The notes beneath the pieces were generated by a model. It saw only the letters and a program-made list of their open reading frames with translations. It had not been told where the DNA came from and did not search any database. Position numbers and translations under genes: made by a program. DNA of 64,000 bases from Microcystis wesenbergii NRERC-220 (GTDB taxonomy: Bacteria; Cyanobacteriota; Cyanobacteriia; Cyanobacteriales; Microcystaceae): NCBI RefSeq assembly GCF_032027425.1, contig NZ_JAVSJA010000001.1:3918001-3982000 (forward strand). Reading direction: 5' to 3'. Position 1 is the first letter of the stretch, and every line of letters begins with the position of its first letter. This document shows, in pieces, positions 1 through 64,000 of the stretch.

Positions 1-1045
1 GGAGGTAAAAGCTCAATACCCGCAAGAATATCGGGATTGGCACCAAAAACCTCACGAATTTAAGATGATACTGCCCGATGGTCAAGAACATTATCCCGTT
101 CTCTCTCTCTATCAACAAGCCCAAGATTTTTGGCGAGAAATTATTCCCCAACACCAGGGACAAACTATCCTCATTGTTGCCCATAACGGCATTAATCGCT
201 GTTTAATCCTCAGTGCCATCGGTATTCCAGTTTCCTTATACCATTCCCTACAACAATCTAACTGTTGCGTTAATGTTCTCAATTTTACGCGTAATTTTGG
301 TGATCCTGTCCAGGTGGAATCCCTCAATCAAACGGCACACTTAGGGATAGCTTTACCCCCACCACGTCCTCCTTTCCAAGGTTCGAGGCTGCTGCTGGTG
401 CGTCACGGAGAAACCCAATGGAATCGGGATAAACGTTTTCAAGGGGTGCGCGATATTCCTCTCAATGATAATGGCAAAGCTCAAGCTGAGAAAGCCGCCG
501 AATTTCTGCGAGAAACGGCGATCGATCACGCTGTCACCAGTCCTTTATCCCGTCCCAAGGAAACTGCCCAAATTATCCTGCAATATCACCCCAATGTCAC
601 CTTAGACACCCAAGTGGATCTGACAGAAATCTGTCACGGACTTTGGGAAGGTAAATTAGAGGAGGAAATTGAAGCGAGTTTCCCCGGGATGTTAGAAGAC
701 TGGAAAAATGCCCCAGAAACCGTGCAAATGCCGGAAGGGGAGAATTTACAGGAAGTTTGGGATCGAGCGATCGCTTGTTGGCAGCAAATCGTTAAAACCT
801 ATAGTAATAGTGATAGTCCTAAGACAATTATGGTAGTAGCTCACGATGCCATTAATAAGGTGATTCTTTGTTATTTATTGGGTTTAAAACCCGCTAATTT
901 CTGGAATATTAAACAGGGAAATGGCGCGGTTAGTGTTATCGATTATCCCAAAGGAGTTGAATCTCAACCGGTCCTGCAAGCAATTAATATTACCTCTCAT
1001 CTAGGAGCGGGCATACTCGATCGCACGGCAGCCGGTGCTTTATAA
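1..1045 (+). CDS. Two-domain histidine phosphatase (phosphoglycerate mutase-like), 5' partial
   Basis: The frame is open to the left edge (codons in phase from base 2), so the true start lies outside and the ATG at 65 is probably internal. The visible part holds the end of a first histidine-phosphatase domain (VAHNGINRCLIL, the second catalytic His region) and a complete second domain starting with LLLVRHGETQWNRDKRFQG, the RHG phospho-His motif, and ending with VVAHDAINKVIL. Cyanobacteria carry long proteins of this type with two such domains, usually annotated as phosphoglycerate mutase or histidine phosphatase; the substrate of this branch cannot be read from sequence. The first RHG motif is off-window, so I cannot say whether both sites are active. 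Cytoplasmic, no signal peptide visible in this part. Confidence 0.85.
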   Translation, partial: EVKAQYPQEYRDWHQKPHEFKMILPDGQEHYPVLSLYQQAQDFWREIIPQHQGQTILIVAHNGINRCLILSAIGIPVSLYHSLQQSNCCVNVLNFTRNFGDPVQVESLNQTAHLGIALPPPRPPFQGSRLLLVRHGETQWNRDKRFQGVRDIPLNDNGKAQAEKAAEFLRETAIDHAVTSPLSRPKETAQIILQYHPNVTLDTQVDLTEICHGLWEGKLEEEIEASFPGMLEDWKNAPETVQMPEGENLQEVWDRAIACWQQIVKTYSNSDSPKTIMVVAHDAINKVILCYLLGLKPANFWNIKQGNGAVSVIDYPKGVESQPVLQAINITSHLGAGILDRTAAGAL

Positions 1046-1116
1046 CAGTTATCAGTTATCAGTTATCAGTGGGTAAGTTAACAGTTATCAGATTTGAGTT
1101 TTAAGTGAGCAGTATG

Positions 1117-1393
1117 GGGCGCATCTCATTTTTGCAAATCTAGCAAGTTGGGATTTTTAAGGGGAAACTCTCTTTTAAAATCGGACATTACTTCTGATTT
1201 TATCACTCAATCCAAGCCTTTGGGGGGTTCTACCCCCCAAACCCCCCGTTGGGGTCGTGGCGCCGCCCCCAAACCCCCCGCGCATTAGCTTTTCGGTGGG
1301 ATGCTTACAGGCAGCTGCTGATACATTTGTCATCATTTAAGAGTCACTAATAATTGCTGATTGTCGGTATTTCTGCTAATGTCAGATGCACCC
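1117..1393. mobile_element. MITE-like element with imperfect TIRs and ~8-bp target duplication
   Basis: Left end GGGCGCATCTCATTTTTGCA, right end (inverted) GGGTGCATCTGACATTAGCA. It is flanked by GCAGTATG (1109-1116) and ACAGTATG (1394-1401), a 7/8 match consistent with an 8-bp duplication. The inside contains G/C-run inverted blocks around 1219-1285 and no ORF. The ends resemble those of the 121-bp element at 33273-33393, so I regard them as one family. Most of the 1046-1504 intergenic space is this element plus short ATCAGTTATCAGT-type repeats on both sides. Confidence 0.6.
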
Positions 1394-1504
1394 ACAGTAT
1401 GTGTTAAGTGAGTAGTATTAAATAGCACTTGCCTACTGTCTTTTCACTGTTTACTGATTACTGATTACTGATCACTTCTCACTTTCAATCTGCTTGTCAG
1501 CCGG

Positions 1505-2185
1505 TCAGCTGCCCTTGGCTTTCTTAATTAACAACAGACTGCCCCCAAGTATGGCGAAAGCAACAACCGCATTGGGTTCAGGAACTTTGGTGGCAAAGGA
1601 AGCATTGTCAATACTAAAACTATCGACAGCTGTTGTATTATTGGCAAAGATAACAGAACTAAATTCTGCTGTCCCGATAATACCGAGAAACCCATTCTCT
1701 CCACCAATTGTAGGATTGATAGAAATAGTTTGGTCTCCTGTGCCATCGAAATTGCCAGTAAGAGTTAACTCATCAATGCGGGAAAAGTCAGCACCAAAAG
1801 CCAACACGGTAGCAGGAAACTGCCAGGTTATGGTATCAGAAGCACCCGTAAGTGTACCGGAAGCATTATCGTAAACACCAGAATTGACGATGCTGACACT
1901 GTTGTTATTAAACGGAGGATTAGGCAGTGTGGGAGGAGCGGAATTAGTGGAAACAATCCCTGAATCTAGGGTAATTGACTGTGCCGAAGAAATGGGATTG
2001 CTAAAGGTATCAGTGGTAATCTTGTACGAGGGGTTAGTGGCGAGTGCCGCTTCCCAGGCAGTCCGATTTGTATAAATGGTATAAGCACTAACAGAAGACA
2101 CGCTACTTAACAGTAGAGTTACTGTCCCTGTGGCGAAAGCTAAAGAATTAAGGGCATTGAGCTTCACTAGGTTATTTCCTCTCAT
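1505..2185 (-). CDS. PEP-CTERM sorting domain protein
   Basis: A 226-residue secreted protein. It has an N-terminal signal peptide (hydrophobic run about residues 15-34, ending SVSA) and a beta-rich Thr/Ser/Asn-rich body. The C-terminal PEP-CTERM tail is KVPEPNAVV, then a hydrophobic stretch, then the basic end KKAKGS. The family is known to be exported and processed at the PEP motif by an exosortase, often in biofilm or exopolysaccharide contexts; no exosortase is visible in this window. The ATG at 2185 is used here. A GTG seven codons in, about ten bases after GAGG, is an alternative start with a better ribosome binding site. The body matches no catalytic family I know. The 2186-2529 stretch upstream holds no gene that I can support. 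Confidence 0.85.
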   Translation of the reverse strand: MRGNNLVKLNALNSLAFATGTVTLLLSSVSSVSAYTIYTNRTAWEAALATNPSYKITTDTFSNPISSAQSITLDSGIVSTNSAPPTLPNPPFNNNSVSIVNSGVYDNASGTLTGASDTITWQFPATVLAFGADFSRIDELTLTGNFDGTGDQTISINPTIGGENGFLGIIGTAEFSSVIFANNTTAVDSFSIDNASFATKVPEPNAVVAFAILGGSLLLIKKAKGS

Positions 2186-2529
2186 TAAAGGTGAATAAAA
2201 ACCAGAGTATCAGAGCAGGTACGAAAAATCCTCTCATCTTTGTACAGAATAATTACAACCCACTTTCCGCACTTCTTAACATTCAATTGATAATTTTTAC
2301 TAACATATTGCTGACAACCCATTGCCAGTAAGGATTATAGCTAGAATGATGGATTTTCATCAAGGTGAAGAATTGTAATTTGTTTTCTCAGAAAAAATCA
2401 ATTATTGAAAATGTTCTCAATAGTAGTTTCTACAATGAAGCTTTTTCGTCAAAACATCGTGGGGAATGTAAAAATATATAAAGGTATATGAAGATGTGCG
2501 GAATGTCGGATTTAATTCCACCCACCCAC

Positions 2530-4038
2530 TTAACTAGAAGCTAATAATTGATTCTCAATCTGTCTAACTACCGTTAGTGCCGAATAGCTGACTCCGGCAG
2601 TGCCTTCTCCCGGATGGGTGGAATCTCCCACTAACCAAAGATGGGGGATCGGAGTGCGCGTCGCTACTCCAAAAGGGCCAAAAGTGGACAGTCTTTGACC
2701 AATACCGCCGACAATGCCCTGATTTCGCCCCGTAAACCGCTCAAAAGTGCGAGGTGTAGCTGATTCGATATGAACGATGTGATCAGGACTAAGATGGAAA
2801 TAATTACCGAGACGCTCGATCGCCTCTTGGGTGTATGCTGCTTTTAATTGCTGATAATTATCTTCTCCTTTTCGCCACCAAAGACTGGTATCGGTGAAGG
2901 AAGAAGCAATAATCGTCGCTTTTCCCTCTGGGGCGCGGCCATCCCCTTCTTTACTCACGGAAACAAACAAAGAGTTATTTTCGCCGATTATGCCATCGTA
3001 ATCGTAGAGGAATTGCAAATGGGGGGGACAATCGGGGGGAATAGCAGCGCGATCGACTCCTAAGTAAACCACAAAAGCAGCGGACGCGGGGGGAAGTTTT
3101 TCAATTCTCCGGTGATAAAGACTGGGAATGGCTTCGCGATCGATTAATTGTGGTAAATTTTGGATCGGGATATTAGCCACAATCTCATCGGCCATTTCTG
3201 GATATATTTGACCATTTTTTTGATTTCTGACGATAATTCCCGTGGCTTTTCCCTTTTCTGTCAGTATTTTTTCTACTGTGTGGCGCATTTGCAATTTACC
3301 GCCGTATTTTTCCAAAGCTGTTACTAGGCGATCGCTTAATACTTGCATACTACCCTGAAGGTGGGATAAACCTTGGGGAGACTGAGAAACTGCTAAAGCG
3401 GTGGCGGCATAAAGTAAAGCAGTTTCATCGGCATTAACTTGGGAATAAAGCTTTAACTGGAGATCAAGAAAGGTTTTTAGGCGTTTATCCCTCTCTAAGC
3501 CGTATAATCGTAGAGCATCGCCCACAGTCATCAAAGTAAAAGGGAAGGTAATGGCAGTATCTAAACGCAAAGCGGCGATTAATTGCCCTAAATCCCACCA
3601 GTTGCGCGGGGGTAAAACTGGATCGCGACTTTGAAAACGCCAACTTGCTTGAAAGAGTTTTTGTAATAATTGCCAAAAAGGTTCGCTGCCCGGAAATTGT
3701 TTTTGTCTTTCCTCTTGCCACTTTTGCCGATCGCGCCAGACATTAATCGGAGTGGTTTCCCCCGGCAGAAAAACGGCACAGGCGGGATCGCAGGGGACAG
3801 AATCGGGTAAATCTATCCCTAATTCGGCAAAAATGCGCTGATGAATGCCCCCTACTTCTAATCCTGCCACTTGAGTTGCCCCCACATCAAAAGTAAAACC
3901 CCGACGGGAAAAAGTCGAGGCACAACCTCCAGGTACAAGCGCCTGATCATATACTGTGACTTGATAACCTCGACGCGCCAATAATGCCGCCGCCGTTAGT
4001 CCGCCAATCCCTGCACCAATAACGGTAATTTGCGTCAT
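2530..4038 (-). CDS. crtD: Carotenoid C-3',4' desaturase CrtD
   Basis: A 502-residue FAD-dependent amine oxidase/phytoene desaturase-family protein. The N-terminal dinucleotide-binding fold is ITVIGAGIGGLTAAALLARRG, followed by VPGGCASTF (typical of carotenoid desaturases and isomerases). The C-terminal FAD-contacting segment is LWLVGDSTHPGEGTAGVSYS. Length and motifs match the cyanobacterial CrtD group, which introduces the 3',4' double bond in myxol glycoside synthesis, at the membrane. CrtH-type isomerase and CrtO-type ketolase are alternatives; I favour CrtD from overall resemblance to the Synechocystis type. ATG at 4038. A MITE-C end lies only 12 bp upstream (from 4051), so the native promoter may have been displaced. 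Confidence 0.8.
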   Translation of the reverse strand: MTQITVIGAGIGGLTAAALLARRGYQVTVYDQALVPGGCASTFSRRGFTFDVGATQVAGLEVGGIHQRIFAELGIDLPDSVPCDPACAVFLPGETTPINVWRDRQKWQEERQKQFPGSEPFWQLLQKLFQASWRFQSRDPVLPPRNWWDLGQLIAALRLDTAITFPFTLMTVGDALRLYGLERDKRLKTFLDLQLKLYSQVNADETALLYAATALAVSQSPQGLSHLQGSMQVLSDRLVTALEKYGGKLQMRHTVEKILTEKGKATGIIVRNQKNGQIYPEMADEIVANIPIQNLPQLIDREAIPSLYHRRIEKLPPASAAFVVYLGVDRAAIPPDCPPHLQFLYDYDGIIGENNSLFVSVSKEGDGRAPEGKATIIASSFTDTSLWWRKGEDNYQQLKAAYTQEAIERLGNYFHLSPDHIVHIESATPRTFERFTGRNQGIVGGIGQRLSTFGPFGVATRTPIPHLWLVGDSTHPGEGTAGVSYSALTVVRQIENQLLASS

Positions 4039-4050
4039 TTTCTTAATAAT

Positions 4051-4285
4051 TAGGGTTTGCTGAAAAAGTTTGTTGGTGGGGTTAGGAGTCAGGAGTCAGG
4101 AGTCAGGAGATAGGAGTCAGGAGATAGGAGCCGGTCGTCAGGAGTCAGGAGTTAGGAGTCAGGAGTCAGGATTCAGGAGATTATTTTTATTTATTCTTCC
4201 CACACCCTACACCCCACACCCCACACCCTACACCCTACACCCCACACCCTACACCCTACACCCTACACCCTACACCCATCTGCCA
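4051..4285. repeat. Partial MITE-C end followed by two short tandem-repeat tracts
   Basis: Starts with TAGGGTTTGCTGAAAAAG, a MITE-C type terminus, joined to GTTTGTTGGTGGGGTTAGGA. Then comes a tract of the 7-mer family GGAGTCA (4076-4180) and a tract of CACCCTACACC units (4200-4276). No matching inverted end was found before thrB, so this copy is partial or rearranged. The ORF running through it is low-complexity and not a gene. Confidence 0.6.
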
Positions 4286-4292
4286 GGGACTC

Positions 4293-5210
4293 TTAACAGT
4301 TTACTTGCGCCCCTAGGGTATCTAAAGCTAAAATTTTCACCTCAGAGTTAATCCCCACTTCCTCCCAAGCATTTGTCATCTCTGTGGCTGTTTTTTGGGC
4401 ATTGTCGGGGTTAGTTAACGCCAATAGGGTCGGACCTGCGCCACTAATTACCATCCCGTAAGCACCCCCATTAATGGCGGCTTTTTTCACCTTTTCGTAA
4501 CCCGGTATTAAAGATTGGCGATAGGGTTGATGCAGTTTATCCTCTAGGGCAATTCTCAGCCAATCGCCGTTACCCGTCTCTAATCCCCGCAATAATAAAC
4601 CCAAGCGGGAAATATTGAAAATTGCCTCCTGACGGCTAATTTTTTCGGGTAAAACCGCCCTAGCTTTTTCCGTAGCCAGTTCAAAATCGGGAATCGCTAG
4701 GACGGGAATGAGATTTTTTTGCCAAAATACTTGACAAATAGCCCAATTTGTGCTATCTCCTGCCGATAGCTGACAGTTGCCCCGCAAAGCTGGCACCACA
4801 TTATCTGGATGGCCCTCCAATGCGATCGCTAATGCTTCGATTTCCCCCATAGATAAAGGATTTCCGGCGCATTGATTGGCAGCCACTAACCCACCGATAA
4901 TAGCAGTGGCAGAACTACCTAAACCTCTAGCCAGAGGAACCCCTAAACCGATCTCGATGGCGATGGGGGGCGGATTCTGTCCTATTTTTTGATAAACTTG
5001 CAAAAAAGAAGTGTAGATTAAATTATCAGTCCCTTGGCTAACTTTAGCTGATTCAGTTCCCTTGACACTAATGCTGACAGGGTTAGCTGTCGTTGCCGGC
5101 AGCAGGGTAAAAGTAAACTGATTATATAGGGTTAAGGCCGCTCCGAGACAATCGAAGCCGGGCCCAATATTAGCAGTGGTAGCGGGAACTGTTACCGTAA
5201 AAGTTGACAT
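4293..5210 (-). CDS. thrB: Homoserine kinase
   Basis: A 305-residue GHMP kinase. The N-terminus FTVTVPATTANIGPGFDCLG is the ThrB signature. The ATP-binding loop PLARGLGSSATAIIGG lies around residues 90-105, and a C-terminal GHMP motif (VISGAGPTLLAL) around 255-266. It phosphorylates homoserine to O-phosphohomoserine in threonine synthesis; cytoplasmic. The start is 2 bp beyond the stop of the superoxide dismutase gene on the same strand, so the two are likely co-transcribed. Length is normal for the family. An aspartokinase for the same pathway lies in the window at 46.9 kb but is unlinked. Confidence 0.95.
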   Translation of the reverse strand: MSTFTVTVPATTANIGPGFDCLGAALTLYNQFTFTLLPATTANPVSISVKGTESAKVSQGTDNLIYTSFLQVYQKIGQNPPPIAIEIGLGVPLARGLGSSATAIIGGLVAANQCAGNPLSMGEIEALAIALEGHPDNVVPALRGNCQLSAGDSTNWAICQVFWQKNLIPVLAIPDFELATEKARAVLPEKISRQEAIFNISRLGLLLRGLETGNGDWLRIALEDKLHQPYRQSLIPGYEKVKKAAINGGAYGMVISGAGPTLLALTNPDNAQKTATEMTNAWEEVGINSEVKILALDTLGAQVNC

Positions 5211-5212
5211 GG

Positions 5213-5923
5213 TTAAGCTTTTGCCTGAAGATAGCGGCGATTTACCTCCTCCCAGTTAACCACATTCCACCACTGTTTTAAATACTCAGCCCGTTGATTA
5301 CGATATTTTAAGTAATAGGCGTGTTCCCAGACATCATTGCCCATAATTGGCTGTAATCCCTTCATTAGGGGGCTATCTTGGTTAGCAGTGCTGATAATTT
5401 CCAGTTCTCCTGACTTATTTAAAACCAACCATGTCCAACCACTACCAAAAAGTTTAGTACCTGCTTGGTTGAAAGCGTTTTTAAATTCCTCGAAACTGCC
5501 AAATTTAGCGATTATTGCCGCTCCTATTTCTCCTTTTGGTTCGCCACCGCCATCGGGGGACATAATCTGCCAAAACATCGTATGATTAAGATCGCCGCCG
5601 CCATTATTGCGGATAGTGGTGCGAATATCAGCGGGTAAAGAGTCAAGATTTTTAATTAATTCTACTACTGTTTTTTTCTGCAATTCTGGATATTTTGCCA
5701 CTGCCAGGTTGAGATTATTAACGTAGGCAGCATGGTGTTTATCGTGATGAAATTGCATCGTTTCCTTATCAATATAAGGTTCTAGGGCATCATAGCTATA
5801 GGGTAGGGCAATAAGACTATAGGGACCGGTAGCGGCAAAAGCGGCAGGGTTAAAACCAGCAAGAGTGGCTGTGCCAAGGGTAGCACCTAAAAGATAAAGA
5901 AATTGACGGCGATCAAAAGACAT
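5213..5923 (-). CDS. sodA: Exported Mn-type superoxide dismutase
   Basis: Fe/Mn superoxide dismutase of about 236 residues from the ATG at 5923. I prefer that start to the upstream ATG at 5983 because it begins [17 protein letters not shown], a twin-arginine-type signal ending in PAAFA. The metal ligands are visible: the first His in FHHDKHH, the His in LNHTMFW, and the Asp and His in DVWEHAYY. The NNGGG preceding LNHTMFW and the Gln in STANQDSP are the residues that usually separate Mn from Fe enzymes, and they point to Mn. The protein removes superoxide, most likely in the periplasm or thylakoid lumen given the Tat-like signal. It is followed after 2 bp by thrB. Metal choice and export are inferences from motifs. 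Confidence 0.92.
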
Positions 5924-5992
5924 ATTCTCAGAGCAGATGTTCCGATTATTAATTATCCTATCGATCGGTGCCTTGGCAGACAAAAGTTTTTA

Positions 5993-6094
5993 AGTACCTA
6001 GGCAAAATTAATTACACATATCTAACCCCGCTCTTGCCTCTTGCCTCTTGCCTCTTGCCTATCTTCACTAGGAAATTAATTTTGCACGACTACT
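5993..6094 (+). mobile_element. MITE-B copy 1 (102 bp, TA target duplication)
   Basis: Ends AGTACCTAGGCAAAATTAAT and, inverted, AGTAGTCGTGCAAAATTAAT. Flanked by TA at 5991-5992 and 6095-6096. The interior is four TTGCCTC-type heptamers. Two further copies of the same length occur at 37813-37914 and 39810-39911. The TA duplication fits mobilisation by an IS630/Tc1-type transposase (inference). It fills much of the 5924-6255 gap. Confidence 0.88.
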
Positions 6095-6255
6095 TATTTT
6101 TACCTGTCCGCTATAAGATGTCAAATTTTTTGAGTAATTGCTGGGGGATTTAAAAAAATTTGTTTACTCAAATTAAGAGTTAAATTTGGAAGGTTTCTAG
6201 AGCGCGTTTTTTCTCAAGTGGGGAAGGAAAAAATCCCACCCCCACACTTGTCAAT

Positions 6256-6957
6256 TTATCGTTTTTGTTTGAATTGAGAACCGATGCCCAAAAGTCCTAA
6301 ACCTAATAATCCTAAAATTGCCGAAGGTTCGGGAACCTGTTGGCCGGTCAGACTAAAGGCAAAATCCGTTCCAAGTTGACTGCGGCTCCCGAAAAAGTCT
6401 TGATAAGAAACACCATCGCCCTGACTGCTGGTGTACCATCCCCACTGGGGCGGAAATCCAAGACTAGGAACAATGGCCAGCCAATAGGTTGCACCCGCTT
6501 GGGCGAGGAAAGTATTGGTCAAGTTCGCACTATAACTATAGGTGGGAGCGCCAAGATTATTTGTGCCGATAAAAGTTTCCCCCGCATTCCCCGTTATCGT
6601 TTCCGAGAAAAGCAAAGAACCGGGCTGACCAGCGTTATTACCGAAAATAGAGAGGGCAAAGGAGGAGATGGCTGCAGGACTACCATTAAAATAACCCCCC
6701 ACCCAGTCAACACCATCAACTAAATTGTCACTGGAGAAACTAAAGTTGTCGTAAACAGTGGCAAAATTACCGAAAGAATTAGTATCATTTTGGGATGCGA
6801 ACACGTTGCCACTGGGAAAGTCGGCAGCTTGGCTAAAGATAACACTCGCTTGGGCGGCTTGGAAAGGGGTTAGGATGGCTAGAGTTGCCCCCGCTAACAA
6901 TAAGCAATGCTTACCCCCCCCCGCATTTTTGATAATTTTTGTTAATGTTTGCGCCAT
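6256..6957 (-). CDS. PEP-CTERM sorting domain protein
   Basis: A 233-residue secreted protein. It has a basic N-terminus, a hydrophobic signal segment (about residues 17-35, ending AAQAS), and a beta-rich body with several aromatic/Gly turns (VDWVGGYFNG, FPPQWGWYTS). The tail is QVPEPSAIL, a Gly/Leu-rich membrane stretch and FKQKR. A good Shine-Dalgarno (AAGGAAGAG) precedes the ATG at 6957. The promoter and first codons of this gene are present again 132 bp upstream (see the repeat entry). Function of the body is unknown; the body resembles choice-of-anchor-type PEP-CTERM proteins in composition only. Confidence 0.85.
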   Translation of the reverse strand: MAQTLTKIIKNAGGGKHCLLLAGATLAILTPFQAAQASVIFSQAADFPSGNVFASQNDTNSFGNFATVYDNFSFSSDNLVDGVDWVGGYFNGSPAAISSFALSIFGNNAGQPGSLLFSETITGNAGETFIGTNNLGAPTYSYSANLTNTFLAQAGATYWLAIVPSLGFPPQWGWYTSSQGDGVSYQDFFGSRSQLGTDFAFSLTGQQVPEPSAILGLLGLGLLGIGSQFKQKR

Positions 6958-7149
6958 GGAAATCTCTTCCTTGGTAAGTTTTCTTCGATTATATAATTGT
7001 ATTTTTCAAAAGACTGGTATTGCCTGCTACCAATAAGTAATGCTTACCCCCCCCGCATTTTTAATTATTTTTGTTAATGTTTGCGCCATGGAAACCTCTT
7101 CTTTGGTAGAGTTTCTTCGATTGTATAATTGTCTTTGCCTCTCTTGGAT
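6886..7149. repeat. 132-bp tandem duplication of the 5' end of the PEP-CTERM gene
   Basis: The segment around the ATG at 6957 (leader, Shine-Dalgarno, first 14 codons with a C8 run) recurs around an ATG at 7089, exactly 132 bp away. The second copy would encode MAQTLTKIIKNAGG, then six unrelated residues and a stop. Only the proximal copy is connected to the gene. The remaining 7150-7273 holds no gene that I can support. Confidence 0.8.
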
Positions 7150-7273
7150 ATTGGCTGAAAAATGTTCACAATGTCACATTATGGGCGCAAGCAGTTCGAT
7201 AAACTCACTGACCAGGTTGCGCCCCTACATTGCACAATAACCTAAAATACTTTTTAAACCAGCCTTTATTTTA

Positions 7274-7948
7274 CTACCATAAACGATAAAAACTTTTCAA
7301 CAAATGCGGCGGAATTTTTAGATAATAACCAATAATTATTAATTGATTAACTAAGGTAGTTTTGCCAACTCCTAATTTTTGCCAACGTCTTGCCGAGGTA
7401 ATCACCGGAGCATCAACTATGGCTATTTTACCCCTTTTTTTCAATCTTTGTATTAATTCAAAATCTTCCATAATTGGTAACTCAGGAAAACCGCCCAAAT
7501 CGGCCAAGATTGAGGCTTTTAAAAATATTCCTTGATCTCCGTAGGGAAGGGAAAGCCAGCGAGAACGCCAATTAACTAATTTTTCCACTAAACGCAGGGT
7601 TTTTTCCTCTCCATCAATTTTTAATTCAAAGGCCCCCGCTACTATCCCAGATTGGGATAAAGTATTGATGATTTGTTCTTGATAATTTTGGGGAAGTAAA
7701 GTATCTCCGTGCAGAAATAACAAAACATCTCCTTTGGCTATTTTGGCTCCTAAATTCATCTGGAAGGCGCGACCTTTACTGGGTGAAATAATTACTTTCG
7801 CTCCCAATTGTTCGGCTATTTCTCTAGTTTTATCGGTACTTCCCCCATCGACAACAATAATTTCTACTCCCGCACCTATCTGTTTTAATGTTGCTGCAAT
7901 CCTTAACTCTTCGTTCAGGGTCGGAATGATAATACTAAGATAATTCAT
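7274..7948 (-). CDS. TIGR04283-type family 2 glycosyltransferase
   Basis: A 224-residue GT-A fold enzyme. The N-terminus YLSIIIPTLNEE is the GT2 nucleotide-sugar strand, VDGGSTDKT follows, the acidic metal site is LFLHGDTLLP, and the acceptor-side motif is PIMEDFELIQRLKKRG. The overall pattern matches the TIGR04283 family, which is often annotated as an arsenosugar-biosynthesis-associated glycosyltransferase; that role is established for only some members and no arsenic gene is nearby. No transmembrane segment is evident except a weak C-terminal hydrophobic patch. ATG at 7948. Confidence 0.8.
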   Translation of the reverse strand: MNYLSIIIPTLNEELRIAATLKQIGAGVEIIVVDGGSTDKTREIAEQLGAKVIISPSKGRAFQMNLGAKIAKGDVLLFLHGDTLLPQNYQEQIINTLSQSGIVAGAFELKIDGEEKTLRLVEKLVNWRSRWLSLPYGDQGIFLKASILADLGGFPELPIMEDFELIQRLKKRGKIAIVDAPVITSARRWQKLGVGKTTLVNQLIIIGYYLKIPPHLLKSFYRLW

Positions 7949-8041
7949 CAGGTTTTATGGTAACTAAAGTCACAGGATTTAGGGGCGACCATCGGGTAAA
8001 TTTTCCTACAGATACCGAGGGATTGACTGGGATTGGTAATA

Positions 8042-8187
8042 AGTAAGTAGTTATAATTAAATAGAAGATAGATTTTGCCTCTGATCCCCCCTGCCCCCCT
8101 TAATAAGGGGGGTGCCGATAGGCGGGGGGATCCCCCCTGCCCCCCTTGATAAGGGGGGTGTCTGACAACTTTTAACACCTACCTACT
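8042..8187. mobile_element. MITE with TA duplication and internal G/C-rich direct repeats
   Basis: Ends AGTAAGTAGTTATAATTAAA and, inverted, AGTAGGTAGGTGTTAAAAG. Flanked by TA at 8040-8041 and 8188-8189. The inside has two copies of a block built on CCCCCCTT-RATAAGGGGGG, each self-complementary. A related end (AGTAGGTAGGTGTTAAAA) occurs at about 46447 and a shorter relative at about 50351. The rest of 7949-8327 holds nothing I can identify. Confidence 0.7.
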
Positions 8188-8327
8188 TAACTGTTTTTCC
8201 GGTAGAAAAGTTAAACATTCCTACCAGTTCTTCAGAGTGGCTAAAGCTGGAGTCAAAAGTCGATGCCAAATTAGGTTAAACTTCATCTTTATGGGAAACG
8301 AAACTCTGTTCTAAGATAGGTGGGACA

Positions 8328-8744
8328 ATGCCGAATATTAAAGGAGACGATGGTGCGCTCAAAACCATCTTCAGCAATAGTAAAATTATCGCAGTGGTCG
8401 GGCATTCCGAGAAATCGAGCCGCGCCAGCTATCAGGTGGCCAAATTCCTGCAAGCGGTGGGTTATCGAGTCTATCCGGTCAATCCGATGGTCAAGCAAAT
8501 TGACGGTCAAAGCTGCTATCCTTCTCTAGAGGCTATCCCCGAACCTGTGGATATTGTTAACGTTTTTCGTCATCCTGATTATCTACCCGAAATTGTCGAG
8601 TCAGCTATTGCTATTCGGGCCGCTACCCTTTGGACACAATTGAGAATTTATCACCCAGTTGCCGAAAAAAAAGCGATCGAGGCGGGTTTAAATGTGATTA
8701 TGGATGCTTGTATCCAGATAGAATATCAGCGTTTATTTCCCTAA
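8328..8744 (+). CDS. CoA-binding domain protein (YccU-like)
   Basis: A 138-residue single-domain Rossmann protein. The strand-loop IIAVVGHSEKSSRASYQVA (residues about 20-38) replaces the usual nucleotide loop. YRVYPVNP, VDIVNVFRHP and the C-terminal LNVIMDACIQIEYQR follow in the order known for the CoA_binding_2/YccU family. Members are cytoplasmic, bind CoA-like ligands and have no settled function. Length is typical. An ATG at 8350 with AAAGGAGACG before it is out of frame and encodes a shadow, so I keep 8328. Converges on the porin gene with a shared terminator hairpin. Confidence 0.85.
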   Translation: MPNIKGDDGALKTIFSNSKIIAVVGHSEKSSRASYQVAKFLQAVGYRVYPVNPMVKQIDGQSCYPSLEAIPEPVDIVNVFRHPDYLPEIVESAIAIRAATLWTQLRIYHPVAEKKAIEAGLNVIMDACIQIEYQRLFP

Positions 8745-8748
8745 AACA

Positions 8749-8771
8749 AAACCCCACCATGGGTGGGGTTT
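8749..8771. terminator. Bidirectional intrinsic terminator
   Basis: Perfect 10-bp stem AAACCCCACC/GGTGGGGTTT with a 3-base loop. It sits between the ends of the CoA-binding gene (+) and the porin gene (-). On the minus strand it is followed by TTGTTTT, so it should work best for the porin transcript. Confidence 0.85.
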
Positions 8772-8791
8772 CGGGTTTAATTTAGGAAATC

Positions 8792-10651
8792 CTAGAAGGT
8801 AAAGGTTCCGCGGAGAGTGCCAATCCACTCATTACCAGTGCCTTTGAACTGTTCAGGTGCAGAAATCCAGATGACACCGGGGGTGATAGAAATATTGTCG
8901 GTGACTTGGTACTTGTAGAACAATTCAACGTGGTAGGGAACGATGTTAGATACTTTTAGCCCCATGTCTCGGAAGCTTAAGTGACCGATGTAGGGCTGCG
9001 CACCAGCAAACAGACCTAAGATATTTCCTTCTTTACCTAAGTCGGGGAAGGCAATACCAGCACCGTAGGTCCACACTTCCGCATCACCTAAACCGAGTAA
9101 GCGCACGGTGGAGTAGGAACCGAAGGCACTCAAGCTGGCAAAACCAAGATTCACTGCACCGGTTAAACCGTAGCTATTGGACACTTTGGCTCCAAAGTTG
9201 AAGAAACCGACTTCATCCTGTAGGGTGACGCTATCAGGATCGTTGCCGTTGACGTTGAGCAGGGTATTTAACTGAGTTTGGGAAAGGTTAGCGGCGGAAG
9301 TCCCCGTTACACCGAAGGAACCACCGTTACCGAAGATGGCGGTATCGGCACCTTGGTAAGCGTTAACGTAGGTGAAGCCGACGTTGAGGAAGTTAAAGAG
9401 GTTAGCGTTAATCTGTGCTAAAGCGGCGTAATCTCCGTTAAAGAGGCCATTACCCGGGTTAGGATTGGCCGCAGAACTGGAGCCACCACCACCGGCTAAG
9501 TAACCCAAGGATAGGGAGGTCGGACCGACAATGCTTTGGAGGAAGCCTAACTGTAGGCTAACACCAGCCCCAGAACCACCACCGATACGGTAGATGGGGT
9601 TTTCGGAAGCGAAGGTCGAAAGCGCACCATTACCACCGTCGAAGTCTTCAAAGAAGGGATTAGTGGTGGGAACGAAGTCATTCCAAATACCGCCCCAAGC
9701 GGCGACGTAGGTATTGAAGCGACCAAAATAACCTAAGTCAATCGGGGTATAGTAGGCCAACCAGTCGAGAACCACATCGCTACCGTTACCGGCGGCAGTC
9801 CAAGTTTGGAATAGGGAAGGGCTTTGCAGGTTATCGAATCTGACGGAAGCGGGATCACCATTTTGTAGTGTGGTGGTCGATTTGTAATCAAATCCGAAGG
9901 GAGTGGCACTACCCGCCGCTAAACGGGTTTTCAAAACGTCCTGACCGGTGAAGCTCGTGTTTAAAACTAAACGAGCGCGGTATTGCATGGCGGCCTGGGA
10001 GGCGGGGCTACCGGCACCAACCGTATCGGTGACAGCGAAGATAACTTCCCCAGCTAATTTGGTGGTGGTGGAGAATTGGTTATTTTCGAGGAAAGACACC
10101 CGGCTTTCTAAGTTATCAACTCTAGCTCCCAAGGCCGCTAACTCAGCTTGGAACTCATCCATCAAGCGCTTGAGGGCATCTAAGTCTTCCTTGAGGACGT
10201 TGACACCATCTTGAATTAAACGCTCCATCACGTTTAAGCAAGCGTTTAAACCAGCCGCAAATTCCCAACGGGTTAAAGCTCGGTCGCCGCGGAAGGTGCG
10301 ATCGGGATAACCAACAATACAACCATAGCGTTCAACTAAACTTCTTAAAGCCTCGAAAGCCCAAGCGGTGGGGGAAACATCCCGCAGTTGGTTAACGCTG
10401 GTGACTTGATCGATGGTGTTCCCCTGTACGGGTGCAACTTGACCTTCGTTACCGTAGCGCTCGATCTGATTGAGTAATTCGCCAGTTCCTGCAGCGTTGT
10501 CCTGAACTTGAGCGATTTCTAGATTGTTAAATTCGGTAGAAACACTGGTAGATTTGGCGGGATCGAAGCTACTAGCATTAGCGGAAGCTACTAGGGTAGC
10601 CCCTAAAATCGCTGGGCTAACCAGCAATGATTTCCAGAACATTCTTAACAT
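8792..10651 (-). CDS. SLH-domain outer-membrane porin (iron-uptake porin family)
   Basis: 619 residues. A signal peptide comes first (about residues 1-27, ending ASANA). An SLH domain (about 85-150: VTSVNQLRDVSPTAWAFEAL ... YGCIVGYPDRTFRGDRALTR) follows, then a coiled coil (about 155-192) and a C-terminal beta-barrel of the OprB/carbohydrate-selective porin type ending in an aromatic strand (GTLRGTFTF). This is the standard architecture of the major cyanobacterial outer-membrane proteins, with the SLH domain tying the barrel to peptidoglycan-linked polymer. In Synechocystis, relatives are reported as channels for inorganic ions and iron. Codon use looks optimised, as expected for an abundant protein. 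ATG at 10651; an ATG three codons later is possible. Confidence 0.92.
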   Translation of the reverse strand: MLRMFWKSLLVSPAILGATLVASANASSFDPAKSTSVSTEFNNLEIAQVQDNAAGTGELLNQIERYGNEGQVAPVQGNTIDQVTSVNQLRDVSPTAWAFEALRSLVERYGCIVGYPDRTFRGDRALTRWEFAAGLNACLNVMERLIQDGVNVLKEDLDALKRLMDEFQAELAALGARVDNLESRVSFLENNQFSTTTKLAGEVIFAVTDTVGAGSPASQAAMQYRARLVLNTSFTGQDVLKTRLAAGSATPFGFDYKSTTTLQNGDPASVRFDNLQSPSLFQTWTAAGNGSDVVLDWLAYYTPIDLGYFGRFNTYVAAWGGIWNDFVPTTNPFFEDFDGGNGALSTFASENPIYRIGGGSGAGVSLQLGFLQSIVGPTSLSLGYLAGGGGSSSAANPNPGNGLFNGDYAALAQINANLFNFLNVGFTYVNAYQGADTAIFGNGGSFGVTGTSAANLSQTQLNTLLNVNGNDPDSVTLQDEVGFFNFGAKVSNSYGLTGAVNLGFASLSAFGSYSTVRLLGLGDAEVWTYGAGIAFPDLGKEGNILGLFAGAQPYIGHLSFRDMGLKVSNIVPYHVELFYKYQVTDNISITPGVIWISAPEQFKGTGNEWIGTLRGTFTF

Positions 10652-10842
10652 GATGGTTTTTTCCTCACACCTTATAGGTTGACTACACAGTTTGACGACG
10701 CATATAGCCTTGCTATTCTTTTGCTATTATACACAATTTAATTACTTAGGGAAAGATGTGATCTCATTTTTTTCCCTTGACCAGTTGACAAAGTGGCCAC
10801 CCTGTCGCTCCTAACGGCACTTAAACAAAAACTAAAGTAGGT

Positions 10843-11079
10843 TAGGGTTTGCGGCAAAAAGTTTGTTGGTGGGGTTAGGAGTCAGTAGCCGGTCGTCAGG
10901 AGTCAGTAGCTGGTCGTTTCAGGCTTTGTTGCCCTCTTTTTTGTACAATTTTTCTACTAAAAGAAGGATAATGCCAGGTTTTTGAAGGTTCCAATCCTAT
11001 TTTCGCAGCATGAACATCGGATTTTAACAAGTCAAAAGCCTTATTTTAAAAGGGTTTTACCATTATTCAGCAAACCCTA
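10843..11079. mobile_element. MITE-C copy (short interior type)
   Basis: Termini TAGGGTTTGCGGCAAAAAG and, inverted, TAGGGTTTGCTGAATAATGG. If the element is taken as GGGTTTGC...GCAAACCC, the flanks are TAGGTTA on both sides, a 7-bp duplication. The interior includes GGAGTCAGT-type repeats and a part shared with the copy at 41880-42114. Together with the porin promoter region and a 14-bp palindrome it accounts for the 10652-11280 gap. Confidence 0.75.
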
Positions 11080-11123
11080 GGTTAGAATCCTTGCAGAGAG
11101 AAAACTTAATCTCAAATAACAGG

Positions 11124-11137
11124 CTCGTCTAGACGAG
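11124..11137. other. 14-bp perfect palindrome upstream of the conserved hypothetical gene
   Basis: CTCGTCTAGACGAG, about 145 bp upstream of the ATG at 11281. It could be an operator or the stem of a leader RNA; nothing decides between them. Confidence 0.35.
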
Positions 11138-11280
11138 TCGGGCAAGGTTCTGTGATTTTGATAACGACGACTGGACTGGGTTGTTGTAAAGTTAATTGAT
11201 GATTCCTATAGTGGCACTCTTAAATATGGAGTGATGCCTAATGGGCAAAACTTAGCGCCCACAAAAACAGGGACAAGACC

Positions 11281-11667
11281 ATGAAAAAAAGAAAGATAGC
11301 CAATACACTGCGTAAAGCCTTGCTAGAAGATGGCAAGATGGAACGCGCTCTCTATGAATACGAATTAGAAGAACACATAGACTACTGGTACGAAGGTCTC
11401 AAGTCCGACCGGGATCAGCTTGTCTTTGCCGTCACGGAAAACTCCGGTCACGTGGCAATGGTATTGATTACGCCAGATAAAACTATCTACGTCAATGAGG
11501 AGGCGAGAGAGAAACTAGCTAAATTCTGGATAAAAGCTTATGAGAATAATATAAATCAACTCATTCCCATGATGGCAGAGAATTTGGCCAATGATATTAT
11601 CTCGGTGACAGGCGTTAAAATGGTGTCCCCAAACCAGAAGCGACGCTGGGTTAGTTTGCGCCCGTAG
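11281..11667 (+). CDS. Conserved hypothetical protein
   Basis: 128 residues, charged, with no signal peptide or transmembrane segment. The N-terminus is very basic (MKKRKIANTLRKALLEDG). The centre has an acidic/aromatic patch (YEYELEEHIDYWYEGL), followed by a beta-strand-like stretch (LVFAVTENSGHVAMVLITPD) and a helical C-terminal half. I do not recognise the family. Monocistronic as far as can be seen: more than 600 bp separate it from the porin start, and a divergent structured region follows. Start chosen as the first ATG. Codon use is like its neighbours, so I believe it is real. Confidence 0.6.
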   Translation: MKKRKIANTLRKALLEDGKMERALYEYELEEHIDYWYEGLKSDRDQLVFAVTENSGHVAMVLITPDKTIYVNEEAREKLAKFWIKAYENNINQLIPMMAENLANDIISVTGVKMVSPNQKRRWVSLRP

Positions 11668-11746
11668 AGTTAAAGTCAAGAAAGGCTCACTTAGGAAAAA
11701 ATTGATATTAGTTCTGGTTCTGGGGTTCCCAGATGACGGGAAACCC

Positions 11747-11800
11747 TCAAAAACTATCCGCCCTTACCAATTGCTCGGTAAGGGCGGTGTAGCGGGTCAT
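11747..11800 (-). terminator. Strong hairpin with T-run, end of a minus-strand transcript
   Basis: An 11-bp perfect stem CCGCCCTTACC/GGTAAGGGCGG with an 8-base loop is followed on the minus strand by ATAGTTTTT. It would end transcripts coming from cbiA or from the small ORF at 11943. A second weaker hairpin (GGGTTTCCC/GGGAACCC) lies just beyond. Confidence 0.7.
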
Positions 11801-11865
11801 CGGAATCGACACCAGACTGCCGGAAGGAACTCCAGCTAGTCTAAATCTTGTTTAGACGTGGGGGT

Positions 11866-11943
11866 CTAGAGAACAGCCCCGGCGCACAGCCGGCTATTGT
11901 CGATTAGGAGACCCATGCTTTTACTACTTTCTACCATCGACAT
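11866..11943 (-). CDS. Possible 25-codon small ORF downstream of cbiA
   Basis: On the minus strand an ideal Shine-Dalgarno (AGGAGGTG) directly precedes an ATG at 11943 that opens 25 codons (MSMVESSKSMGLL ... CAGAVL) and then TAG. It is followed by hairpin-forming sequence (GTCTAAAC/TTTAGAC near 11840) and then the terminator at 11747. The strength of the ribosome binding site is the reason to list it. It may instead be part of a non-coding RNA, and I do not recognise the peptide. Confidence 0.35.
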   Translation of the reverse strand: MSMVESSKSMGLLIDNSRLCAGAVL

Positions 11944-11989
11944 CACCTCCTGTATCCCTTAACGGATTGATTATCAAATTTATCTGTAA

Positions 11990-13366
11990 TTAGCTTAACG
12001 CAGCTGTGCGGAAAAAATCAAGGCCGGCAGCTAAAAATTTTTTCGGCAGGCCCAGATTAGCCCCAAAATGTAGGTGGAGATAGGAAGCGTGCAGATTCTT
12101 ACCTTGCCACCCTTCGGCATTGATAGCACTTTTTGGGAATGCTTGCAGTTGATAAATCGGTGCGTCGCTCACCCCGCTTAATTGGGAGCGATGGAATTCA
12201 TGGCCGCGCACTGGTTGACCTGCTTTGAGCAGGATCGTCTCCTGTTTGGCGATGGCTTGCCGATAACCTAGGGTTAATTTCGGTGACATTATAGCAGATT
12301 GGGGGATTATTTGCAACATAGAATGGTTTTTTTGCTCAAAATCAATTATTTTTTCACATAAATACATTAATCCCCCACATTCGGCGTAGGTGGGCATTCC
12401 AGAGGCGATCGCTTTTCTCACCTGAGTTAAGATAGGGGTGTTAGCGGCTAATTCTGGGGCAAAGATTTCGGGAAAACCGCCACCAAAGTACAATCCTTGT
12501 AGGTTTTCGGGCAAATTTGCCCCTTGCAAGGGACTCCAAAAGATTAATTCTGCGCCTAAATTGGCTAAAATATCGAGATTATCGGGATAATAAAAGTTAA
12601 AAGCCTTATCTCTGGCAATACCGATACGGATAGGGGGAAAAAGCTTATTTGCTCCTGTGGGATTTTTCGGGTTCTCTGGGGGAGAAATGGTCAGTAAAGG
12701 CAAGAGAATGTCCCAATTAAAGCAGTTTTGGGCAATAGAAGCCAGTTGATCTTGCAGTTGCCTGATTTCTCCTAGTTCATCCCTGGGAACTAATCCTAGA
12801 TGGCGATCGGGAATTGTCAGGGAATCTTGACGACGCAGAACCCCGACAATCGGCATATTGATCGATTCTAGGGCGGTTTGCAGTAATTGCTGGTGGCGAT
12901 CGCTACCAACCCGATTGAGGATAACTCCGGCTAGATGGAGATTTTTGTCTAAAGATTGATAACCGCGGACAATAGCGGCGACAGAGGTAGATAAACGACT
13001 GCAATCGATAACTAACAGCAGAGGAAGCCCTAAAATACGGGCAATATGGGCGGTACTGGCATAATCGGGAAATTGAGTATCGCTTAATTGAATACCATCA
13101 AATAGCCCCATTACCCCTTCAATCAGAGCATAATCGACATTTTGACAATGTTGGGCAAAACAGGTTTTTACATAGTCTTCAGAAGTTAAAACCGGATCGA
13201 GATTGCGACAGGGGCGACCGGTAAAATGAGTATGGAACATGGGATCGATATAATCTGGCCCAACTTTAAAAGATTGCACTCGATCGCCACGACTGATTAA
13301 ATAGGCCAAGATTGCCAGAGTAATCGTAGTTTTACCGACTCCGCTTCTTTCTCCCGCGATGATCAT
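11990..13366 (-). CDS. cbiA: Cobyrinate a,c-diamide synthase
   Basis: A 458-residue CbiA/CobB-type amidotransferase. The N-terminal ATPase part has a P-loop (MIIAGERSGVGKTT), the dethiobiotin-synthetase-like KVGPDYIDPMFH and EGVMGLFDG. The C-terminal class I glutaminase-like part has LYFGGGFPEIF and the catalytic Cys in PTYAECGGLMYL. It amidates the a and c side chains of cobyrinate with glutamine and ATP in cobamide synthesis; cytoplasmic. Length is normal. No cobalamin riboswitch was recognised upstream, and no other cobalamin gene is adjacent. ATG at 13366 chosen because the P-loop strand starts there, as in relatives. Confidence 0.92.
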   Translation of the reverse strand: MIIAGERSGVGKTTITLAILAYLISRGDRVQSFKVGPDYIDPMFHTHFTGRPCRNLDPVLTSEDYVKTCFAQHCQNVDYALIEGVMGLFDGIQLSDTQFPDYASTAHIARILGLPLLLVIDCSRLSTSVAAIVRGYQSLDKNLHLAGVILNRVGSDRHQQLLQTALESINMPIVGVLRRQDSLTIPDRHLGLVPRDELGEIRQLQDQLASIAQNCFNWDILLPLLTISPPENPKNPTGANKLFPPIRIGIARDKAFNFYYPDNLDILANLGAELIFWSPLQGANLPENLQGLYFGGGFPEIFAPELAANTPILTQVRKAIASGMPTYAECGGLMYLCEKIIDFEQKNHSMLQIIPQSAIMSPKLTLGYRQAIAKQETILLKAGQPVRGHEFHRSQLSGVSDAPIYQLQAFPKSAINAEGWQGKNLHASYLHLHFGANLGLPKKFLAAGLDFFRTAALS

Positions 13367-13414
13367 TATTAGTTGTTTTTTTTCGAGATCGAGCTAGACT
13401 TAATTAACCTGTTA

Positions 13415-13538
13415 AGTAGTTGGACAAAAGTAAAGTTAACTGTGGGGTAAGGAGTCAGTAGCCGGTCGTCGGTCGTCAGTAAGAATTGCGGCAATTTACA
13501 TTTCTTAAGATAGACAACAGAATTTATGTCCGACTACT
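13415..13538. mobile_element. MITE with TA duplication (AGTAGTYGGACA ends)
   Basis: Ends AGTAGTTGGACA and, inverted, AGTAGTCGGACA. TA at 13413-13414 and 13539-13540. The interior contains GGTCGTC repeats. The first bases (AGTAGTYG) resemble one end of MITE-B. No coding capacity. Confidence 0.75.
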
Positions 13539-13540
13539 TA

Positions 13541-13925
13541 CACAATCAATTCTAAAGCTTGCCAACGGCTAATAGAGTTAATTTTGGCCGCTAACTGGTC
13601 CCTGTGTCAATCGACTTTTTTGATTAGGGGTGAAATCGATTTGACCACGTTTAGGATCCTTGGCATCATCTCCGGACGACCAGCTATTGTTCTGACGTTG
13701 CCCAAAACCAGAGACTTCCTACGCCACCATGAAGATAGGCTAAGACGCATTTTAACCGCCTATCCTTGAGATTGGCTAAATCTACCCAAATCCCTTTACT
13801 GTTGCCTGTTGCCTGTTGCCTCATCTCAACAAGCAATTTAAATTCGCGGGCAGCTTAACTGCTAGATTAGCTGACCAATTTTGTTTAGCTGTTAATTTTT
13901 GTAAAAAAAACATCGTCTGTATCCT
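13541..13925 (-). pseudogene. Decayed small coding region between two MITEs
   Basis: On the minus strand an ATG near 13913 opens MFFLQKLTAKQNWSANLAV, where the MITE at 13738-13855 interrupts. Beyond it one frame reads LHGGVGSLWFWATSEQ then stop, and further on another frame reads DQLAAKINSISRWQALELIV, ending at the next MITE, whose TA completes a stop codon. These stretches look protein-like but are in different phases. I cannot name them, and they may belong to one or two former genes. Treat as tentative. From about 13926 to 14241 only the pckA leader is present. Confidence 0.3.
13738..13855 (-). mobile_element. MITE-A copy 1 (118 bp, diverged)
   Basis: Shares both ends (GCTAAGACGCATTTTAA and, inverted, AGCTGCCCGCGAATTTAAAT) and the TTGCCT-repeat core with the 126-bp copies at 16003, 16518, 40421 and 49412. 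Flanked by TA at 13736-13737 and 13856-13857. First base G instead of A, and an interior deletion. Confidence 0.8.
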
Positions 13926-14241
13926 ATTGTACAGATAGACTAAAAATATCTAGAAAAAGCAGTTAGATCGGCAAGAGGGAAAAGGTAAAAACCCTGACTG
14001 GGAGATGAGGGGTAAATACGCAAATAATCCTGAATTACCGCTCTAAGATTGGCTTTACCGACAGCGAAAGACCAGATTAATCAGGCAAATATCGTCAAAT
14101 AAACTAATTAATATAGCTCCTTAGGTGTCTGGGAGTGAAAAGGACAGAGAACGGAGTTTTTCTAGTTTCTATAACTGCACTAATCAGAGACCTGGAACTT
14201 AGCTCTAAACCGACAACTAAATTATCAGGAGAATTGGGGTT

Positions 14242-15921
14242 ATGCCGACTCTACACACGCTGACCAATGATAGTATCTCTTGTCCCTTGCCCGATCGCAT
14301 GGAGAATGTCAATTTCTACTACGAATTAGAAAATCAAATTCATCCCACCTACGGCCTCGAAAACCTAGGCATGAAAAATCTCGGTCGCGTTTATCGCAAT
14401 CTTTCCGTACCGCAATTAGTCGAACAGGCGATCGAACGTCATGAGGGCGTTTTAGCCGATAATGGGGCTTTAGTGGTGGAAACAGGTAAATATACCGGTC
14501 GTTCCCCCAAAGATAAATTCATTGTCAAAGAAGCCAATAGCGAAAAGGAAATCGACTGGAATCAGCATAACGCCCCGATTAGCGAGGAAAAATTCCAGCA
14601 GTTATACCGAAAAGTCCTCGCCTATGTGCAGGGAAAAGACCTATATATCTTCGATGGTTACGTCGGATCCGATCCTAATTGTCGCTTTGGCGTGCGCGTT
14701 GTCACCGAAATCGCCTATCATAACCTCTTTGCCCATCAGTTATTCCTCCGGCCCAGTGCGATCGAACTAGCTGCCCATCAAACTGATTTTACCGTGATTG
14801 CCCTGCCGGGGTTACAGGGAGATCCCGAAGATGACGACCTGAACAGCGAAGCCTTTATCGTCCTCAACCTGGCCAAAAAAATCGTTCTCATCGGTGGCAC
14901 TCGCTACGCTGGCGAAATCAAAAAATCCGTCTTCTCGATGATGAACTACCTGATGACCAAACAAGGGGTTTTACCGATGCACGGTGCCGCTAACATGGAT
15001 AAACACGGTCATACAGCCCTCTTTTTCGGTCTCTCCGGTACGGGTAAAACCACCCTTTCCGCCGATCCTAAACGCAGCCTCATCGGTGATGATGAACACG
15101 GTTGGTCAGAAGACGGCATTTTTAACTTTGAAGGCGGTTGTTACGCTAAAACCATCCGTTTAAGTGCCGAATACGAACCCCAAATCTGGGCAGCGATTCA
15201 ATTTGGCACTATTCTCGAAAACGTGATCCTGTCCCCCGATAATCGCCTTCCCGACTACGATGATGGACGTTTGACCGAAAACACCCGCGCCGCCTATCCC
15301 CTGCGTTATATCCCTAATTGTGCCGTATCTGGCATGGGAACCCACCCGAAAACTATTATCTTCTTAACTGCCGATGCTTTTGGGGTACTGCCACCAATCG
15401 CCAAATTAACCACGAACCAGGCGATGTATCATTTCCTCTCCGGCTATACTAGCAAATTAGCGGGAACGGAACGGGGAATCACCGCCCCACAGGTGACTTT
15501 TTCCAGTTGTTTCGGTCAATGTTTCTTCCCTCTGTCACCCCTTGTCTATGCCCAAATGTTAGGGGAACGTTTAGAACAACACCCCGAAACCTCCGTTTAT
15601 CTGATTAATACCGGTTGGTCCGGCGGTCCCTACGGAGTCGGCGATCGCATTTCGATCAAACACACCCGCGCTATGGTTTCCGCCGCTTTAAATGGCGATT
15701 TAGAGGAAGTCTTTTTCCATCCTCATCCCATCTTTCAAGTTCTCGTCCCCGAAATTGTCCCCGGAGTTCCCAAAAAAATCCTCGACCCGCGACAAGCATG
15801 GCAAGATGGCGAATCCTACGACCTACAGGCGCGAGAATTGGCCCATCGTTTCGTGGAAAATTTCCGTCAATTTACCACTGCCTCCCAAGAAATAATTGCA
15901 GCCGGTCCAATTTGGGAATAA
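14242..15921 (+). CDS. pckA: Phosphoenolpyruvate carboxykinase (ATP)
   Basis: 559 residues. Motifs in order: YTGRSPKDKFIV (substrate-binding region, about residues 77-88), GLSGTGKTT (P-loop, about 263-271), LIGDDEHGW (metal-binding kinase-2 motif, about 280-288), and TRAAYPLRYIPN. It interconverts oxaloacetate and ATP with PEP, CO2 and ADP; cytoplasmic. In a cyanobacterium it may act in the anaplerotic or gluconeogenic direction. A Shine-Dalgarno AGGAG at 14229-14233 lies eight bases before the ATG. It has a longer N-terminus than many bacterial enzymes (about 25 extra residues), which may simply be lineage-typical. Monocistronic. Confidence 0.95.
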   Translation: MPTLHTLTNDSISCPLPDRMENVNFYYELENQIHPTYGLENLGMKNLGRVYRNLSVPQLVEQAIERHEGVLADNGALVVETGKYTGRSPKDKFIVKEANSEKEIDWNQHNAPISEEKFQQLYRKVLAYVQGKDLYIFDGYVGSDPNCRFGVRVVTEIAYHNLFAHQLFLRPSAIELAAHQTDFTVIALPGLQGDPEDDDLNSEAFIVLNLAKKIVLIGGTRYAGEIKKSVFSMMNYLMTKQGVLPMHGAANMDKHGHTALFFGLSGTGKTTLSADPKRSLIGDDEHGWSEDGIFNFEGGCYAKTIRLSAEYEPQIWAAIQFGTILENVILSPDNRLPDYDDGRLTENTRAAYPLRYIPNCAVSGMGTHPKTIIFLTADAFGVLPPIAKLTTNQAMYHFLSGYTSKLAGTERGITAPQVTFSSCFGQCFFPLSPLVYAQMLGERLEQHPETSVYLINTGWSGGPYGVGDRISIKHTRAMVSAALNGDLEEVFFHPHPIFQVLVPEIVPGVPKKILDPRQAWQDGESYDLQARELAHRFVENFRQFTTASQEIIAAGPIWE

Positions 15922-16002
15922 CAGCATCAAGGAATCGGTTATCAACTATCAGTTAAAGTGAGATTTTCTCGGAGTTTGATTTTCAGGTGGCGTATGTTGG
16001 TA

Positions 16003-16128
16003 AGCTGCCCGCGCATTTAAATTGCTTGTTGAGACGAGGCAAGAGGCACTCTTGCAAGAGGCAACAGTAAAGGGATTGGGGGAGATTCGGCTAATCTTAA
16101 GAATAAGCGCTTTAAATGCGTCTTAGCT
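16003..16128 (+). mobile_element. MITE-A copy 2 (126 bp)
   Basis: Starts AGCTGCCCGCGCATTTAAAT and ends with the inverse of AGCTAAGACGCATTTAAAGC. TA at 16001-16002 and 16129-16130. The interior carries GAGGCAAGAGGCACTCTTGC, partly self-complementary. Nearly identical to copies 3 and 4, so recently active. Confidence 0.9.
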
Positions 16129-16187
16129 TATCCCACTTAATCCACAAAAATGTACGGAGATTCGGGAATTTTTGTCCAATCAATTAA

Positions 16188-16365
16188 GGTTCTTCGTTAC
16201 TTGGTATGGTTCGCTCAGGTGCGACTAAATCCTTATTTGGCAGGAGACTTAATTGATTAGTTCGTTCTAGATCGAAAACAATTGACAAAAATCGCCGAAT
16301 ACCTTTCTACGTAAGGGTTTCACTCCTTCTAAATCCGTCTATTGCATAACACAAACCGAAGAACC
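16188..16365. mobile_element. 178-bp MITE with 8-bp duplication (ISL3-like ends)
   Basis: Ends GGTTCTTCGTTAC and, inverted, GGTTCTTCGGTTTGTGTTAT. Exact 8-bp duplication TCAATTAA at 16180-16187 and 16366-16373. End sequence and duplication length fit the ISL3 family (inference from family knowledge). No ORF. Confidence 0.8.
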
Positions 16366-16517
16366 TCAATTAATCGGTGAACTTCAGGAAAAAAGAAGCA
16401 TAAAAACGCTTAAAAATATTCGCTTAATGCTTCTTCCCAGGGTTGATCATAATTAGCGGTTGTTTGATTAATTTTTAATCATTATGCTAACCGAATCACA
16501 GAAGGAGAGCTTAGATA

Positions 16518-16643
16518 AGCTGCCCGCGCATTTAAATTGCTTGTTGAGACGAGGCAAGAGGCACTCTTGCAAGAGGCAACAGTAAAGGGATTGGGGGAGA
16601 TTCGGCTAATCTTAAGAATAAGCGCTTTAAATGCGTCTTAGCT
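16518..16643 (+). mobile_element. MITE-A copy 3 (126 bp)
   Basis: Same sequence and orientation as copy 2. TA at 16516-16517 and 16644-16645. It splits a short minus-strand protein-like remnant (see next entry) from sequence further left. Confidence 0.9.
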
Positions 16644-16649
16644 TACTTA

Positions 16650-16755
16650 GATAAAGAAGCTACTAACATTAATGCTACCTAAAGCTGGTAAAGTACCAGT
16701 AAATCCGGTGACATTTATTAATAAATCATTGCTGGATTGGAAGCCCGCAGGCTCT
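16650..16755 (-). pseudogene. Possible short 3' remnant of a beta-rich protein gene
   Basis: A minus-strand frame reads PAGFQSSNDLLINVTGFTG then TLPALGSINVSSFFI and stop, about 33 residues. The composition is like the end of a repeat-rich extracellular protein. Upstream of it the sequence changes to a short repeated-type sequence (around 16800-16850). Too short to name. Confidence 0.25.
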
Positions 16756-16859
16756 CTTGGGTTTGCTGGGTAAAATGTATTCTAAGATACAGTCCTGCCG
16801 GCGAGCGAGTGGAACGAACCACAAAGACACAAAGGACACAAAGATTGATCGCTCCTATA

Positions 16860-17127
16860 TAGGGCTGGCTGAATAAATCTAAAAAACTTGTTGGATAAGG
16901 CTTTTAGACTTTTTTGACCTCAAAAAGTGCCGACCCTTGCACTGATCGGGGGTAAAATTCCGGTACTTTTTGCCTGAAAATTAGGTAACTGACTACCTCA
17001 AAATCGGTAAAACCCTACACCCCACACCCAACCCCCCCAACCCCCCCGATGTCGGGGGGGCAGGGGGGGTGGGGGGTTGGGGGGGCCACACCCTGCCCCC
17101 ACGAAAAACTTTTTGCCGCAAACCCTA
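16860..17127. mobile_element. MITE-C copy (long interior type, 268 bp)
   Basis: Ends TAGGGCTGGCTGAATAAATC and, inverted, TAGGGTTTGCGGCAAAAAG. Taken as GGG...CCC, both flanks read TATATA, a 6-bp duplication. The interior is shared, inverted, with the copy at 41354-41608, including a run of C/G tracts at 17030-17090. Confidence 0.8.
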
Positions 17128-17146
17128 TATAGGGCGATGGATCGTC

Positions 17147-17264
17147 TTGACATCCTCGCCGCCGTAAAACGGACGGCGATTCCCAAACCTCACGATTTGA
17201 GTTTCTGCTTCTTTCCCGAAGGATTTTTCGCACCTGCCGCCCCAGTTTTACTCTGTTCTGGTCA
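17147..17264 (-). ncRNA. Candidate right end / omega-RNA 3' region of a TnpB element
   Basis: Downstream of the split tnpB on the minus strand, a hairpin (17157-17178, CGCCG/CGGCG type stem) is followed by GAGGATGTCAA. The tnpB remnant at 41.6 kb has the same arrangement and the same -TGTCAA ending at 41289. In IS200/IS605-type elements this position carries the right-end hairpin and the scaffold of the omega RNA, with the guide running into flanking DNA (established for the family). Here the guide would be about positions 17127-17146. No expression evidence. Confidence 0.5.
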
Positions 17265-17430
17265 TCAGGTCGCTCTACAGACTGACACCGCAAGCCCTGC
17301 GGCCAAAATATTTTTACTGGCGTTAATATCTCGGTCATGGTGAGTCCCACAGTCTGGACAGTCCCATTCTCGAATATTTAACGGCATTTTTTCAGCAATA
17401 TACCCGCAATTACTACATCTTTTAGAGCTA

Positions 17431-18378
17431 TAGCAAAGAGCGGGATAGTTAGGACATAATAGAGAAAAAGAAATGAGGAGAAGCTTTCATGGCAGCACCC
17501 TATAGTGATGATTTAAGACAGAAAGCAGTGAGTGCCGTAGAGCGAGGGGAGAAAAAAAGCCATGTCTGTCGCACCCTCAATATTAGTCGTAATACATTAG
17601 ACCTATGGCTGAAACGGAAGAAACAAACTGGGACGGTGGCCGCTAAAACTAACTATCGTCGAGGGCCGAAGCCCAAAATTGACGATTTAGAAGCCTTTCA
17701 AAAGTTGGCCGAACAATATGGGCATTTGACCCAAGAAAAAATGGCGCAAAAATGGGCTAACCCAGTCAGTAGGATGAGAATTGGTCAAGCGCTCAAAAGA
17801 ATTGGATTTACTAGAAAAAAAAAACTTATGGCTACAGAGAAAGAGATGAAGAAGCCCGAAAAGAGTTTCTCCAAAAAATCAGAGGTTATGCCCCGGAAAG
17901 ATTTGTCTATATTGATGAAGCTGGAATAGATAACACCATCGATTATCCTTATGGATATTGTCACAAATCAGAAAGATTTGAGGCTTTAAAGTTAGGTCAC
18001 TGTAGCGAACGAGTTAGTGTGATCAGCGGTTGGTGGCGTGGTTCCACGATCGCGCCAATGGTGTTTGAGGGGTACTGTAATACAGAGTTGGTGTGTGAGT
18101 GGATAGAACAATTGCTATTACCCGAACTACTACCCGGTCAAATTATCATCATTGATAACGCCAGTTTTCATCCCAAAGAGAGAATCAAAAAATTGTTAGC
18201 TAAAGCGGGATGTGAAGTGCTATTTTTACCCGCCTATTCTCCAGACCTCAACAAAATTGAAAAGTTCTGGGCTAGATTGAAAAACTATGTTAGTCAGATT
18301 ATCAATGATAGTGAAAACCTTGTGGATGCTGTGAGTAAAGCCTTCAGGCATCTGTCCTAACTAACTCGTTCTATGCCA
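17431..18378 (+). mobile_element. IS630-family insertion sequence, 948 bp
   Basis: Imperfect 25-bp terminal repeats: TAGCAAAGAGCGGGATAGTT at the left and, inverted at the right, TGGCATAGAACGAGTTAGTT, both followed by AGGAC. TA at 17429-17430 and 18379-18380. It sits inside tnpB exactly at a TA within the WFP-SSK codons. A second copy (38178-40412) has the same ends and, after subtraction of nested insertions, 947 bp. Confidence 0.95.
17489..18360 (+). CDS. IS630 transposase, made by frameshifting at an A10 run
   Basis: Two frames. The first (17489-17929) gives an HTH region (MAAPYSDDLRQKAVSAVERG, RRGPKPKIDD). At 17815-17824 ten A residues follow CTAG; a -1 shift there joins the frame that encodes TYGYRERDEEARKEF, FVYIDEAGID (first D), IIIDNASFHP (second D) and YSPDLNKIEKFW (final E), ending at 18360. 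IS630-type elements are known to use -1 slippage on A-runs, so this copy is probably functional. The second copy in the window has nine A residues. Cytoplasmic DDE transposase acting on the 25-bp ends at TA targets. Confidence 0.88.
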
Positions 18379-19379
18379 TAGGAAACCATCTATCTATTTC
18401 GATGTAATTTCTCCCATACCAACGGCATTTATAGGCTAATTGTCGGGTTATTTCTCCCCAACTAACATCAGATATTGCCTGAGATAATTTCGGGTTTTTG
18501 ACCAGATTCTTGACGGCTAAATTCTCAACCACAATCGTTTGGTTTTCACGAACTAATTGAGTGGTTAGCTTATGTAAATGGTCTTTTCTGCTATCGGTGA
18601 TTTGAGCGTGAATTCTGGCTACTTTGATTCTTGCTTTTTCTCGATTTTTTGAGCCTTTCTGTTTTCTAGAAAGATTTTTCGCTGCTCTTCGCAACCTCTG
18701 ATAATGTTTCTTAAAATGCTTAGGATTAGATACCTTGTCTCCATCGCTGGTAATCACAAGGCTACTAATTCCTAAGTCAATTCCGATGGCTTTATCTGTT
18801 ACTGGTAGAGGCTTAATTGTTGGGTCATCAAATCTAATTGAAATATGCCAACGTCCAGAAGGATGTAATCTGACTGTTACTGTGCTTGGTTCACAGCTTT
18901 CTGGTATTTGTCTTGACCATCGAATAGGTAAAGGTTCTGTGCATTTAGCTAAATAGATTTGTTTGTCTTTAATTTTAAAAGCAGACTTAGTAAATTCGGC
19001 ACTTCCTCCCTGATGTTTTTTCTGAAAGTTGGGATACTTAGTACGACCAGCAAAGAAATTAGTGAAAGCTGTTTGTAAATGTCTTAAGCCTTGTTGTAAA
19101 GGTACACAGCTAACTTCATTGAGAAAGTCTAATTCTTCTTGCTTTTTCCACTCGGTCAACATTGAAGAAGTTTCAGTATATCCTACTCTTTCTTGTCTTT
19201 CATACCAAGCTTGTGTTCTGAGATGGAGTGCCTTATTGTAAACCAATCTTACACAGCCCAAAGTGCGCCGCAATAGCGACTCTTGTTCGGGTGTGGGGTA
19301 AAATCGAAACGAATAGGCTTTTTCCATGTCTCACATTCTAGTATATATTTTGTAAACGATGCTCATATTTAACAGTAAA

Positions 19380-19397
19380 GCCGTCGTAGAACGACGG
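19380..19397 (-). other. Probable left-end hairpin of the TnpB element
   Basis: CCGTCG/CGACGG stem upstream of the tnpB start, followed toward tnpB by an AT-rich leader. Position and form fit an IS200/IS605 left end. The metX remnant begins immediately outside it. Confidence 0.45.
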
Positions 19398-19398
19398 G

Positions 19399-19700
19399 GT
19401 TTCAGACCCAAAATTTTCGATGATGTCACGCGGACGGGAAAAAGTTACCCATCGGTTTTACAGTCAATTGATCAACCGACGGCGATCGTGGCGATCGATT
19501 CGGAGCTTCTCTATCCTCCCGTAGAACAAGAGGAGTTGGCGAAATATATCCCCAATTCGGCATTATTCTGGTTGCACTCGCCGCACGGTCACGACGCGTT
19601 TTTAATGGATGGCGATATGGATGCGTTGAATGATCTTCTCGTGACTTTCGGGAATGGGTGGGAAATGGGAAATGGTCGCGGGTTGGGGATGGTCGGGTAG
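19399..19700 (+). pseudogene. metX: 3' remnant of homoserine O-acetyltransferase (metX)
   Basis: Only the C-terminal ~95 residues remain: DDVTRTGKSYPSVLQSI, IVAIDSELLYPPVEQEELAK (catalytic Asp region), IPNSALFW and SPHGHDAFLMDGD (catalytic His). This order is the end of the MetX alpha/beta-hydrolase fold. The N-terminal nucleophile part is absent from the window, and the fragment starts at the left end of the tnpB element, so the gene was probably truncated by that insertion or a later deletion. The last 15 residues (EMGNGRGLGMVG) look unrelated. 19701-19954 holds nothing I can identify. Confidence 0.75.
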
Positions 19701-19954
19701 AGAGCGCAGCTCTAGGCAAAAAATTATCATTAAACCTTTCTGCTTGTACTGGACAGAGTTGCTATCCATTTAATGACCGACTAGGCTTCGCCAGGAGATC
19801 AGCCCAACGGCAAGGATGCGTATGTTACCCGATTTTCGCGGCAAGTTTAATAGTCTTAGGCTTTTGAGGTCTAATAGGTTTCAGTAACCTTCTAGATTGT
19901 ACTATACATAAGACTACTAATTACAATACTTATCTCGGTTCCGGCATACAGCAT

Positions 19955-20494
19955 TTAGCCCCGCCGAAGCCTAAAAATAGCCCCAAGAGCAACGGCTATT
20001 CCCGTTCCCAGCAAGGTTGAGGGTTCAGGCACCTTGGGAACCGCTCCGGCCGGGCTGACCGCTCCAGATACCGCTTGCGGCAAAGGAGAAGCAAATGGTG
20101 TATAAACACTAACGGTTTCATTGAGCAGAATCATTCCACCGCTGGGGGTTAGGGGATTACTAAAGACAAAAGACAATACGTTGCTGCCTGCGTCCCTCCA
20201 GTCAATCGCCGTCACACCAATCCCTGCTGTATTGGATATTGACAACACATTACTGGCGCCAAAAGTAAAACCATCAACGGTAACATTGCTGAAAGTTATC
20301 TTGGGGGAATTGGCTAATTCATCATCAATGGTGAATGTACCTGAAATCAATAGATTAGTATCAGTTTTTGTTCCTGTATCCACGCTCCAGGTCAACGCTT
20401 GGGCGGGATTCGTGGTTAAAGTAGCACCGAGAAGGGATGCTCCCATAAGGCTAACAATGGCAAAATGACGAGGATAATTGAGAAATTGAGTCAT
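19955..20494 (-). CDS. PEP-CTERM sorting domain protein
   Basis: 179 residues. Signal segment about residues 11-33 (ending NPAQALT), and a short beta-rich body (SGTFTIDDELANSPKITFSN, reminiscent of small choice-of-anchor PEP-CTERM proteins). The tail is KVPEPSTLL, a hydrophobic stretch and FRLRRG. Exported and sorted at the cell surface by analogy with the family. MITE-C (20533-20773) lies 39 bp upstream of its ATG and may supply or disturb its promoter. Body function unknown. Confidence 0.85.
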   Translation of the reverse strand: MTQFLNYPRHFAIVSLMGASLLGATLTTNPAQALTWSVDTGTKTDTNLLISGTFTIDDELANSPKITFSNVTVDGFTFGASNVLSISNTAGIGVTAIDWRDAGSNVLSFVFSNPLTPSGGMILLNETVSVYTPFASPLPQAVSGAVSPAGAVPKVPEPSTLLGTGIAVALGAIFRLRRG

Positions 20495-20532
20495 GGGAAA
20501 TACAAGAAATAAGAGGACAACAAAAAAGTAAA

Positions 20533-20773
20533 TAGGGTTTGCGGCAAAAAGTTTGTTGGTGGGGTTAGGAGTCGGTCGTCAGGAGAGGAAGTCAGAATAA
20601 CAGAATGACCTTGTGTGCCTGGAAGCGGAACCCTTTGCGTTCGCCTCCGGAAAGTGCAAGGGTTTTGAGTCCCTCGGCTCGATTTCTCAACGTTTGTCTC
20701 TGGCACTTTTTGGGCTAAAAAAGTGCCAAAACCGTTTTCTAGTAAGGCTTCCAGTAATTTTCAGCCAGCCCTA
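20533..20773. mobile_element. MITE-C copy (third interior type)
   Basis: Ends TAGGGTTTGCGGCAAAAAG and, inverted, TAGGGCTGGCTGAAAATTAC. Taken as GGG...CCC, both flanks read TAAATA, an exact 6-bp duplication. The interior (20585-20740) has a GGAAGCGGAACCC...GGTTTTGAGTCC segment not found in the other copies. It separates the PEP-CTERM gene from the 3' end of the giant gene. Confidence 0.8.
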
Positions 20774-20830
20774 AATAAGATTCTCAGAGCAAAAATGCCG
20801 TTTAATTCCAACAAGAAATCCCCCCGTTGT

Positions 20831-23800
20831 TTAAATCGTGACAATCGTGACAAACCACTGGGGATGGTTGGCAAAATCCGTCACGGGTTGACCTGCGGCA
20901 TTAGTGACGCTCGCCAAAACATCGGTACCCGACAGAATTTGATTGTTGTTAAAACTGAGAGCACCAAAGCTGAGGTTTTCCAGCACGAAGAGATCTCCTT
21001 CCGTGGCGTTGAAGTCCATTACTTGGTCGGATCCATCTCCTGCCCGCAGGACAAAGTTATCTGCCCCGGTGCCACCATAGAGCAAGTCGAGCCCCTTACC
21101 ACCATCCAGGATGTCGTTACCCGCTTGCCCAAATAATTGATCAACCTCCCCATAACCGAAAAGTTGGTCATTATCCGCACCGCCTAACAGCACATCCCGT
21201 TGGGGTGAGCCAACAAGTACATCAATCCCCCCTAGTCCCTCTAGGCGATTGGTGCCGCTACTGGCTTGGGCGTTGAAATAATTATTCCCCTCCGTTCCCG
21301 CAATGCGTCCCCCAGTGGTGGGTACCTCAACGGGTTTCAGTTGGGCTAGTTGAAAGTCCAGCGCCACTAAGCCATTAACCACTTCATCGCCATCGAAGGG
21401 TCCACCATCCTGGAACTGCATACCATATAGATCGTTCAAGCCATTCCCGTCAACATCTTGCAATTTGCTGATTCCGTTAACGTTGGCAAAGGGAATGTTC
21501 ACGTAGCTATCCGTGGCAGGATTCCAAATCACAGGCACGACCAGACCATCTAAATCCAGATCGAAGGTGGCTATCCGATCCGTACTATTGGTGCTGGTGA
21601 TGTCAAACACGACGGAATTCCCCTCTGTTCCGTTAATACTTTTCCAGCGTCGGATCTGTTCATTGGGGGTTGCGACCGCCGCTTGCCAGGCATCGGGTAC
21701 TAGGTTTGGATCGCTGCTTTCCCCTTCTAGGGTAACCGCTAACCCAAATTTACGCTTGCCGACGTATTTACCGTTATCGGGAATGGGTACGGTAACGGTG
21801 AGGGTGGTTTCCCCGGGGGCAAATACTGCCTGCCCCGCAACAGGCGTATAGCGATTGCCCGCCTTGGCACCCCCATCCTGGGTCAAGTAATCTACCCAGA
21901 CGTATTTGTCTAAATCCCCTGTGCGTTGGATGGTAAATTCTACCTTTCCATCGGCTTCATTGGCTTTAGGATTAGACACAAATATGCGAGTAGGGGCATT
22001 AGGATTACTAGCAGTAGGACTAAATACCGCACTAGCAAAACTTCCAGCCGTGCTATCACCTGATTCACCGACACTATAGGATGTCATGGTTTCTGCACTA
22101 ACAGAGGCTACTTCTAAAGTCGAGTTAGGTGTGGGGATGTTTTTTGTGGGTGCATTTTTCGTGACGGTGATAACATTAGTTGTACCTGTTTGCACAATGC
22201 GATTAAGTAAAACCGTGGCGGCGGAGGTATTGGAGGTATATTGATCGAACTTCTGATTATATTGATAGACTGTACCGTTGTTCAGACTAAAATCACTACT
22301 GAGACTAAGGGTATCATTGGCATCCATTACCACCGTGACAGTGTTGTTATCAGAAAGTTGCGTGACGGTTAGAGAATTAAGGGTAAGGGTATTTGCACCA
22401 TAACCTTCGGTGACTAAAATCTCAAAATTGCGTAAACGACTACCGGGGGAAAGGGTAGTTAAATCCCAATCTTGTCCGTTATAACCCTCGAATCTTAACA
22501 CATCTGTACCAGTACCACCATCTAAACGACGGAAATAGGTATCATTGACAGTAACAAAATCATCTCCGGGTCCGCCGTAAACTACGTCAATACCGCCGTT
22601 AGTATAAATTTGATCATCTCCTTCCCCGGCTAGGAAACTTTCACCCGTTGCCGTGCCAATCATGCTATCATCGCCGATCGTCCCGGTTTGAGTTACAGTT
22701 TCATTAAAGTCACTACCAAAGATCACGTAGGTCAGGTTATCGGCATCTCCCGGAGCGCCGATGATAAAGTCGCTAAAGCCATCGCCATTTACGTCCCCAC
22801 CACCGCTGAGGGAAATTCCGGCTTGAGATGCGGGTAAACCGGTAATTACAAAGCCGCTGGTATTCGAGTTACCCGTAGAAGAATTAGATTGATTGTTACT
22901 TAAGCTGTTTAAATCAAAGGGTGACTTGGCCGAATAGGTGCTACCCCAGAGAGATTCCCCGCCACCAAAGACGACAAAGGCTGTACCATCGGTCGTGTTA
23001 CTGCTATCCAGAGCCGTATTGGGGGAGGCAATAATTAGGTCATCGTAGCCGTCGCCGTTAATATCTCCCGTTGGTGCCACTTGGGTTAATAGCAACGCTT
23101 GATTATTAGCCACATTGGTGGACGCGGTCGGAGCCGGGGTCGCCAGCACCACATCAGGGGTGGAACTGCTACTCAAGCCGCTGGTGGAGCCGTAGAAAAT
23201 TAACACTGCTCCTTGGTTATTTTCCAGCAGGTTATTATTCCAACTGCCGAGATTCGAGAAAAAGCCAGGAGCTAGGACGGCAAAATCCGCAATACCATCG
23301 CCGTTAAAATCACCGATATTTTGCAGTTGCTCACCGAATTGTTGAGTCTGATTCGGTTCGTAGATGGGATTGGAAGTAGCGATACCAATACGCGTTGTAC
23401 CCGTTGTTGCATAACCGACCAAGATACTCTCTTGGAAAAAGACGGGGGAAGGACGATCAATGGTAGTTTGGCTTGGAATGTTATTGAGGGTACTGCTCCA
23501 GGTGCTACCCCCATCGGTAGAGGTCAAATATAGAATTTGATCATTGCTGTTGCCGGAACTAAAGAAAAGGTAAAGCGTATCTCCCACCGACAAAAGACTG
23601 GGCCCCGATGACGACGTCTGACCTGAAACCTGGTTACTGCTCCAGGAGGTTCCGTTGTAGGTGGCGACATTTACATTTTTATTGCCGTTACCGACAAAGC
23701 TCACCAATAAATTATCCCCATCCACTGCTACTCCCAGGCGATTGTCAGTTTCTTGAGCATTGCCAGAGCTATTGGTGACCGTGCCATTGCTCGACCAAGT

Positions 23801-26800
23801 GCTTCCATCGCTAGAAGTGGTATAGAGAATCGTTTGGGTACTATTATTGGCGGCAAAAAAGAGGTAAAGATCCTCGTCATAAACAGCTAGGGTCGGGCCA
23901 ATGCCAGTAGGAGCCTTATTGCCGCCAGCGTTGATGGAATTAGTGCTATCAAAGGTTAAGCCTAAATCGCTACTACTGTCAGTCGTTGCCGGGGTAACAA
24001 TGACCAGGTTATTTGTGGCGGTGAAAGCAAGGTAAAGTGTGTTATTAAAAACCGCTAGAGAAGCTTGGCTCACACTTTCAAAACTACTCCCTAAGCTGGT
24101 CAGCCCTTCCCAGTTATAACCATCTGCACTTCTTTGAATATAGAAGTTGTAAGTAAAAATACCAGTGATAGGGTTTACCTCGGTAGTGTTATAGACCATA
24201 TATAAATAGCCGTTAAACACCGCAAAGGAAGGGGAAAATACAGGAGTGTCGTCAAGACTATTGAAGCTCCAGTCACTATTATTTAATGTTCCTGAAATTG
24301 CAGCAGAAGGAGGCGTGATATTGGTGCTATTACTACTAGCGGAACCAGCAGAACCATTACCTAAATAAACTGTAGCCTGTCCATTCCCAGTGGCATTAGG
24401 ACTGATCACATTCCCATTGGGATCGCCACCACCAATATCGCCAAAACCATCGCCATTCACATCGCCGATGCCATTAAAGACGGTATTACTATTAGCGCTA
24501 AAGGTGACAGAACTATTCAGAGCGCCGCTACTGTTACCTTTGTAAAGTGTCTGCCCACCATTAGAGGATGACAATAACAAATCATCATAGCCATCGCCGT
24601 TGTAGTCCCCTACAGCAACAAAATCCCCTATCTCCGTCAGGCTAGTATTACTACTGGTGCTCAGGCTTAAGGTTTGTTGGGGGCCTAGGTTGGTGTTACC
24701 TAAAATCAGATAGAAATTATTATTCTGATCTACCACCCCAAAATCCGCTAATCCGTCGCCGTTAAAGTCGCCTGCGGACGCAACGCTTTGAATCAAGCCG
24801 CTATTGGAAATATTAATAATTAACTCATCGGTTCCCGCCGCTGCGTCCAGTAAATTTTGGGTACTAGAGCCAAAAGTGACAACAGCGCCATTGCCGTTAA
24901 TGGTGCCTCCGGCCAGCACATCGGCAAAACCATCCCCATTGATGTCCCCCAACATAACGACATCATTACCTGCTCCTAGCAGAATTTGGCTACCGCTAAG
25001 GGCGGTGACATATACGTCAGCCTCGGAGTCGGTGCCAGTATAGCCTAGATACAATCGACCCCCTAAAATAGCTGGAGCGGGGAGATAATTACTGGTTTGG
25101 TTATCAATCTCGTTTAACCCAGACCAACTGGTTCCATTGCTAGAAGTCAGATAGTAAAGATCGCTACTGCTATTGCTATATGTAAAGTAAAGTTGACTGC
25201 CGTCATTGGTAATGCCAGGCGCTGTACTGGCGCTAGTTGCGCCGCTCAGTTCCGATACGCTCCAAGTTAGGTTCGTTAAATTTGAACCGCTGGTGTTAGT
25301 GACGTAATAGTTATTACCGCTACCTACCGTTCCACCCCGATAGGCCAGGTAAAGCGTTTCGCCCATGACGGTGGCGCTGACGGCTTGGCTGGCAGTTTGA
25401 TTACCACCACCCGGATTGGGGACTGTGTAATCCGTTGACCAGGAAGCTCCTGATTGGGGATTATCAGAGTAAACGTAAAGAATATCGCTATTAGACTCGG
25501 TGCTGACAAAAAAGGCCATCAACTGGCCTTGATATTCCACCAGGGAAACTCCAGCACTGGAAAATTGATCAATGCTGTATTGGCTACTCCAACTCTGCCC
25601 GTTATCAGTACTGGAAGTGATATTAATTTGTTTGTTCGTCCCCACATAAGCCAGATAAAGCGTCCCCTTATAAAAAGCTAAGGATGGGGACTGACTGGTA
25701 GTTATACCACTGGGGAGTTCTACTGCGCTTGTCCAGGTTTGCCCGGCATCACTGCTAGTGGTCAGATAAATTTGATTACCCCCCTTTTCCACATAGGCGA
25801 GGTAAAAAGTGCCGTTATTGTTGATAAAGGCAGGGGCGGCGCTCGATTCATCTCCGAGGTTATAAATTTGGGTTCCTACCGCTACGGAGTATAAGTCGCC
25901 ATCAATAACAAAACCGTTATCACCGGAAATATCGGCTAATTTAATACTGCCATCGTCCGCTAACCAGGGATGACCATAAATAGTGTAGAGTTGTCCCGCA
26001 TTAGGCGCACTAATCATTAAATCATCCACCTTATCACCGTTCACATCCCCAATACCACTAGCGGCGGCTCCCACTAATTGATAAGGTTGATCTCCATTGA
26101 GTAAGAAGGTGGTTTTACTATCAGTAGCGGTAATGTTGAGGTCAAAAATAGTACCAATGTCACCGAGATCAAGCGGTCCGAAAAGCACATAACCTTGACC
26201 AGTGCCGTTTGCACCCTGAGGTGCGGTAATCAAAAAGTCTGCATAACCATCGTCATTAACATCGCCAGGAGAAGTAATAACTGCCCCTGTTTGACTGGAA
26301 AGAAGCCCTCCGACAATACCTAGATTAGATACATTGCCAAGATTTTGATAATTACTGTTGGCACTTACTCCTCCTTTAAGAACATAAACGACACCGTTAT
26401 TATTACTTGCTCCCGGGGCAGAAATGGCTAAATCATTGATACTATCACCATCTAAGTCACTACTATTTAAGGCACTTCCCGCATTGATGTTATTAGGTGT
26501 ACCATTACTGGAGGGAAGATTGGGACCGGTATAACTCACATATTGCGTTAATGTTGTTGTGCCATTACTTTGATAGACATAGACTGCCCCCAATTCGGCT
26601 TGGGTGGTGGAGGGATAACTATTATTTTGATTGGTATTACTAGGAAGTCCGTCCAAACCAGTCCATTGATTAGTAACCGTTCCTTGAAAGTTGATCGCAC
26701 CGATAATCAAATCATCGGAAAATTGATTATTAGTAAAGGTAGTGGAAGTAGGTGTACGAGAGGAAACCGCAAGGCTATAACCTGCTAACTCTCCCTGGTT

Positions 26801-29800
26801 AGTGGAATTGTAAATAGTTGAATAGGTTGAACTACCATCGAAGGCAACATACACCGCCCCATTGCCATTATTTGCCCCCGGCGCACCGATGGCAATATCA
26901 AATTTAGTACCACTGGCGTAAGTGCCATTAGATTGAGCGTTACTGTTAAAGTTACCCACCGCCACGGAATAACCAAAGGCGATATTGGTAGAACTGGGGG
27001 CATTAATTACATAACCTTGACTGCTAGTTAAATTCGTGACATCAATGCTGGTTCCTTCTAAATTATTAGAGCCATAAACCACATATACTGCATTCGCATT
27101 GGGATCACCAATGACTAAATCCTGATAACCATCACCATTGACATCTCCTGTGGCCATACTGAAAGGAAAATCGCCGTTTGCTTGTCCAGTATCACTTAAA
27201 CCTGTAATCAAGACACCGTTAGGATTGCCAGTTAAATCGGTAGTAGTTAAGGGATTGGTTTCACTGTTTAATAATACTGCTTGACCACCAAAGAGAATTT
27301 GGATTGTCCCTCCTGATTGTGGGACGCCTGAGGTGTTAGTATAGCCCCGATTTCCCACTGCTACATCTGATTTACCATCGTTGTTAAAGTCAGCATACAG
27401 AATTGAATAACCGATACTAGGATTATTGGTGTTGATAATAAAACCACTATCGATTAAAGCAAGGGAAGAATCATTGGCTTCGGTGACTGTGGCTGTTCCT
27501 AATACTTGGTTAGAGTTGATGGTTGTGGGTTGGCTGGTGACATCTCCAGGAGTGATAGATTGGGGAGTATTACCATTGATAGAATAGTTAAAGTTAGAGT
27601 AATTATTACCTCCTCCATCGATAAATAAATCTAAGTCCACATTAGAGGACAAGATTGTATATTCAAAACTACCATCAGGATTAACAGGATTAAGCAGTTT
27701 ATCCCCTTGCACTACGGCTAGTTGATAACCAGTGGTATTGCCGACACTCCATGTGATAGTATCGCCATTACTATTAGTAGCAGTGACAACAATAGAAGTT
27801 ATTTTTTTACCTGTAGTCTGATTCGATAAATTGAGGGGTAAATAAATATCAGGATTACCGTTAGGATTTACATAGCCACTGCTGTTAGCGGTAGTGTAAG
27901 AAGTCACATCCCATTCAGGTTTATTAGCATTGGATAGTTGAGTGGCGATGGGCTCGTAGGTAGGATCAATAACACTAGGCACACTCCAGGAACTACCATT
28001 ATAAGTTACATAGTTGGTATTTGGTCCGGCAGGTAAAGGAGCGATATATTGAGAATTATATTTATTGCCTATTTGACTGGTATTAAATAGGATTTGAGAA
28101 ATTTGAGAAGGGGTTAAATTGCCAAAATCCGATATATTACCAGTTTCGCTATAGGTTAAGGCTTGACTATAAAAAGCCACCTCATCTAAATAGACGGCAC
28201 TGGTATTAGAAGCACTAGCAAGGCTGACAGTGGCACTGTTCGGGAGAGTTAAGGCTAAATTCTCTTGAGAGACCGAGGGTTGACCATTAATATAAAGGGT
28301 AGCAGTATCGGTTTCTCCGTCATAACTGGCAACCACATAATACCATTGGTTAGCGCTAGGAGTAAAACCACCGGAGCTTAGGATATTTCCATTGAGATTG
28401 AAAGATAACTCTGTATTGGTGAGACTTATACTCACCAGGTCACTAACTGATAGTAATTCTATCGAACTTGAGGATAAAGAGGGTGCTTTAAACCAAAATT
28501 CTAAGCTAAAAGAAATACCAGAGAAGGGAATGGCGACGGAAGTGGCACTATCGCCTGCATTAAACAATACGGCAGGATTGGGATCACCCTGATTAGTGCT
28601 AGTATTTTCTAACGCACCTACCTGATTAAATGTTACTGAACCACTATAAGTACCATTACCGCCAGCCCCGTAAATACCTTCATTGACAAGGGTTGTACCA
28701 CTGGTTTCCGCTAGACGATAGTAAAGTAGAGGAGATTCTTCTTGGGTTAATTGACTATAGGATGTAGCCTGAGTTTCTGTCCATAAAACTGTTGGCTTAC
28801 CGTTAATGGTGACAATACTTAACTCTGTTGAGGGATCAGGATTTGCGTCAGTGTAGAGAATTTCAGGACTACTCCAACTTGCCTCCCCACTATTATAAGT
28901 AAGGCTTGACCAGTAAATGTTTGATTCGCCCTTATTATTATAGTTAATCCATGCGGCCATCAATTCGTTATTCGGTCCAGAGCCGATGACGATTTTGCCT
29001 TCCGAGCCTTCTTGTTGTGCTATGGCAGCGGCTACCGTCCAACTACCTCCACTATAGATAGAGTAATAAACGTCAGATTGATTGAAACTTTCATTAATTA
29101 AGGTAGTTTCATTGTCGGTATAAAATTCGCCAGGTACAAGGTTCGCATTTATATCACTAGCATCAGCATTAGACCAGACTAACACGGTAATATCATTAGT
29201 GGAGTCATAGGCCCCTACGGGATTAAAGTTAAAACCGCCTGTCCCCGGAATACTGCTAATACTGCTAACTAGGTTAGTATCAGCAGAATTGAGTAGAGCG
29301 TATTTAATAACAGTAGTTGGAGTGCTAGGGGATGTAATAACGGGTTGATTGCTAAAATTAGCCACACTACCGTTAGTACCAGATAAAGAATTACCCGTAT
29401 AACTTACTGTAACGATGTCTCCATTACCGATGAGATTTACACCCTCTGGGGGTTGAACCGTTAAAATAACCGTATTGCCAGTAGTATTTACGTTCCCAAG
29501 TATCGTAAATACCTGTCCATTACTTTCTACAGTAAAGTCGCTATTGGTAACACCATTATCGGTTAAACTTTGATCGAAAACGAGGGTAATTTGATTACTG
29601 GTATTATTTTCAACGATCGCACCCGCCCCCAATATAACGGGGGGATTGCTACTATTAGTGGTGTTAGTCAGGGCAAAATTACTAAATTCATTAACCCAAA
29701 GGGTCGTATTAGTAAAGGAATTATCAATGTATAGATTAGTATTATTGCTGGTGGGATTTGAAAGATTGTAACTAAGATTTAACTGTGTGTCTCCACTCAC

Positions 29801-32800
29801 CGCGGTACCAAGAGTTAAAGTCAGACTATTATCATTAACTTTGACATTGGTTACGGTATAGGTATTACCATCACTATCGGTGACGATAAATTGATTAGCA
29901 GTAGGAACATCAGTGCCATTGCCTAGATCGTCGATAAAATTCAGGGTGACAAGTTCCCCGTTAACAAAACCGGAGATCGGTTCTAGAGGCGGAACCTCCG
30001 CAACCCATGCCAATAAAGGAGATGAACCACCAGAAATAATGAAGGGCGCATTATCTTGTCCTAAATCCGCTTCAATATTTGCTATGAGGGAGGAAGTTGT
30101 AACAGCAGGCGGGGTAATCCCTGTTACTAAGGAGCTAATATTTTGACTGTTGTAAGTTATGCTAACAATTTGATCGGGAGATACACTCTGATTGAGACTC
30201 AAAAAGACATTATTCCCTGTGAGGGAAACAGAAACACTCTGTACCTGGACATCATTCACCGTTGTACCATCAGAGTTGGTAACGGTGACGGTATAATCTG
30301 CAACAGTGTCGGAGAATGTCAGATTAGAATTGTTGTTTGAAATGAAGACAGATGACTGAGAGACTTGGGCAGATACGCCATTTTGAATGGTAAAAGATTC
30401 GATCAAATCTCCGTTACTATCTTCTAAGGGGTTACTACCTAAAGAACTACTATTGTTATAACTAATGGTGACATTTTGTAGAGACTGATTCGTAACCGAT
30501 GAGGCAAATGTTAATAACACACCATTATTAGTTACCTTCGCATCGGTAATGGATAAGACCGTACTTCCTGATTTGACGGTAAATCGAGCAAGATCAGGAC
30601 TAACCGTCGTATCTAACGGAGTGTTAAAAGCGAGAAGGAGGGTGGGATTAATATAGTTTTGACTGTTACCACTGGTGGGATTGTATTGATAAGCAAGGGA
30701 GTTAGGAGTATTATTAGTAACGCCTAAATCAGAGATATTTTCGATCGTATTGCCATCCGTATCCTTGATCCCCTCATTATTAACAAAATTGAGAGAGACA
30801 TTATTGCTAGTGGGTGTAGGATTATCAGAACTGGTGTAATCGAGATTTTCCGAGGTAGGAATGGCATTTTCTAACTGTAAAATAACGAGATTAGAACTCG
30901 CACCTGCTACCACACCAAAAACAGGAACATTAGTAATATTGCCATTAATATCCGTCACGCTGACAGTAAAGTCACTCGCGGAGGGAAGTGCAGCTAAATT
31001 TGTGCCGAAGTCCACTGTAATCAAAGAACCAGCTAAACTGGCGCTAGTGGTAGAAGCCATTAACGCCAAAGAAGCCGAACTTGCTACTGAGGAGGAGTCA
31101 CTGTCACTACTAGAGTTTTTATTGCCGTCAAAAACATTCCAAGACCAACCCGGATTGAAATTAAAACCTAATCCTAAAGGACCTATCTTCACCTCTAAAC
31201 CAACGGGAAAAGTTAGGGAGATAGTATTATCTGTATTTCCAATACCGAAGTTAAAAGCAGTTTCGACACCACCGTTTATATCTGCACTCAGAATTGGTAC
31301 ATGGGGAATTTGAGCCTTACCGACTACTCCTGTAGTCAACACAGGAAAACTAATCGAGCCTTGGTTATCTAATCCTTGGGTCGTGCCATTGATAAAAGCG
31401 GCGAAGCTTGCCCCTACAGCAATCGCTATATCGGCGGCCAGAATTCCAGCACCGCTACCCTCAGTTGTTCCCTCTTTCGCTAGATTCATCAGTAGTATAT
31501 AGGCGTCGGCACCAGCACCTGAACCTATCGCTTTTCCCAAATCACCTAGTCCTGCCAACAAAGTTTGAGGCGAATAGGTTTGTCCAGGAATAGGTGTCCC
31601 CAAAAGGTTAAAATTAATACCGACACTACCCGTGGCATCTAAGGTAAAAAATCCTGCGGTTTCCTCTGCTGGTATAATCGGAAACTTTACGGAAGCGGTT
31701 ATGCCTAAAACGTTATCTATATCAAGCAAATCATAGGGTGAATTGTTAGAAAAGCTATACTTAGAATCTAGGTCAAATCCAAAAGTAATAGGACTTTTTC
31801 CCCGTATTTTTGTTGCAGTAGAGGCTGATGGTATATTAGTATCATCGGCAAATAAATTACCAAAGATATCACTACCTTGATTATCAACGGTGGGCTCAGA
31901 TCCGGTTGTATTTTTCCAAGGGCTTTTTAACTCTTTGGGGGATTCCCATTCTAGCTGTGCATTTGTTTGTAAAAAAATTGATGGTTCTCCACCAAAAGTT
32001 GTCCCGCCTGACAATGTACCTACAAGCTCGAAATTTTCCAAAAAGGGTTTGATGATCGATCGAAGAAAGCCACTGCTAGGCACACTGTTCATCAATTCCC
32101 AATCTTTTAACAAACTACTAGCAAAGTATAATTGGGCATTCCATGAGCCGAAAGGTTGTTGTGCTTGTTCTTCTTCTGTTTCGTCGCTACTAATACTTAA
32201 ACTATTGGCTTTTGTGGCTGATTGTCCCGCTGGAGTTGTGCTTTGAGCATTGCTTAAAACCCCCGGATTAACGACACCATTATTCGTTAATTGAGGGGAA
32301 TAGGGGGCAGTAGGTATTACATTACTGGTACTTGTAGAGAATTGACTACTGCTAACGCTAAAGGTTTGAGTGTAAAAGTCGGTATCTTCTTTGATGCTGA
32401 GATTCGCAACATTATCAAAGTTAACCTTTGAACCGATAACGATTACTTCGCCGCTATCATTAACTGTAACGGTAGGTTCTAAATCACCTACTTGATCTGA
32501 GGTGAGAGTTTGAGGAGTATCTAACCATTGTAAATCGGCATTCTCGTCGTATTGGGCGGCGGTATAGAAAAAATCGCTATCATTCAGATTTCCCTGTTGC
32601 CATACCACTGCTAATCCCGGATTGCTACTATCAATCAGCTGACCACTAGCGACGAGATTAAGACTGGTGACAGGTTCAGTACCCGTAAAAGCAATAGCTT
32701 CGGCATTTTTCCAAGTTTCCGAATTATTGTCATAGACTGCGTGCCAAATATTGCCATTATCAGCCCAAACGATATGAGTAACCCCTGTGGTAGAGTCAGT

Positions 32801-32839
32801 GGTGATAGCCGAAAGACTGGAAGCGAGATTAATAGACAT
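20831..32839 (-). CDS. Giant secreted mosaic protein (SwmB-like/LamG/FG-GAP/Asp-box/Calx-beta/RTX), 4002 aa
   Basis: A single open frame of 4002 codons. Approximate order: an N-terminal part with beta-propeller-like strands (1-250). A region of repeats of the type DFTVSVTDINGN ... SSNLVILQLENAIPTS (about 610-1180) resembles the SwmB repeat of Synechococcus. A LamG/concanavalin-like domain follows (about 1370-1565, SLEFWFKAP, YYVVASYDGETDTATLYING). FG-GAP repeats with DxNxDG calcium loops lie at about 1810-2280, 2615-2815 and 3170-3375 (GDVNGDGYQDLVIGDP). Between them are Asp-box (sialidase-like) stretches at about 2330-2600 and 2850-3150 (SSDAGQTWTS, STDNGQSWSS). An RTX block is at about 3390-3430, a Calx-beta domain at about 3620-3700, and RTX nonapeptides end the protein (GGADNDQLFG, GQAGNDILDGG) with a type I secretion-like C-terminus. 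No signal peptide, as expected for type I export. Likely a cell-surface or released adhesin; true function unknown. The ATG at 32839 has no Shine-Dalgarno. Confidence 0.85.
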   Translation of the reverse strand: MSINLASSLSAITTDSTTGVTHIVWADNGNIWHAVYDNNSETWKNAEAIAFTGTEPVTSLNLVASGQLIDSSNPGLAVVWQQGNLNDSDFFYTAAQYDENADLQWLDTPQTLTSDQVGDLEPTVTVNDSGEVIVIGSKVNFDNVANLSIKEDTDFYTQTFSVSSSQFSTSTSNVIPTAPYSPQLTNNGVVNPGVLSNAQSTTPAGQSATKANSLSISSDETEEEQAQQPFGSWNAQLYFASSLLKDWELMNSVPSSGFLRSIIKPFLENFELVGTLSGGTTFGGEPSIFLQTNAQLEWESPKELKSPWKNTTGSEPTVDNQGSDIFGNLFADDTNIPSASTATKIRGKSPITFGFDLDSKYSFSNNSPYDLLDIDNVLGITASVKFPIIPAEETAGFFTLDATGSVGINFNLLGTPIPGQTYSPQTLLAGLGDLGKAIGSGAGADAYILLMNLAKEGTTEGSGAGILAADIAIAVGASFAAFINGTTQGLDNQGSISFPVLTTGVVGKAQIPHVPILSADINGGVETAFNFGIGNTDNTISLTFPVGLEVKIGPLGLGFNFNPGWSWNVFDGNKNSSSDSDSSSVASSASLALMASTTSASLAGSLITVDFGTNLAALPSASDFTVSVTDINGNITNVPVFGVVAGASSNLVILQLENAIPTSENLDYTSSDNPTPTSNNVSLNFVNNEGIKDTDGNTIENISDLGVTNNTPNSLAYQYNPTSGNSQNYINPTLLLAFNTPLDTTVSPDLARFTVKSGSTVLSITDAKVTNNGVLLTFASSVTNQSLQNVTISYNNSSSLGSNPLEDSNGDLIESFTIQNGVSAQVSQSSVFISNNNSNLTFSDTVADYTVTVTNSDGTTVNDVQVQSVSVSLTGNNVFLSLNQSVSPDQIVSITYNSQNISSLVTGITPPAVTTSSLIANIEADLGQDNAPFIISGGSSPLLAWVAEVPPLEPISGFVNGELVTLNFIDDLGNGTDVPTANQFIVTDSDGNTYTVTNVKVNDNSLTLTLGTAVSGDTQLNLSYNLSNPTSNNTNLYIDNSFTNTTLWVNEFSNFALTNTTNSSNPPVILGAGAIVENNTSNQITLVFDQSLTDNGVTNSDFTVESNGQVFTILGNVNTTGNTVILTVQPPEGVNLIGNGDIVTVSYTGNSLSGTNGSVANFSNQPVITSPSTPTTVIKYALLNSADTNLVSSISSIPGTGGFNFNPVGAYDSTNDITVLVWSNADASDINANLVPGEFYTDNETTLINESFNQSDVYYSIYSGGSWTVAAAIAQQEGSEGKIVIGSGPNNELMAAWINYNNKGESNIYWSSLTYNSGEASWSSPEILYTDANPDPSTELSIVTINGKPTVLWTETQATSYSQLTQEESPLLYYRLAETSGTTLVNEGIYGAGGNGTYSGSVTFNQVGALENTSTNQGDPNPAVLFNAGDSATSVAIPFSGISFSLEFWFKAPSLSSSSIELLSVSDLVSISLTNTELSFNLNGNILSSGGFTPSANQWYYVVASYDGETDTATLYINGQPSVSQENLALTLPNSATVSLASASNTSAVYLDEVAFYSQALTYSETGNISDFGNLTPSQISQILFNTSQIGNKYNSQYIAPLPAGPNTNYVTYNGSSWSVPSVIDPTYEPIATQLSNANKPEWDVTSYTTANSSGYVNPNGNPDIYLPLNLSNQTTGKKITSIVVTATNSNGDTITWSVGNTTGYQLAVVQGDKLLNPVNPDGSFEYTILSSNVDLDLFIDGGGNNYSNFNYSINGNTPQSITPGDVTSQPTTINSNQVLGTATVTEANDSSLALIDSGFIINTNNPSIGYSILYADFNNDGKSDVAVGNRGYTNTSGVPQSGGTIQILFGGQAVLLNSETNPLTTTDLTGNPNGVLITGLSDTGQANGDFPFSMATGDVNGDGYQDLVIGDPNANAVYVVYGSNNLEGTSIDVTNLTSSQGYVINAPSSTNIAFGYSVAVGNFNSNAQSNGTYASGTKFDIAIGAPGANNGNGAVYVAFDGSSTYSTIYNSTNQGELAGYSLAVSSRTPTSTTFTNNQFSDDLIIGAINFQGTVTNQWTGLDGLPSNTNQNNSYPSTTQAELGAVYVYQSNGTTTLTQYVSYTGPNLPSSNGTPNNINAGSALNSSDLDGDSINDLAISAPGASNNNGVVYVLKGGVSANSNYQNLGNVSNLGIVGGLLSSQTGAVITSPGDVNDDGYADFLITAPQGANGTGQGYVLFGPLDLGDIGTIFDLNITATDSKTTFLLNGDQPYQLVGAAASGIGDVNGDKVDDLMISAPNAGQLYTIYGHPWLADDGSIKLADISGDNGFVIDGDLYSVAVGTQIYNLGDESSAAPAFINNNGTFYLAYVEKGGNQIYLTTSSDAGQTWTSAVELPSGITTSQSPSLAFYKGTLYLAYVGTNKQINITSSTDNGQSWSSQYSIDQFSSAGVSLVEYQGQLMAFFVSTESNSDILYVYSDNPQSGASWSTDYTVPNPGGGNQTASQAVSATVMGETLYLAYRGGTVGSGNNYYVTNTSGSNLTNLTWSVSELSGATSASTAPGITNDGSQLYFTYSNSSSDLYYLTSSNGTSWSGLNEIDNQTSNYLPAPAILGGRLYLGYTGTDSEADVYVTALSGSQILLGAGNDVVMLGDINGDGFADVLAGGTINGNGAVVTFGSSTQNLLDAAAGTDELIINISNSGLIQSVASAGDFNGDGLADFGVVDQNNNFYLILGNTNLGPQQTLSLSTSSNTSLTEIGDFVAVGDYNGDGYDDLLLSSSNGGQTLYKGNSSGALNSSVTFSANSNTVFNGIGDVNGDGFGDIGGGDPNGNVISPNATGNGQATVYLGNGSAGSASSNSTNITPPSAAISGTLNNSDWSFNSLDDTPVFSPSFAVFNGYLYMVYNTTEVNPITGIFTYNFYIQRSADGYNWEGLTSLGSSFESVSQASLAVFNNTLYLAFTATNNLVIVTPATTDSSSDLGLTFDSTNSINAGGNKAPTGIGPTLAVYDEDLYLFFAANNSTQTILYTTSSDGSTWSSNGTVTNSSGNAQETDNRLGVAVDGDNLLVSFVGNGNKNVNVATYNGTSWSSNQVSGQTSSSGPSLLSVGDTLYLFFSSGNSNDQILYLTSTDGGSTWSSTLNNIPSQTTIDRPSPVFFQESILVGYATTGTTRIGIATSNPIYEPNQTQQFGEQLQNIGDFNGDGIADFAVLAPGFFSNLGSWNNNLLENNQGAVLIFYGSTSGLSSSSTPDVVLATPAPTASTNVANNQALLLTQVAPTGDINGDGYDDLIIASPNTALDSSNTTDGTAFVVFGGGESLWGSTYSAKSPFDLNSLSNNQSNSSTGNSNTSGFVITGLPASQAGISLSGGGDVNGDGFSDFIIGAPGDADNLTYVIFGSDFNETVTQTGTIGDDSMIGTATGESFLAGEGDDQIYTNGGIDVVYGGPGDDFVTVNDTYFRRLDGGTGTDVLRFEGYNGQDWDLTTLSPGSRLRNFEILVTEGYGANTLTLNSLTVTQLSDNNTVTVVMDANDTLSLSSDFSLNNGTVYQYNQKFDQYTSNTSAATVLLNRIVQTGTTNVITVTKNAPTKNIPTPNSTLEVASVSAETMTSYSVGESGDSTAGSFASAVFSPTASNPNAPTRIFVSNPKANEADGKVEFTIQRTGDLDKYVWVDYLTQDGGAKAGNRYTPVAGQAVFAPGETTLTVTVPIPDNGKYVGKRKFGLAVTLEGESSDPNLVPDAWQAAVATPNEQIRRWKSINGTEGNSVVFDITSTNSTDRIATFDLDLDGLVVPVIWNPATDSYVNIPFANVNGISKLQDVDGNGLNDLYGMQFQDGGPFDGDEVVNGLVALDFQLAQLKPVEVPTTGGRIAGTEGNNYFNAQASSGTNRLEGLGGIDVLVGSPQRDVLLGGADNDQLFGYGEVDQLFGQAGNDILDGGKGLDLLYGGTGADNFVLRAGDGSDQVMDFNATEGDLFVLENLSFGALSFNNNQILSGTDVLASVTNAAGQPVTDFANHPQWFVTIVTI

Positions 32840-33272
32840 GACTAAAAACTTTGAAGAAGGGTTAAGGTCAATTAAGTTTGAATTCCACTAGCGTGGTTAG
32901 GTTGAACACTAGACTTGTCGGGAAGTAGCGATCAAAATTGCTGAAGCTTCTGTACAGACAAACTTGCAGCGATTTTGCTCCGAGATTTCTGAGTAGATAG
33001 AGCCTTGGGGTTGACCATAGGGACTTAGAGGGTGAAGTCACTTTTTGTTGCCCACTTTCGTCATTAATCTTCAGTGTAAGTTGACTTGCCTTGAAGGATC
33101 TCTGTAAAATTGTCATTTTTGTCATGACCTTAATTATCATTTTTGTCATGACATTAAACTTCTTCAAGGTGTTAGGACTACAAATGCCTCTAGTACTAAC
33201 CGGATTGAGAGTAAAAATCAGATATTGCTGGGTGTTCCCAACTCTGGAAGCGGTTATTTTGAGAAACGCTAT
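32840..33272. promoter_or_regulatory. Leader region of the giant gene with repeated GTCATGAC motif
   Basis: TCATTTTTGTCATGAC occurs twice (33111-33126 and 33138-33153), each containing the palindrome GTCATGAC. They lie between CCTTGAAG (33092) and its inverse CTTCAAGG (33162). The spacing of 27 bp could suit a dimeric regulator binding the same face after rounding; this is speculation. No gene is supported in this stretch. Confidence 0.35.
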
Positions 33273-33393
33273 GGGAGCATCTCACTTATGCAAGTGAGTA
33301 GTTATACTTATCGCTAAAACTTGCTTCTGGTAAGGCTTTCAAAATAGCTTGACATAAAACTTAATTTAGGAGTTACAAAGGTGAGATGCTCCC
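33273..33393. mobile_element. 121-bp MITE with exact 8-bp duplication
   Basis: Ends GGGAGCATCTCACTTATGCA and, inverted, GGGAGCATCTCACCTTTGTA. Flanked by AACGCTAT at 33265-33272 and 33394-33401. Same end family as the element at 1117-1393. Confidence 0.88.
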
Positions 33394-33533
33394 AACGCTA
33401 TAGCGTTAAGCTACTTTGCCTTTAAATTGGATATTGTTACAATTTAGAAAAACAAGCAAAAACCATCCCCTGTTCCCTCGCCTCAACGACCCCTATAAAT
33501 GTTCTACAGCTTAATCCAAAATCTAAAATCCCA

Positions 33534-34652
33534 ATGCAGTTCAATCCCCTCACCTCTGAAATCATCATCGAATTTCTCCAAAAAAAGCTCTATTTAAGTG
33601 AATATCGTACCTTAAGTCTTCAAGAAGAAATGATTATTAAAGGAATCATTGATCAGCATAGTTATGAAAAAATTGCTCATCAAATTTATCTTAGTCCAGG
33701 CACCACCCGCAATATTGCCTCTCAGCTTTTCCGTCACTTATCAACATTGTTTAAAACTAAAATAACCAAGAAAAATTTTGGCGTATTTATCGAGAAAACG
33801 ATGAACAACAAGGAAGATTTCATTGCTGAATTAGAAAGTTATACGCCAAACTGTTTAGAGGCAAATTTATCTGTTATTTTATTAATCGACGATCAACTGG
33901 AAAACCTGTTGCTTCTCAAGCAAATTCTCTCTCAAAATAATTACATAGTTCGTACCATTAAGAATGGCCGGACAGCCCTAGAGCTAATTGATAAAATTAA
34001 TCCAAACTTAATTCTTTTAGATATTTTAATGCCTGATCTAGATGGCTATGGAGTTTGTAAAACACTAAAAGAAAATCCACAATATAAGGAAATTCCTATT
34101 ATCTTTCTCAGTGCTATTAGTGATTTAACTGACAAAGTAAAAGCCTTTAGTTTGGGGGCTAGTGATTATATTACCAAACCTTTTGAGCCGGTTGAAGTTT
34201 TAGCGAGAGTCTCCTATCAAATTGAACTTCAATCTCAACGCCGAGCCTTGAAGACAGAAATTGAATCTCATCAAAAAACTATCGAATCCTTGACCCAATC
34301 TCGATCAATTTTAGCTAGTCTTCTCAATTATGCTCCCTATGGAATTGCCGCTTTATCCGCTATTCGTAGTCCAGAAACTGGAGAAGTTATTGATTTTGAG
34401 TTTATTCTCGTTAATCCAATTTTTATCAAACTTTTTCCCGCTGACTCTGAGCTAATTAAAAGTGGTTCAAGTTGTGTCTCATTTTTGCAAAAAAAACAAC
34501 TGGATTGGCTGCCAAAATTAATTAACCTAGTAACAGCTGGCCAACCCTTCTCCGAGATTATCAATCTCGCCAGCCAAATTATTGAAGTTCAGGGAACTAA
34601 ATTAGGCGATGGTGTTACTATAACCTTACATCCTATAGTTCATCATTTTTAA
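33534..34652 (+). CDS. HTH-receiver-PAS-like response regulator
   Basis: 372 residues. Residues about 1-85 form a helical domain (LSLQEEMIIKGIIDQHSYEK ... KITKKNF) like the N-terminal HTH of cyanobacterial vWA-MoxR/NB-ARC-associated proteins. Residues about 112-235 are a receiver domain with acidic pair D119-D120, phosphoacceptor D163 in LLDILMPDLDGYG and K215 in YITKPFEP. A coiled linker and a PAS-like region (about 260-372, ALSAIRSPETGEVIDFEFIL) end the protein. No output enzyme domain, so the HTH part may bind DNA or a partner (inference). Its stop overlaps the stop of the convergent histidine kinase gene; they are probably a functional pair although on opposite strands. Confidence 0.85.
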   Translation: MQFNPLTSEIIIEFLQKKLYLSEYRTLSLQEEMIIKGIIDQHSYEKIAHQIYLSPGTTRNIASQLFRHLSTLFKTKITKKNFGVFIEKTMNNKEDFIAELESYTPNCLEANLSVILLIDDQLENLLLLKQILSQNNYIVRTIKNGRTALELIDKINPNLILLDILMPDLDGYGVCKTLKENPQYKEIPIIFLSAISDLTDKVKAFSLGASDYITKPFEPVEVLARVSYQIELQSQRRALKTEIESHQKTIESLTQSRSILASLLNYAPYGIAALSAIRSPETGEVIDFEFILVNPIFIKLFPADSELIKSGSSCVSFLQKKQLDWLPKLINLVTAGQPFSEIINLASQIIEVQGTKLGDGVTITLHPIVHHF

Positions 34653-37327
34653 TTATCTTCAGTAGGCAAAAGTGAAAAAATATCTATCAATCGGTCAATT
34701 TCAACCGCCTTAACTAATTTGCCTAACTCTTGAGTTAATTGGGGATAATCAGGCTCAATTTCTGCAAGTAATCCCAGCATTGTTAATTCATCTAGTGCAG
34801 TTAGAGCCTCATAGAAAGCGCGACACCATTGAGGTGATATACCTTCAATAATTTTCGGAGTTAATGACCTAAATTTACTGATTTTTACCTTGTCTTTTGC
34901 TACCAAATTAGTTTGCTCAGTCTGAATTTCTGCTTGTAAAATTTGGACTGGTAAACAAAAATAAATCCGAGTTCCTTGAAGCACTTCGCTTTCTAAGCTA
35001 ATACTACCGCCTAAAAGTTTAATATACTCTTGAGTTAGCATCAACCCCAAACCCGTTCCTTCAATTAAAGGATCAGGATTTTGACCTCGATAAAAAGCGT
35101 TAAATAGCAGTTCTTGTTCCGACTGGCTAATCCCGACTCCTGTATCTTCTATCCAAAAATTAAGTTGAGCATTTTCTTGATCTAATTTTTGCAAGGAGAC
35201 TGTTAAAGAAATGCTTCCCACAGATGTAAACTTAAAGGCATTACTGAGCAAATTAAACAAGATTTGTCGTAACTTAGTTGCATCAACTCGAATTAGGCGA
35301 GGACAAGCGGTGAGAAAACTAACCTCAAAATCTAAGTTTTTTATCTCGCTACTAAGCTGAAAAATTGCTTCAATATCTCGAATAAAGTCTAAAAAGTTAA
35401 GAGATTGAGGCTGTATTGATAATTTTCCGGCTTCAATTTTAGCTAAGTCTAAAATGTTGGTAATTAATAAAAATAAATTTCTGCTATTTTTTCGCACAAT
35501 ATTGAGGGATTGAGTTAAGTGTTTTGGCAACGCCGGATCATTGACAACTATGTCAGTAAACCCTAAAACTGCATGAAGGGGTGTTTTTAGCTCATGACTC
35601 ATATTGGTTAGCAAAATGCTTTTAGCCTGATTGGCGATTTCTGCTTTTTCTTTAGCATCAGCCAGTTCTTGAGTCTGTTTCTCCACTTCTTGTGTTAAGA
35701 TTTTGTTATAATCTTTCAGAAGTATTTCCGCTTGTTTTCTGTCGGTAATATCTTCAATAATAATCAGAGCAAAGATAATCTTATTGGCTTCGTCAAAAAT
35801 CGGCTTTCCCAATATCTTAACTACAATACTTTGGTGATTGACTTTAATAGTTATATCATCTAGAGTAAATGATTCTCCTATTAAAATTTTCTGCATATTT
35901 TTCTCAAAAAATTCTAGGCTCGCAGCCAATAAAATATTGCCTTCTTTGTTGATAAAAATTTGCTGTTTTTCCAAATTATAAACTGTAATACCAATCGGTA
36001 TTGCTTCCAAAAACTGTCTTAATTTTTGTTCTTGAGACTGAAGTTGTTTTACATATTCCTTTAGTTGATACGCCATTTTTTTAAAGGCTTGAACTAAGTT
36101 TTGCAGTTCAGTAATCGAACTTGCTTTAAGTTTTTTTTGCCAATCTCCTTCGGACAAGGCTAAGGTTGCTTGACTTAAGCGGGTAATCGGTTGAGTAATG
36201 TAATAAGCAGAAATTAAACCAATAATAATAGCCATCAATAAAGCTAAACCAGATAGTAGAAAAGTAACACGTTGATTTTGCCAAATTTTCCCTAAAATAT
36301 CAGCCTGTGGAATTACAATAATTGCTAACCATTGCAGTCCATTTTGTTGCTGGAGTGGGAGTGCTAAGACAAAATACTTTTGAGAGTTGATAACTAATGA
36401 AGAAAAATACTGTTTTTCAAATTTTTTTACCGGTAGATTGAGTAATGTTTGTGATATATTTTTGGTGATAAGATTAGGACTTTTAGTTGCCAACAAAGGA
36501 ACTGCCTTGCCATTAACAACTTCTAACTGACTTTGACCATTAGAAGTAGCAATTAAATAACCATTTTTATCAATAATAAAGATGCTACCCGTGCGCCCAA
36601 TTTTCAGGGATTGCAAAAATTTATTTAGATAGGACAAATCTACCTGAATAGATGTTACCCCTAATAATTGAGAACGCTTCCCATTGTAGAGGGGACGAGA
36701 GAAGTTTATTACTAAATGTTTTTGAAAAACTCTATGGGCAAATAAAGGAGTCCATTGCATTTTGCCCGTTTTTATCACCTGGGTGTACCAGGGTCTGTTA
36801 GTCACTTTATAGCGATTAGCGAGGATTTTGGGATTGCGTTTCTTTTGATAATTTTCTAGAGAAGAATAGCCATAGTAATTATATTGCGTTTTTCTTCCTA
36901 CTTCCCCTAACCCTTGAAGGATTTGACCTTGTTTGTTATAAGTGTGACCGGCTGCACGAAATTCATTGGCTTGATTACTCACCATAAAAGCGGTAAGAAA
37001 ATCATGGCGATGGTTTAGATACTGTTTGTATAAATAAGAGCCCCAAGGTTCTAAGTCGTTGAGATTTAAGATTCCTAAATCAATTAAATCTTGATGTTCT
37101 TGAGTGAGAGCAATCGGTTTTTCTAAAAAATTGTCAATTTCCCCTTGCAAGCGATCGCCAATATCTTCTAGCAAGGAAAGTGTTAACAGATTAATCGCTT
37201 GCCAAGTGCTGTAGTAAGCCAGCCAACTTATACCGCCGATCACAATCATCAACTGCACAACAAAAGGAACCGTCAGAAGGATTTTCAGGGAAAGCCAGCG
37301 AGATAGATCAAATTTCATTACCGTCAT
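34649..37327 (-). CDS. Membrane sensor histidine kinase (Cache-HAMP-PAS-HisKA-HATPase)
   Basis: About 893 residues from the ATG at 37327 (an ATG three codons later is equally possible; the frame opens with a TTG at 37348). Transmembrane helix near residues 20-45. Extracellular dCache-like sensor about 50-340 (NRPWYTQVIKTGKMQWTPLF, GRTGSIFIIDKNGYLIATSN), second helix (FLLSGLALLMAIIIGLISAY), HAMP, a PAS domain (about 445-550), then HisKA with NMSHELKTPLHAVLGF. The HATPase domain has QILFNLLSNAFKFT, DTGVGI and GTGLGL. The C-terminal 90 residues are extra, helical and not a receiver domain. An inner-membrane sensor of unknown ligand. The gene converges on the response regulator with overlapping stop codons. 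Confidence 0.9.
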   Translation of the reverse strand: MTVMKFDLSRWLSLKILLTVPFVVQLMIVIGGISWLAYYSTWQAINLLTLSLLEDIGDRLQGEIDNFLEKPIALTQEHQDLIDLGILNLNDLEPWGSYLYKQYLNHRHDFLTAFMVSNQANEFRAAGHTYNKQGQILQGLGEVGRKTQYNYYGYSSLENYQKKRNPKILANRYKVTNRPWYTQVIKTGKMQWTPLFAHRVFQKHLVINFSRPLYNGKRSQLLGVTSIQVDLSYLNKFLQSLKIGRTGSIFIIDKNGYLIATSNGQSQLEVVNGKAVPLLATKSPNLITKNISQTLLNLPVKKFEKQYFSSLVINSQKYFVLALPLQQQNGLQWLAIIVIPQADILGKIWQNQRVTFLLSGLALLMAIIIGLISAYYITQPITRLSQATLALSEGDWQKKLKASSITELQNLVQAFKKMAYQLKEYVKQLQSQEQKLRQFLEAIPIGITVYNLEKQQIFINKEGNILLAASLEFFEKNMQKILIGESFTLDDITIKVNHQSIVVKILGKPIFDEANKIIFALIIIEDITDRKQAEILLKDYNKILTQEVEKQTQELADAKEKAEIANQAKSILLTNMSHELKTPLHAVLGFTDIVVNDPALPKHLTQSLNIVRKNSRNLFLLITNILDLAKIEAGKLSIQPQSLNFLDFIRDIEAIFQLSSEIKNLDFEVSFLTACPRLIRVDATKLRQILFNLLSNAFKFTSVGSISLTVSLQKLDQENAQLNFWIEDTGVGISQSEQELLFNAFYRGQNPDPLIEGTGLGLMLTQEYIKLLGGSISLESEVLQGTRIYFCLPVQILQAEIQTEQTNLVAKDKVKISKFRSLTPKIIEGISPQWCRAFYEALTALDELTMLGLLAEIEPDYPQLTQELGKLVKAVEIDRLIDIFSLLPTEDN

Positions 37328-37348
37328 CGAGAAACTCGCAAAATACAA

Positions 37349-37666
37349 CTCTCGGTTCGGGAATCACTATAGGTAGTGTTTCAATGACTGATCAAACCTA
37401 CCTGTAGTGGTATTAGTTCAACTTATGCCACTACAGGCAGTGGATAGCTTAATCCAAAAACACTATATGTGGAAAATGAGCGAACCGTCAGATACAAGGT
37501 ATGATAGCTTCTTTTAGATGCGGATGTGGTATTTATTGATCATGAAGTGCGGAATCTGGAACATAAGACTAATAATCATTCTACTTTCCTCATTTTTGCC
37601 AGCCACTCAATTAAACTCTGTAACTGCTTCTAAGAACTATCAAATCCTGGAGTGTCTCGTAGGGAG
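37349..37666. other. Intergenic region with a hairpin and a truncated signal-peptide-like ORF
   Basis: An inverted repeat CTGTAGTGG/CCACTACAG lies at about 37401-37440. From an ATG at 37542 a short frame begins MKCGIWNIRLIIILLSSFLP, signal-peptide-like, and runs into the giant-gene fragment at 37667, where it loses sense. It may be the remains of a secreted-protein gene cut by the duplication. Confidence 0.3.
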
Positions 37667-37812
37667 TGATGATCGATCGAAGAAAGCCACTTTTATGGAC
37701 ACTGTGCATCAATTCCCAATCTTCTAATAAACTACTAGCAAAGAAGAGTTGAGCATTCCATGAGCCGAAAGGTTGTTGTGCCTGTTCTTCTCCTGTTTCG
37801 TCGCTACTAATA

Positions 37813-37914
37813 AGTACCTAGGCAAAATTAATTACACATATCTAACCCCGCTCTTGCCTCTTGCCTCTTGCCTCTTGCCCATCTTCACTAGGAAATTAAT
37901 TTTGCACGACTACT
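37813..37914 (+). mobile_element. MITE-B copy 2 (102 bp) inside the giant-gene fragment
   Basis: TA at 37811-37812 and 37915-37916. The intact counterpart at 32181-32205 reads ...CTACTAATACTTAAAC..., so the single TA target and the duplication are confirmed directly. Confidence 0.95.
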
Positions 37915-38610
37915 TACTTAAACTATTGGCTTCTGTGGCTGATTGTACCGATGGAGTTGTGCTTTGAGCATTGCTTAGAACCCCCAGATTAACGACACCA
38001 TTATTCGTTAATTGAGGGGAATAGGGGGCAGTAGGTATTACATTACTGGTACTTGTAGAGAATTGACTACTGCTAACGCTAAAGGTTTGAGTGTAAAAGT
38101 CGGTATCTTCTTTGATACTGAGATTCGCCATGTTATCAAAGTTAACCTTTGAACCGATAACGATTACTTCGCCGCTATGGCATAGAACGAGTTAGTTAGG
38201 ACAGATGCCTGAAGGCTTTACTCACAGCATCCACAAGGTTTTCACTATCATTGATAATCTGACTAACATAGTTTTTCAATCTAGCCCAGAACTTTTCAAT
38301 TTTGTTGATATCTGGAGAATAGGCGGGTAAAAATAGCACTTCACATCCCGCTTTAGCTAACAATTTTTTGATTCTCTCTTTGGGATGAAAACTGGCGTTA
38401 TCAATGATGATAATTTGACCGGGTAGTAGTTCGGGTAATAGCAATTGTTCTATCCACTCACACACCAACTCTGTATTACAGTACCCCTCAAACACCATTG
38501 GCGCGATCGTGGAACCACGCCACCAACCGCTGATCACACTAACTCTTTCGCTACAGTGACCTAACTTTAAAGCCTCAAATCTTTCTGATTTGTGACAATA
38601 TCCATAAGGG

Positions 38611-39785
38611 CAGAAGTGTTGAACGTTGAGAAAAGTCAGAAAAAAAATGCTATTATAGATAGAATCTAGACAACTTATTCCCCTCACAATAGGGAGTTTG
38701 CCCTGATGACGAATTTTTCAAAACTCATAAAAGAGCTTCTCAAACCACTGCCTAAAAATGACTACCCCGCTTTAGATACTTTTACATTTTTGTCCTGTTG
38801 GATTGGTTTTGCTTTAGATAAAAGCATCGTCAGTATGAGGGACTTATGCAGTAGAATGGTACTTCAAGGAATTAATGTAAATTTATCCACATTTTCTAAG
38901 GCAAGCAAAATTAGAGAAACAAGTCCATTTGAGAAAGTCATTGTCGAATTAAATAAGCGTTTAGTTGCCAAAAAAGGAATAGAGAATGCGCGAGCTTTAT
39001 TTCCTATTGACTCAACAATAATTAGCTTAACCAGTAAATTACTATGGTCCCAGGGATGGCATCAAGTAAAACTATTCTCTGGTCTTAATAGTATCACAAC
39101 AGAGGTGGTCGGAATACTCATCCATTTTGGTCAAGGTCATGACTCAAAAGAAGGAGGAAAAACGATAGAAGCAATTCCTGTAAATGGAGTTGGAGCAATG
39201 GATAGAGGATTTGCGTCTAATCAAAGAATCACCGAATTATTAGAGAGTAGTGACAAGCATTTTGTCTTGAGAGTGAAAAATAATATTAGCCTAGAGATGC
39301 TCGAAAATGGCAAGTGTAAACTCGGAAAAGATAAAAGACAAATAGAAGTAAGAGTAGTCGCTTTTTGCGACCTAGAAAGTCAAACAGAATTTCGGCTGGC
39401 GACAGATTTACCTCTAGAAGGAGAAGGAGCAGTTAGTAATGAAGAAGTTGCCGAAATTTACATCCAAAGATGGCAAATAGAACTGCTGTGGAAATTTTTA
39501 AAAATGCATCTAAAGTTGGATAATCTAATCACTAAAAACGAGAACGGAATCCGCCTACATATCTATAGTTGCATTATCGCTTATCTGATTCTACAGCTAA
39601 TAGATATTGAAGAAGGATTTGGGAAAAGCTTATTAGACAAACTGCGCTATTTACAGAGTTTCATGTGTCAACATATTAGCTATGTACACTGGTTCCGGAG
39701 GATTGTCTATTCAATTTAAAATTTGATGTTATAGGGGTATTATGCTTGTCAATGTAAAGTTTTATTACAGGATTCAACGTTTCTG
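38611..39785 (+). mobile_element. IS4-family insertion sequence, 1175 bp
   Basis: Ends CAGAAGTGTTGAACGTTG and, inverted, CAGAAACGTTGAATCCTG. Exact 9-bp duplication CCATAAGGG at 38602-38610 and 39786-39794, inside the IS630 transposase gene. Contains one transposase gene. Confidence 0.93.
38706..39719 (+). CDS. IS4-family transposase
   Basis: 337 residues. First catalytic Asp in LFPIDSTIISL (about residue 100), second in GAMDRGFASN (about 160), and the Y-(2)-R-(3)-E-(6)-K signature in YIQRWQIELLWKFLK, which defines the IS4 family. The protein is short for the family but the three catalytic sites are in order and the frame is uninterrupted, so it could be active. The gene fills most of the element; it starts 95 bp from the left end and ends 66 bp from the right end. 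Confidence 0.92.
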   Translation: MTNFSKLIKELLKPLPKNDYPALDTFTFLSCWIGFALDKSIVSMRDLCSRMVLQGINVNLSTFSKASKIRETSPFEKVIVELNKRLVAKKGIENARALFPIDSTIISLTSKLLWSQGWHQVKLFSGLNSITTEVVGILIHFGQGHDSKEGGKTIEAIPVNGVGAMDRGFASNQRITELLESSDKHFVLRVKNNISLEMLENGKCKLGKDKRQIEVRVVAFCDLESQTEFRLATDLPLEGEGAVSNEEVAEIYIQRWQIELLWKFLKMHLKLDNLITKNENGIRLHIYSCIIAYLILQLIDIEEGFGKSLLDKLRYLQSFMCQHISYVHWFRRIVYSI

Positions 39786-39809
39786 CCATAAGGGTAATCG
39801 ATGGTGTTA

Positions 39810-39911
39810 AGTAGTCGTGCAAAATTAATTTCCTAGTGAAGATAGGCAAGAGGCAAGAGTGCCTCTTGCAAGAGGTGTTTAGATATGTGTAATTAATTTT
39901 GCTTAGGTACT
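39810..39911 (-). mobile_element. MITE-B copy 3 (102 bp) inside the IS630 transposase gene
   Basis: TA at 39808-39809 and 39912-39913. The uninterrupted site is in the intact IS630 copy at 17925-17935 (GGAATAGATAACACC). The inside differs by a swap in the TTGCCTC repeat. Confidence 0.95.
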
Positions 39912-40420
39912 TATCTATTCCAGCTTCATCAATATAGACAAATCTTTCCGGGGCATAACCTCTGATTTTTTGGAGAAACTCTTTTCGGGCTTCTTCATCT
40001 CTTTCTCTGTAGCCATAAGTTTTTTTTTCTAGTAAATCCAATTCTTTTGAGGGCTTGACCAATTCTCATCCTACTGACTGGGTTAGCCCATTTTTGGGCC
40101 ATTTTTTCTTGGGTCAAATGCCCATATTGTTCGGCCAACTTTTGAAAGGCTTCTAAATCGTCAATTTGGGGCTTCGGCCCTCGACGATAGTTAGTTTTAG
40201 CGGCCACCGTCCCAGTTTGTTTCTTCCGTTTCAGCCAGATGTCTAATGTATTACGACTAATATTGAGGGTGCGACAGACATGGCTTTTTTTCTCCCCTCG
40301 CTCTACGGCACTCACTGCTTTCTGTCTTAAATCATCACTATAGGGTGCTGCCATGAAAGCTTCTCCTCATTTCTTTTTCTCTATTATGTCCTAACTATCC
40401 CGCTCTTTGCTATATCAGTA

Positions 40421-40546
40421 AGCTGCCCGCGCATTTAAATTGCTTGTTGAGACGAGGCAAGAGGCACTCTTGCAAGAGGCAACAGTAAAGGGATTGGGGG
40501 AGATTCGGCTAATCTTAAGAATAAGCGCTTTAAATGCGTCTTAGCT
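40421..40546 (+). mobile_element. MITE-A copy 4 (126 bp), 4 bp from the IS630 end
   Basis: TA at 40419-40420 and 40547-40548. The intact site in the giant gene (32461-32462) shows the IS630 and MITE-A targets are TA dinucleotides separated by four bases. Provides codons KLRRI and a stop to the truncated ORF. Confidence 0.95.
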
Positions 40547-40925
40547 TAACTGTAACGGTAGGTTCTAAATCACCCACTTGATCAGAGGTGAGAGTTTGAG
40601 GAGTATCTAACCATTGTAAATCAGCATTCTCGTCGTATTGGGCGGCGGTATAGAAAAAATCGCTATCATTCAGATTTCCCTGTTGCCATACCACTGCTAA
40701 CCCCGGATTGCTACTATCAATCAGCTGACCACTAGCGACGAGATTAAGACTGGTGACAGGTTCAGTACCCGTAAAAGCAATAGCTTCGGCATTTTTCCAA
40801 GTTTCCGAATTATTGTCATAGACTGTGTGCCAAATATTGCCATTATCAGCCCAAACGATATGAGTAACCCCTGTGGTAGAGTCAGTGGTGATAGCCGAAA
40901 GACTGGAAGCGAGATTAATAGACAT

Positions 40926-41288
40926 TTCAATAACTCCTTTAAATTCAAAGTTTGCCGAAAAATTGGTGGTGATTCGCTAGTAGTGATGGAGGCTTAATCC
41001 TTTGCTTTGCTGTGCATTGTAGTCATGGATAAAATACCAATTAATTAACTCGCACTATGGCATCCATAAATAAATATGTATAATATAGTGCTTCTCACGC
41101 CGGTGTGACACATTTAAACCTTGGCTGATTAAGCTTTTCACCATCAATAATGTACCTCTTGCCAACAGGAAACGCGATAAATTAAACTCTACTTATTGAG
41201 CCGGTAAAACTGGAAAAGCATCTAGAATTATAGATTTTATTAAGAATTGAGTCGCCTGAAACCCTGATGAGATTGTCGTTTATTCTCA
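40926..41288. other. Region upstream of the giant-gene fragment
   Basis: Holds the AAAGGAG ribosome binding site of the fragment (about 40932-40938) and otherwise no ORF or recognisable element that I can support. It has no resemblance to the region upstream of the full giant gene. Confidence 0.4.
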
Positions 41289-41345
41289 TTGACACTCCCC
41301 CGCTAACCGCTCGCGCGGTGTAGCGGGGGATTCTCGGTTCTTAGG
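41289..41345 (-). ncRNA. Right-end hairpin of a second TnpB element (possible omega-RNA 3' end)
   Basis: Stem CCCCCGCTA/TAGCGGGGG (41297-41305 with 41321-41329) with an inner ACCG/CGGT stem, preceded by GAGAAT and followed on the minus strand by AGTGTCAA. Compare GGAAT...GATGTCAA at 17147-17180. MITE-C at 41354-41608 separates it from the tnpB remnant, so any omega RNA would be interrupted. Confidence 0.5.
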
Positions 41346-41353
41346 CTTTTAAC

Positions 41354-41608
41354 TAGGGTTTGCGGCAAAAAGTTTTTCGTGGGGGCAGGGTGTGGCCCCC
41401 CCAACCCCCCCCTGCCCCCCCGACATCAGGGGGGTTGGGGGGGTGGGGTGTAGGGTTTTACCGATTTTGAGGTAGTCAGTTACCTAATTTTCAGGCAAAA
41501 AGTACCGGAATTTTACCCCCGATCAGTGCAAGGGTCGGCACTTTTTGAGGTCAAAAAAGTCTAAAAGTCTTATCCAACAAGGTTTTTAGATTTATTCAGC
41601 AAGCTCTA
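41354..41608. mobile_element. MITE-C copy (long interior type, 255 bp)
   Basis: Ends TAGGGTTTGCGGCAAAAAG and, inverted, TAGAGCTTGCTGAATAAATC. Taken as GGGTTTGC...GCAAGCTC, both sides read TAACTA, a 6-bp duplication. The interior is the inverse of the copy at 16860. Confidence 0.8.
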
Positions 41609-41880
41609 ACTAGATCGACCTGGTTTAACCTGGTCGATCCCCGTCAAATCGCCTCCGCGAGCGTTTTCTAACACGGTCAGTCCGACCGCGTTTTTTCCTC
41701 GGTTCTCGATTACCTTCGCTGATGCCGTATCTCTTGGTTCGATGTGACCGCAAGAATCACACCGGTGAACTCTTTCCGATAACGCTTTTTTGCCGGTAAT
41801 CGCGCCACAATTAGGACACTCTTGCGAAGTTCCGTTTTTATCGACTTTAAGATAATATTTTCCCCTCGCTCCATTGAGAT
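41606..41880 (-). pseudogene. tnpB: 3' remnant of a second tnpB
   Basis: About 90 codons: LNGARGKYYLKVDKNGTSQE, the zinc ribbon CPNCGAITGKKAL ... HRCDSCGHIEPRD, and the last RuvC Asp in RDTASAKVIENRG, ending GRSS. Everything upstream is lost at the MITE-C boundary at 41881. The frame continues by chance through the MITE. Different sequence from the tnpB at 17-19 kb, so it is another subfamily. Confidence 0.85.
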
Positions 41881-42114
41881 AGGGCTTGCTGAATAATGGT
41901 AAAACCTTTTGAAAATAAGGCTTTTGACCTGTTAAAATCCGATGTTCATGCTGCGAAAATAGGATTGGGACCTTCAAAAACCTGGCATTATCCTTCTTGT
42001 GGTACATAAACTGGTACAAAAAAAAGAGGGCAACAAAGCCTGAAACTCCTGACTCGGAGACTCGGAGACTCCTGACTCCTAACCCCACCAACAAACTTTT
42101 TGCCGCAAACCCTA
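41880..42114. mobile_element. MITE-C copy (short interior type) abutting the terB-like gene
   Basis: Starts TAGGGCTTGCTGAATAATGG and ends with the inverse of TAGGGTTTGCGGCAAAAAG. Interior as in the copy at 10843. The flanks (TTGAGATA and TAATTACT) do not match, so this copy has been rearranged or has lost one flank. Confidence 0.7.
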
Positions 42115-42522
42115 ATTACTTTCGGTAATTGCTTTGTGGTACAATTTTTGAATTCCCGTCACTAATTTATCTAACATCGATCGATGGCTATCGTGAGTCG
42201 GATCGAAACTCTGCACTTTAGTTAATAATTTCGCTTCCTGTGTATCCACGTCGTCATCGCTATAGATTAAAGTGCTAATCGATGCTAGTAGATCTTGATA
42301 GATTTCCAGACTAGGATTATCGCCTAAATAGGACTCTAACCATCGATAACATTCACTGGTTTTAACTGGTTTTAGTTCCGATAATAGTGGTTTAATCTCC
42401 GGATCATCATCAAGTTTTTCCCTCACAGCTACCTGTCGTAAATAGTTTCTTTCTGATGGTTTAATCACGCCATCAATCCAAGCAACACCGATGAGAATTT
42501 TCAGTAATTGTTTATTTTTCAT
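42112..42522 (-). CDS. TerB-like domain protein
   Basis: 136 residues, helical. LLKILIGVAWIDGVIKPSER resembles the first acidic/Asp-containing helix pair of the tellurite-resistance TerB fold, with a second half (LLASISTLIYSDDDVDTQEA) in the same arrangement. TerB-fold proteins are thought to bind metal and act in stress or membrane contexts; a role here is unknown. The ATG at 42522 overlaps the end of rsmB by 11 bases, so it is translated from the same transcript. The stop codon TAG is formed exactly at the MITE-C boundary, so the native C-terminus may have been altered. Confidence 0.75.
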   Translation of the reverse strand: MKNKQLLKILIGVAWIDGVIKPSERNYLRQVAVREKLDDDPEIKPLLSELKPVKTSECYRWLESYLGDNPSLEIYQDLLASISTLIYSDDDVDTQEAKLLTKVQSFDPTHDSHRSMLDKLVTGIQKLYHKAITESN

Positions 42523-43864
42523 CCCACACTTCCTTGACTAACTTAGCCATAAAAAAACCGTCTTGATTATGCCGATGGGGTAACACTTCGATCGCTCCCG
42601 TTTCTGTATAGTATTCTGAGAAAGATGAATTAGAGTCAGGAGTGGCCATTTTCCAATCGGGATGAGCGGCTAAAAACTGCTCGATCACTCTTTCATTTTC
42701 TAACGGATTTAAAGTACAGGTGGCATAAACTAAGATTCCCTTCGGTTTTACCCAAGTGGCAGCCGAGGCTAAAAGTTCCCCCTGTCGTTTGGCTAGTACA
42801 GGTAAATTTTCGGGTGTTTGTCGCCAACGTATATCAGGACGCTTGTGCAGGGTTCCCAATCCTGAACAGGGAGCATCGATTAGTACACGATCGGCGATGC
42901 CGCACCACTGGGGACGATCGCGACTATCCCCTAGATATATTTCGATCGCTTTTAAGTCTAATCTTTTAATATTGGCTTCTAACTGTCGTAAACGGGATGC
43001 CGTTTGATCGCAGGCTAATATTCTACCCCGATCCCCCATTAATTCGGCGATATGAGTGGTTTTTCCCCCCGGTGCCGCACAAGCGTCGATAATTGTCTCT
43101 CCGGGCTGGGGATCGAGTAGATAGGTGACTAATTGGGCGCTAATATCCTGTAGGGTGTAATTTCCGGCTCGAAATCCCTCTAAACGCTCAATATTGCCTA
43201 AACCAGAGGTTAAACGGCAAGCTAGAGGTAATTTAAGATGATTAAAAGTTATATTGGCTGATTCTAACTCATTTTCTAGGGCTTCTCGGCTAGTTTTCAG
43301 GGGATTAATCCGAATATCGAGGTCAGGAGAGCGATTAAACCATTGACACAGTTGTTCCGTTTCCGTAACACTAAAGCGATCTAACCACAATTGCACCAAC
43401 CAATCGGGGAAACTGTGGAGAATGCCCAATCTAGAAGCGGTATTTTCCGGCAAAATTAAAGGATCGTCGCCATTAGCAGTTAAACGGAGATATTGCCGCA
43501 GCATTCCGTTAACCACCGCCGCTAATTTGCCTAAATGACTGATTTTAGTTAATTCTACTGCCGTATTCACCGCTGCCGATGGGGGAATCTGGGAGAGATA
43601 ACGCAGTTGATAAAGACCAATATGGAGAATTCGCCGTAAATCCGGGGGTTGCTGGGCCGCGGTTTTTTTCCCCAAGCGATCGAGCAGCGCATCCAAAGTT
43701 CTTTGGCGGCGAATTATACCATAAACAATCTCCGTTGTCAAGGCTTTGTCAAGACAATTTAAGGAACTAGCGGACAAATGGCGATCAAGAGCGCGATCGG
43801 GATAGGCGGAGGAGCGATCGATATCGCGTAAAATCAGCAAAGCCAGCTGACGAGCATTATTCAT
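42512..43864 (-). CDS. rsmB: 16S rRNA cytosine(967)-C5-methyltransferase
   Basis: 450 residues. The N-terminal NusB-like RNA-binding domain covers about 1-140 (RQLALLILRDIDRS, YGIIRRQRTLDALLD). The SAM-dependent methyltransferase domain has DACAAPGGKTTHIAEL (motif I), VLIDAPCSGLGTLHK (motif IV with Cys) and YATCTLNPLENE (motif VI with catalytic Cys). It methylates C967 of 16S rRNA; cytoplasmic. It overlaps the upstream esterase stop by 4 bases (ATGA) and the downstream TerB-like gene by 11 bases, forming a three-gene minus-strand operon. Confidence 0.93.
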   Translation of the reverse strand: MNNARQLALLILRDIDRSSAYPDRALDRHLSASSLNCLDKALTTEIVYGIIRRQRTLDALLDRLGKKTAAQQPPDLRRILHIGLYQLRYLSQIPPSAAVNTAVELTKISHLGKLAAVVNGMLRQYLRLTANGDDPLILPENTASRLGILHSFPDWLVQLWLDRFSVTETEQLCQWFNRSPDLDIRINPLKTSREALENELESANITFNHLKLPLACRLTSGLGNIERLEGFRAGNYTLQDISAQLVTYLLDPQPGETIIDACAAPGGKTTHIAELMGDRGRILACDQTASRLRQLEANIKRLDLKAIEIYLGDSRDRPQWCGIADRVLIDAPCSGLGTLHKRPDIRWRQTPENLPVLAKRQGELLASAATWVKPKGILVYATCTLNPLENERVIEQFLAAHPDWKMATPDSNSSFSEYYTETGAIEVLPHRHNQDGFFMAKLVKEVWDEK

Positions 43865-44418
43865 GCGGTTTCCAGACGATTGCGGAGGAATTGGCGTAAA
43901 ATAGTCAGCGCCGGAATCGGGATTTCGTGGCCCATATTTAACTCGTGATATTCGACGTTAACCCCCAAACCAAGCAGTAAATCCCTGGCTTGACGAGCAG
44001 CAGCGATAGGAACGACGGGATCCTGCTTACCATGAACAATTAAGACATTTTGTGGACCTTGGGGATGGGGTTCACTGTGCAGATAACCACTCAGGGAACC
44101 CAATCCCGCCAAGGGTAAGGATAAACCCACATCCAGGGTCATCGCTCCCCCTTGGGAAAAACCGGTCAAAAAAGTCCGCTCTAGGGGAATGCCGGTAGTT
44201 GCTTCTAGGGAAATAATCCAATCCTGCAATTGTTGACGACTAGCGGCTAAACCTTGATAATCGGAGGTTTCTAAAGCATACCAGGCGCGTCCCCCCGGCA
44301 CTTGGGGATGATCGAAGGGAGCATTGGGAAACAAAAATTGACAATCAGCCAGATCCAGCATCGATGCAAGGGGGGCCAGATCCATGGCATCCGCACCCCA
44401 ACCGTGCAGCATGATCAC
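43861..44418 (-). CDS. Carboxylesterase/phospholipase-like alpha/beta hydrolase
   Basis: About 185 residues from a GTG at 44418. Oxyanion motif IMLHGWGADAMDL, nucleophile in TGFSQGGAM (G-x-S-x-G), acid in HGKQDPVVP and His in NMGHEIP. This is the order of the carboxylesterase/thioesterase (PF02230-like) family. The first beta strand of relatives (LSFNPIVIPPSLENPARYLV) is encoded in frame upstream, but no ATG, GTG or TTG exists there before a stop at about 44508, so the true start is unclear (a CTG or other rare start, or a start at the GTG with a shortened N-terminus). Substrate unknown. First gene of the operon with rsmB. Confidence 0.8.
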   Translation of the reverse strand: MIMLHGWGADAMDLAPLASMLDLADCQFLFPNAPFDHPQVPGGRAWYALETSDYQGLAASRQQLQDWIISLEATTGIPLERTFLTGFSQGGAMTLDVGLSLPLAGLGSLSGYLHSEPHPQGPQNVLIVHGKQDPVVPIAAARQARDLLLGLGVNVEYHELNMGHEIPIPALTILRQFLRNRLETA

Positions 44419-44873
44419 AAGATAGCGAGCGGGATTTTCCAGGGAAGGGGGAATGACAATCGGGTTAAAAGACAGAGTTTTTTCCTCGCAATTCTCTTTT
44501 TTTCTCTATTCTATAGCGGTTTTCCCCAGGGTGAGATGGCTGTGGGGGAGTCTTTTCAGTAACCAGTAATCAGTGAAAAGAAAACTCCGATTACTACCCC
44601 CTTCCTCTCTCGGAGAAGGTTTGAGGATGAGGACAATTAACCAGAGCTGCCATTACTTTGGAAAAATGGTCTTAGTCGTCGTCGAGTATAGTTATTGTCA
44701 GCAACTACTAAAATTAATTAATATATCCGCCGCTCACCGTCAAGCGGAAACTAGACAGAATGATCTGGCTATTATCACCCAACCCAGCCTTTAGCTGGTG
44801 AAAATTGGGGCTAATTGGCAATTTTTCGGCAAAAAAGTTATCTACACCTGTTAACAGGCAATTTATCCCCCGA
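44419..44873. other. Divergent intergenic region
   Basis: Between the esterase (-) and nnr (+) start codons. It contains the in-frame N-terminal extension of the esterase (to about 44508), short ATCAGTGAAAAG-type repeats near 44560, and a CTCGGAGAAGGTTTGAGGAT sequence of repeat type. No gene that I can support. Confidence 0.4.
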
Positions 44874-46391
44874 ATGAGCTACAATTATCGGTCCAACGTG
44901 GTTAATAGCGAGCAGATGCGTCGCATTGAAGGGGCGATTTTTGCCTCTGGTATGCCTGTGGCCGCTTTGATGGAAAAGGCAGCCCTGTTAACGGCACAAC
45001 AGCTTAAAAAGTCCTATTCTTTGGCTAATTTCCCCAAAATCGGCGTTATCGTCGGGCCTGGTCACAATGGCGGCGACGCTCTCGTAATTGCTAGAGAATT
45101 ACATCTCGCCGGTTATCAAGTATCTCTTTTTTGTCCGATCGCCAAACTCAAGGACTTAACTGCACAACAGGCTAATTATGTCAAGCATTTAGGCTTAATT
45201 TTTCAGGAAACTTTAGAATCTTTGGAGGATTGTCAGTTAATTATCGATGGTCTTTTCGGTTTTGGTTTAGAACGGACTTTATCGGGAGAGATTGCCGAAT
45301 TAGTCGATAAAATTAATAGTTGGCAAAAACCGGTAATTAGTATCGATATTGCTTCGGGAATTCACACCGACACCGGAGAGGTTTTAGGCACGGCAATTAA
45401 AGCCACCCATACCTTTTGTTTGGGACTCTGGAAGCGAGCTTTTTTCCAAGATTTGGCCTTACCCTATCTAGGCAAAGTGGAGTTAATTGATATAGGAATT
45501 AGTCCCCTTGACCTAGAAACAATTTTACAAGATTCACCGCCAATTCTGAGAGTTAATCCCGATCTAATTCGCCCTTATTTACCCTTACCCCGTCCTCTAC
45601 TTACCCATAAATATCAGCAGGGACATTTATTAATTATCTGTGGTTCTCGTCGTTATGCAGGGGGGGCAATTCTTGCCGGATTAGGAGCGCGAGGTAGTGG
45701 TGTGGGAATGCTTTCTATTGCTGTTCCTGCTGCCCTTAAATCTTTATTAATTAGTCATTTACCAGAAGCATTAATTATCGATTGTCCCGAAACTGCCACG
45801 GGAGCTATTGCCGAACTTCCCCTAGAATTAAATAATTATCATGTCCTCGCCTGTGGTCCTGGATTAACCACAGAAAATCCCGCTATTATCGAACAGGTTT
45901 TAGATAGTGATAAACCGATTATACTCGATGCCGATGCTTTAAATATTTTGGCTCAACTGGGCATAGAAAAATTATCATCCCGCCAAAATAAGACAATTTT
46001 AACGCCTCATTGGGGAGAATTTAAACGCTTATTTCCTAACTTCTCAGGTTCTCAAGATAGGATTAATATCACTCAAGAAGCATCTCAACAAAGTGGTGCA
46101 ATTGTCTTATTAAAAGGAGCCAGAACTATAATCGCCTCCCCGGAAGGTAAAATCTATATAATCCCCGAAAGTAGCTCCGCTTTAGCGCGAGGTGGTAGTG
46201 GTGATGTCCTAACAGGATTAATCGGCGGATTCTTAACCCAAATGCCGGATAATCCCCCAGAAGCAACCGCATTAGCAGCTTATTTACACGCTCAAGCCGG
46301 CATTTTAGCAGCCAAAGAAAGGACAGAATTAGGAGTAGATGGAGTAACTTTAGCTAATTATTTATTTGCTGCCCTTAAAGGTTTAAATTAA
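44874..46391 (+). CDS. nnr: Bifunctional NAD(P)H-hydrate repair enzyme
   Basis: 505 residues from the ATG at 44874 (an upstream TTG in frame at 44805 is not needed). The N-terminal YjeF_N epimerase domain (about 1-210) has GVIVGPGHNGGDALVIAREL. The C-terminal ribokinase-like dehydratase domain (about 230-505) has LLIICGSRRYAGGAILAG, ILDADALNIL and ARGGSGDVLTGLIGG, the ADP-dependent catalytic region. The protein repairs hydrated NADH and NADPH. Both domains are complete and full length. A hairpin or tandem-repeat region follows before aspartokinase, so it is likely transcribed alone. Confidence 0.95.
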   Translation: MSYNYRSNVVNSEQMRRIEGAIFASGMPVAALMEKAALLTAQQLKKSYSLANFPKIGVIVGPGHNGGDALVIARELHLAGYQVSLFCPIAKLKDLTAQQANYVKHLGLIFQETLESLEDCQLIIDGLFGFGLERTLSGEIAELVDKINSWQKPVISIDIASGIHTDTGEVLGTAIKATHTFCLGLWKRAFFQDLALPYLGKVELIDIGISPLDLETILQDSPPILRVNPDLIRPYLPLPRPLLTHKYQQGHLLIICGSRRYAGGAILAGLGARGSGVGMLSIAVPAALKSLLISHLPEALIIDCPETATGAIAELPLELNNYHVLACGPGLTTENPAIIEQVLDSDKPIILDADALNILAQLGIEKLSSRQNKTILTPHWGEFKRLFPNFSGSQDRINITQEASQQSGAIVLLKGARTIIASPEGKIYIIPESSSALARGGSGDVLTGLIGGFLTQMPDNPPEATALAAYLHAQAGILAAKERTELGVDGVTLANYLFAALKGLN

Positions 46392-46446
46392 AATCTGGGG
46401 GGAAACACACGCGCCCCAAAAACCGAGTAAAATCGATAAAGGATTA

Positions 46447-46660
46447 AGTAGGTAGGTGTTAAAAATTGTCAGATTTCCCCCCTTATCAAGGGTAGGGTTG
46501 ATTCATGAATCAACCCTGCCTTGAATCAACCCTACCATGAATCAACCCTACCATGAATCAACCCTACCATGAATCAACCCTACCTTGAATCAACCCTACC
46601 TTGAATCAACCCTACCTTGAATCAGCCCTAGGATTAAGGGGGGATCAGAATTGATAATTA
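46447..46660. repeat. Tandem 16-bp repeats within a MITE-like segment
   Basis: About eight units of TTGAATCAACCCTACC (some with CATG in place of TTG) from about 46497 to 46625, flanked by CCCCCCTTATCAAGG and AAGGGGGGATCAG, which are parts of the element seen at 8042-8187. The left end TA-AGTAGGTAGGTGTTAAAA (46447) matches that family; the right end is unclear. The rest of 46392-46957 is aspartokinase leader. Confidence 0.7.
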
Positions 46661-46957
46661 TTACTGTATCTAACATTAAAATATCTTTCATAATACCCAC
46701 CAAACCTAAGAGAGCCAAAATATTATTAATAGCATAAATGTACTGTATTTAAACTGCCTATTGACATTTTAGTACAAATGCTCGGACTGCCTCAACCTAG
46801 CTCCGGCTCTCCCTTCTCCGGTGCAGTCTTAAGGACTAATTTAGATAGTCGGCATTTGAGATAAAACATAAGGAATGTTAACCAAAACCACTTATCGTTA
46901 GGAATTTTGATAAGTTGGAGATTGAACAAAGATAGAAAGTCTCTAGCGCTGACAACT

Positions 46958-48763
46958 ATGGCTGTAATTGTCCAAAAATACGGTGGTACATCGGTAGGTT
47001 CCGTGGAACGCATTCAATCGGTCGCTCAACGGGTCAAAAATACGGTAATAGCAGGAAATACCGTGGTGGTGGTCGTTTCTGCCATGGGTAAAACCACCGA
47101 TGGATTGGTCAATTTAGCCAAACAAATCGCCGCCGAACCCTCGCGCCGGGAGATGGATATGTTATTATCCACAGGGGAACAGGTAACAATCGCCTTGATG
47201 AGTATGGCCCTAGAGGAAATCGGACAACCGGCCATCTCCCTAACCGGCGCTCAAGTGGGAATTGTCACGGAATCCGAACATAGTCGGGCCCGTATTTTAG
47301 AAATTAAAACCGATCGCCTTTCCCGACATCTATCGGAGGGTAAAGTAGTTGTTGTCGCCGGTTTTCAAGGTGTCAGCGATAGTGATCAACTAGAGATTAC
47401 CACCCTAGGGCGCGGTGGGTCCGATACCTCGGCCGTGGCCCTAGCAGCCGCATTAAAAGCCGATTTTTGCGAAATTTACACCGATGTACCCGGTATTCTC
47501 ACCACTGACCCCCGTTTAGTCCCCGAAGCGCGTCTTTTAGACCAAATCACCTGCGATGAGATGCTCGAATTAGCCAGTTTAGGGGCGAAAGTTCTCCACC
47601 CGCGAGCGGTGGAAATCGCTAAAAATTTCGGGGTTCCCTTGGTTGTCCGCTCCAGTTGGACAGAGGATCCGGGGACTTGGGTGACATCCCCAGCACCGAA
47701 ACCGCGCACCCTGCAAGGATTGGAATTGACAAAAGCAGTGGATGCGGTGGAATTTGAGGGTAATCAGGCGAAAATCTCCCTTTTACGGGTTCCCGACCGT
47801 CCCGGTATCGCTGCCCGTTTATTCGGGGAAATTGCCCATCAACAGGTGGACGTGGATTTAATTATTCAATCGATTCACGAGGGTGACAGCAACGATATCG
47901 CCTTTACGGTGATGGGAAATGCCTTAAAAAAAGCCCAATCCGTGGCCGAAGCGATCGCACCTGTTTTACGTTCCCATCCGACTAATACAGAGGAAGCGGA
48001 AGTGATCATCGAATCCGGGGCCGCTAAAATCGCCATTACCGGCGCTGGTATGATCGGCCGGCCAGGAATTGCTGCCCAAATATTTAGCACTTTGGCCGCA
48101 GCGGCAATTAATATCGAAATGATCTCCACTTCTGAAGTAAAAGTCAGTTGTGTCATCGATGAAGCGGACGGAGAAAAAGCAATTAAAGTCCTTTGTGATG
48201 CTTTTCAAGTGGAGTATTCTGCTAAAGTTGCTAATCGCGAAATCCCTAAAAATTTAGTCCCGGTACGGGGAGTGGCCCTAGATAATAATCAGGCACAAAT
48301 GGCCATTCGTAACGTCCCCGATCGCCCCGGGATGGCGGCGAGAATTTTCTCGGTTTTAGCGGCAAAAAATGTCAGTGTCGATATGATTATTCAATCCCAA
48401 CGCTGTCGCATTGTCGATGGTATTCCCCGACGGGATATCGCTTTTACTTTGCCCCAAGCTGATGCTAATTTAGCCCAAAAAATCCTCTTAGAACTATCGG
48501 AAAGTTTGGGTTTACAGGAAGTGGTGGTTAATAATGATGTGGCCAAAGTGAGCATTGTTGGTTCAGGAATGGAAGGACAACCGGGGGTAGCAGCACGCTT
48601 TTTTGAAGCTTTAGCAAAGGAGAAAATTAATATTTTGATGATTGCTACTTCTGATATAAAAATCAGTTGTGTGGTGAATCAGGAAGATGGAGTCAGGGCC
48701 CTACAAGTGGTTCACGCCGCTTTTGGATTGGCTGGACAGGGTAAAATTGAAGTACCCGCCTAA
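46958..48763 (+). CDS. lysC: Aspartate kinase
   Basis: 601 residues from the ATG at 46958 (MAVIVQKYGGTSVGS is the family's start; the upstream frame to 46907 is not needed). The kinase domain (about 1-245) has KYGGTSVGS, LSTGEQVTIALM and TTLGRGGSDTSAVALAAAL. It is followed by two long regulatory parts, each with paired ACT domains (about 265-425 and 445-600; VPDRPGIAARLFGEIA, VPDRPGMAARIFSVLA), so four ACT domains in total. This long form is typical of cyanobacteria and is probably feedback-regulated by lysine and/or threonine (family knowledge). Catalyses the first step of the aspartate pathway; cytoplasmic. Confidence 0.95.
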   Translation: MAVIVQKYGGTSVGSVERIQSVAQRVKNTVIAGNTVVVVVSAMGKTTDGLVNLAKQIAAEPSRREMDMLLSTGEQVTIALMSMALEEIGQPAISLTGAQVGIVTESEHSRARILEIKTDRLSRHLSEGKVVVVAGFQGVSDSDQLEITTLGRGGSDTSAVALAAALKADFCEIYTDVPGILTTDPRLVPEARLLDQITCDEMLELASLGAKVLHPRAVEIAKNFGVPLVVRSSWTEDPGTWVTSPAPKPRTLQGLELTKAVDAVEFEGNQAKISLLRVPDRPGIAARLFGEIAHQQVDVDLIIQSIHEGDSNDIAFTVMGNALKKAQSVAEAIAPVLRSHPTNTEEAEVIIESGAAKIAITGAGMIGRPGIAAQIFSTLAAAAINIEMISTSEVKVSCVIDEADGEKAIKVLCDAFQVEYSAKVANREIPKNLVPVRGVALDNNQAQMAIRNVPDRPGMAARIFSVLAAKNVSVDMIIQSQRCRIVDGIPRRDIAFTLPQADANLAQKILLELSESLGLQEVVVNNDVAKVSIVGSGMEGQPGVAARFFEALAKEKINILMIATSDIKISCVVNQEDGVRALQVVHAAFGLAGQGKIEVPA

Positions 48764-48873
48764 ATGAAATTACCTAAAATGTCGGGTATTTAGGTCAAAA
48801 AAACAGATATCTTGACAAAATGCGGGGGGGGGTAGAATATTCTCACTTTATCTATTTAATTGTCCATAAAACG

Positions 48874-49613
48874 ATGAAGATCTTGAATATTGCCAAATTG
48901 GCCACCTTTGGACTCGGTGTTACCCTTGTCCCTCTCGCCTTGACCATCAATAACTCTGCTCAGGCTGCCGTTTTTACCTTCGGTGCAGGTGATAACGGTT
49001 TATCCTCTATCACTAAAACAGTTGATGGCATTACCTTGACCATATCCAATAACCAGCCACGAGGTTCTTTTTTTGCGGATGGTGATGGTGTTGTTGTATT
49101 GGCTGGTGATAGTTTTTTGGGAGCGACAACTACCAGCTTTAACCTGACCTTTTCTAGTGCAGTTCAACTCACCTCTTACACTATTGGTTATATTGAATCG
49201 CTAGATGGTGATGAAAGCTTTACCTTAAGCAATGGAAGTTCAAGTTCGGTGGAAAACTCGCCTTTTTCAACCGGATTAAGAAATTTTAGTAATCAATTTA
49301 CCGTTGCTGCGGGACAAACTGTTTCCTTTTCCGTAATTTTTGGCACGGATGGTACTAATGATCTTATTCAATGGTCTGAACTCAAAGTGACTCCAGCTAG
49401 TAATCCGACTAAGCTAAGACGCATTTAAAGCGCTTATTCTTAAGATTAGCCGAATCTCCCCCAATCCCTTTACTGTTGCCTCTTGCAAGAGTGCCTCTTG
49501 CCTCGTCTCAACAAGCAATTTAAATGCGCGGGCAGCTTACCACTCCCGAACCTAGTACCATTTTAGGACTGTTAGCGGTGGGTTCATTGGGTGCCTTATC
49601 GCGTAAACTCTAG
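48874..49613 (+). pseudogene. PEP-CTERM protein gene interrupted by MITE-A
   Basis: From the ATG at 48874: signal peptide (MKILNIAKLATFGLG ... AQAA), a beta-rich body (FTFGAGDNGLSSITKTVDG, FNLTFSSAVQLTSYTIGY) and ELKVTPASNPT, where MITE-A (49412-49537) enters. The present ORF ends with KLRRI and a stop inside the MITE. After the MITE the frame resumes as TTPEPSTILGLLAVGSLGAL then SRKL and stop at 49613, a textbook PEP-CTERM tail. Precise removal of the element and one TA restores the complete protein. The current product would be exported but lack the sorting signal. Confidence 0.93.
49412..49537 (-). mobile_element. MITE-A copy 5 (126 bp) inside a PEP-CTERM gene
   Basis: Inverse orientation of copies 2-4. 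TA at 49410-49411 and 49538-49539. Supplies an in-frame stop to the host gene (codons AAG CTA AGA CGC ATT TAA). Confidence 0.95.
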
Positions 49614-49693
49614 GGGTAAGCTGTTGTAGCACAGGTATTCCCGCCTACGCGGGGGTTTCCATTCAATTAATTTCTAAGCGCGAGTAGAGAGTA

Positions 49694-49743
49694 GGGTTAA
49701 TTCATGAATTAACCCATTGTCGGGGTAATTCATGAATTACCCC
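49694..49743. repeat. Two perfect 22-bp palindromes centred on TTCATGAA
   Basis: GGGTTAATTCATGAATTAACCC at 49694-49715 and GGGGTAATTCATGAATTACCCC at 49722-49743 are each perfectly self-complementary. The second recurs at 51368-51389 with the same following sequence (TACACCTATTACCTAGT), so it brackets the toxin-antitoxin segment. Confidence 0.85.
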
Positions 49744-49880
49744 TACACCTATTACCTAGTGATAAGTAAAACGTAGTTAGACGGCAAAAATTTCTGCTTT
49801 GACTTGAAGCTAACAATCCCTCGTAACCCACCACCTATCATCGACTATGATTGAATTAATCACTGATAACTGATAAAGCT

Positions 49881-50090
49881 ATGACACTCAAAGAACAACT
49901 TATTAAAGAAATCGAGCAGACACCCGACACCCTTTTGACTCAATTACTTGACTTTTTGCTCTTTATCAAAGAACGACATACTGAAATAGAAATTACAGAA
50001 GAAGAGCAAGCTAACATAATCGCTTCTGAATCAGCTTATCAAGCAGGAGACTATCTAACCCTCGAAGAATATGAGGCAACTCAAGCGTGA
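49881..50090 (+). CDS. Antitoxin (DUF2281-like) of a RelE-type pair
   Basis: 69 residues, acidic, helical: MTLKEQLIKEIEQTPDTLLT then LLDFLLFIKERH and an acidic C-terminal half (ITEEEQANIIASES, LTLEEYEATQ). The N-terminus is shared with the antitoxin at 50447 and matches small cyanobacterial antitoxins of the DUF2281 type. The stop overlaps the start of the toxin gene by 4 bases. It presumably neutralises the toxin and may repress the promoter; no DNA-binding fold is obvious. Confidence 0.75.
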   Translation: MTLKEQLIKEIEQTPDTLLTQLLDFLLFIKERHTEIEITEEEQANIIASESAYQAGDYLTLEEYEATQA

Positions 50091-50341
50091 ACTACAGAGT
50101 TATTATTCCGAAACCAGTTCAAAAACAACTAAACAACTTACCCAAACAACAACGCGAACGCTTAATTACTGCCATTAGACTACTTACCGATACACCTCGT
50201 CCTAGCGGAGTCAAGAAACTCAAAGGATATGATGACACCTACCGAATTAGAATCGGGGATTATCGCATCATTTATAGAATTCAAGATCAAGAAATGCTGA
50301 TTATCATATTGAGTAGTATTCATCGAAAAGATGCTTATTGA
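50087..50341 (+). CDS. RelE/ParE-family toxin
   Basis: 84 residues: MNYRVIIPKPVQKQLNNLPK, ALKKL-like KKLKGYDDTYRIRIGDYRII and LSSIHRKDAY. This is the RelE fold with the RIGDYRIIY core and the C-terminal HRKDAY end, in which the basic residues and last Tyr are catalytic in mRNA-cleaving relatives. Translationally coupled to the antitoxin (ATGA overlap with the preceding stop). Full length; should be active. Confidence 0.88.
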   Translation: MNYRVIIPKPVQKQLNNLPKQQRERLITAIRLLTDTPRPSGVKKLKGYDDTYRIRIGDYRIIYRIQDQEMLIIILSSIHRKDAY

Positions 50342-50446
50342 ACCTCTCAGTAGGTGGGTGTAATTAAATATAAGATGAACGTAGCCCTTATAGTATAATT
50401 ATGGAATGGACTATAATTGAATTAATCACTGATAACTGATAAAGCT

Positions 50447-50668
50447 ATGACACTCAAAGAAGAACTTATTAAAGAAATTGAAACAACTCCCATTTCTCTG
50501 CTGCCAGAAATCCTGCATTTTGTCCAATCTATAAAAACAAAACATCCAGACGTTGACTTTATGGAATTTGCTGGTATGGCAGCAGATATAGAAAATACTA
50601 TGCAAGAGATTGTCGAAGAAGCAGAAGCTAATCGTCAACTCGATTTAAAACGGATAAATGACTTATGA
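50447..50668 (+). CDS. Antitoxin of a VapC-type pair
   Basis: 73 residues: MTLKEELIKEIETTPISLLP, LHFVQSIKTKH, then a different acidic C-terminus (MAADIENTMQEIVEEAEANR). Shares promoter sequence and N-terminal ~28 codons with the antitoxin at 49881 but not the C-terminal part. Stop overlaps the vapC ATG (ATGA). No HTH visible. Confidence 0.72.
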   Translation: MTLKEELIKEIETTPISLLPEILHFVQSIKTKHPDVDFMEFAGMAADIENTMQEIVEEAEANRQLDLKRINDL

Positions 50669-51079
50669 AACAAGCATTACTTGATACCAATATCCTCTCT
50701 TAATTTTTTACGAGGCAATCCCACAGTAATTGAACAATTCCGCATCTCTCGACAACACTATACTTATGTATCATTTTCAATCTTTACCTATTACGAGATT
50801 AAAAGTGGTTTATTGTATAAAGATGCACGAAATCAACAACAACAATTTGAACGTCTTGTAGAATTCAGTGAAGTAATTGGTTATGATCGTGAAATTAGTG
50901 ATATAGCTACTCAAATATACGTTAATCTTAGAATAAAAGGACAACTAATTACCCCGATTGATTTGTTTATTGCTGCGACTGCTATTTATTGCGATTATAC
51001 TCTGATTACAGCTAACATTAAGCATTTTCAAAATATTCCCAATCTTAGTTATGAAAATTGGTATCTCTCAATAATTTAG
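50665..51079 (+). pseudogene. vapC: VapC-type PIN toxin with a one-base frameshift
   Basis: From the ATG at 50665: MKQALLDTNILS, the PIN start with its first Asp, then TAA. One base further the +1 frame reads FLRGNPTVIEQFRISRQHYT, FSIFTYYEIKSGLLY, ITPIDLFIAATAIY (conserved Asp) and LITANIKHFQNIPNL to the stop at 51079. The sequence TCTTAATTTTTTACGA has one base more than a continuous frame (SYFLRG) would need, probably an extra A or T at 50700-50710. The downstream ORF from its own ATG at 50681 lacks the first Asp. Likely inactive unless translated by frameshifting. Confidence 0.85.
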
Positions 51080-51234
51080 GACTATTGTACCATTCCCAAG
51101 ACAGGTACACAGAAGCGGAACCTCTCTATCTAGAAGCGATTAATATTTTCAGAGAAGGATTAGGGGAAAATCATCCCCATACTCAAACGATTATGGAGAA
51201 TTTAAAACTATGTTGTCGCAACTCTGGCAAGTAG
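51080..51234 (+). pseudogene. TPR (kinesin-light-chain type) remnant
   Basis: One frame reads LLYHSQDRYTEAEPLYLEAI then NIFREGLGENHPHTQTIMEN and stop. This is the typical end of a cyanobacterial TPR-repeat protein (TPR_10/kinesin light chain). Only about 50 codons remain and the 5' part is replaced by vapC. 51235-51611 contains the palindrome at 51368 and a tract of TGATAAC repeats (51460-51510), no gene. Confidence 0.75.
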
Positions 51235-51611
51235 AATCAAGATAGAGTTTAAATGCTTTGGAAAATAGGGTTTGTAGGCGCAGGGATTTTCCATTATGAA
51301 TATAATATCATGTCAAGTCGCCTTTGTCAAGAGAAATTTTAACAACATCCAGACAAACGTTATTGTAGGGGTAATTCATGAATTACCCCTACACCTATTA
51401 CCTAGTCCAGTAACCCACCATCATCGACTATGATTGAATTAATCACTGCTCACTGCTCACTGATAACTGATAACTGATAACTGATAACTGATAACTGATA
51501 ACTGATAAGAGATTGTCGAAGTCAGGGCGAAGCATTCGGATGATAACCTATCGCTGAAACCGTAGATTTCCTATCTGAATGCTGCGCCCCTACTTTTTCT
51601 GCATACCCTAA

Positions 51612-52805
51612 TTAATCGGGCAATTTATACTTTTCCACAATCTTTTTAGCATATTCAGGAACATGAGCCGCTAATTTTTCAGGATAATTACGTTTAACAT
51701 AAAGGTAATTACGGGTAAAGTGAGAATCGATGGAAAAGCGAGCATATTCTAGACCTTTAGGCCCGATTTTTTCAATGACTACTCCCATCATTTTTGCCGC
51801 CCACATCGGCAAGGTTACACCTTTATCGTAGGCAGGAATGCTATTTTGTACCGCCTGTTTTCTATCACCACTAGACATAACATCTTGGGTATTTAATTGA
51901 TCTTTAACTAACTCTAACATTTCCTTGCCCGTATCATTACGAACGACAATCCATTGCCAGCCAAAAGGTGCGCCCATATAGCCCACAACCAAATCGGCAA
52001 GGGAGTTAACATAATCAAAACAAGTCATACAGGAAGGGGCAAAAACATCTTTTAATTTATTAGTCTTTAAGCCAAAAAAGGGAACCATTTCCATCGAGCC
52101 GTCTTCGTGTTTAAAGTGTACCCGAAAATCCTGCATAAATTCGTAATGAACCACGGTTTCTGGGGAACGACTGGTAGTTTCTAGAAACTTTTGCAGTCCT
52201 GAGCGGGTGACATTATCGACGCAGGGAGTTCCTAAGACATATAACTTTTCTAAGCCTAATTTTTTTTCTACTGCTCTTAGGGCTTGAATTTGACAACCAA
52301 CTCCGATAACTAATAACCGTTTCATGCCTGATTTTTCAATTTCTTCTAGGACTGATAAATTGGGAGAAAGAGTCGGTTTATTGACTTTAGCGGCGAGAAT
52401 TTCTTCCGTAGTACGGGCGAGAATCGGCTGCGGTTGAAAGCGATCCTCGGCGGTATTCTGCACACAAACCACCCCTTCTACTAAACCACGATCGAGCATT
52501 TCACAGGCAATTGTACTGACGATTCCTGTCCATTGCGCCCCGGGGATAGCTTGTTTTTTCTTGGCAGCCATCATCTCTTGATGAACACCAAAATAGAGAT
52601 CATTTTCCTGATTTAAGTCGCGACTTTTGCCGTGTGCTGCTGCTTCTAAATCGGCAATTTGTTGATGGATAAAAGCACAAGCTTCTTTAACGTAGTGAAT
52701 GTAATAAGTGTCACAAAGTCCGCACTCGCTACACAATTCTTTGGCAGGACGACGACTATTGGGCTTGAGGGCTTTGGCTTTGAGGTGTGGTGCAAGCGAG
52801 TTCAT
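51612..52805 (-). CDS. bciB: Ferredoxin-type 3,8-divinyl (proto)chlorophyllide 8-vinyl reductase
   Basis: About 397 residues from the ATG at 52805 (a TTG at 52820 is in frame but unneeded). The N-terminal Cys cluster is CSECGLCDTYYIHYV. Then come the F420-hydrogenase/dehydrogenase beta-subunit domains (YFGVHQEMMAAKKKQAIPGA, GVGCQIQALRAVEKKLGL, VLGTPCVDNVTRSG), and more cysteines follow at PSCMTCFDYVNSLADLVVGY. The pattern is the BciB (slr1923-type) group, which reduces the 8-vinyl group in chlorophyll synthesis with reduced ferredoxin, iron-sulfur clusters and FAD. The related hydroxymethyl-chlorophyll reductase is a less likely alternative. Monocistronic. Confidence 0.85.
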   Translation of the reverse strand: MNSLAPHLKAKALKPNSRRPAKELCSECGLCDTYYIHYVKEACAFIHQQIADLEAAAHGKSRDLNQENDLYFGVHQEMMAAKKKQAIPGAQWTGIVSTIACEMLDRGLVEGVVCVQNTAEDRFQPQPILARTTEEILAAKVNKPTLSPNLSVLEEIEKSGMKRLLVIGVGCQIQALRAVEKKLGLEKLYVLGTPCVDNVTRSGLQKFLETTSRSPETVVHYEFMQDFRVHFKHEDGSMEMVPFFGLKTNKLKDVFAPSCMTCFDYVNSLADLVVGYMGAPFGWQWIVVRNDTGKEMLELVKDQLNTQDVMSSGDRKQAVQNSIPAYDKGVTLPMWAAKMMGVVIEKIGPKGLEYARFSIDSHFTRNYLYVKRNYPEKLAAHVPEYAKKIVEKYKLPD

Positions 52806-52920
52806 AATCTTAAAAGGCAACTAGGTCAAGGGTTTTTTTCTATCGATCGTTTACCTTACCGCATTAGATCACTTTGTTAGCAATCTTTTTAAAGAAATGT
52901 AACGATTACCCGGATTAGGA

Positions 52921-53838
52921 TCAGAGCAAAGCTTCTAAGGTGGCGACGACGGAAGCCGCTAAAGTTTCTAAATCATAACCGCCTTCTAAGCCGAAAAGCA
53001 GCGGTTTATTGAGACTTAAGAGGTATTTGGTTAAAATTCCATAATCCTGTGGGTGTAAACAAATTCCCGCCAGAGGATCCGCTTGATTGGCATCATATCC
53101 AGCACTAACAATCACTAAATCCGGTTGAAAATTTTTCAGAAAAGGTATGACTTGCCCCTCAAAATGTTCTTGATAATCTTTAATCGTACTTCCCGCCAGT
53201 AAGGGAATATTCAAAACATTATTAAACTCCCCGGTTTCTCGCGCTTCTCCCGTGCCGGGATAAAAGGGGAATTGATGGAGGGAACAATAGGCAATCTGGG
53301 GATGATTTTCGACTATATCCTGGGTGCCATTGCCGTGATGCACGTCCCAATCAAGAATCGCTACTTTTTGCACTCTTTTGTTTTCTAAAGCATAATAGGC
53401 GGCAATAGCAGCATTAGAAAACAGACAGAAACCCATGCCATAATTAGAAGTGGCATGATGCCCGGGAGGACGGGCTAAAATAAAGGCAGGATCGCCGGTG
53501 GATAAGACTCGATCGACTCCATCTAACCAGCCACTAACCGCTAGTAACGCCACATCGTAACTACGGGCAGAAACGGGAGTATCTGCATCCAATCTTCCCC
53601 CACCCCGTTGACAAATTCGCCGCAATATATCAACATAATCTTGATTATGAACTTGTTTAATCAAAGGGATTACTTCCTCACGAATTTCGAGCGGTGTCGG
53701 TAAATGCCATGTTAATTTTGACTGCCATTCTGTTTGTTTTAAAGCCTCGACAATTGCCGTTAAACGCGCCGCTTTTTCGGGATGGTAAATACCTGTATCG
53801 TGATCGAGAAATTCATCGGAATAGATAATCGAGATCAT
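52921..53838 (-). CDS. Histone deacetylase-family (acetylpolyamine/acetoin-type) amidohydrolase
   Basis: About 305 residues from the ATG at 53838 (MISIIYSDEFLDHDTGIYHP); the upstream frame to 53967 lacks family features. Zinc and active-site residues: RPPGHHATSNYGMGFCLFSN (two His), ILDWDVHHGNGTQDI (Asp/His), SAGYDANQADPLAG (Asp), and the Tyr region GLEGGYDLETLA. In bacteria these enzymes deacylate small molecules such as polyamines; the actual substrate is unknown. Cytoplasmic. Divergent from the following dehalogenase-like gene, 160 bp apart. Confidence 0.9.
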   Translation of the reverse strand: MISIIYSDEFLDHDTGIYHPEKAARLTAIVEALKQTEWQSKLTWHLPTPLEIREEVIPLIKQVHNQDYVDILRRICQRGGGRLDADTPVSARSYDVALLAVSGWLDGVDRVLSTGDPAFILARPPGHHATSNYGMGFCLFSNAAIAAYYALENKRVQKVAILDWDVHHGNGTQDIVENHPQIAYCSLHQFPFYPGTGEARETGEFNNVLNIPLLAGSTIKDYQEHFEGQVIPFLKNFQPDLVIVSAGYDANQADPLAGICLHPQDYGILTKYLLSLNKPLLFGLEGGYDLETLAASVVATLEALL

Positions 53839-53998
53839 AATCAAATTACTGCTTAACTCGTTGATTTTTGAGCAACCCAATGGTTTTAATCTACCAGAAA
53901 AGCAGCGGCTTGAGCGGCTATAGTGAAAAAACTTTACTGATTGGGTCACTTTTGCCAGATGATGCAATTATCTTTCCCCAAGGTGACAGGAGGCAAAA

Positions 53999-54868
53999 AT
54001 GCTGACAAATTTTCGGAAATTTCAACTAGAAGTTAATGGCATTACTATCAATGGTATCAAAGGTGGGCGCGGTTTTCCGCTGCTTTTGCTGCATGGTTAT
54101 CCCCAAACCCATCAAATGTGGCATAAAATCGCCCCCCGATTAGCGGCTAATTTTACGGTGATCGCCACGGATCTGCGCGGCTACGGGGATAGCGATAAAC
54201 CCTTACCCCTAGAGGATTCTAGCAATTACTGCAAGCGAGTCATGGCCCTCGATCAGGTGTTGCTGATGGAAAAATTGGGTTATCAGGAATTTTATCTAAT
54301 CGGCCACGATCGAGGGGCGCGAGTTTCCCACCGTCTCGCCCTTGATTTTCCCGAAAAGGTCAAAAAACTCGTTTTACTCGATATAGCCACAACGCTGGCG
54401 ATGTACGAGGCGACTGATAAAACTTTTGCCACTGCCTACTATCATTGGTTTTTCTTGATTCAGCCTTCCCCTTTTCCCGAAACCCTGATCGCCGCTAATC
54501 CCGATTATTATCTGCAACATTGCTTGCAAAGTTGGGGCCGAGATTTTAGCGCTTTTACAGAGGAAGCTTTGGGGGAATATCGGCGTTGTTTTCGAGATTT
54601 AAGGACGATAACCGCCACTTGTGCCGATTATCGGGCCGCCGCTACCATCGATTTAGAGCATGATCGTCAGGATTTAGACCGGAAAATTTCCTCCCCCCTC
54701 TTGGTTCTTTGGGGAAAAAAAGGTTTCATTGCACGTCAATACGATGTGATTGCTCTTTGGCAGCAGCGAGCTAATCAAGTCACCGGACAAGCGATCGCCA
54801 GTGGTCATTTTTTACCGGAAGAAGCACCGGAAGAGACGGTACAGGCGATCGAGGAGTTTCTTCAATAA
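53999..54868 (+). CDS. Haloacetate dehalogenase-like alpha/beta hydrolase
   Basis: 289 residues. LLLHGYPQTHQMWHKIAP (oxyanion strand), ATDLRGYGDSDKP, nucleophile Asp in IGHDRGARVSHRLALDFP, a Trp/Tyr pair in YYHWFFLIQPSPFPE, and the His in ASGHFLPEEAPEE. The Asp nucleophile with RGARV and YHWFF motifs is the pattern of fluoroacetate dehalogenases; many such genes are annotated that way without known halide substrate. Cytoplasmic. Preceded by GGTGACAGGAGGCAAAA, a good ribosome binding site. Confidence 0.85.
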   Translation: MLTNFRKFQLEVNGITINGIKGGRGFPLLLLHGYPQTHQMWHKIAPRLAANFTVIATDLRGYGDSDKPLPLEDSSNYCKRVMALDQVLLMEKLGYQEFYLIGHDRGARVSHRLALDFPEKVKKLVLLDIATTLAMYEATDKTFATAYYHWFFLIQPSPFPETLIAANPDYYLQHCLQSWGRDFSAFTEEALGEYRRCFRDLRTITATCADYRAAATIDLEHDRQDLDRKISSPLLVLWGKKGFIARQYDVIALWQQRANQVTGQAIASGHFLPEEAPEETVQAIEEFLQ

Positions 54869-55062
54869 GTAAAGATATTGATAGGGAAATTCTTCGAGTT
54901 AGGAGTGAGAGGACGGGAGGTAAATCGTTAGCTCATCGGGTTTTCATTTTGACAAAATTATACTTCTGTTAGAATATTGAACCTAAGACACTTATTAAAC
55001 ACAGGGGGAAAAAACTGGTATTAAATCGATTTTTTTCAATCAATTACCGATCAAATATTATT

Positions 55063-56007
55063 ATGCAAATGCTAAAATATTCCCTGATTGTTCCCATCTA
55101 TAACGAAGAAGAAACTATTGACGAACTGTATCGCCGGGTGAGTGCTGTCATGAATAATTTAGATGGGGCGGTAGAATTAATCCTAGTAAATGATGGTAGT
55201 AAAGATAGTTCCTTAAAACTGCTGCGAGAACTGCACAAAGCTGATTCACGAGTATGTTATATCAGTTTCGCCCGCAATTTTGGTCATCAAGCGGCGGTAA
55301 CTGCTGGACTTAATTTTTGCCGAGGACAAGTAATTATTGTTTTGGATGCCGACCTGCAAGATCCGCCCGAATTAATTCCCCAAATGATTGAAAAATGGCA
55401 AGAGGGGTATCAAGTAGTTTATGCCCAAAGAACCAAGAGAAAACAAGAAAGTTGGTTTAAAAAACTGACGGCCTATCTCTTTTATCGTTTGCTTAAAAGA
55501 CTCGCTGATGTGGATATTCCCGCCGATACAGGAGACTTTTGTTTAATGGATCGTCAGGTAGTAGATCTATTAAATTCTCTCCCAGAAAGAAATCGTTATA
55601 TTCGTGGGTTGCGCGCTTGGATTGGCTTTCCACAAACTGCGGTTAAATTTGAGCGGGATGCGCGCTTTGCCGGGGAAGTAAAATATACCTTTAGCAAATC
55701 ATTATCTTTAGCTATTAATAGCCTAGTATCTTTTTCCCGTGTCCCCTTACGTTTTGCCACCTATCTAGGATTATTTTCTGCCCTGATATCTTTGATTATG
55801 GCTCTGTTAGTATTATATTGGCGTTTACAGCAACCCGACTCACCGATCACGGGTTTTGCCACGATTATGATCGCTATATTTTTTCTGGGTTCTGTGCAGC
55901 TAATTAGCATCGGAATACTAGGAGAATATATCGGCAGAATTTACGAGGAAGTTAAAGGCAGACCCACCTACACAATTGCTGAGTTAGCTGGCTTACAAAT
56001 TTCTTGA
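55063..56007 (+). CDS. GT2 glycosyltransferase with C-terminal membrane helices (DPM1/GtrB type)
   Basis: 314 residues. [47 protein letters not shown], the metal site [16 protein letters not shown], and [20 protein letters not shown] are standard for polyprenyl-phosphate glycosyltransferases. Two transmembrane helices follow (about 230-255 and 265-290). It likely charges undecaprenyl phosphate with a sugar at the membrane for surface-polysaccharide assembly. The nearby hypothetical at 56348 might belong to the same process. Confidence 0.9.
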
Positions 56008-56160
56008 TTATTGTCGGTAAGAATCGCTAAAATTGCCAGTTGATGGAGAGAATAAAAAGCTTTCTTGAGTGCCGCTCTCTGTTTTTTCAACCCTAGGATG
56101 CGAAAAGTCTTGACAAATGGACAGCTTTGCTGTATGTTGGTGGGTAAGAATCCCATAATA

Positions 56161-56282
56161 CCAAATCCGTTTTTAATAGTGTGATTAACTCACAAGTTAT
56201 GGATTGTTTCTCCCCACTCCCTTCTCCCTGCTCCCTGCTCCCTGCTCCGCTGCTCCCCTATACCTTTTAAACAGGATTTAGT
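56161..56282. mobile_element. Possible MITE with CTAAATCC-type ends
   Basis: Ends CCAAATCCGTTTTTAATAG and, inverted, ACTAAATCCTGTTTAAAAGG, with TA outside both. The inside has CTCCCTG repeats. Boundaries approximate. It explains most of the 56008-56347 gap. Confidence 0.5.
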
Positions 56283-56347
56283 GTAATTAGCCCCTCTGTA
56301 GCGATAACAGCTAAAACTAAAAAACTATTCAGGACGAAGAATCATTT

Positions 56348-57190
56348 ATGAAAGCGATCGTTTTAACCTGCGATAAGTACATTAAATTTGCCGATCACAT
56401 GATTTATACTTATCAAAAATGGTGGCCGAGTAATCCTTTTACTTTTCGGGTTCCCTACGGCGATTATCCTGAGAACTTGGCAAAATATGGCGATAAAGTG
56501 GAGTTAATTCCGATGGATTGTTCCAAGATTAAGGACACGGTTTTAAATCTCTTAAAAGACTTGCCTGACGAAGAATGGATTTATTGGTGCATGGATGATA
56601 ATTATCTGATACGAATTCAAGAAGAAGCAGTTAATGATATCTACAATTTTGTTATCAATAACGCCGATTCCGATCTAATAGCAGTTTTATTCGTGCGCAA
56701 CCGTAAAGGTGGTTACTTTAAAAGCGACAAATTTATCCAAGAAGGAGTCAAGATTCTCACGCCTAAAAAGCAAGTAGTTTTACGAGAAACAGTATTTTCT
56801 CAAGCAGATATTCTCCAGAGTGTCTGGTCTCATCAATTCATCAGAGTAAAAGCTTTGAGAAGAATTTTTGAAAGTTTTCCTGATCGACCATTTGTAGCTA
56901 AGGAAATGGATAGTTTTAAACACACAAAATTAGTGGGAGAAAGACAATTAATTGTGGAGAATAATATAGCTGTGTATGGGGAAAGCACCAGTCGCGGTGA
57001 AATCACAGAAAATTGCGCCGCTAGTTTTAAACGCTGGGGAATGGAGTTACCGACGAATATGAACATCTCTAAGAAATATCATGTATATGGAGAACTTCCC
57101 TATCAATGGCTAGGATTAAAAATAACCCCTCCTCCCAGAGTCAAACAGTTTTTAACCGATGTTACTCGCTGGTATTGGCGTAATGTGTGA
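56348..57190 (+). CDS. Hypothetical protein, possible GT-A-type glycosyltransferase
   Basis: 280 residues, no signal or membrane segment. The N-terminus MKAIVLTCDKYIKFADHMIY and the acidic WIYWCMDDNYLIRI (about residues 78-91) recall the first strand and metal site of small GT-A enzymes. The later part (ALRRIFESFPDRPFVAKEMD, FKRWGMELPTNMNI) is not diagnostic. Located after a polyprenyl-phosphate glycosyltransferase, which supports a surface-glycan role. I do not recognise a named family. ATG at 56348 preceded by AGGACGAAG. Confidence 0.6.
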   Translation: MKAIVLTCDKYIKFADHMIYTYQKWWPSNPFTFRVPYGDYPENLAKYGDKVELIPMDCSKIKDTVLNLLKDLPDEEWIYWCMDDNYLIRIQEEAVNDIYNFVINNADSDLIAVLFVRNRKGGYFKSDKFIQEGVKILTPKKQVVLRETVFSQADILQSVWSHQFIRVKALRRIFESFPDRPFVAKEMDSFKHTKLVGERQLIVENNIAVYGESTSRGEITENCAASFKRWGMELPTNMNISKKYHVYGELPYQWLGLKITPPPRVKQFLTDVTRWYWRNV

Positions 57191-57308
57191 GGGGTTGAAA
57201 TTTAAACTCACCTAGAAACAGACCCGTTCCTTTTCTTGATTGTTCCGCCCAGTTTCACAGAGACGAAATTTCGCCTCTGTTAGCCAGACTGATAGCTGAT
57301 TGGAATCG
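57191..57308. other. Intergenic inverted repeat between convergent genes
   Basis: CAGAGACGAAATTTCGCCTCTG near 57257 is a 22-bp near-perfect palindrome (one mismatch pair) between the hypothetical (+) and amt (-). It could be a terminator without a clear T-run. Confidence 0.4.
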
Positions 57309-58733
57309 CTAATAATTTTCTCGAGGATTTGTGGTCGGAGAATTTTCTTGGTAGGAAAAGCTGCTACCAAACTCGAATTCCCGTCCGTAGGCTTCCTCTC
57401 CGTGTTCAGGAACATCTAACCCTTCTGCTTCCGTATTCGGTTTAACCCGCAGCTCCATAAATAGACTGAGAACTTTCAGGATAACAAAAGTACCCACGGC
57501 CGCAAAGATATAAGTAGCGGCAACGCCAACAAATTGCGTCCACAGTAACCCCGGATTCCCAAAAAATAAACCATCATTTCCGGCTGAATTAACCGATTTT
57601 GTGGCAAAAAGCCCCGTAAGCAGCGCCCCTATGGTCCCGCCGACACCATGGACGGGATAGGTATCCAAAGAATCATCAAAGCGCAATTTTGCCCGCAGAC
57701 TAACCGCAAAAAAACAGGTAAGGGCAGTGATCGAACCAATGAGAATCGCCCCAATCGGCAGTACATAGCCGGCAGCCGGAGTTATACCGACTAATCCCCC
57801 TAAAAATCCACTAGCAATACCGATCGCCGTCGGTTTACCCCGTAAAATCCATTCTATAAGCATCCATGTCAAACCACCAGCCGAAGCTGCGATACTGGTA
57901 TTAACAAAAGCTGTCGTGGCCAGGGAACTAGAGGAAAGCGCACTACCCCCGTTAAAACCAAACCAACCGAACCAGAGTAAACCGATACCTAGGAGAACAA
58001 AAGGCACATTATGGGGTGCATAGGTTTGGACACCAAAACTACGCCGCGGACCGATCATCCAGGCGGCCACCAGTGCGGAAATCCCGGAACTAATGTGAAC
58101 AACGGTTCCACCGGCGAAATCCAGCGCCCCAGTGGCTGCCAACCAACCCTTACCCCAAACCCAGTGAGCTAGGGGAGAATAGATAAAGGTGGACCAAAGC
58201 AGTAAAAACCAAAAATAGGCTTTAAAGTTGACCCGTTCCACGATCGCACCCGAAATTAAAGCCGGGGTGATGATGGCGAACATCATCTGATAGACCATAA
58301 ACACTTGATGGGGAACGGTGGGTGCATAACCGATATTGTCAGGTGTGGCCGCGGTGACACCGTTAAGAAAAATCCAATCTAGTCCCCCGATAAAAGCTTC
58401 AATTCCCTCGCCAAAACCACTTTTACCCGGGGTGACATCGAAAGCGAGACTATAACCCCACAGCACCCAAGTTACACCGATGACGCCCATGGCCACCAAA
58501 CTCATCATCATGGTGTTGAGGACGTTACGCGAACGCACTAAACCCCCATAAAAAAAAGCCAGTCCGGGGGTCATTAATAAAACTAAGGCCGACGAGATCA
58601 GCATCCAAGCGGTATCTCCAGCACTAATCGGATTGGGGGGAGCTGCGGCGATGGTTTCCGCAAAAACTGGGGCAACTCCGCAATTGAATCCCAGTCCCAG
58701 CAAAAGTATGGTTATTCCTACGATCTTTTTCAT
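57309..58733 (-). CDS. amt: Ammonium transporter (second of a tandem pair)
   Basis: 474 residues. N-terminal signal-like segment (about 1-26, ending PVFAET) and eleven predicted membrane helices of the Amt/Rh fold. Conserved blocks are AWMLISSALVLLMTPGLAFF, HWVWGKGWLAATGALDFAGG, TVVHISSGISALVAAW (conserved His) and YPVHGVGGTIGALLTGLFA (second His). Cytoplasmic tail NTEAEGLDVPEHGEEAYG. It imports ammonium across the plasma membrane and is usually under NtcA nitrogen control in cyanobacteria; I could not find a clear GTA-N8-TAC box upstream. 175 bp separate it from the other amt gene, same strand. Confidence 0.95.
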   Translation of the reverse strand: MKKIVGITILLLGLGFNCGVAPVFAETIAAAPPNPISAGDTAWMLISSALVLLMTPGLAFFYGGLVRSRNVLNTMMMSLVAMGVIGVTWVLWGYSLAFDVTPGKSGFGEGIEAFIGGLDWIFLNGVTAATPDNIGYAPTVPHQVFMVYQMMFAIITPALISGAIVERVNFKAYFWFLLLWSTFIYSPLAHWVWGKGWLAATGALDFAGGTVVHISSGISALVAAWMIGPRRSFGVQTYAPHNVPFVLLGIGLLWFGWFGFNGGSALSSSSLATTAFVNTSIAASAGGLTWMLIEWILRGKPTAIGIASGFLGGLVGITPAAGYVLPIGAILIGSITALTCFFAVSLRAKLRFDDSLDTYPVHGVGGTIGALLTGLFATKSVNSAGNDGLFFGNPGLLWTQFVGVAATYIFAAVGTFVILKVLSLFMELRVKPNTEAEGLDVPEHGEEAYGREFEFGSSFSYQENSPTTNPRENY

Positions 58734-58908
58734 TGTCGGTTGGTGGTTAGTAGCAAGATTAATTTTTTCTGTCCGTAAAGAGACAAAAACCGAAAGAGAA
58801 AAGGTTTAGAAGGCAATTATAGCCACCGATCGCATCGGGGCGAGGCCTTCTTCCTTTTCTCTTTAACTTTGTCGGGTATCTAATTAATCTATCTTTACAA
58901 GGTTTACC

Positions 58909-60345
58909 CTAACGAGTGCTAGGCGTTTCCATGTCAACACTGGAAGCATAATGGCCGCCGGCAACGATATCGGACTCCTTGACGAAACCGCTATAGGCTT
59001 CCATTCCGTGTTCACCCACATCCAAACCTTCCATTTCTTCTTCGGGAGTAACACGAATACCGAGGGTAGCCTTGAGGATTGTCCAAACAATACCACTAAC
59101 AATCAGGGTAAAGGCCCCTACTGCTACAATCCCGATAATTTGGTTAATAAACAGTTGGAATTGACCGGTGATTAAACCCGCATCTTTGTTGAAGATACCC
59201 ACGGCTAAAGTTCCAAACACACCACAGACGAGGTGAACGGAAGTCGCACCCACGGGGTCATCAATTTCCAGCTTATCGAAGAAAGCCACCGAGTAAACCA
59301 CGACCACACCAGCAATTAAACCGATAATTAAGGCCGACCAATAGGATACACCATCACAACTGGCAGTAACCGCTACTAAACCGGCGAGAATACCGTTAAT
59401 AATCATCGAAAGGTCGGGTTTACCATCTTTCGCCCAAGCGGTAAAGGTAGCGGCAATGCCGCCCGCGGCCCCGGCGAGGTTAGTGGTGACAGCGATATAG
59501 GGTACAGTTTCATTAACCGCTAAAGCAGAACCGGGGTTAAAACCGAACCAGCCAATCCAGAGAATTAAACAACCCAAGGTCGCGATACTCATGTTATGGC
59601 CGGGTAAGGCACTGGTGCGACCGTTGATGTATTTACCCATTCTCGGGCCGAGAATTGCCGCCCCCGTTAAGGCAGACCAACCACCGACCGAGTGAACCAC
59701 CGTCGAACCGGCGAAGTCTTTAAAACCAAGGTCGGCTAACCAACCGCCACCCCAAACCCAGTGACCGGTGATCGGGTACATGATACCGACGATAATTAAG
59801 CTAAAAACCAGGAAATCGGTGAATTTAATCCGTTCTGCCACCGCCCCAGATACAATGGTTGCCGCCGTTCCCGCGAAAGCTACTTGGAACAGGAAGAACA
59901 CTGAGGTGGGCAAAGAGGCGGGCATAACGTAGGTGGCGGGATCGCTACTGCTAAGGAACCAACCTCCCGTACCGAAAAATTCGTTACTGACAGACCCAAA
60001 CATCAGGGAGAAACCGATCGCCCAAAATGATATGGTGGAGAGGGCGAAAACGATCAGGTTTTTGGCGAGAACGTTAACGGCGTTTTTCTGGCGACAGAAT
60101 CCCGTTTCTAGCATCGCAAAACCTGCGTTCATAAAGATCACGAGGATGGAGGCAATTAAAACCCAGATTGTATTGAGGGCGTTTTGGACATCTTCGGGGG
60201 TTAGGGGTTTCGCATCTTGGGCCTGTACGGCTGTGTTCCAAACCACGAAAATAATCGCGGACAAAGGAACACAGGCTAACCAGACAGGGTTAATTTTCGG
60301 TAACAAACCGACAAGTTCCCCAGATTTTCGAGCAATTCGTTTCAT
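58909..60345 (-). CDS. amt: Ammonium transporter (first of a tandem pair)
   Basis: 478 residues. Signal-like N-terminus ([18 protein letters not shown], ending QAQ), eleven helices, with [40 protein letters not shown] and [19 protein letters not shown] (the twin-His pore) and the tail [17 protein letters not shown]. More similar to the sll0537/amt3-like or amt2-like long forms than to its neighbour by eye, so the pair is an old duplication rather than a recent one. Plasma-membrane ammonium uptake. About 400 bp upstream leader (60346-60743) contains an ATCAGTTATCAG/TTACTGTTTACTG repeat tract (60600-60715) and no further gene. Confidence 0.95.
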
Positions 60346-60743
60346 CGTTAATTCATTTACTTTTTTGAGTTAGTAGGTCGATTCATTACTGTTGAAAATA
60401 ATTACCGAGCAATTATGTCCGTTCAAACGCTAAATCCTAGGAACAGAGGTCAATCATTTCAGAAGACCAAACAGCTAGGGATTTATCTTGAGGTGTGAGT
60501 AGTCAATGTTTTTTGATCTTTGTTTTTTTTTATTTGAGATTTCTGTATCCTCTGATACGTTTCACTTTAAAATAACAATAGTAGAGAAGTGATCAATAAT
60601 TCAGTTATCAGTTATCAGATGTGAGTTTTCAGTTCACTGATTACTGTTTACTGTTTACTGATCACTGAAAAAAGCTTCCCACTGATCACTGATTACTGTT
60701 TACTAATCACTGAAAAGTCTCCCCTCATTTGGAGAAATAAACA

Positions 60744-61841
60744 ATGGACCGGGCAACGGAATTCGATCGCACAATGATGCAAAGATGTCTAACCCTTGCT
60801 AGGCAAGGCTTGGGGCGGACTTCTCCTAATCCTTTGGTGGGTGCTGTGATCGTTCAAGAGGGTATAATTATCGGCGAAGGGTTTCACCCGGAGGCCGGAC
60901 AACCCCATGCAGAAGTTTTCGCCCTGAGACAGGCAGCAGAAAAAGCGCGTGGTGCCACTTTATACGTCAATCTTGAACCCTGTAACCACTATGGACGTAC
61001 TCCCCCCTGTAGCGAGGCAATTATGCAAGCGGGCATTAAAAAAGTGGTGGTGGGGATGATCGATCCTAATCCCCTGGTGGCGGGGAAAGGCATTGAAAGA
61101 TTAGCATCGGCAGGCATCGAGACACTGGTGGGGGTGGAGGAGTCCGAATGTCGTCAACTTAATCAGGGTTTTATCCATCGCATCACCGCTAAAAAACCCT
61201 TCGGTATCCTCAAATATGCCATGACTCTCGATGGCAAAATTGCCGCTACTAGCGGTCATAGCACTTGGATTACTAGCCCCGCTTCTCGCCAAATAGTCCA
61301 TCAACTGCGATCGGCCTGTGATGCGATTATCGTCGGCGGTAGCACTGTCCGTCAAGATAATCCTCACCTAACCACTCACGGCCTCTCCGATCATAATCCC
61401 CTGCGCGTGGTCATGACTCGATCGCTCGATTTACCCCCCTCCGCCCATCTTTGGGATACCAGTCAATTTCCCACGCTTGTCTATACACAAATTGATTCTA
61501 ATGTCAAGCTTAAGCAACAATTATTAACAAAAGGCGTAGAAGTGATCGAACTAACCGAGGTGACACCCACTTTAGTGATGGAAAATCTTGATCAGAGGGG
61601 ATTTTGTCAGGTTTTGTGGGAGTGCGGCGGCGGTTTAAGCGCAGCAGCGATCGCTGAGGGCATGGTACAAAAAATTATCGCTTTTATCGCGCCCAAAATC
61701 ATCGGGGGAATCCAAGCACCTACTGCCGTGGGCGATTTAGGTTTCCAGTTAATGAGCCAAGCTTTACAGTTAGAAAATGTCACGGTTAATTATCTCAATC
61801 CCGATATTTTGATTGAGGGATATCTGCAAAGTGAAAAGTAG
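60744..61841 (+). CDS. ribD: Bifunctional riboflavin deaminase/reductase
   Basis: 365 residues. The N-terminal deaminase has zinc ligands H55 and E57 in QPHAEVFAL and C80, C89 in EPCNHYGRTPPCSEA. The C-terminal reductase (about 150-365) has ILKYAMTLDGKIAATSGHST, IIVGGSTVRQDNPHLTTHG and LWECGGGLSAAAIAEG. It converts the pyrimidine intermediate of riboflavin synthesis in two steps; cytoplasmic. Full length with no oddities. MITE-A copy 6 begins 5 bp after the stop. Confidence 0.95.
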   Translation: MDRATEFDRTMMQRCLTLARQGLGRTSPNPLVGAVIVQEGIIIGEGFHPEAGQPHAEVFALRQAAEKARGATLYVNLEPCNHYGRTPPCSEAIMQAGIKKVVVGMIDPNPLVAGKGIERLASAGIETLVGVEESECRQLNQGFIHRITAKKPFGILKYAMTLDGKIAATSGHSTWITSPASRQIVHQLRSACDAIIVGGSTVRQDNPHLTTHGLSDHNPLRVVMTRSLDLPPSAHLWDTSQFPTLVYTQIDSNVKLKQQLLTKGVEVIELTEVTPTLVMENLDQRGFCQVLWECGGGLSAAAIAEGMVQKIIAFIAPKIIGGIQAPTAVGDLGFQLMSQALQLENVTVNYLNPDILIEGYLQSEK

Positions 61842-61846
61842 AGCTA

Positions 61847-61956
61847 AGCTGCCCGCGCATTTAAATTGCTTATTGAGATGAGGCACTCTTGCAAGAGGCA
61901 AGGGGGGGGGGAGATTCAGCTAATCTAAGGATAGGCGGTTAAAATGCGTCTTAGCT
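61847..61956 (+). mobile_element. MITE-A copy 6 (110 bp, diverged)
   Basis: Same ends and orientation as copies 2-4, with a shorter TTGCCT-type core and a G10 run. TA at 61845-61846 and 61957-61958. Confidence 0.85.
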
Positions 61957-61989
61957 TACTGCAATTCCCCCTCAATCGGCAAATCTCAA

Positions 61990-62175
61990 CCAACCGCTTG
62001 CAAAAGTCAAAAAGTCATCGATAACCCCGATAATCTGGCACTTACCCCTGATTTTTGCGAGCGAGTTCTAGAAATCGACCCGCTGCCGTCAAATGCGTTT
62101 ATCGGTACGGTTATCCCCCTAGAAGAAGTTGGGCAATCGCTCTGTGATCAATGGTGCCATTATCGAGCAAAATAA
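61990..62175 (+). other. Short protein-like frame of unknown origin
   Basis: One frame reads KVIDNPDNLALTPDFCERVL then EIDPLPSNAFIGTVIPLEEV and GQSLCDQWCHYRAK to a stop at 62175. It has no clear ATG start and may be the 3' part of a gene truncated by the MITE upstream. I do not recognise it. Confidence 0.3.
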
Positions 62176-62212
62176 AAAAGTTAGAATAGTCAAACCCTTA
62201 GTGATTGAACGT

Positions 62213-64000
62213 ATGACGGTACTCGAAAAAGGTAATATCACGATTCATACCGAGAATATCTTCCCTATTATCAAAAAATCTCTCTACACTGACCATGAAA
62301 TTTTTCTGCGGGAATTGATATCTAATAGTGTTGATGCCATCTCGAAATTAAAAATGGCTTCCTTAGCAGGAGAAACAAGAGGAGAAGTACCCGAACCAGA
62401 AATTAATCTCGCCATCGATAAAGAAAATCGTACCCTATCAATTACCGATAATGGAATCGGGATGACGGGGGAAGAAATCAAGAAATATATTAACCAAGTT
62501 GCCTTTTCCAGTGCGGAAGAATTTATCGATAAATACCAAAAATCAGCCAACGATTTAATCGGTCATTTTGGCCTAGGTTTCTATTCGGCTTTTATGGTGG
62601 CTAAAAAGGTAGAGATTGATACTCTTTCCTATCAGGAAGGTGCTACCCCTGTCCATTGGTCTTGTGATGGTTCTCCAGAGTTTGAATTAACCGATTCTTC
62701 CCGCAGCCAAATCGGCACGACTATTACCCTAACTTTGATGGATGAGGAAGGGGAATATTTAGAACCTGCCCGCATTCGCCAGTTAGTCAAAACCTACTCG
62801 GATTTTATGCTCGTTCCCATTAAAATTGATGGGGAAGTGATTAATCAACAACGGGCTTTATGGAAAGAATCTCCTCAAAATCTGACGAAAGAAGACTACC
62901 TAGAATTCTATCGTTATCTCTATCCTTTCCAAGAAGAACCTTTACTCTGGGTACATCTGAATACCGATTATCCTTTCTTGCTCAATGGCATTCTTTATTT
63001 TCCCAAACTCAGACCGGATGTAGATGTCTCAAAAGGACAATTAAAGTTATTCTGTAATCAGGTTTTTGTCAGCGATCATTGCGAGGAAATTATTCCCGAT
63101 TTCCTGATACCCTTGCGAGGAGTTATCGATAGTCCAGATATTCCTTTAAATGTATCTCGAAGTGCTTTAACCAAAGATCGCACCGTTCGCCGCATTGCCG
63201 ATTTTATTGCCAAAAAAATTGCTGATCGCCTCAAATCTCTCTATAACGAAGACGCAAAAGAATATATTCGTTGTTGGGGAGATGTGGGAACCTTTATTAA
63301 ATTTGGTTCCTTGAAAGAGGATAAATTTAAACAGCAGGTAGAAGATATTTTAATCTATCGGACTACCTACAAACCCCTAGAAACCCCGGTACAAGTGGCA
63401 GTGCAAACCGCCGAAGGTGACGCATGGCAAGAAGCAACGGCGAAAACTCCCCTAGAAGCGATCGAACAGGAAGGTTATACTACTCTCAAAGCCTACCTAG
63501 AACGCCATAAAGAACGCCACGAAAATCGAGTTTTTTACTGTACCGATCCTCGTAGCCAATCCACCTACGTTGAACTCTACAAAAATCAAGGCTTAGAAAT
63601 CCTTTTCTTTGATTCTTTCATCGATACTAATTACTTTATTCCTTTCCTAGAAAGAGAATACTCCGATGTGAAATTCACCCGGGTTGATTCTGAATTAGAC
63701 TCGACGCTGCTCGAACAGGATCAAGCTAGTGAAATTATCGATCCCGCCAGTAATAAAACCCGGGCTGAATTGATCAAAGAAATCTTCGCCAAAGCCCTCG
63801 ATAATTCCCGCATCAATATCAAAACTGAAGCCTTGAAATCCGATGATCCCCAAGCTACTCCCCCGGCAATTGTCTTACTTCCAGAAGCGATGCGACGCTT
63901 ACAGGAAATGACGGCAATGATGCAACAAAAAGCCATGGCTTTCCCCGAAGAACATATTCTGATGATTAATACTAATCATCCCCTCATTCAACAGATTGTC
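62213..64000 (+). CDS. htpG: Molecular chaperone HtpG (Hsp90), 3' partial
   Basis: 596 codons visible from the ATG at 62213, then off the window. The N-terminal ATPase has LRELISNSVDAISKLKM (Asn of the GHKL fold), SITDNGIGMTGEEIKKY and LIGHFGLGFYSAFMVA. The middle domain has LWVHLNTDYPFLLNGILYFP and SRSALTKDRTVRRIADFI. The C-terminal part is cut. It assists folding under heat and light stress and interacts with DnaK in other systems. The frame is uninterrupted for the visible length. Confidence 0.95.
   Translation, partial: MTVLEKGNITIHTENIFPIIKKSLYTDHEIFLRELISNSVDAISKLKMASLAGETRGEVPEPEINLAIDKENRTLSITDNGIGMTGEEIKKYINQVAFSSAEEFIDKYQKSANDLIGHFGLGFYSAFMVAKKVEIDTLSYQEGATPVHWSCDGSPEFELTDSSRSQIGTTITLTLMDEEGEYLEPARIRQLVKTYSDFMLVPIKIDGEVINQQRALWKESPQNLTKEDYLEFYRYLYPFQEEPLLWVHLNTDYPFLLNGILYFPKLRPDVDVSKGQLKLFCNQVFVSDHCEEIIPDFLIPLRGVIDSPDIPLNVSRSALTKDRTVRRIADFIAKKIADRLKSLYNEDAKEYIRCWGDVGTFIKFGSLKEDKFKQQVEDILIYRTTYKPLETPVQVAVQTAEGDAWQEATAKTPLEAIEQEGYTTLKAYLERHKERHENRVFYCTDPRSQSTYVELYKNQGLEILFFDSFIDTNYFIPFLEREYSDVKFTRVDSELDSTLLEQDQASEIIDPASNKTRAELIKEIFAKALDNSRINIKTEALKSDDPQATPPAIVLLPEAMRRLQEMTAMMQQKAMAFPEEHILMINTNHPLIQQIV

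What the first reader, a model, noticed from the sequence alone, without database searches (positions are those of the whole stretch)
37667..40945. Nested insertions in a duplicated 5' fragment of the giant gene can be reconstructed base by base
The fragment (37667-40925) is almost identical to the start of the giant gene (32050-32839). IS630 inserted at TA 38176, MITE-A at a TA only 4 bp away, and MITE-B at another TA. Inside IS630 lie an IS4 element (9-bp CCATAAGGG) and another MITE-B. Every target is present uninterrupted elsewhere in the window. The lengths add up: 2235 minus 1184 minus 104 gives 947, against 948 for the intact IS630, the difference being one A in the slippage run. The order follows: duplication before all insertions, and IS630 before IS4 and the inner MITE-B.
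Basis: seen in the sequence. Interest (0 to 1): 0.75.

Follow-up and report, generated by a model that had tools for sequence, protein, structure and literature searches.

The report
Nested jumping genes move as unit
A mobile DNA element in what is probably a Microcystis cyanobacterium, broken by two other mobile elements, need not have been broken step by step at this spot: the same nest sits at four places in the genome and seems to have jumped as a ready-made package.

Summary
The structure is real. 37667-40925 copies the first 263 codons of the giant gene (20831-32839, - strand) and carries MITE-B, an IS630 with IS4 and a second MITE-B inside it, and MITE-A. The arithmetic holds: 947+104+1184 = 2235.

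The history needs correcting. The whole 2235-bp IS630::MITE-B::IS4 nest occurs at four places: 0 differences over 2235 bp, TA at 8 of 8 ends, unrelated flanks; two sister copies have exact in-genome empty sites with a single TA. So the nest is itself a mobile unit and most likely landed here ready-made. "Duplication before all insertions" is supported for the units that landed, not for IS4 and the inner MITE-B. MITE-B most likely preceded IS4. The exact IS4 target is absent from the window's IS630 (8 of 9 bases) but present in three uninterrupted copies elsewhere.

The genome holds further TA-flanked IS630 nests (1211-5170 bp), some made by IS630 inserting into IS630. The 8 identical MITE-B copies found all lie in nests, and no close relative of the MITE-B-type transposase was found here. 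Two nest junctions were found only in this genome, of 12 searched.

The parts
20831..32839 (-). Giant gene, 4002 aa: FG-GAP, SWM, BNR-like, Calx-beta and RTX-type nonapeptide repeats; counterpart of the duplicated 5' fragment
   Evidence: NCBIfam 'RTX family hemolysin' 41.9 bits against a cut-off of 1000, so not called a toxin
37667..40925 (-). Duplicated 5' fragment of the giant gene (about 263 codons), interrupted three times
   Evidence: also present, shorter, in G002
37813..37914 (.). Outer MITE-B, TA target 37811-37812 / 37915-37916; 89-90% identical to the inner copy
38178..40412 (-). 2235-bp nest IS630::MITE-B::IS4, one of four identical copies
38611..39785 (+). IS4-family element, 1175 bp, 337-aa transposase frame, 9-bp repeat CCATAAGGG at 38602-38610 and 39786-39794; carries the rarer allele 950T
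39810..39911 (+). Inner MITE-B at IS630 TA 501-502
40421..40546 (+). MITE-A, TA target 40419-40420 / 40547-40548
17431..18378 (+). Uninterrupted 948-bp IS630 of the same kind, TA-flanked; transposase in two reading frames around an A run (frames read on an identical copy, L036)

Best explanation
An IS630-family element received a MITE-B at TA 501-502 and then an IS4 (allele 950T) at CCATAAGGG. The resulting 2235-bp nest has no whole IS630 transposase of its own but keeps both IS630 ends, and is moved in trans by transposase from intact IS630 copies. It was copied as one unit to at least three new TA sites; one of its four copies lies in the old duplicated 5' fragment of the giant gene, most likely as an arrival. 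The outer MITE-B and MITE-A were separate TA insertions there. Shown: four identical copies, TA at every end, unrelated flanks, in-genome empty sites for two sister copies plus the giant gene as counterpart here. Well supported: MITE-B before IS4. Inferred: trans mobilisation; that this locus was a landing site and not the place of assembly. Not resolved: the order of outer MITE-B, nest and MITE-A.
For: Four 2235-bp copies (window, L095, L096, L097), 0 differences, TA at 8 of 8 ends, different flanks. Uninterrupted single-TA counterparts with 100% identical flanks: L043 3254-3255 for L096 (800 bp left, 107 bp right) and L084 696-697 for L097 (130 bp left, 381 bp right). IS630|IS4 junction: 4 places in this genome, none in the other 11 of 12 searched. 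The four share 5 substitutions and one A deletion in the left IS630 part and 3 in 517-948 of the right part. MITE-B is joined to the same TA in 13 loci (left junction; right junction also intact in 10), with IS4 at 516-524 in either orientation, inside MITE-B, absent, or not known where the unit is cut. 19 full-length IS630 copies were listed, 10 of them identical to the query and 4 of the 19 lying in 1211-bp units; intact ones are possible transposase donors.
Against: IS630 copies exchange sequence: all four combinations occur at sites 173/245, three in full-length copies and the fourth in nest halves, so spread of the inserts by conversion between resident IS630s is possible. Perfect identity could partly be an assembly or polishing effect. 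The fourth site (L095) gave no counterpart when one of its flanks was searched in 12 genomes. There is no direct evidence of transposition.
Confidence: 0.77

Rival explanations
1. One reading: IS630 entered the fragment first, then MITE-B and IS4 entered it, and this finished nest was the source of the other three copies.
For: Nothing in the four identical copies shows which is oldest. My own rough odds, with equal weight per place: about 1/4 that this locus is the source for IS4, about 1/13 for MITE-B (13 loci).
Against: MITE-B is joined to the same TA in 13 loci with several IS630 haplotypes and IS4 states, so IS630::MITE-B existed apart from this locus.
Confidence: 0.13
2. Plain IS630 copies sat at four sites and were turned into nests by gene conversion from one nest.
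For: Mosaic IS630 haplotypes; the 1211-bp form has different SNP haplotypes in its copies.
Against: Needs two events per site and a tract covering both inserts and the SNPs from 173 to 817 at each site, leaving no mosaic among the four; two sites show an empty TA counterpart with no IS630.
Confidence: 0.08
3. Assembly artefact: repeats joined or homogenised wrongly.
For: 0 differences over 2235 bp in four copies; repeats of this length are hard for short reads (general knowledge).
Against: Each copy has its own flanks with exact TA, other nests do differ (29 differences between L098 and L099 or L100), and the assembly has two contigs.
Confidence: 0.02

Closest known systems
IS630 family (NCBIfam NF033545; kinship to Tc1/mariner is recalled)
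   Same: DDE transposase, here split over two frames; TA target duplication; imperfect terminal repeats read by eye
   Different: Here interrupted and self-nested derivatives are themselves amplified
Mobile insertion cassettes and transporter ISs (passages of PMC3129680)
   Same: Units without their own transposase activated by an intact relative, or ISs carrying passengers
   Different: The passengers here are other mobile elements (IS4, MITE-B, an ISL3-like insert), themselves inserted, rather than ordinary genes
Intercalated IS clusters (passages of PMC3129680)
   Same: One IS interrupted by others
   Different: In the passages seen they are something to be resolved into its ISs; here the nest has multiplied as a unit
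IS630 expansion in Microcystis aeruginosa (passages of PMC4072520) and Microcystis MITEs (passages of PMC11448079)
   Same: M. aeruginosa is listed there as an outlier genome for IS630; an ISL3/MITE pair with ends GGCTCTTCG is described, and the ISL3-like insert in the nests here has those ends
   Different: None of the passages seen describes nests moving as units

Membership tests
IS630 family | IS630-type DDE transposase | tested here: met
   NF033545 119.5 bits (cut-off 100) for the second frame of L048; 43.4 bits, below the cut-off, for the first frame alone of L036; PF13358 DDE_3 in the nest's right part
IS630 family | TA target duplication | tested here: met
   20 of 20 full-length rows (19 places) and 8 of 8 nest ends
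IS4 family | IS4-type transposase and a target repeat, here 9 bp | tested here: met
   NF033592 150.7 bits (cut-off 115); 24 of 24 copies with a perfect 9-bp repeat
MITE (MITE-B) | Short, no transposase, ends shared with an autonomous element | tested here: met
   102 bp; both ends match, with about one difference in each roughly 22-base end, an element in G001 and G010; its 332-aa transposase scores 204.2 bits for IS630 (cut-off 100)
MITE (MITE-A) | Ends shared with an autonomous element | not tested
   TA target and about 40 copies among the 40 of 207 candidates scored; no partner was looked for
Mobile insertion cassette / transporter IS | Moved by transposase of an intact relative, carrying other DNA | tested here: inconclusive
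   Copy pattern, TA and empty sites agree; mobilisation itself was not tested
RTX toxin (giant gene) | Score above the curated cut-off | tested here: not met
   41.9 bits against 1000; the best stretch is 3844-3965, where the nonapeptide repeats lie

The most novel reading that the evidence does not exclude
In this Microcystis lineage IS630 builds its own larger transposons: it inserts into its own copies (TA 27, 686, 861), new units form from the left end of one copy and the right end of another, and the growing nests (1211 to 5170 bp) keep moving and carry foreign elements. MITE-B, for which no close autonomous partner was found in this genome, has been multiplied as a passenger of IS630.
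Probability: 0.5. Interest if true: 0.62.

Novelty: new variant of a known kind. Interest (0 to 1): 0.5.

Why it matters
Nested insertions are easily read as a local time series and the interrupted element as dead. Here the interrupted element has kept multiplying with its passengers, so relative dates read from a nest can belong to another place. It also gives a concrete, testable way for orphan MITEs to spread and for a simple IS to grow into a larger transposon.

Tried and rejected
Independent insertion at the four sites: rejected, same MITE-B and IS4 positions, same SNPs, 0 differences. Segmental duplication: rejected, unrelated flanks meet the nest exactly at TA. Inversion of IS4 in place as cause of the two orientations at one target: less likely than independent hits, because the two orientations carry different IS4 alleles at both targets (950T and 950G). 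A clean empty fragment in a relative: not found; G002 has the fragment but with a deletion around the outer MITE-B target and a truncation nine bases before the IS630 target, and G011, assigned to the same species, has no match to the neighbouring kinase region. Relatives of the giant gene's N-terminus in the named genome collection: none confirmed. The nest in plasmid records: no match. The NIES-843 genome paper is not held, so its IS and MITE catalogue was not seen. On checking, I corrected my first Fisher test, in which I had wrongly dropped two genuine differences in the middle part; the corrected test is.

Full report
WHAT IS THERE. The window is C1:3918001-3982000 of a 4.68-Mb, two-contig genome. 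A MITE-A pattern search over the named genome collection returned six loci, all labelled Microcystis; records of the window's own genome may be left out there, so the genus is inferred. The giant gene (20831-32839, 4002 aa) carries FG-GAP, SWM, BNR-like, Calx-beta and RTX-type nonapeptide repeats; the NCBIfam RTX-toxin model is far below its cut-off (41.9 against 1000), so I treat it as a repeat-rich protein of unknown role, by inference at the surface or secreted. Its first 263 codons are repeated at 37667-40925, and the similarity ends at the start codon.

CHECK OF THE OBSERVATION. The five inserted pieces and their targets are as described. 947 + 104 + 1184 = 2235. Against the IS630 at 17431-18378, the interrupted one has 9 substitutions and lacks one A of the A run. 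The IS4 target is not exact in the window's IS630 (one of nine bases differs), but L051, L052 and L053, uninterrupted IS630 copies elsewhere in the genome, carry 516C and so the exact CCATAAGGG. One of the four spacer bases between the IS630 and MITE-A targets differs from the giant gene.

THE NEST IS MOBILE AS A UNIT. A search of the genome with IS630 gave 83 matches; 40 of 79 first-look candidates were scored, so counts are lower bounds. Four places carry the whole 2235-bp nest: the window, L095, L096 and L097. They are identical over 2235 bp, all eight ends abut TA, and the adjoining flanks are unrelated. Two have an uninterrupted counterpart elsewhere in the genome with 100% identical flanks and a single TA: L043 for L096 (800 and 107 bp; a transposase-like frame, judged by eye, not scored) and L084 for L097 (130 and 381 bp). 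For the window copy the giant gene plays that role. For L095 there is none: a 561-bp stretch of one of its flanks matched only this genome among 12. The IS630|IS4 junction occurs 4 times here and in none of the other 11 genomes. Eight of those eleven are drafts of 140 to 340 contigs and could miss it; three (G001, G002, G010) are in one or two contigs.

ORDER. The IS630-to-MITE-B junction at the same TA (501-502, one of 62 TAs) occurs in 13 distinct loci among those examined: window, L095-L100, L102, L103, L105, L106, L107, L137 (L054, L056, L061, L063 and L064 are the same places again); the other junction is also intact in 10 of them. In these, IS4 is at 516-524 in one orientation (the four nests), at 516-524 in the other (L137), inside MITE-B in either orientation (L102, L106), or absent (L098-L100); L103, L105 and L107 are cut within MITE-B. 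So MITE-B most likely came before IS4. The two orientations at each target carry different IS4 alleles (950T or 950G), so IS4 probably hit each 9-bp target twice. The nest's IS4 allele 950T is in 6 of 24 full-length copies: the four nests, L102 and L185.

IS630 INTO IS630. Other TA-flanked units: 1211 bp (IS630 plus an extra right end from 686; 4 copies, L108-L111), 2236 bp (L106), 3020 bp (L101), 3986 bp (3 copies, L098-L100) and 5170 bp (L102). The 3986-bp unit reads as an outer IS630::MITE-B split at TA 861, holding an IS630 with an ISL3-like insert (178.5 bits for ISL3, just under the cut-off of 180) and two further right ends from TA 686, and ending in the inverted first 28 bp of another IS630. 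L102 has the same arrangement plus IS4 in MITE-B (3986 + 1184 = 5170). L101 has the arrangement of the 3986-bp unit without its first 966 bp, as if an inner left end had been used. L099 and L100 are identical; L098 differs from them at 29 positions, 27 of them in the ISL3-like insert. The 948|686 junction occurs 23 times at 13 places here and in none of the other 11 genomes. L103, L104, L105, L107, L137 and L202 show cut or rearranged forms; L104 also reaches the edge of the fetched stretch. That end-swapping made these units is inference.

MITE-B AS PASSENGER. The 8 MITE-B copies that are 100% identical to the inner one all lie in IS630 nests, one of them in a cut nest (L137); only 40 of 298 first-look candidates were scored, so more could exist. 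An IS630-family element (204.2 bits, cut-off 100) with a 332-aa transposase whose two ends match MITE-B was read in two loci of G001 and one of G010. With the last 83 aa of that transposase, G001 has 14 matches (10 with a 357-codon open frame), G010 four (one of them only 52% identical), G002 and G011 one short frame each, and this genome none at 1e-25; its best match by E-value is 33% identical.

DUPLICATION. G002 has the fragment behind the same kinase gene, cut off nine bases before the IS630 target by a remnant of the MITE-B-type element and deleted around the outer MITE-B target. The duplication is therefore most likely older than the split of the two genomes, and the insertions are either younger or were lost in G002. 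In the left and middle parts the fragment differs more from the own giant gene (15 + 9 = 24) than the two giant genes differ from each other (7 + 3 = 10); in the right part it is the other way round (5 against 17) (three columns at the MITE-A edge dropped; Fisher p = 0.0008, and 0.004 with them kept). This suggests conversion in the right part, or a foreign stretch in the G002 gene, which has a cluster of private changes there.

RESULTS AGAINST MY READING. IS630 copies are mosaic (four-gamete pattern at 173/245), and the 1211-bp copies share a structure but not SNP haplotypes, so conversion among copies probably happens. No copy can be named as the source. Identity over repeats may partly be polishing.

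LITERATURE. Searches answered. Passages only were seen of PMC10969869, PMC11448079, PMC3129680, PMC2246112, PMC4072520 and PMC9208149. IS clusters, MICs, transporter ISs and an IS630 expansion in M. aeruginosa are in print; I saw no description of IS630 nests amplified as units in these listings and passages, and the library lacks most subscription journals.

VERDICT. The anatomy is right, the chronology is only partly supported. The element is of known kinds; its amplification as a nest is the part worth a second look.

Noticed in passing
window 40926 onward; G002 C1:2163073-2172000: Within the 27 kb of G002 compared, synteny stops at the fragment: giant gene, regulator, kinase and fragment are shared; to the right only short repeats match.
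   Followed up: partly
40965-41040 and 41082-41186: Two further short repeats next to the fragment, with many matches across the genomes of the genus.
   Followed up: no
L137 1209-2383; L102 4543-5717; L106 1194-2368: IS4 is found at the same two 9-bp targets in IS630::MITE-B in both orientations with different alleles, which hints at target preference.
   Followed up: partly
17815-17824; L048: The A run between the two transposase frames of IS630 varies in length (one A fewer in L048 and in the four nests); in both forms checked the frames stay apart, so a frameshift seems needed.
   Followed up: partly
L136 2041-4165: An IS630 sits inside an IS4 copy, the reverse of the nest in the window.
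   Followed up: no
16855-17127 and 41354-41613; 18371-19327 and 41606-42094: Inverted repeats, partly G+C-rich, and OrfB/TnpB-like frames on both sides of the region.
   Followed up: no
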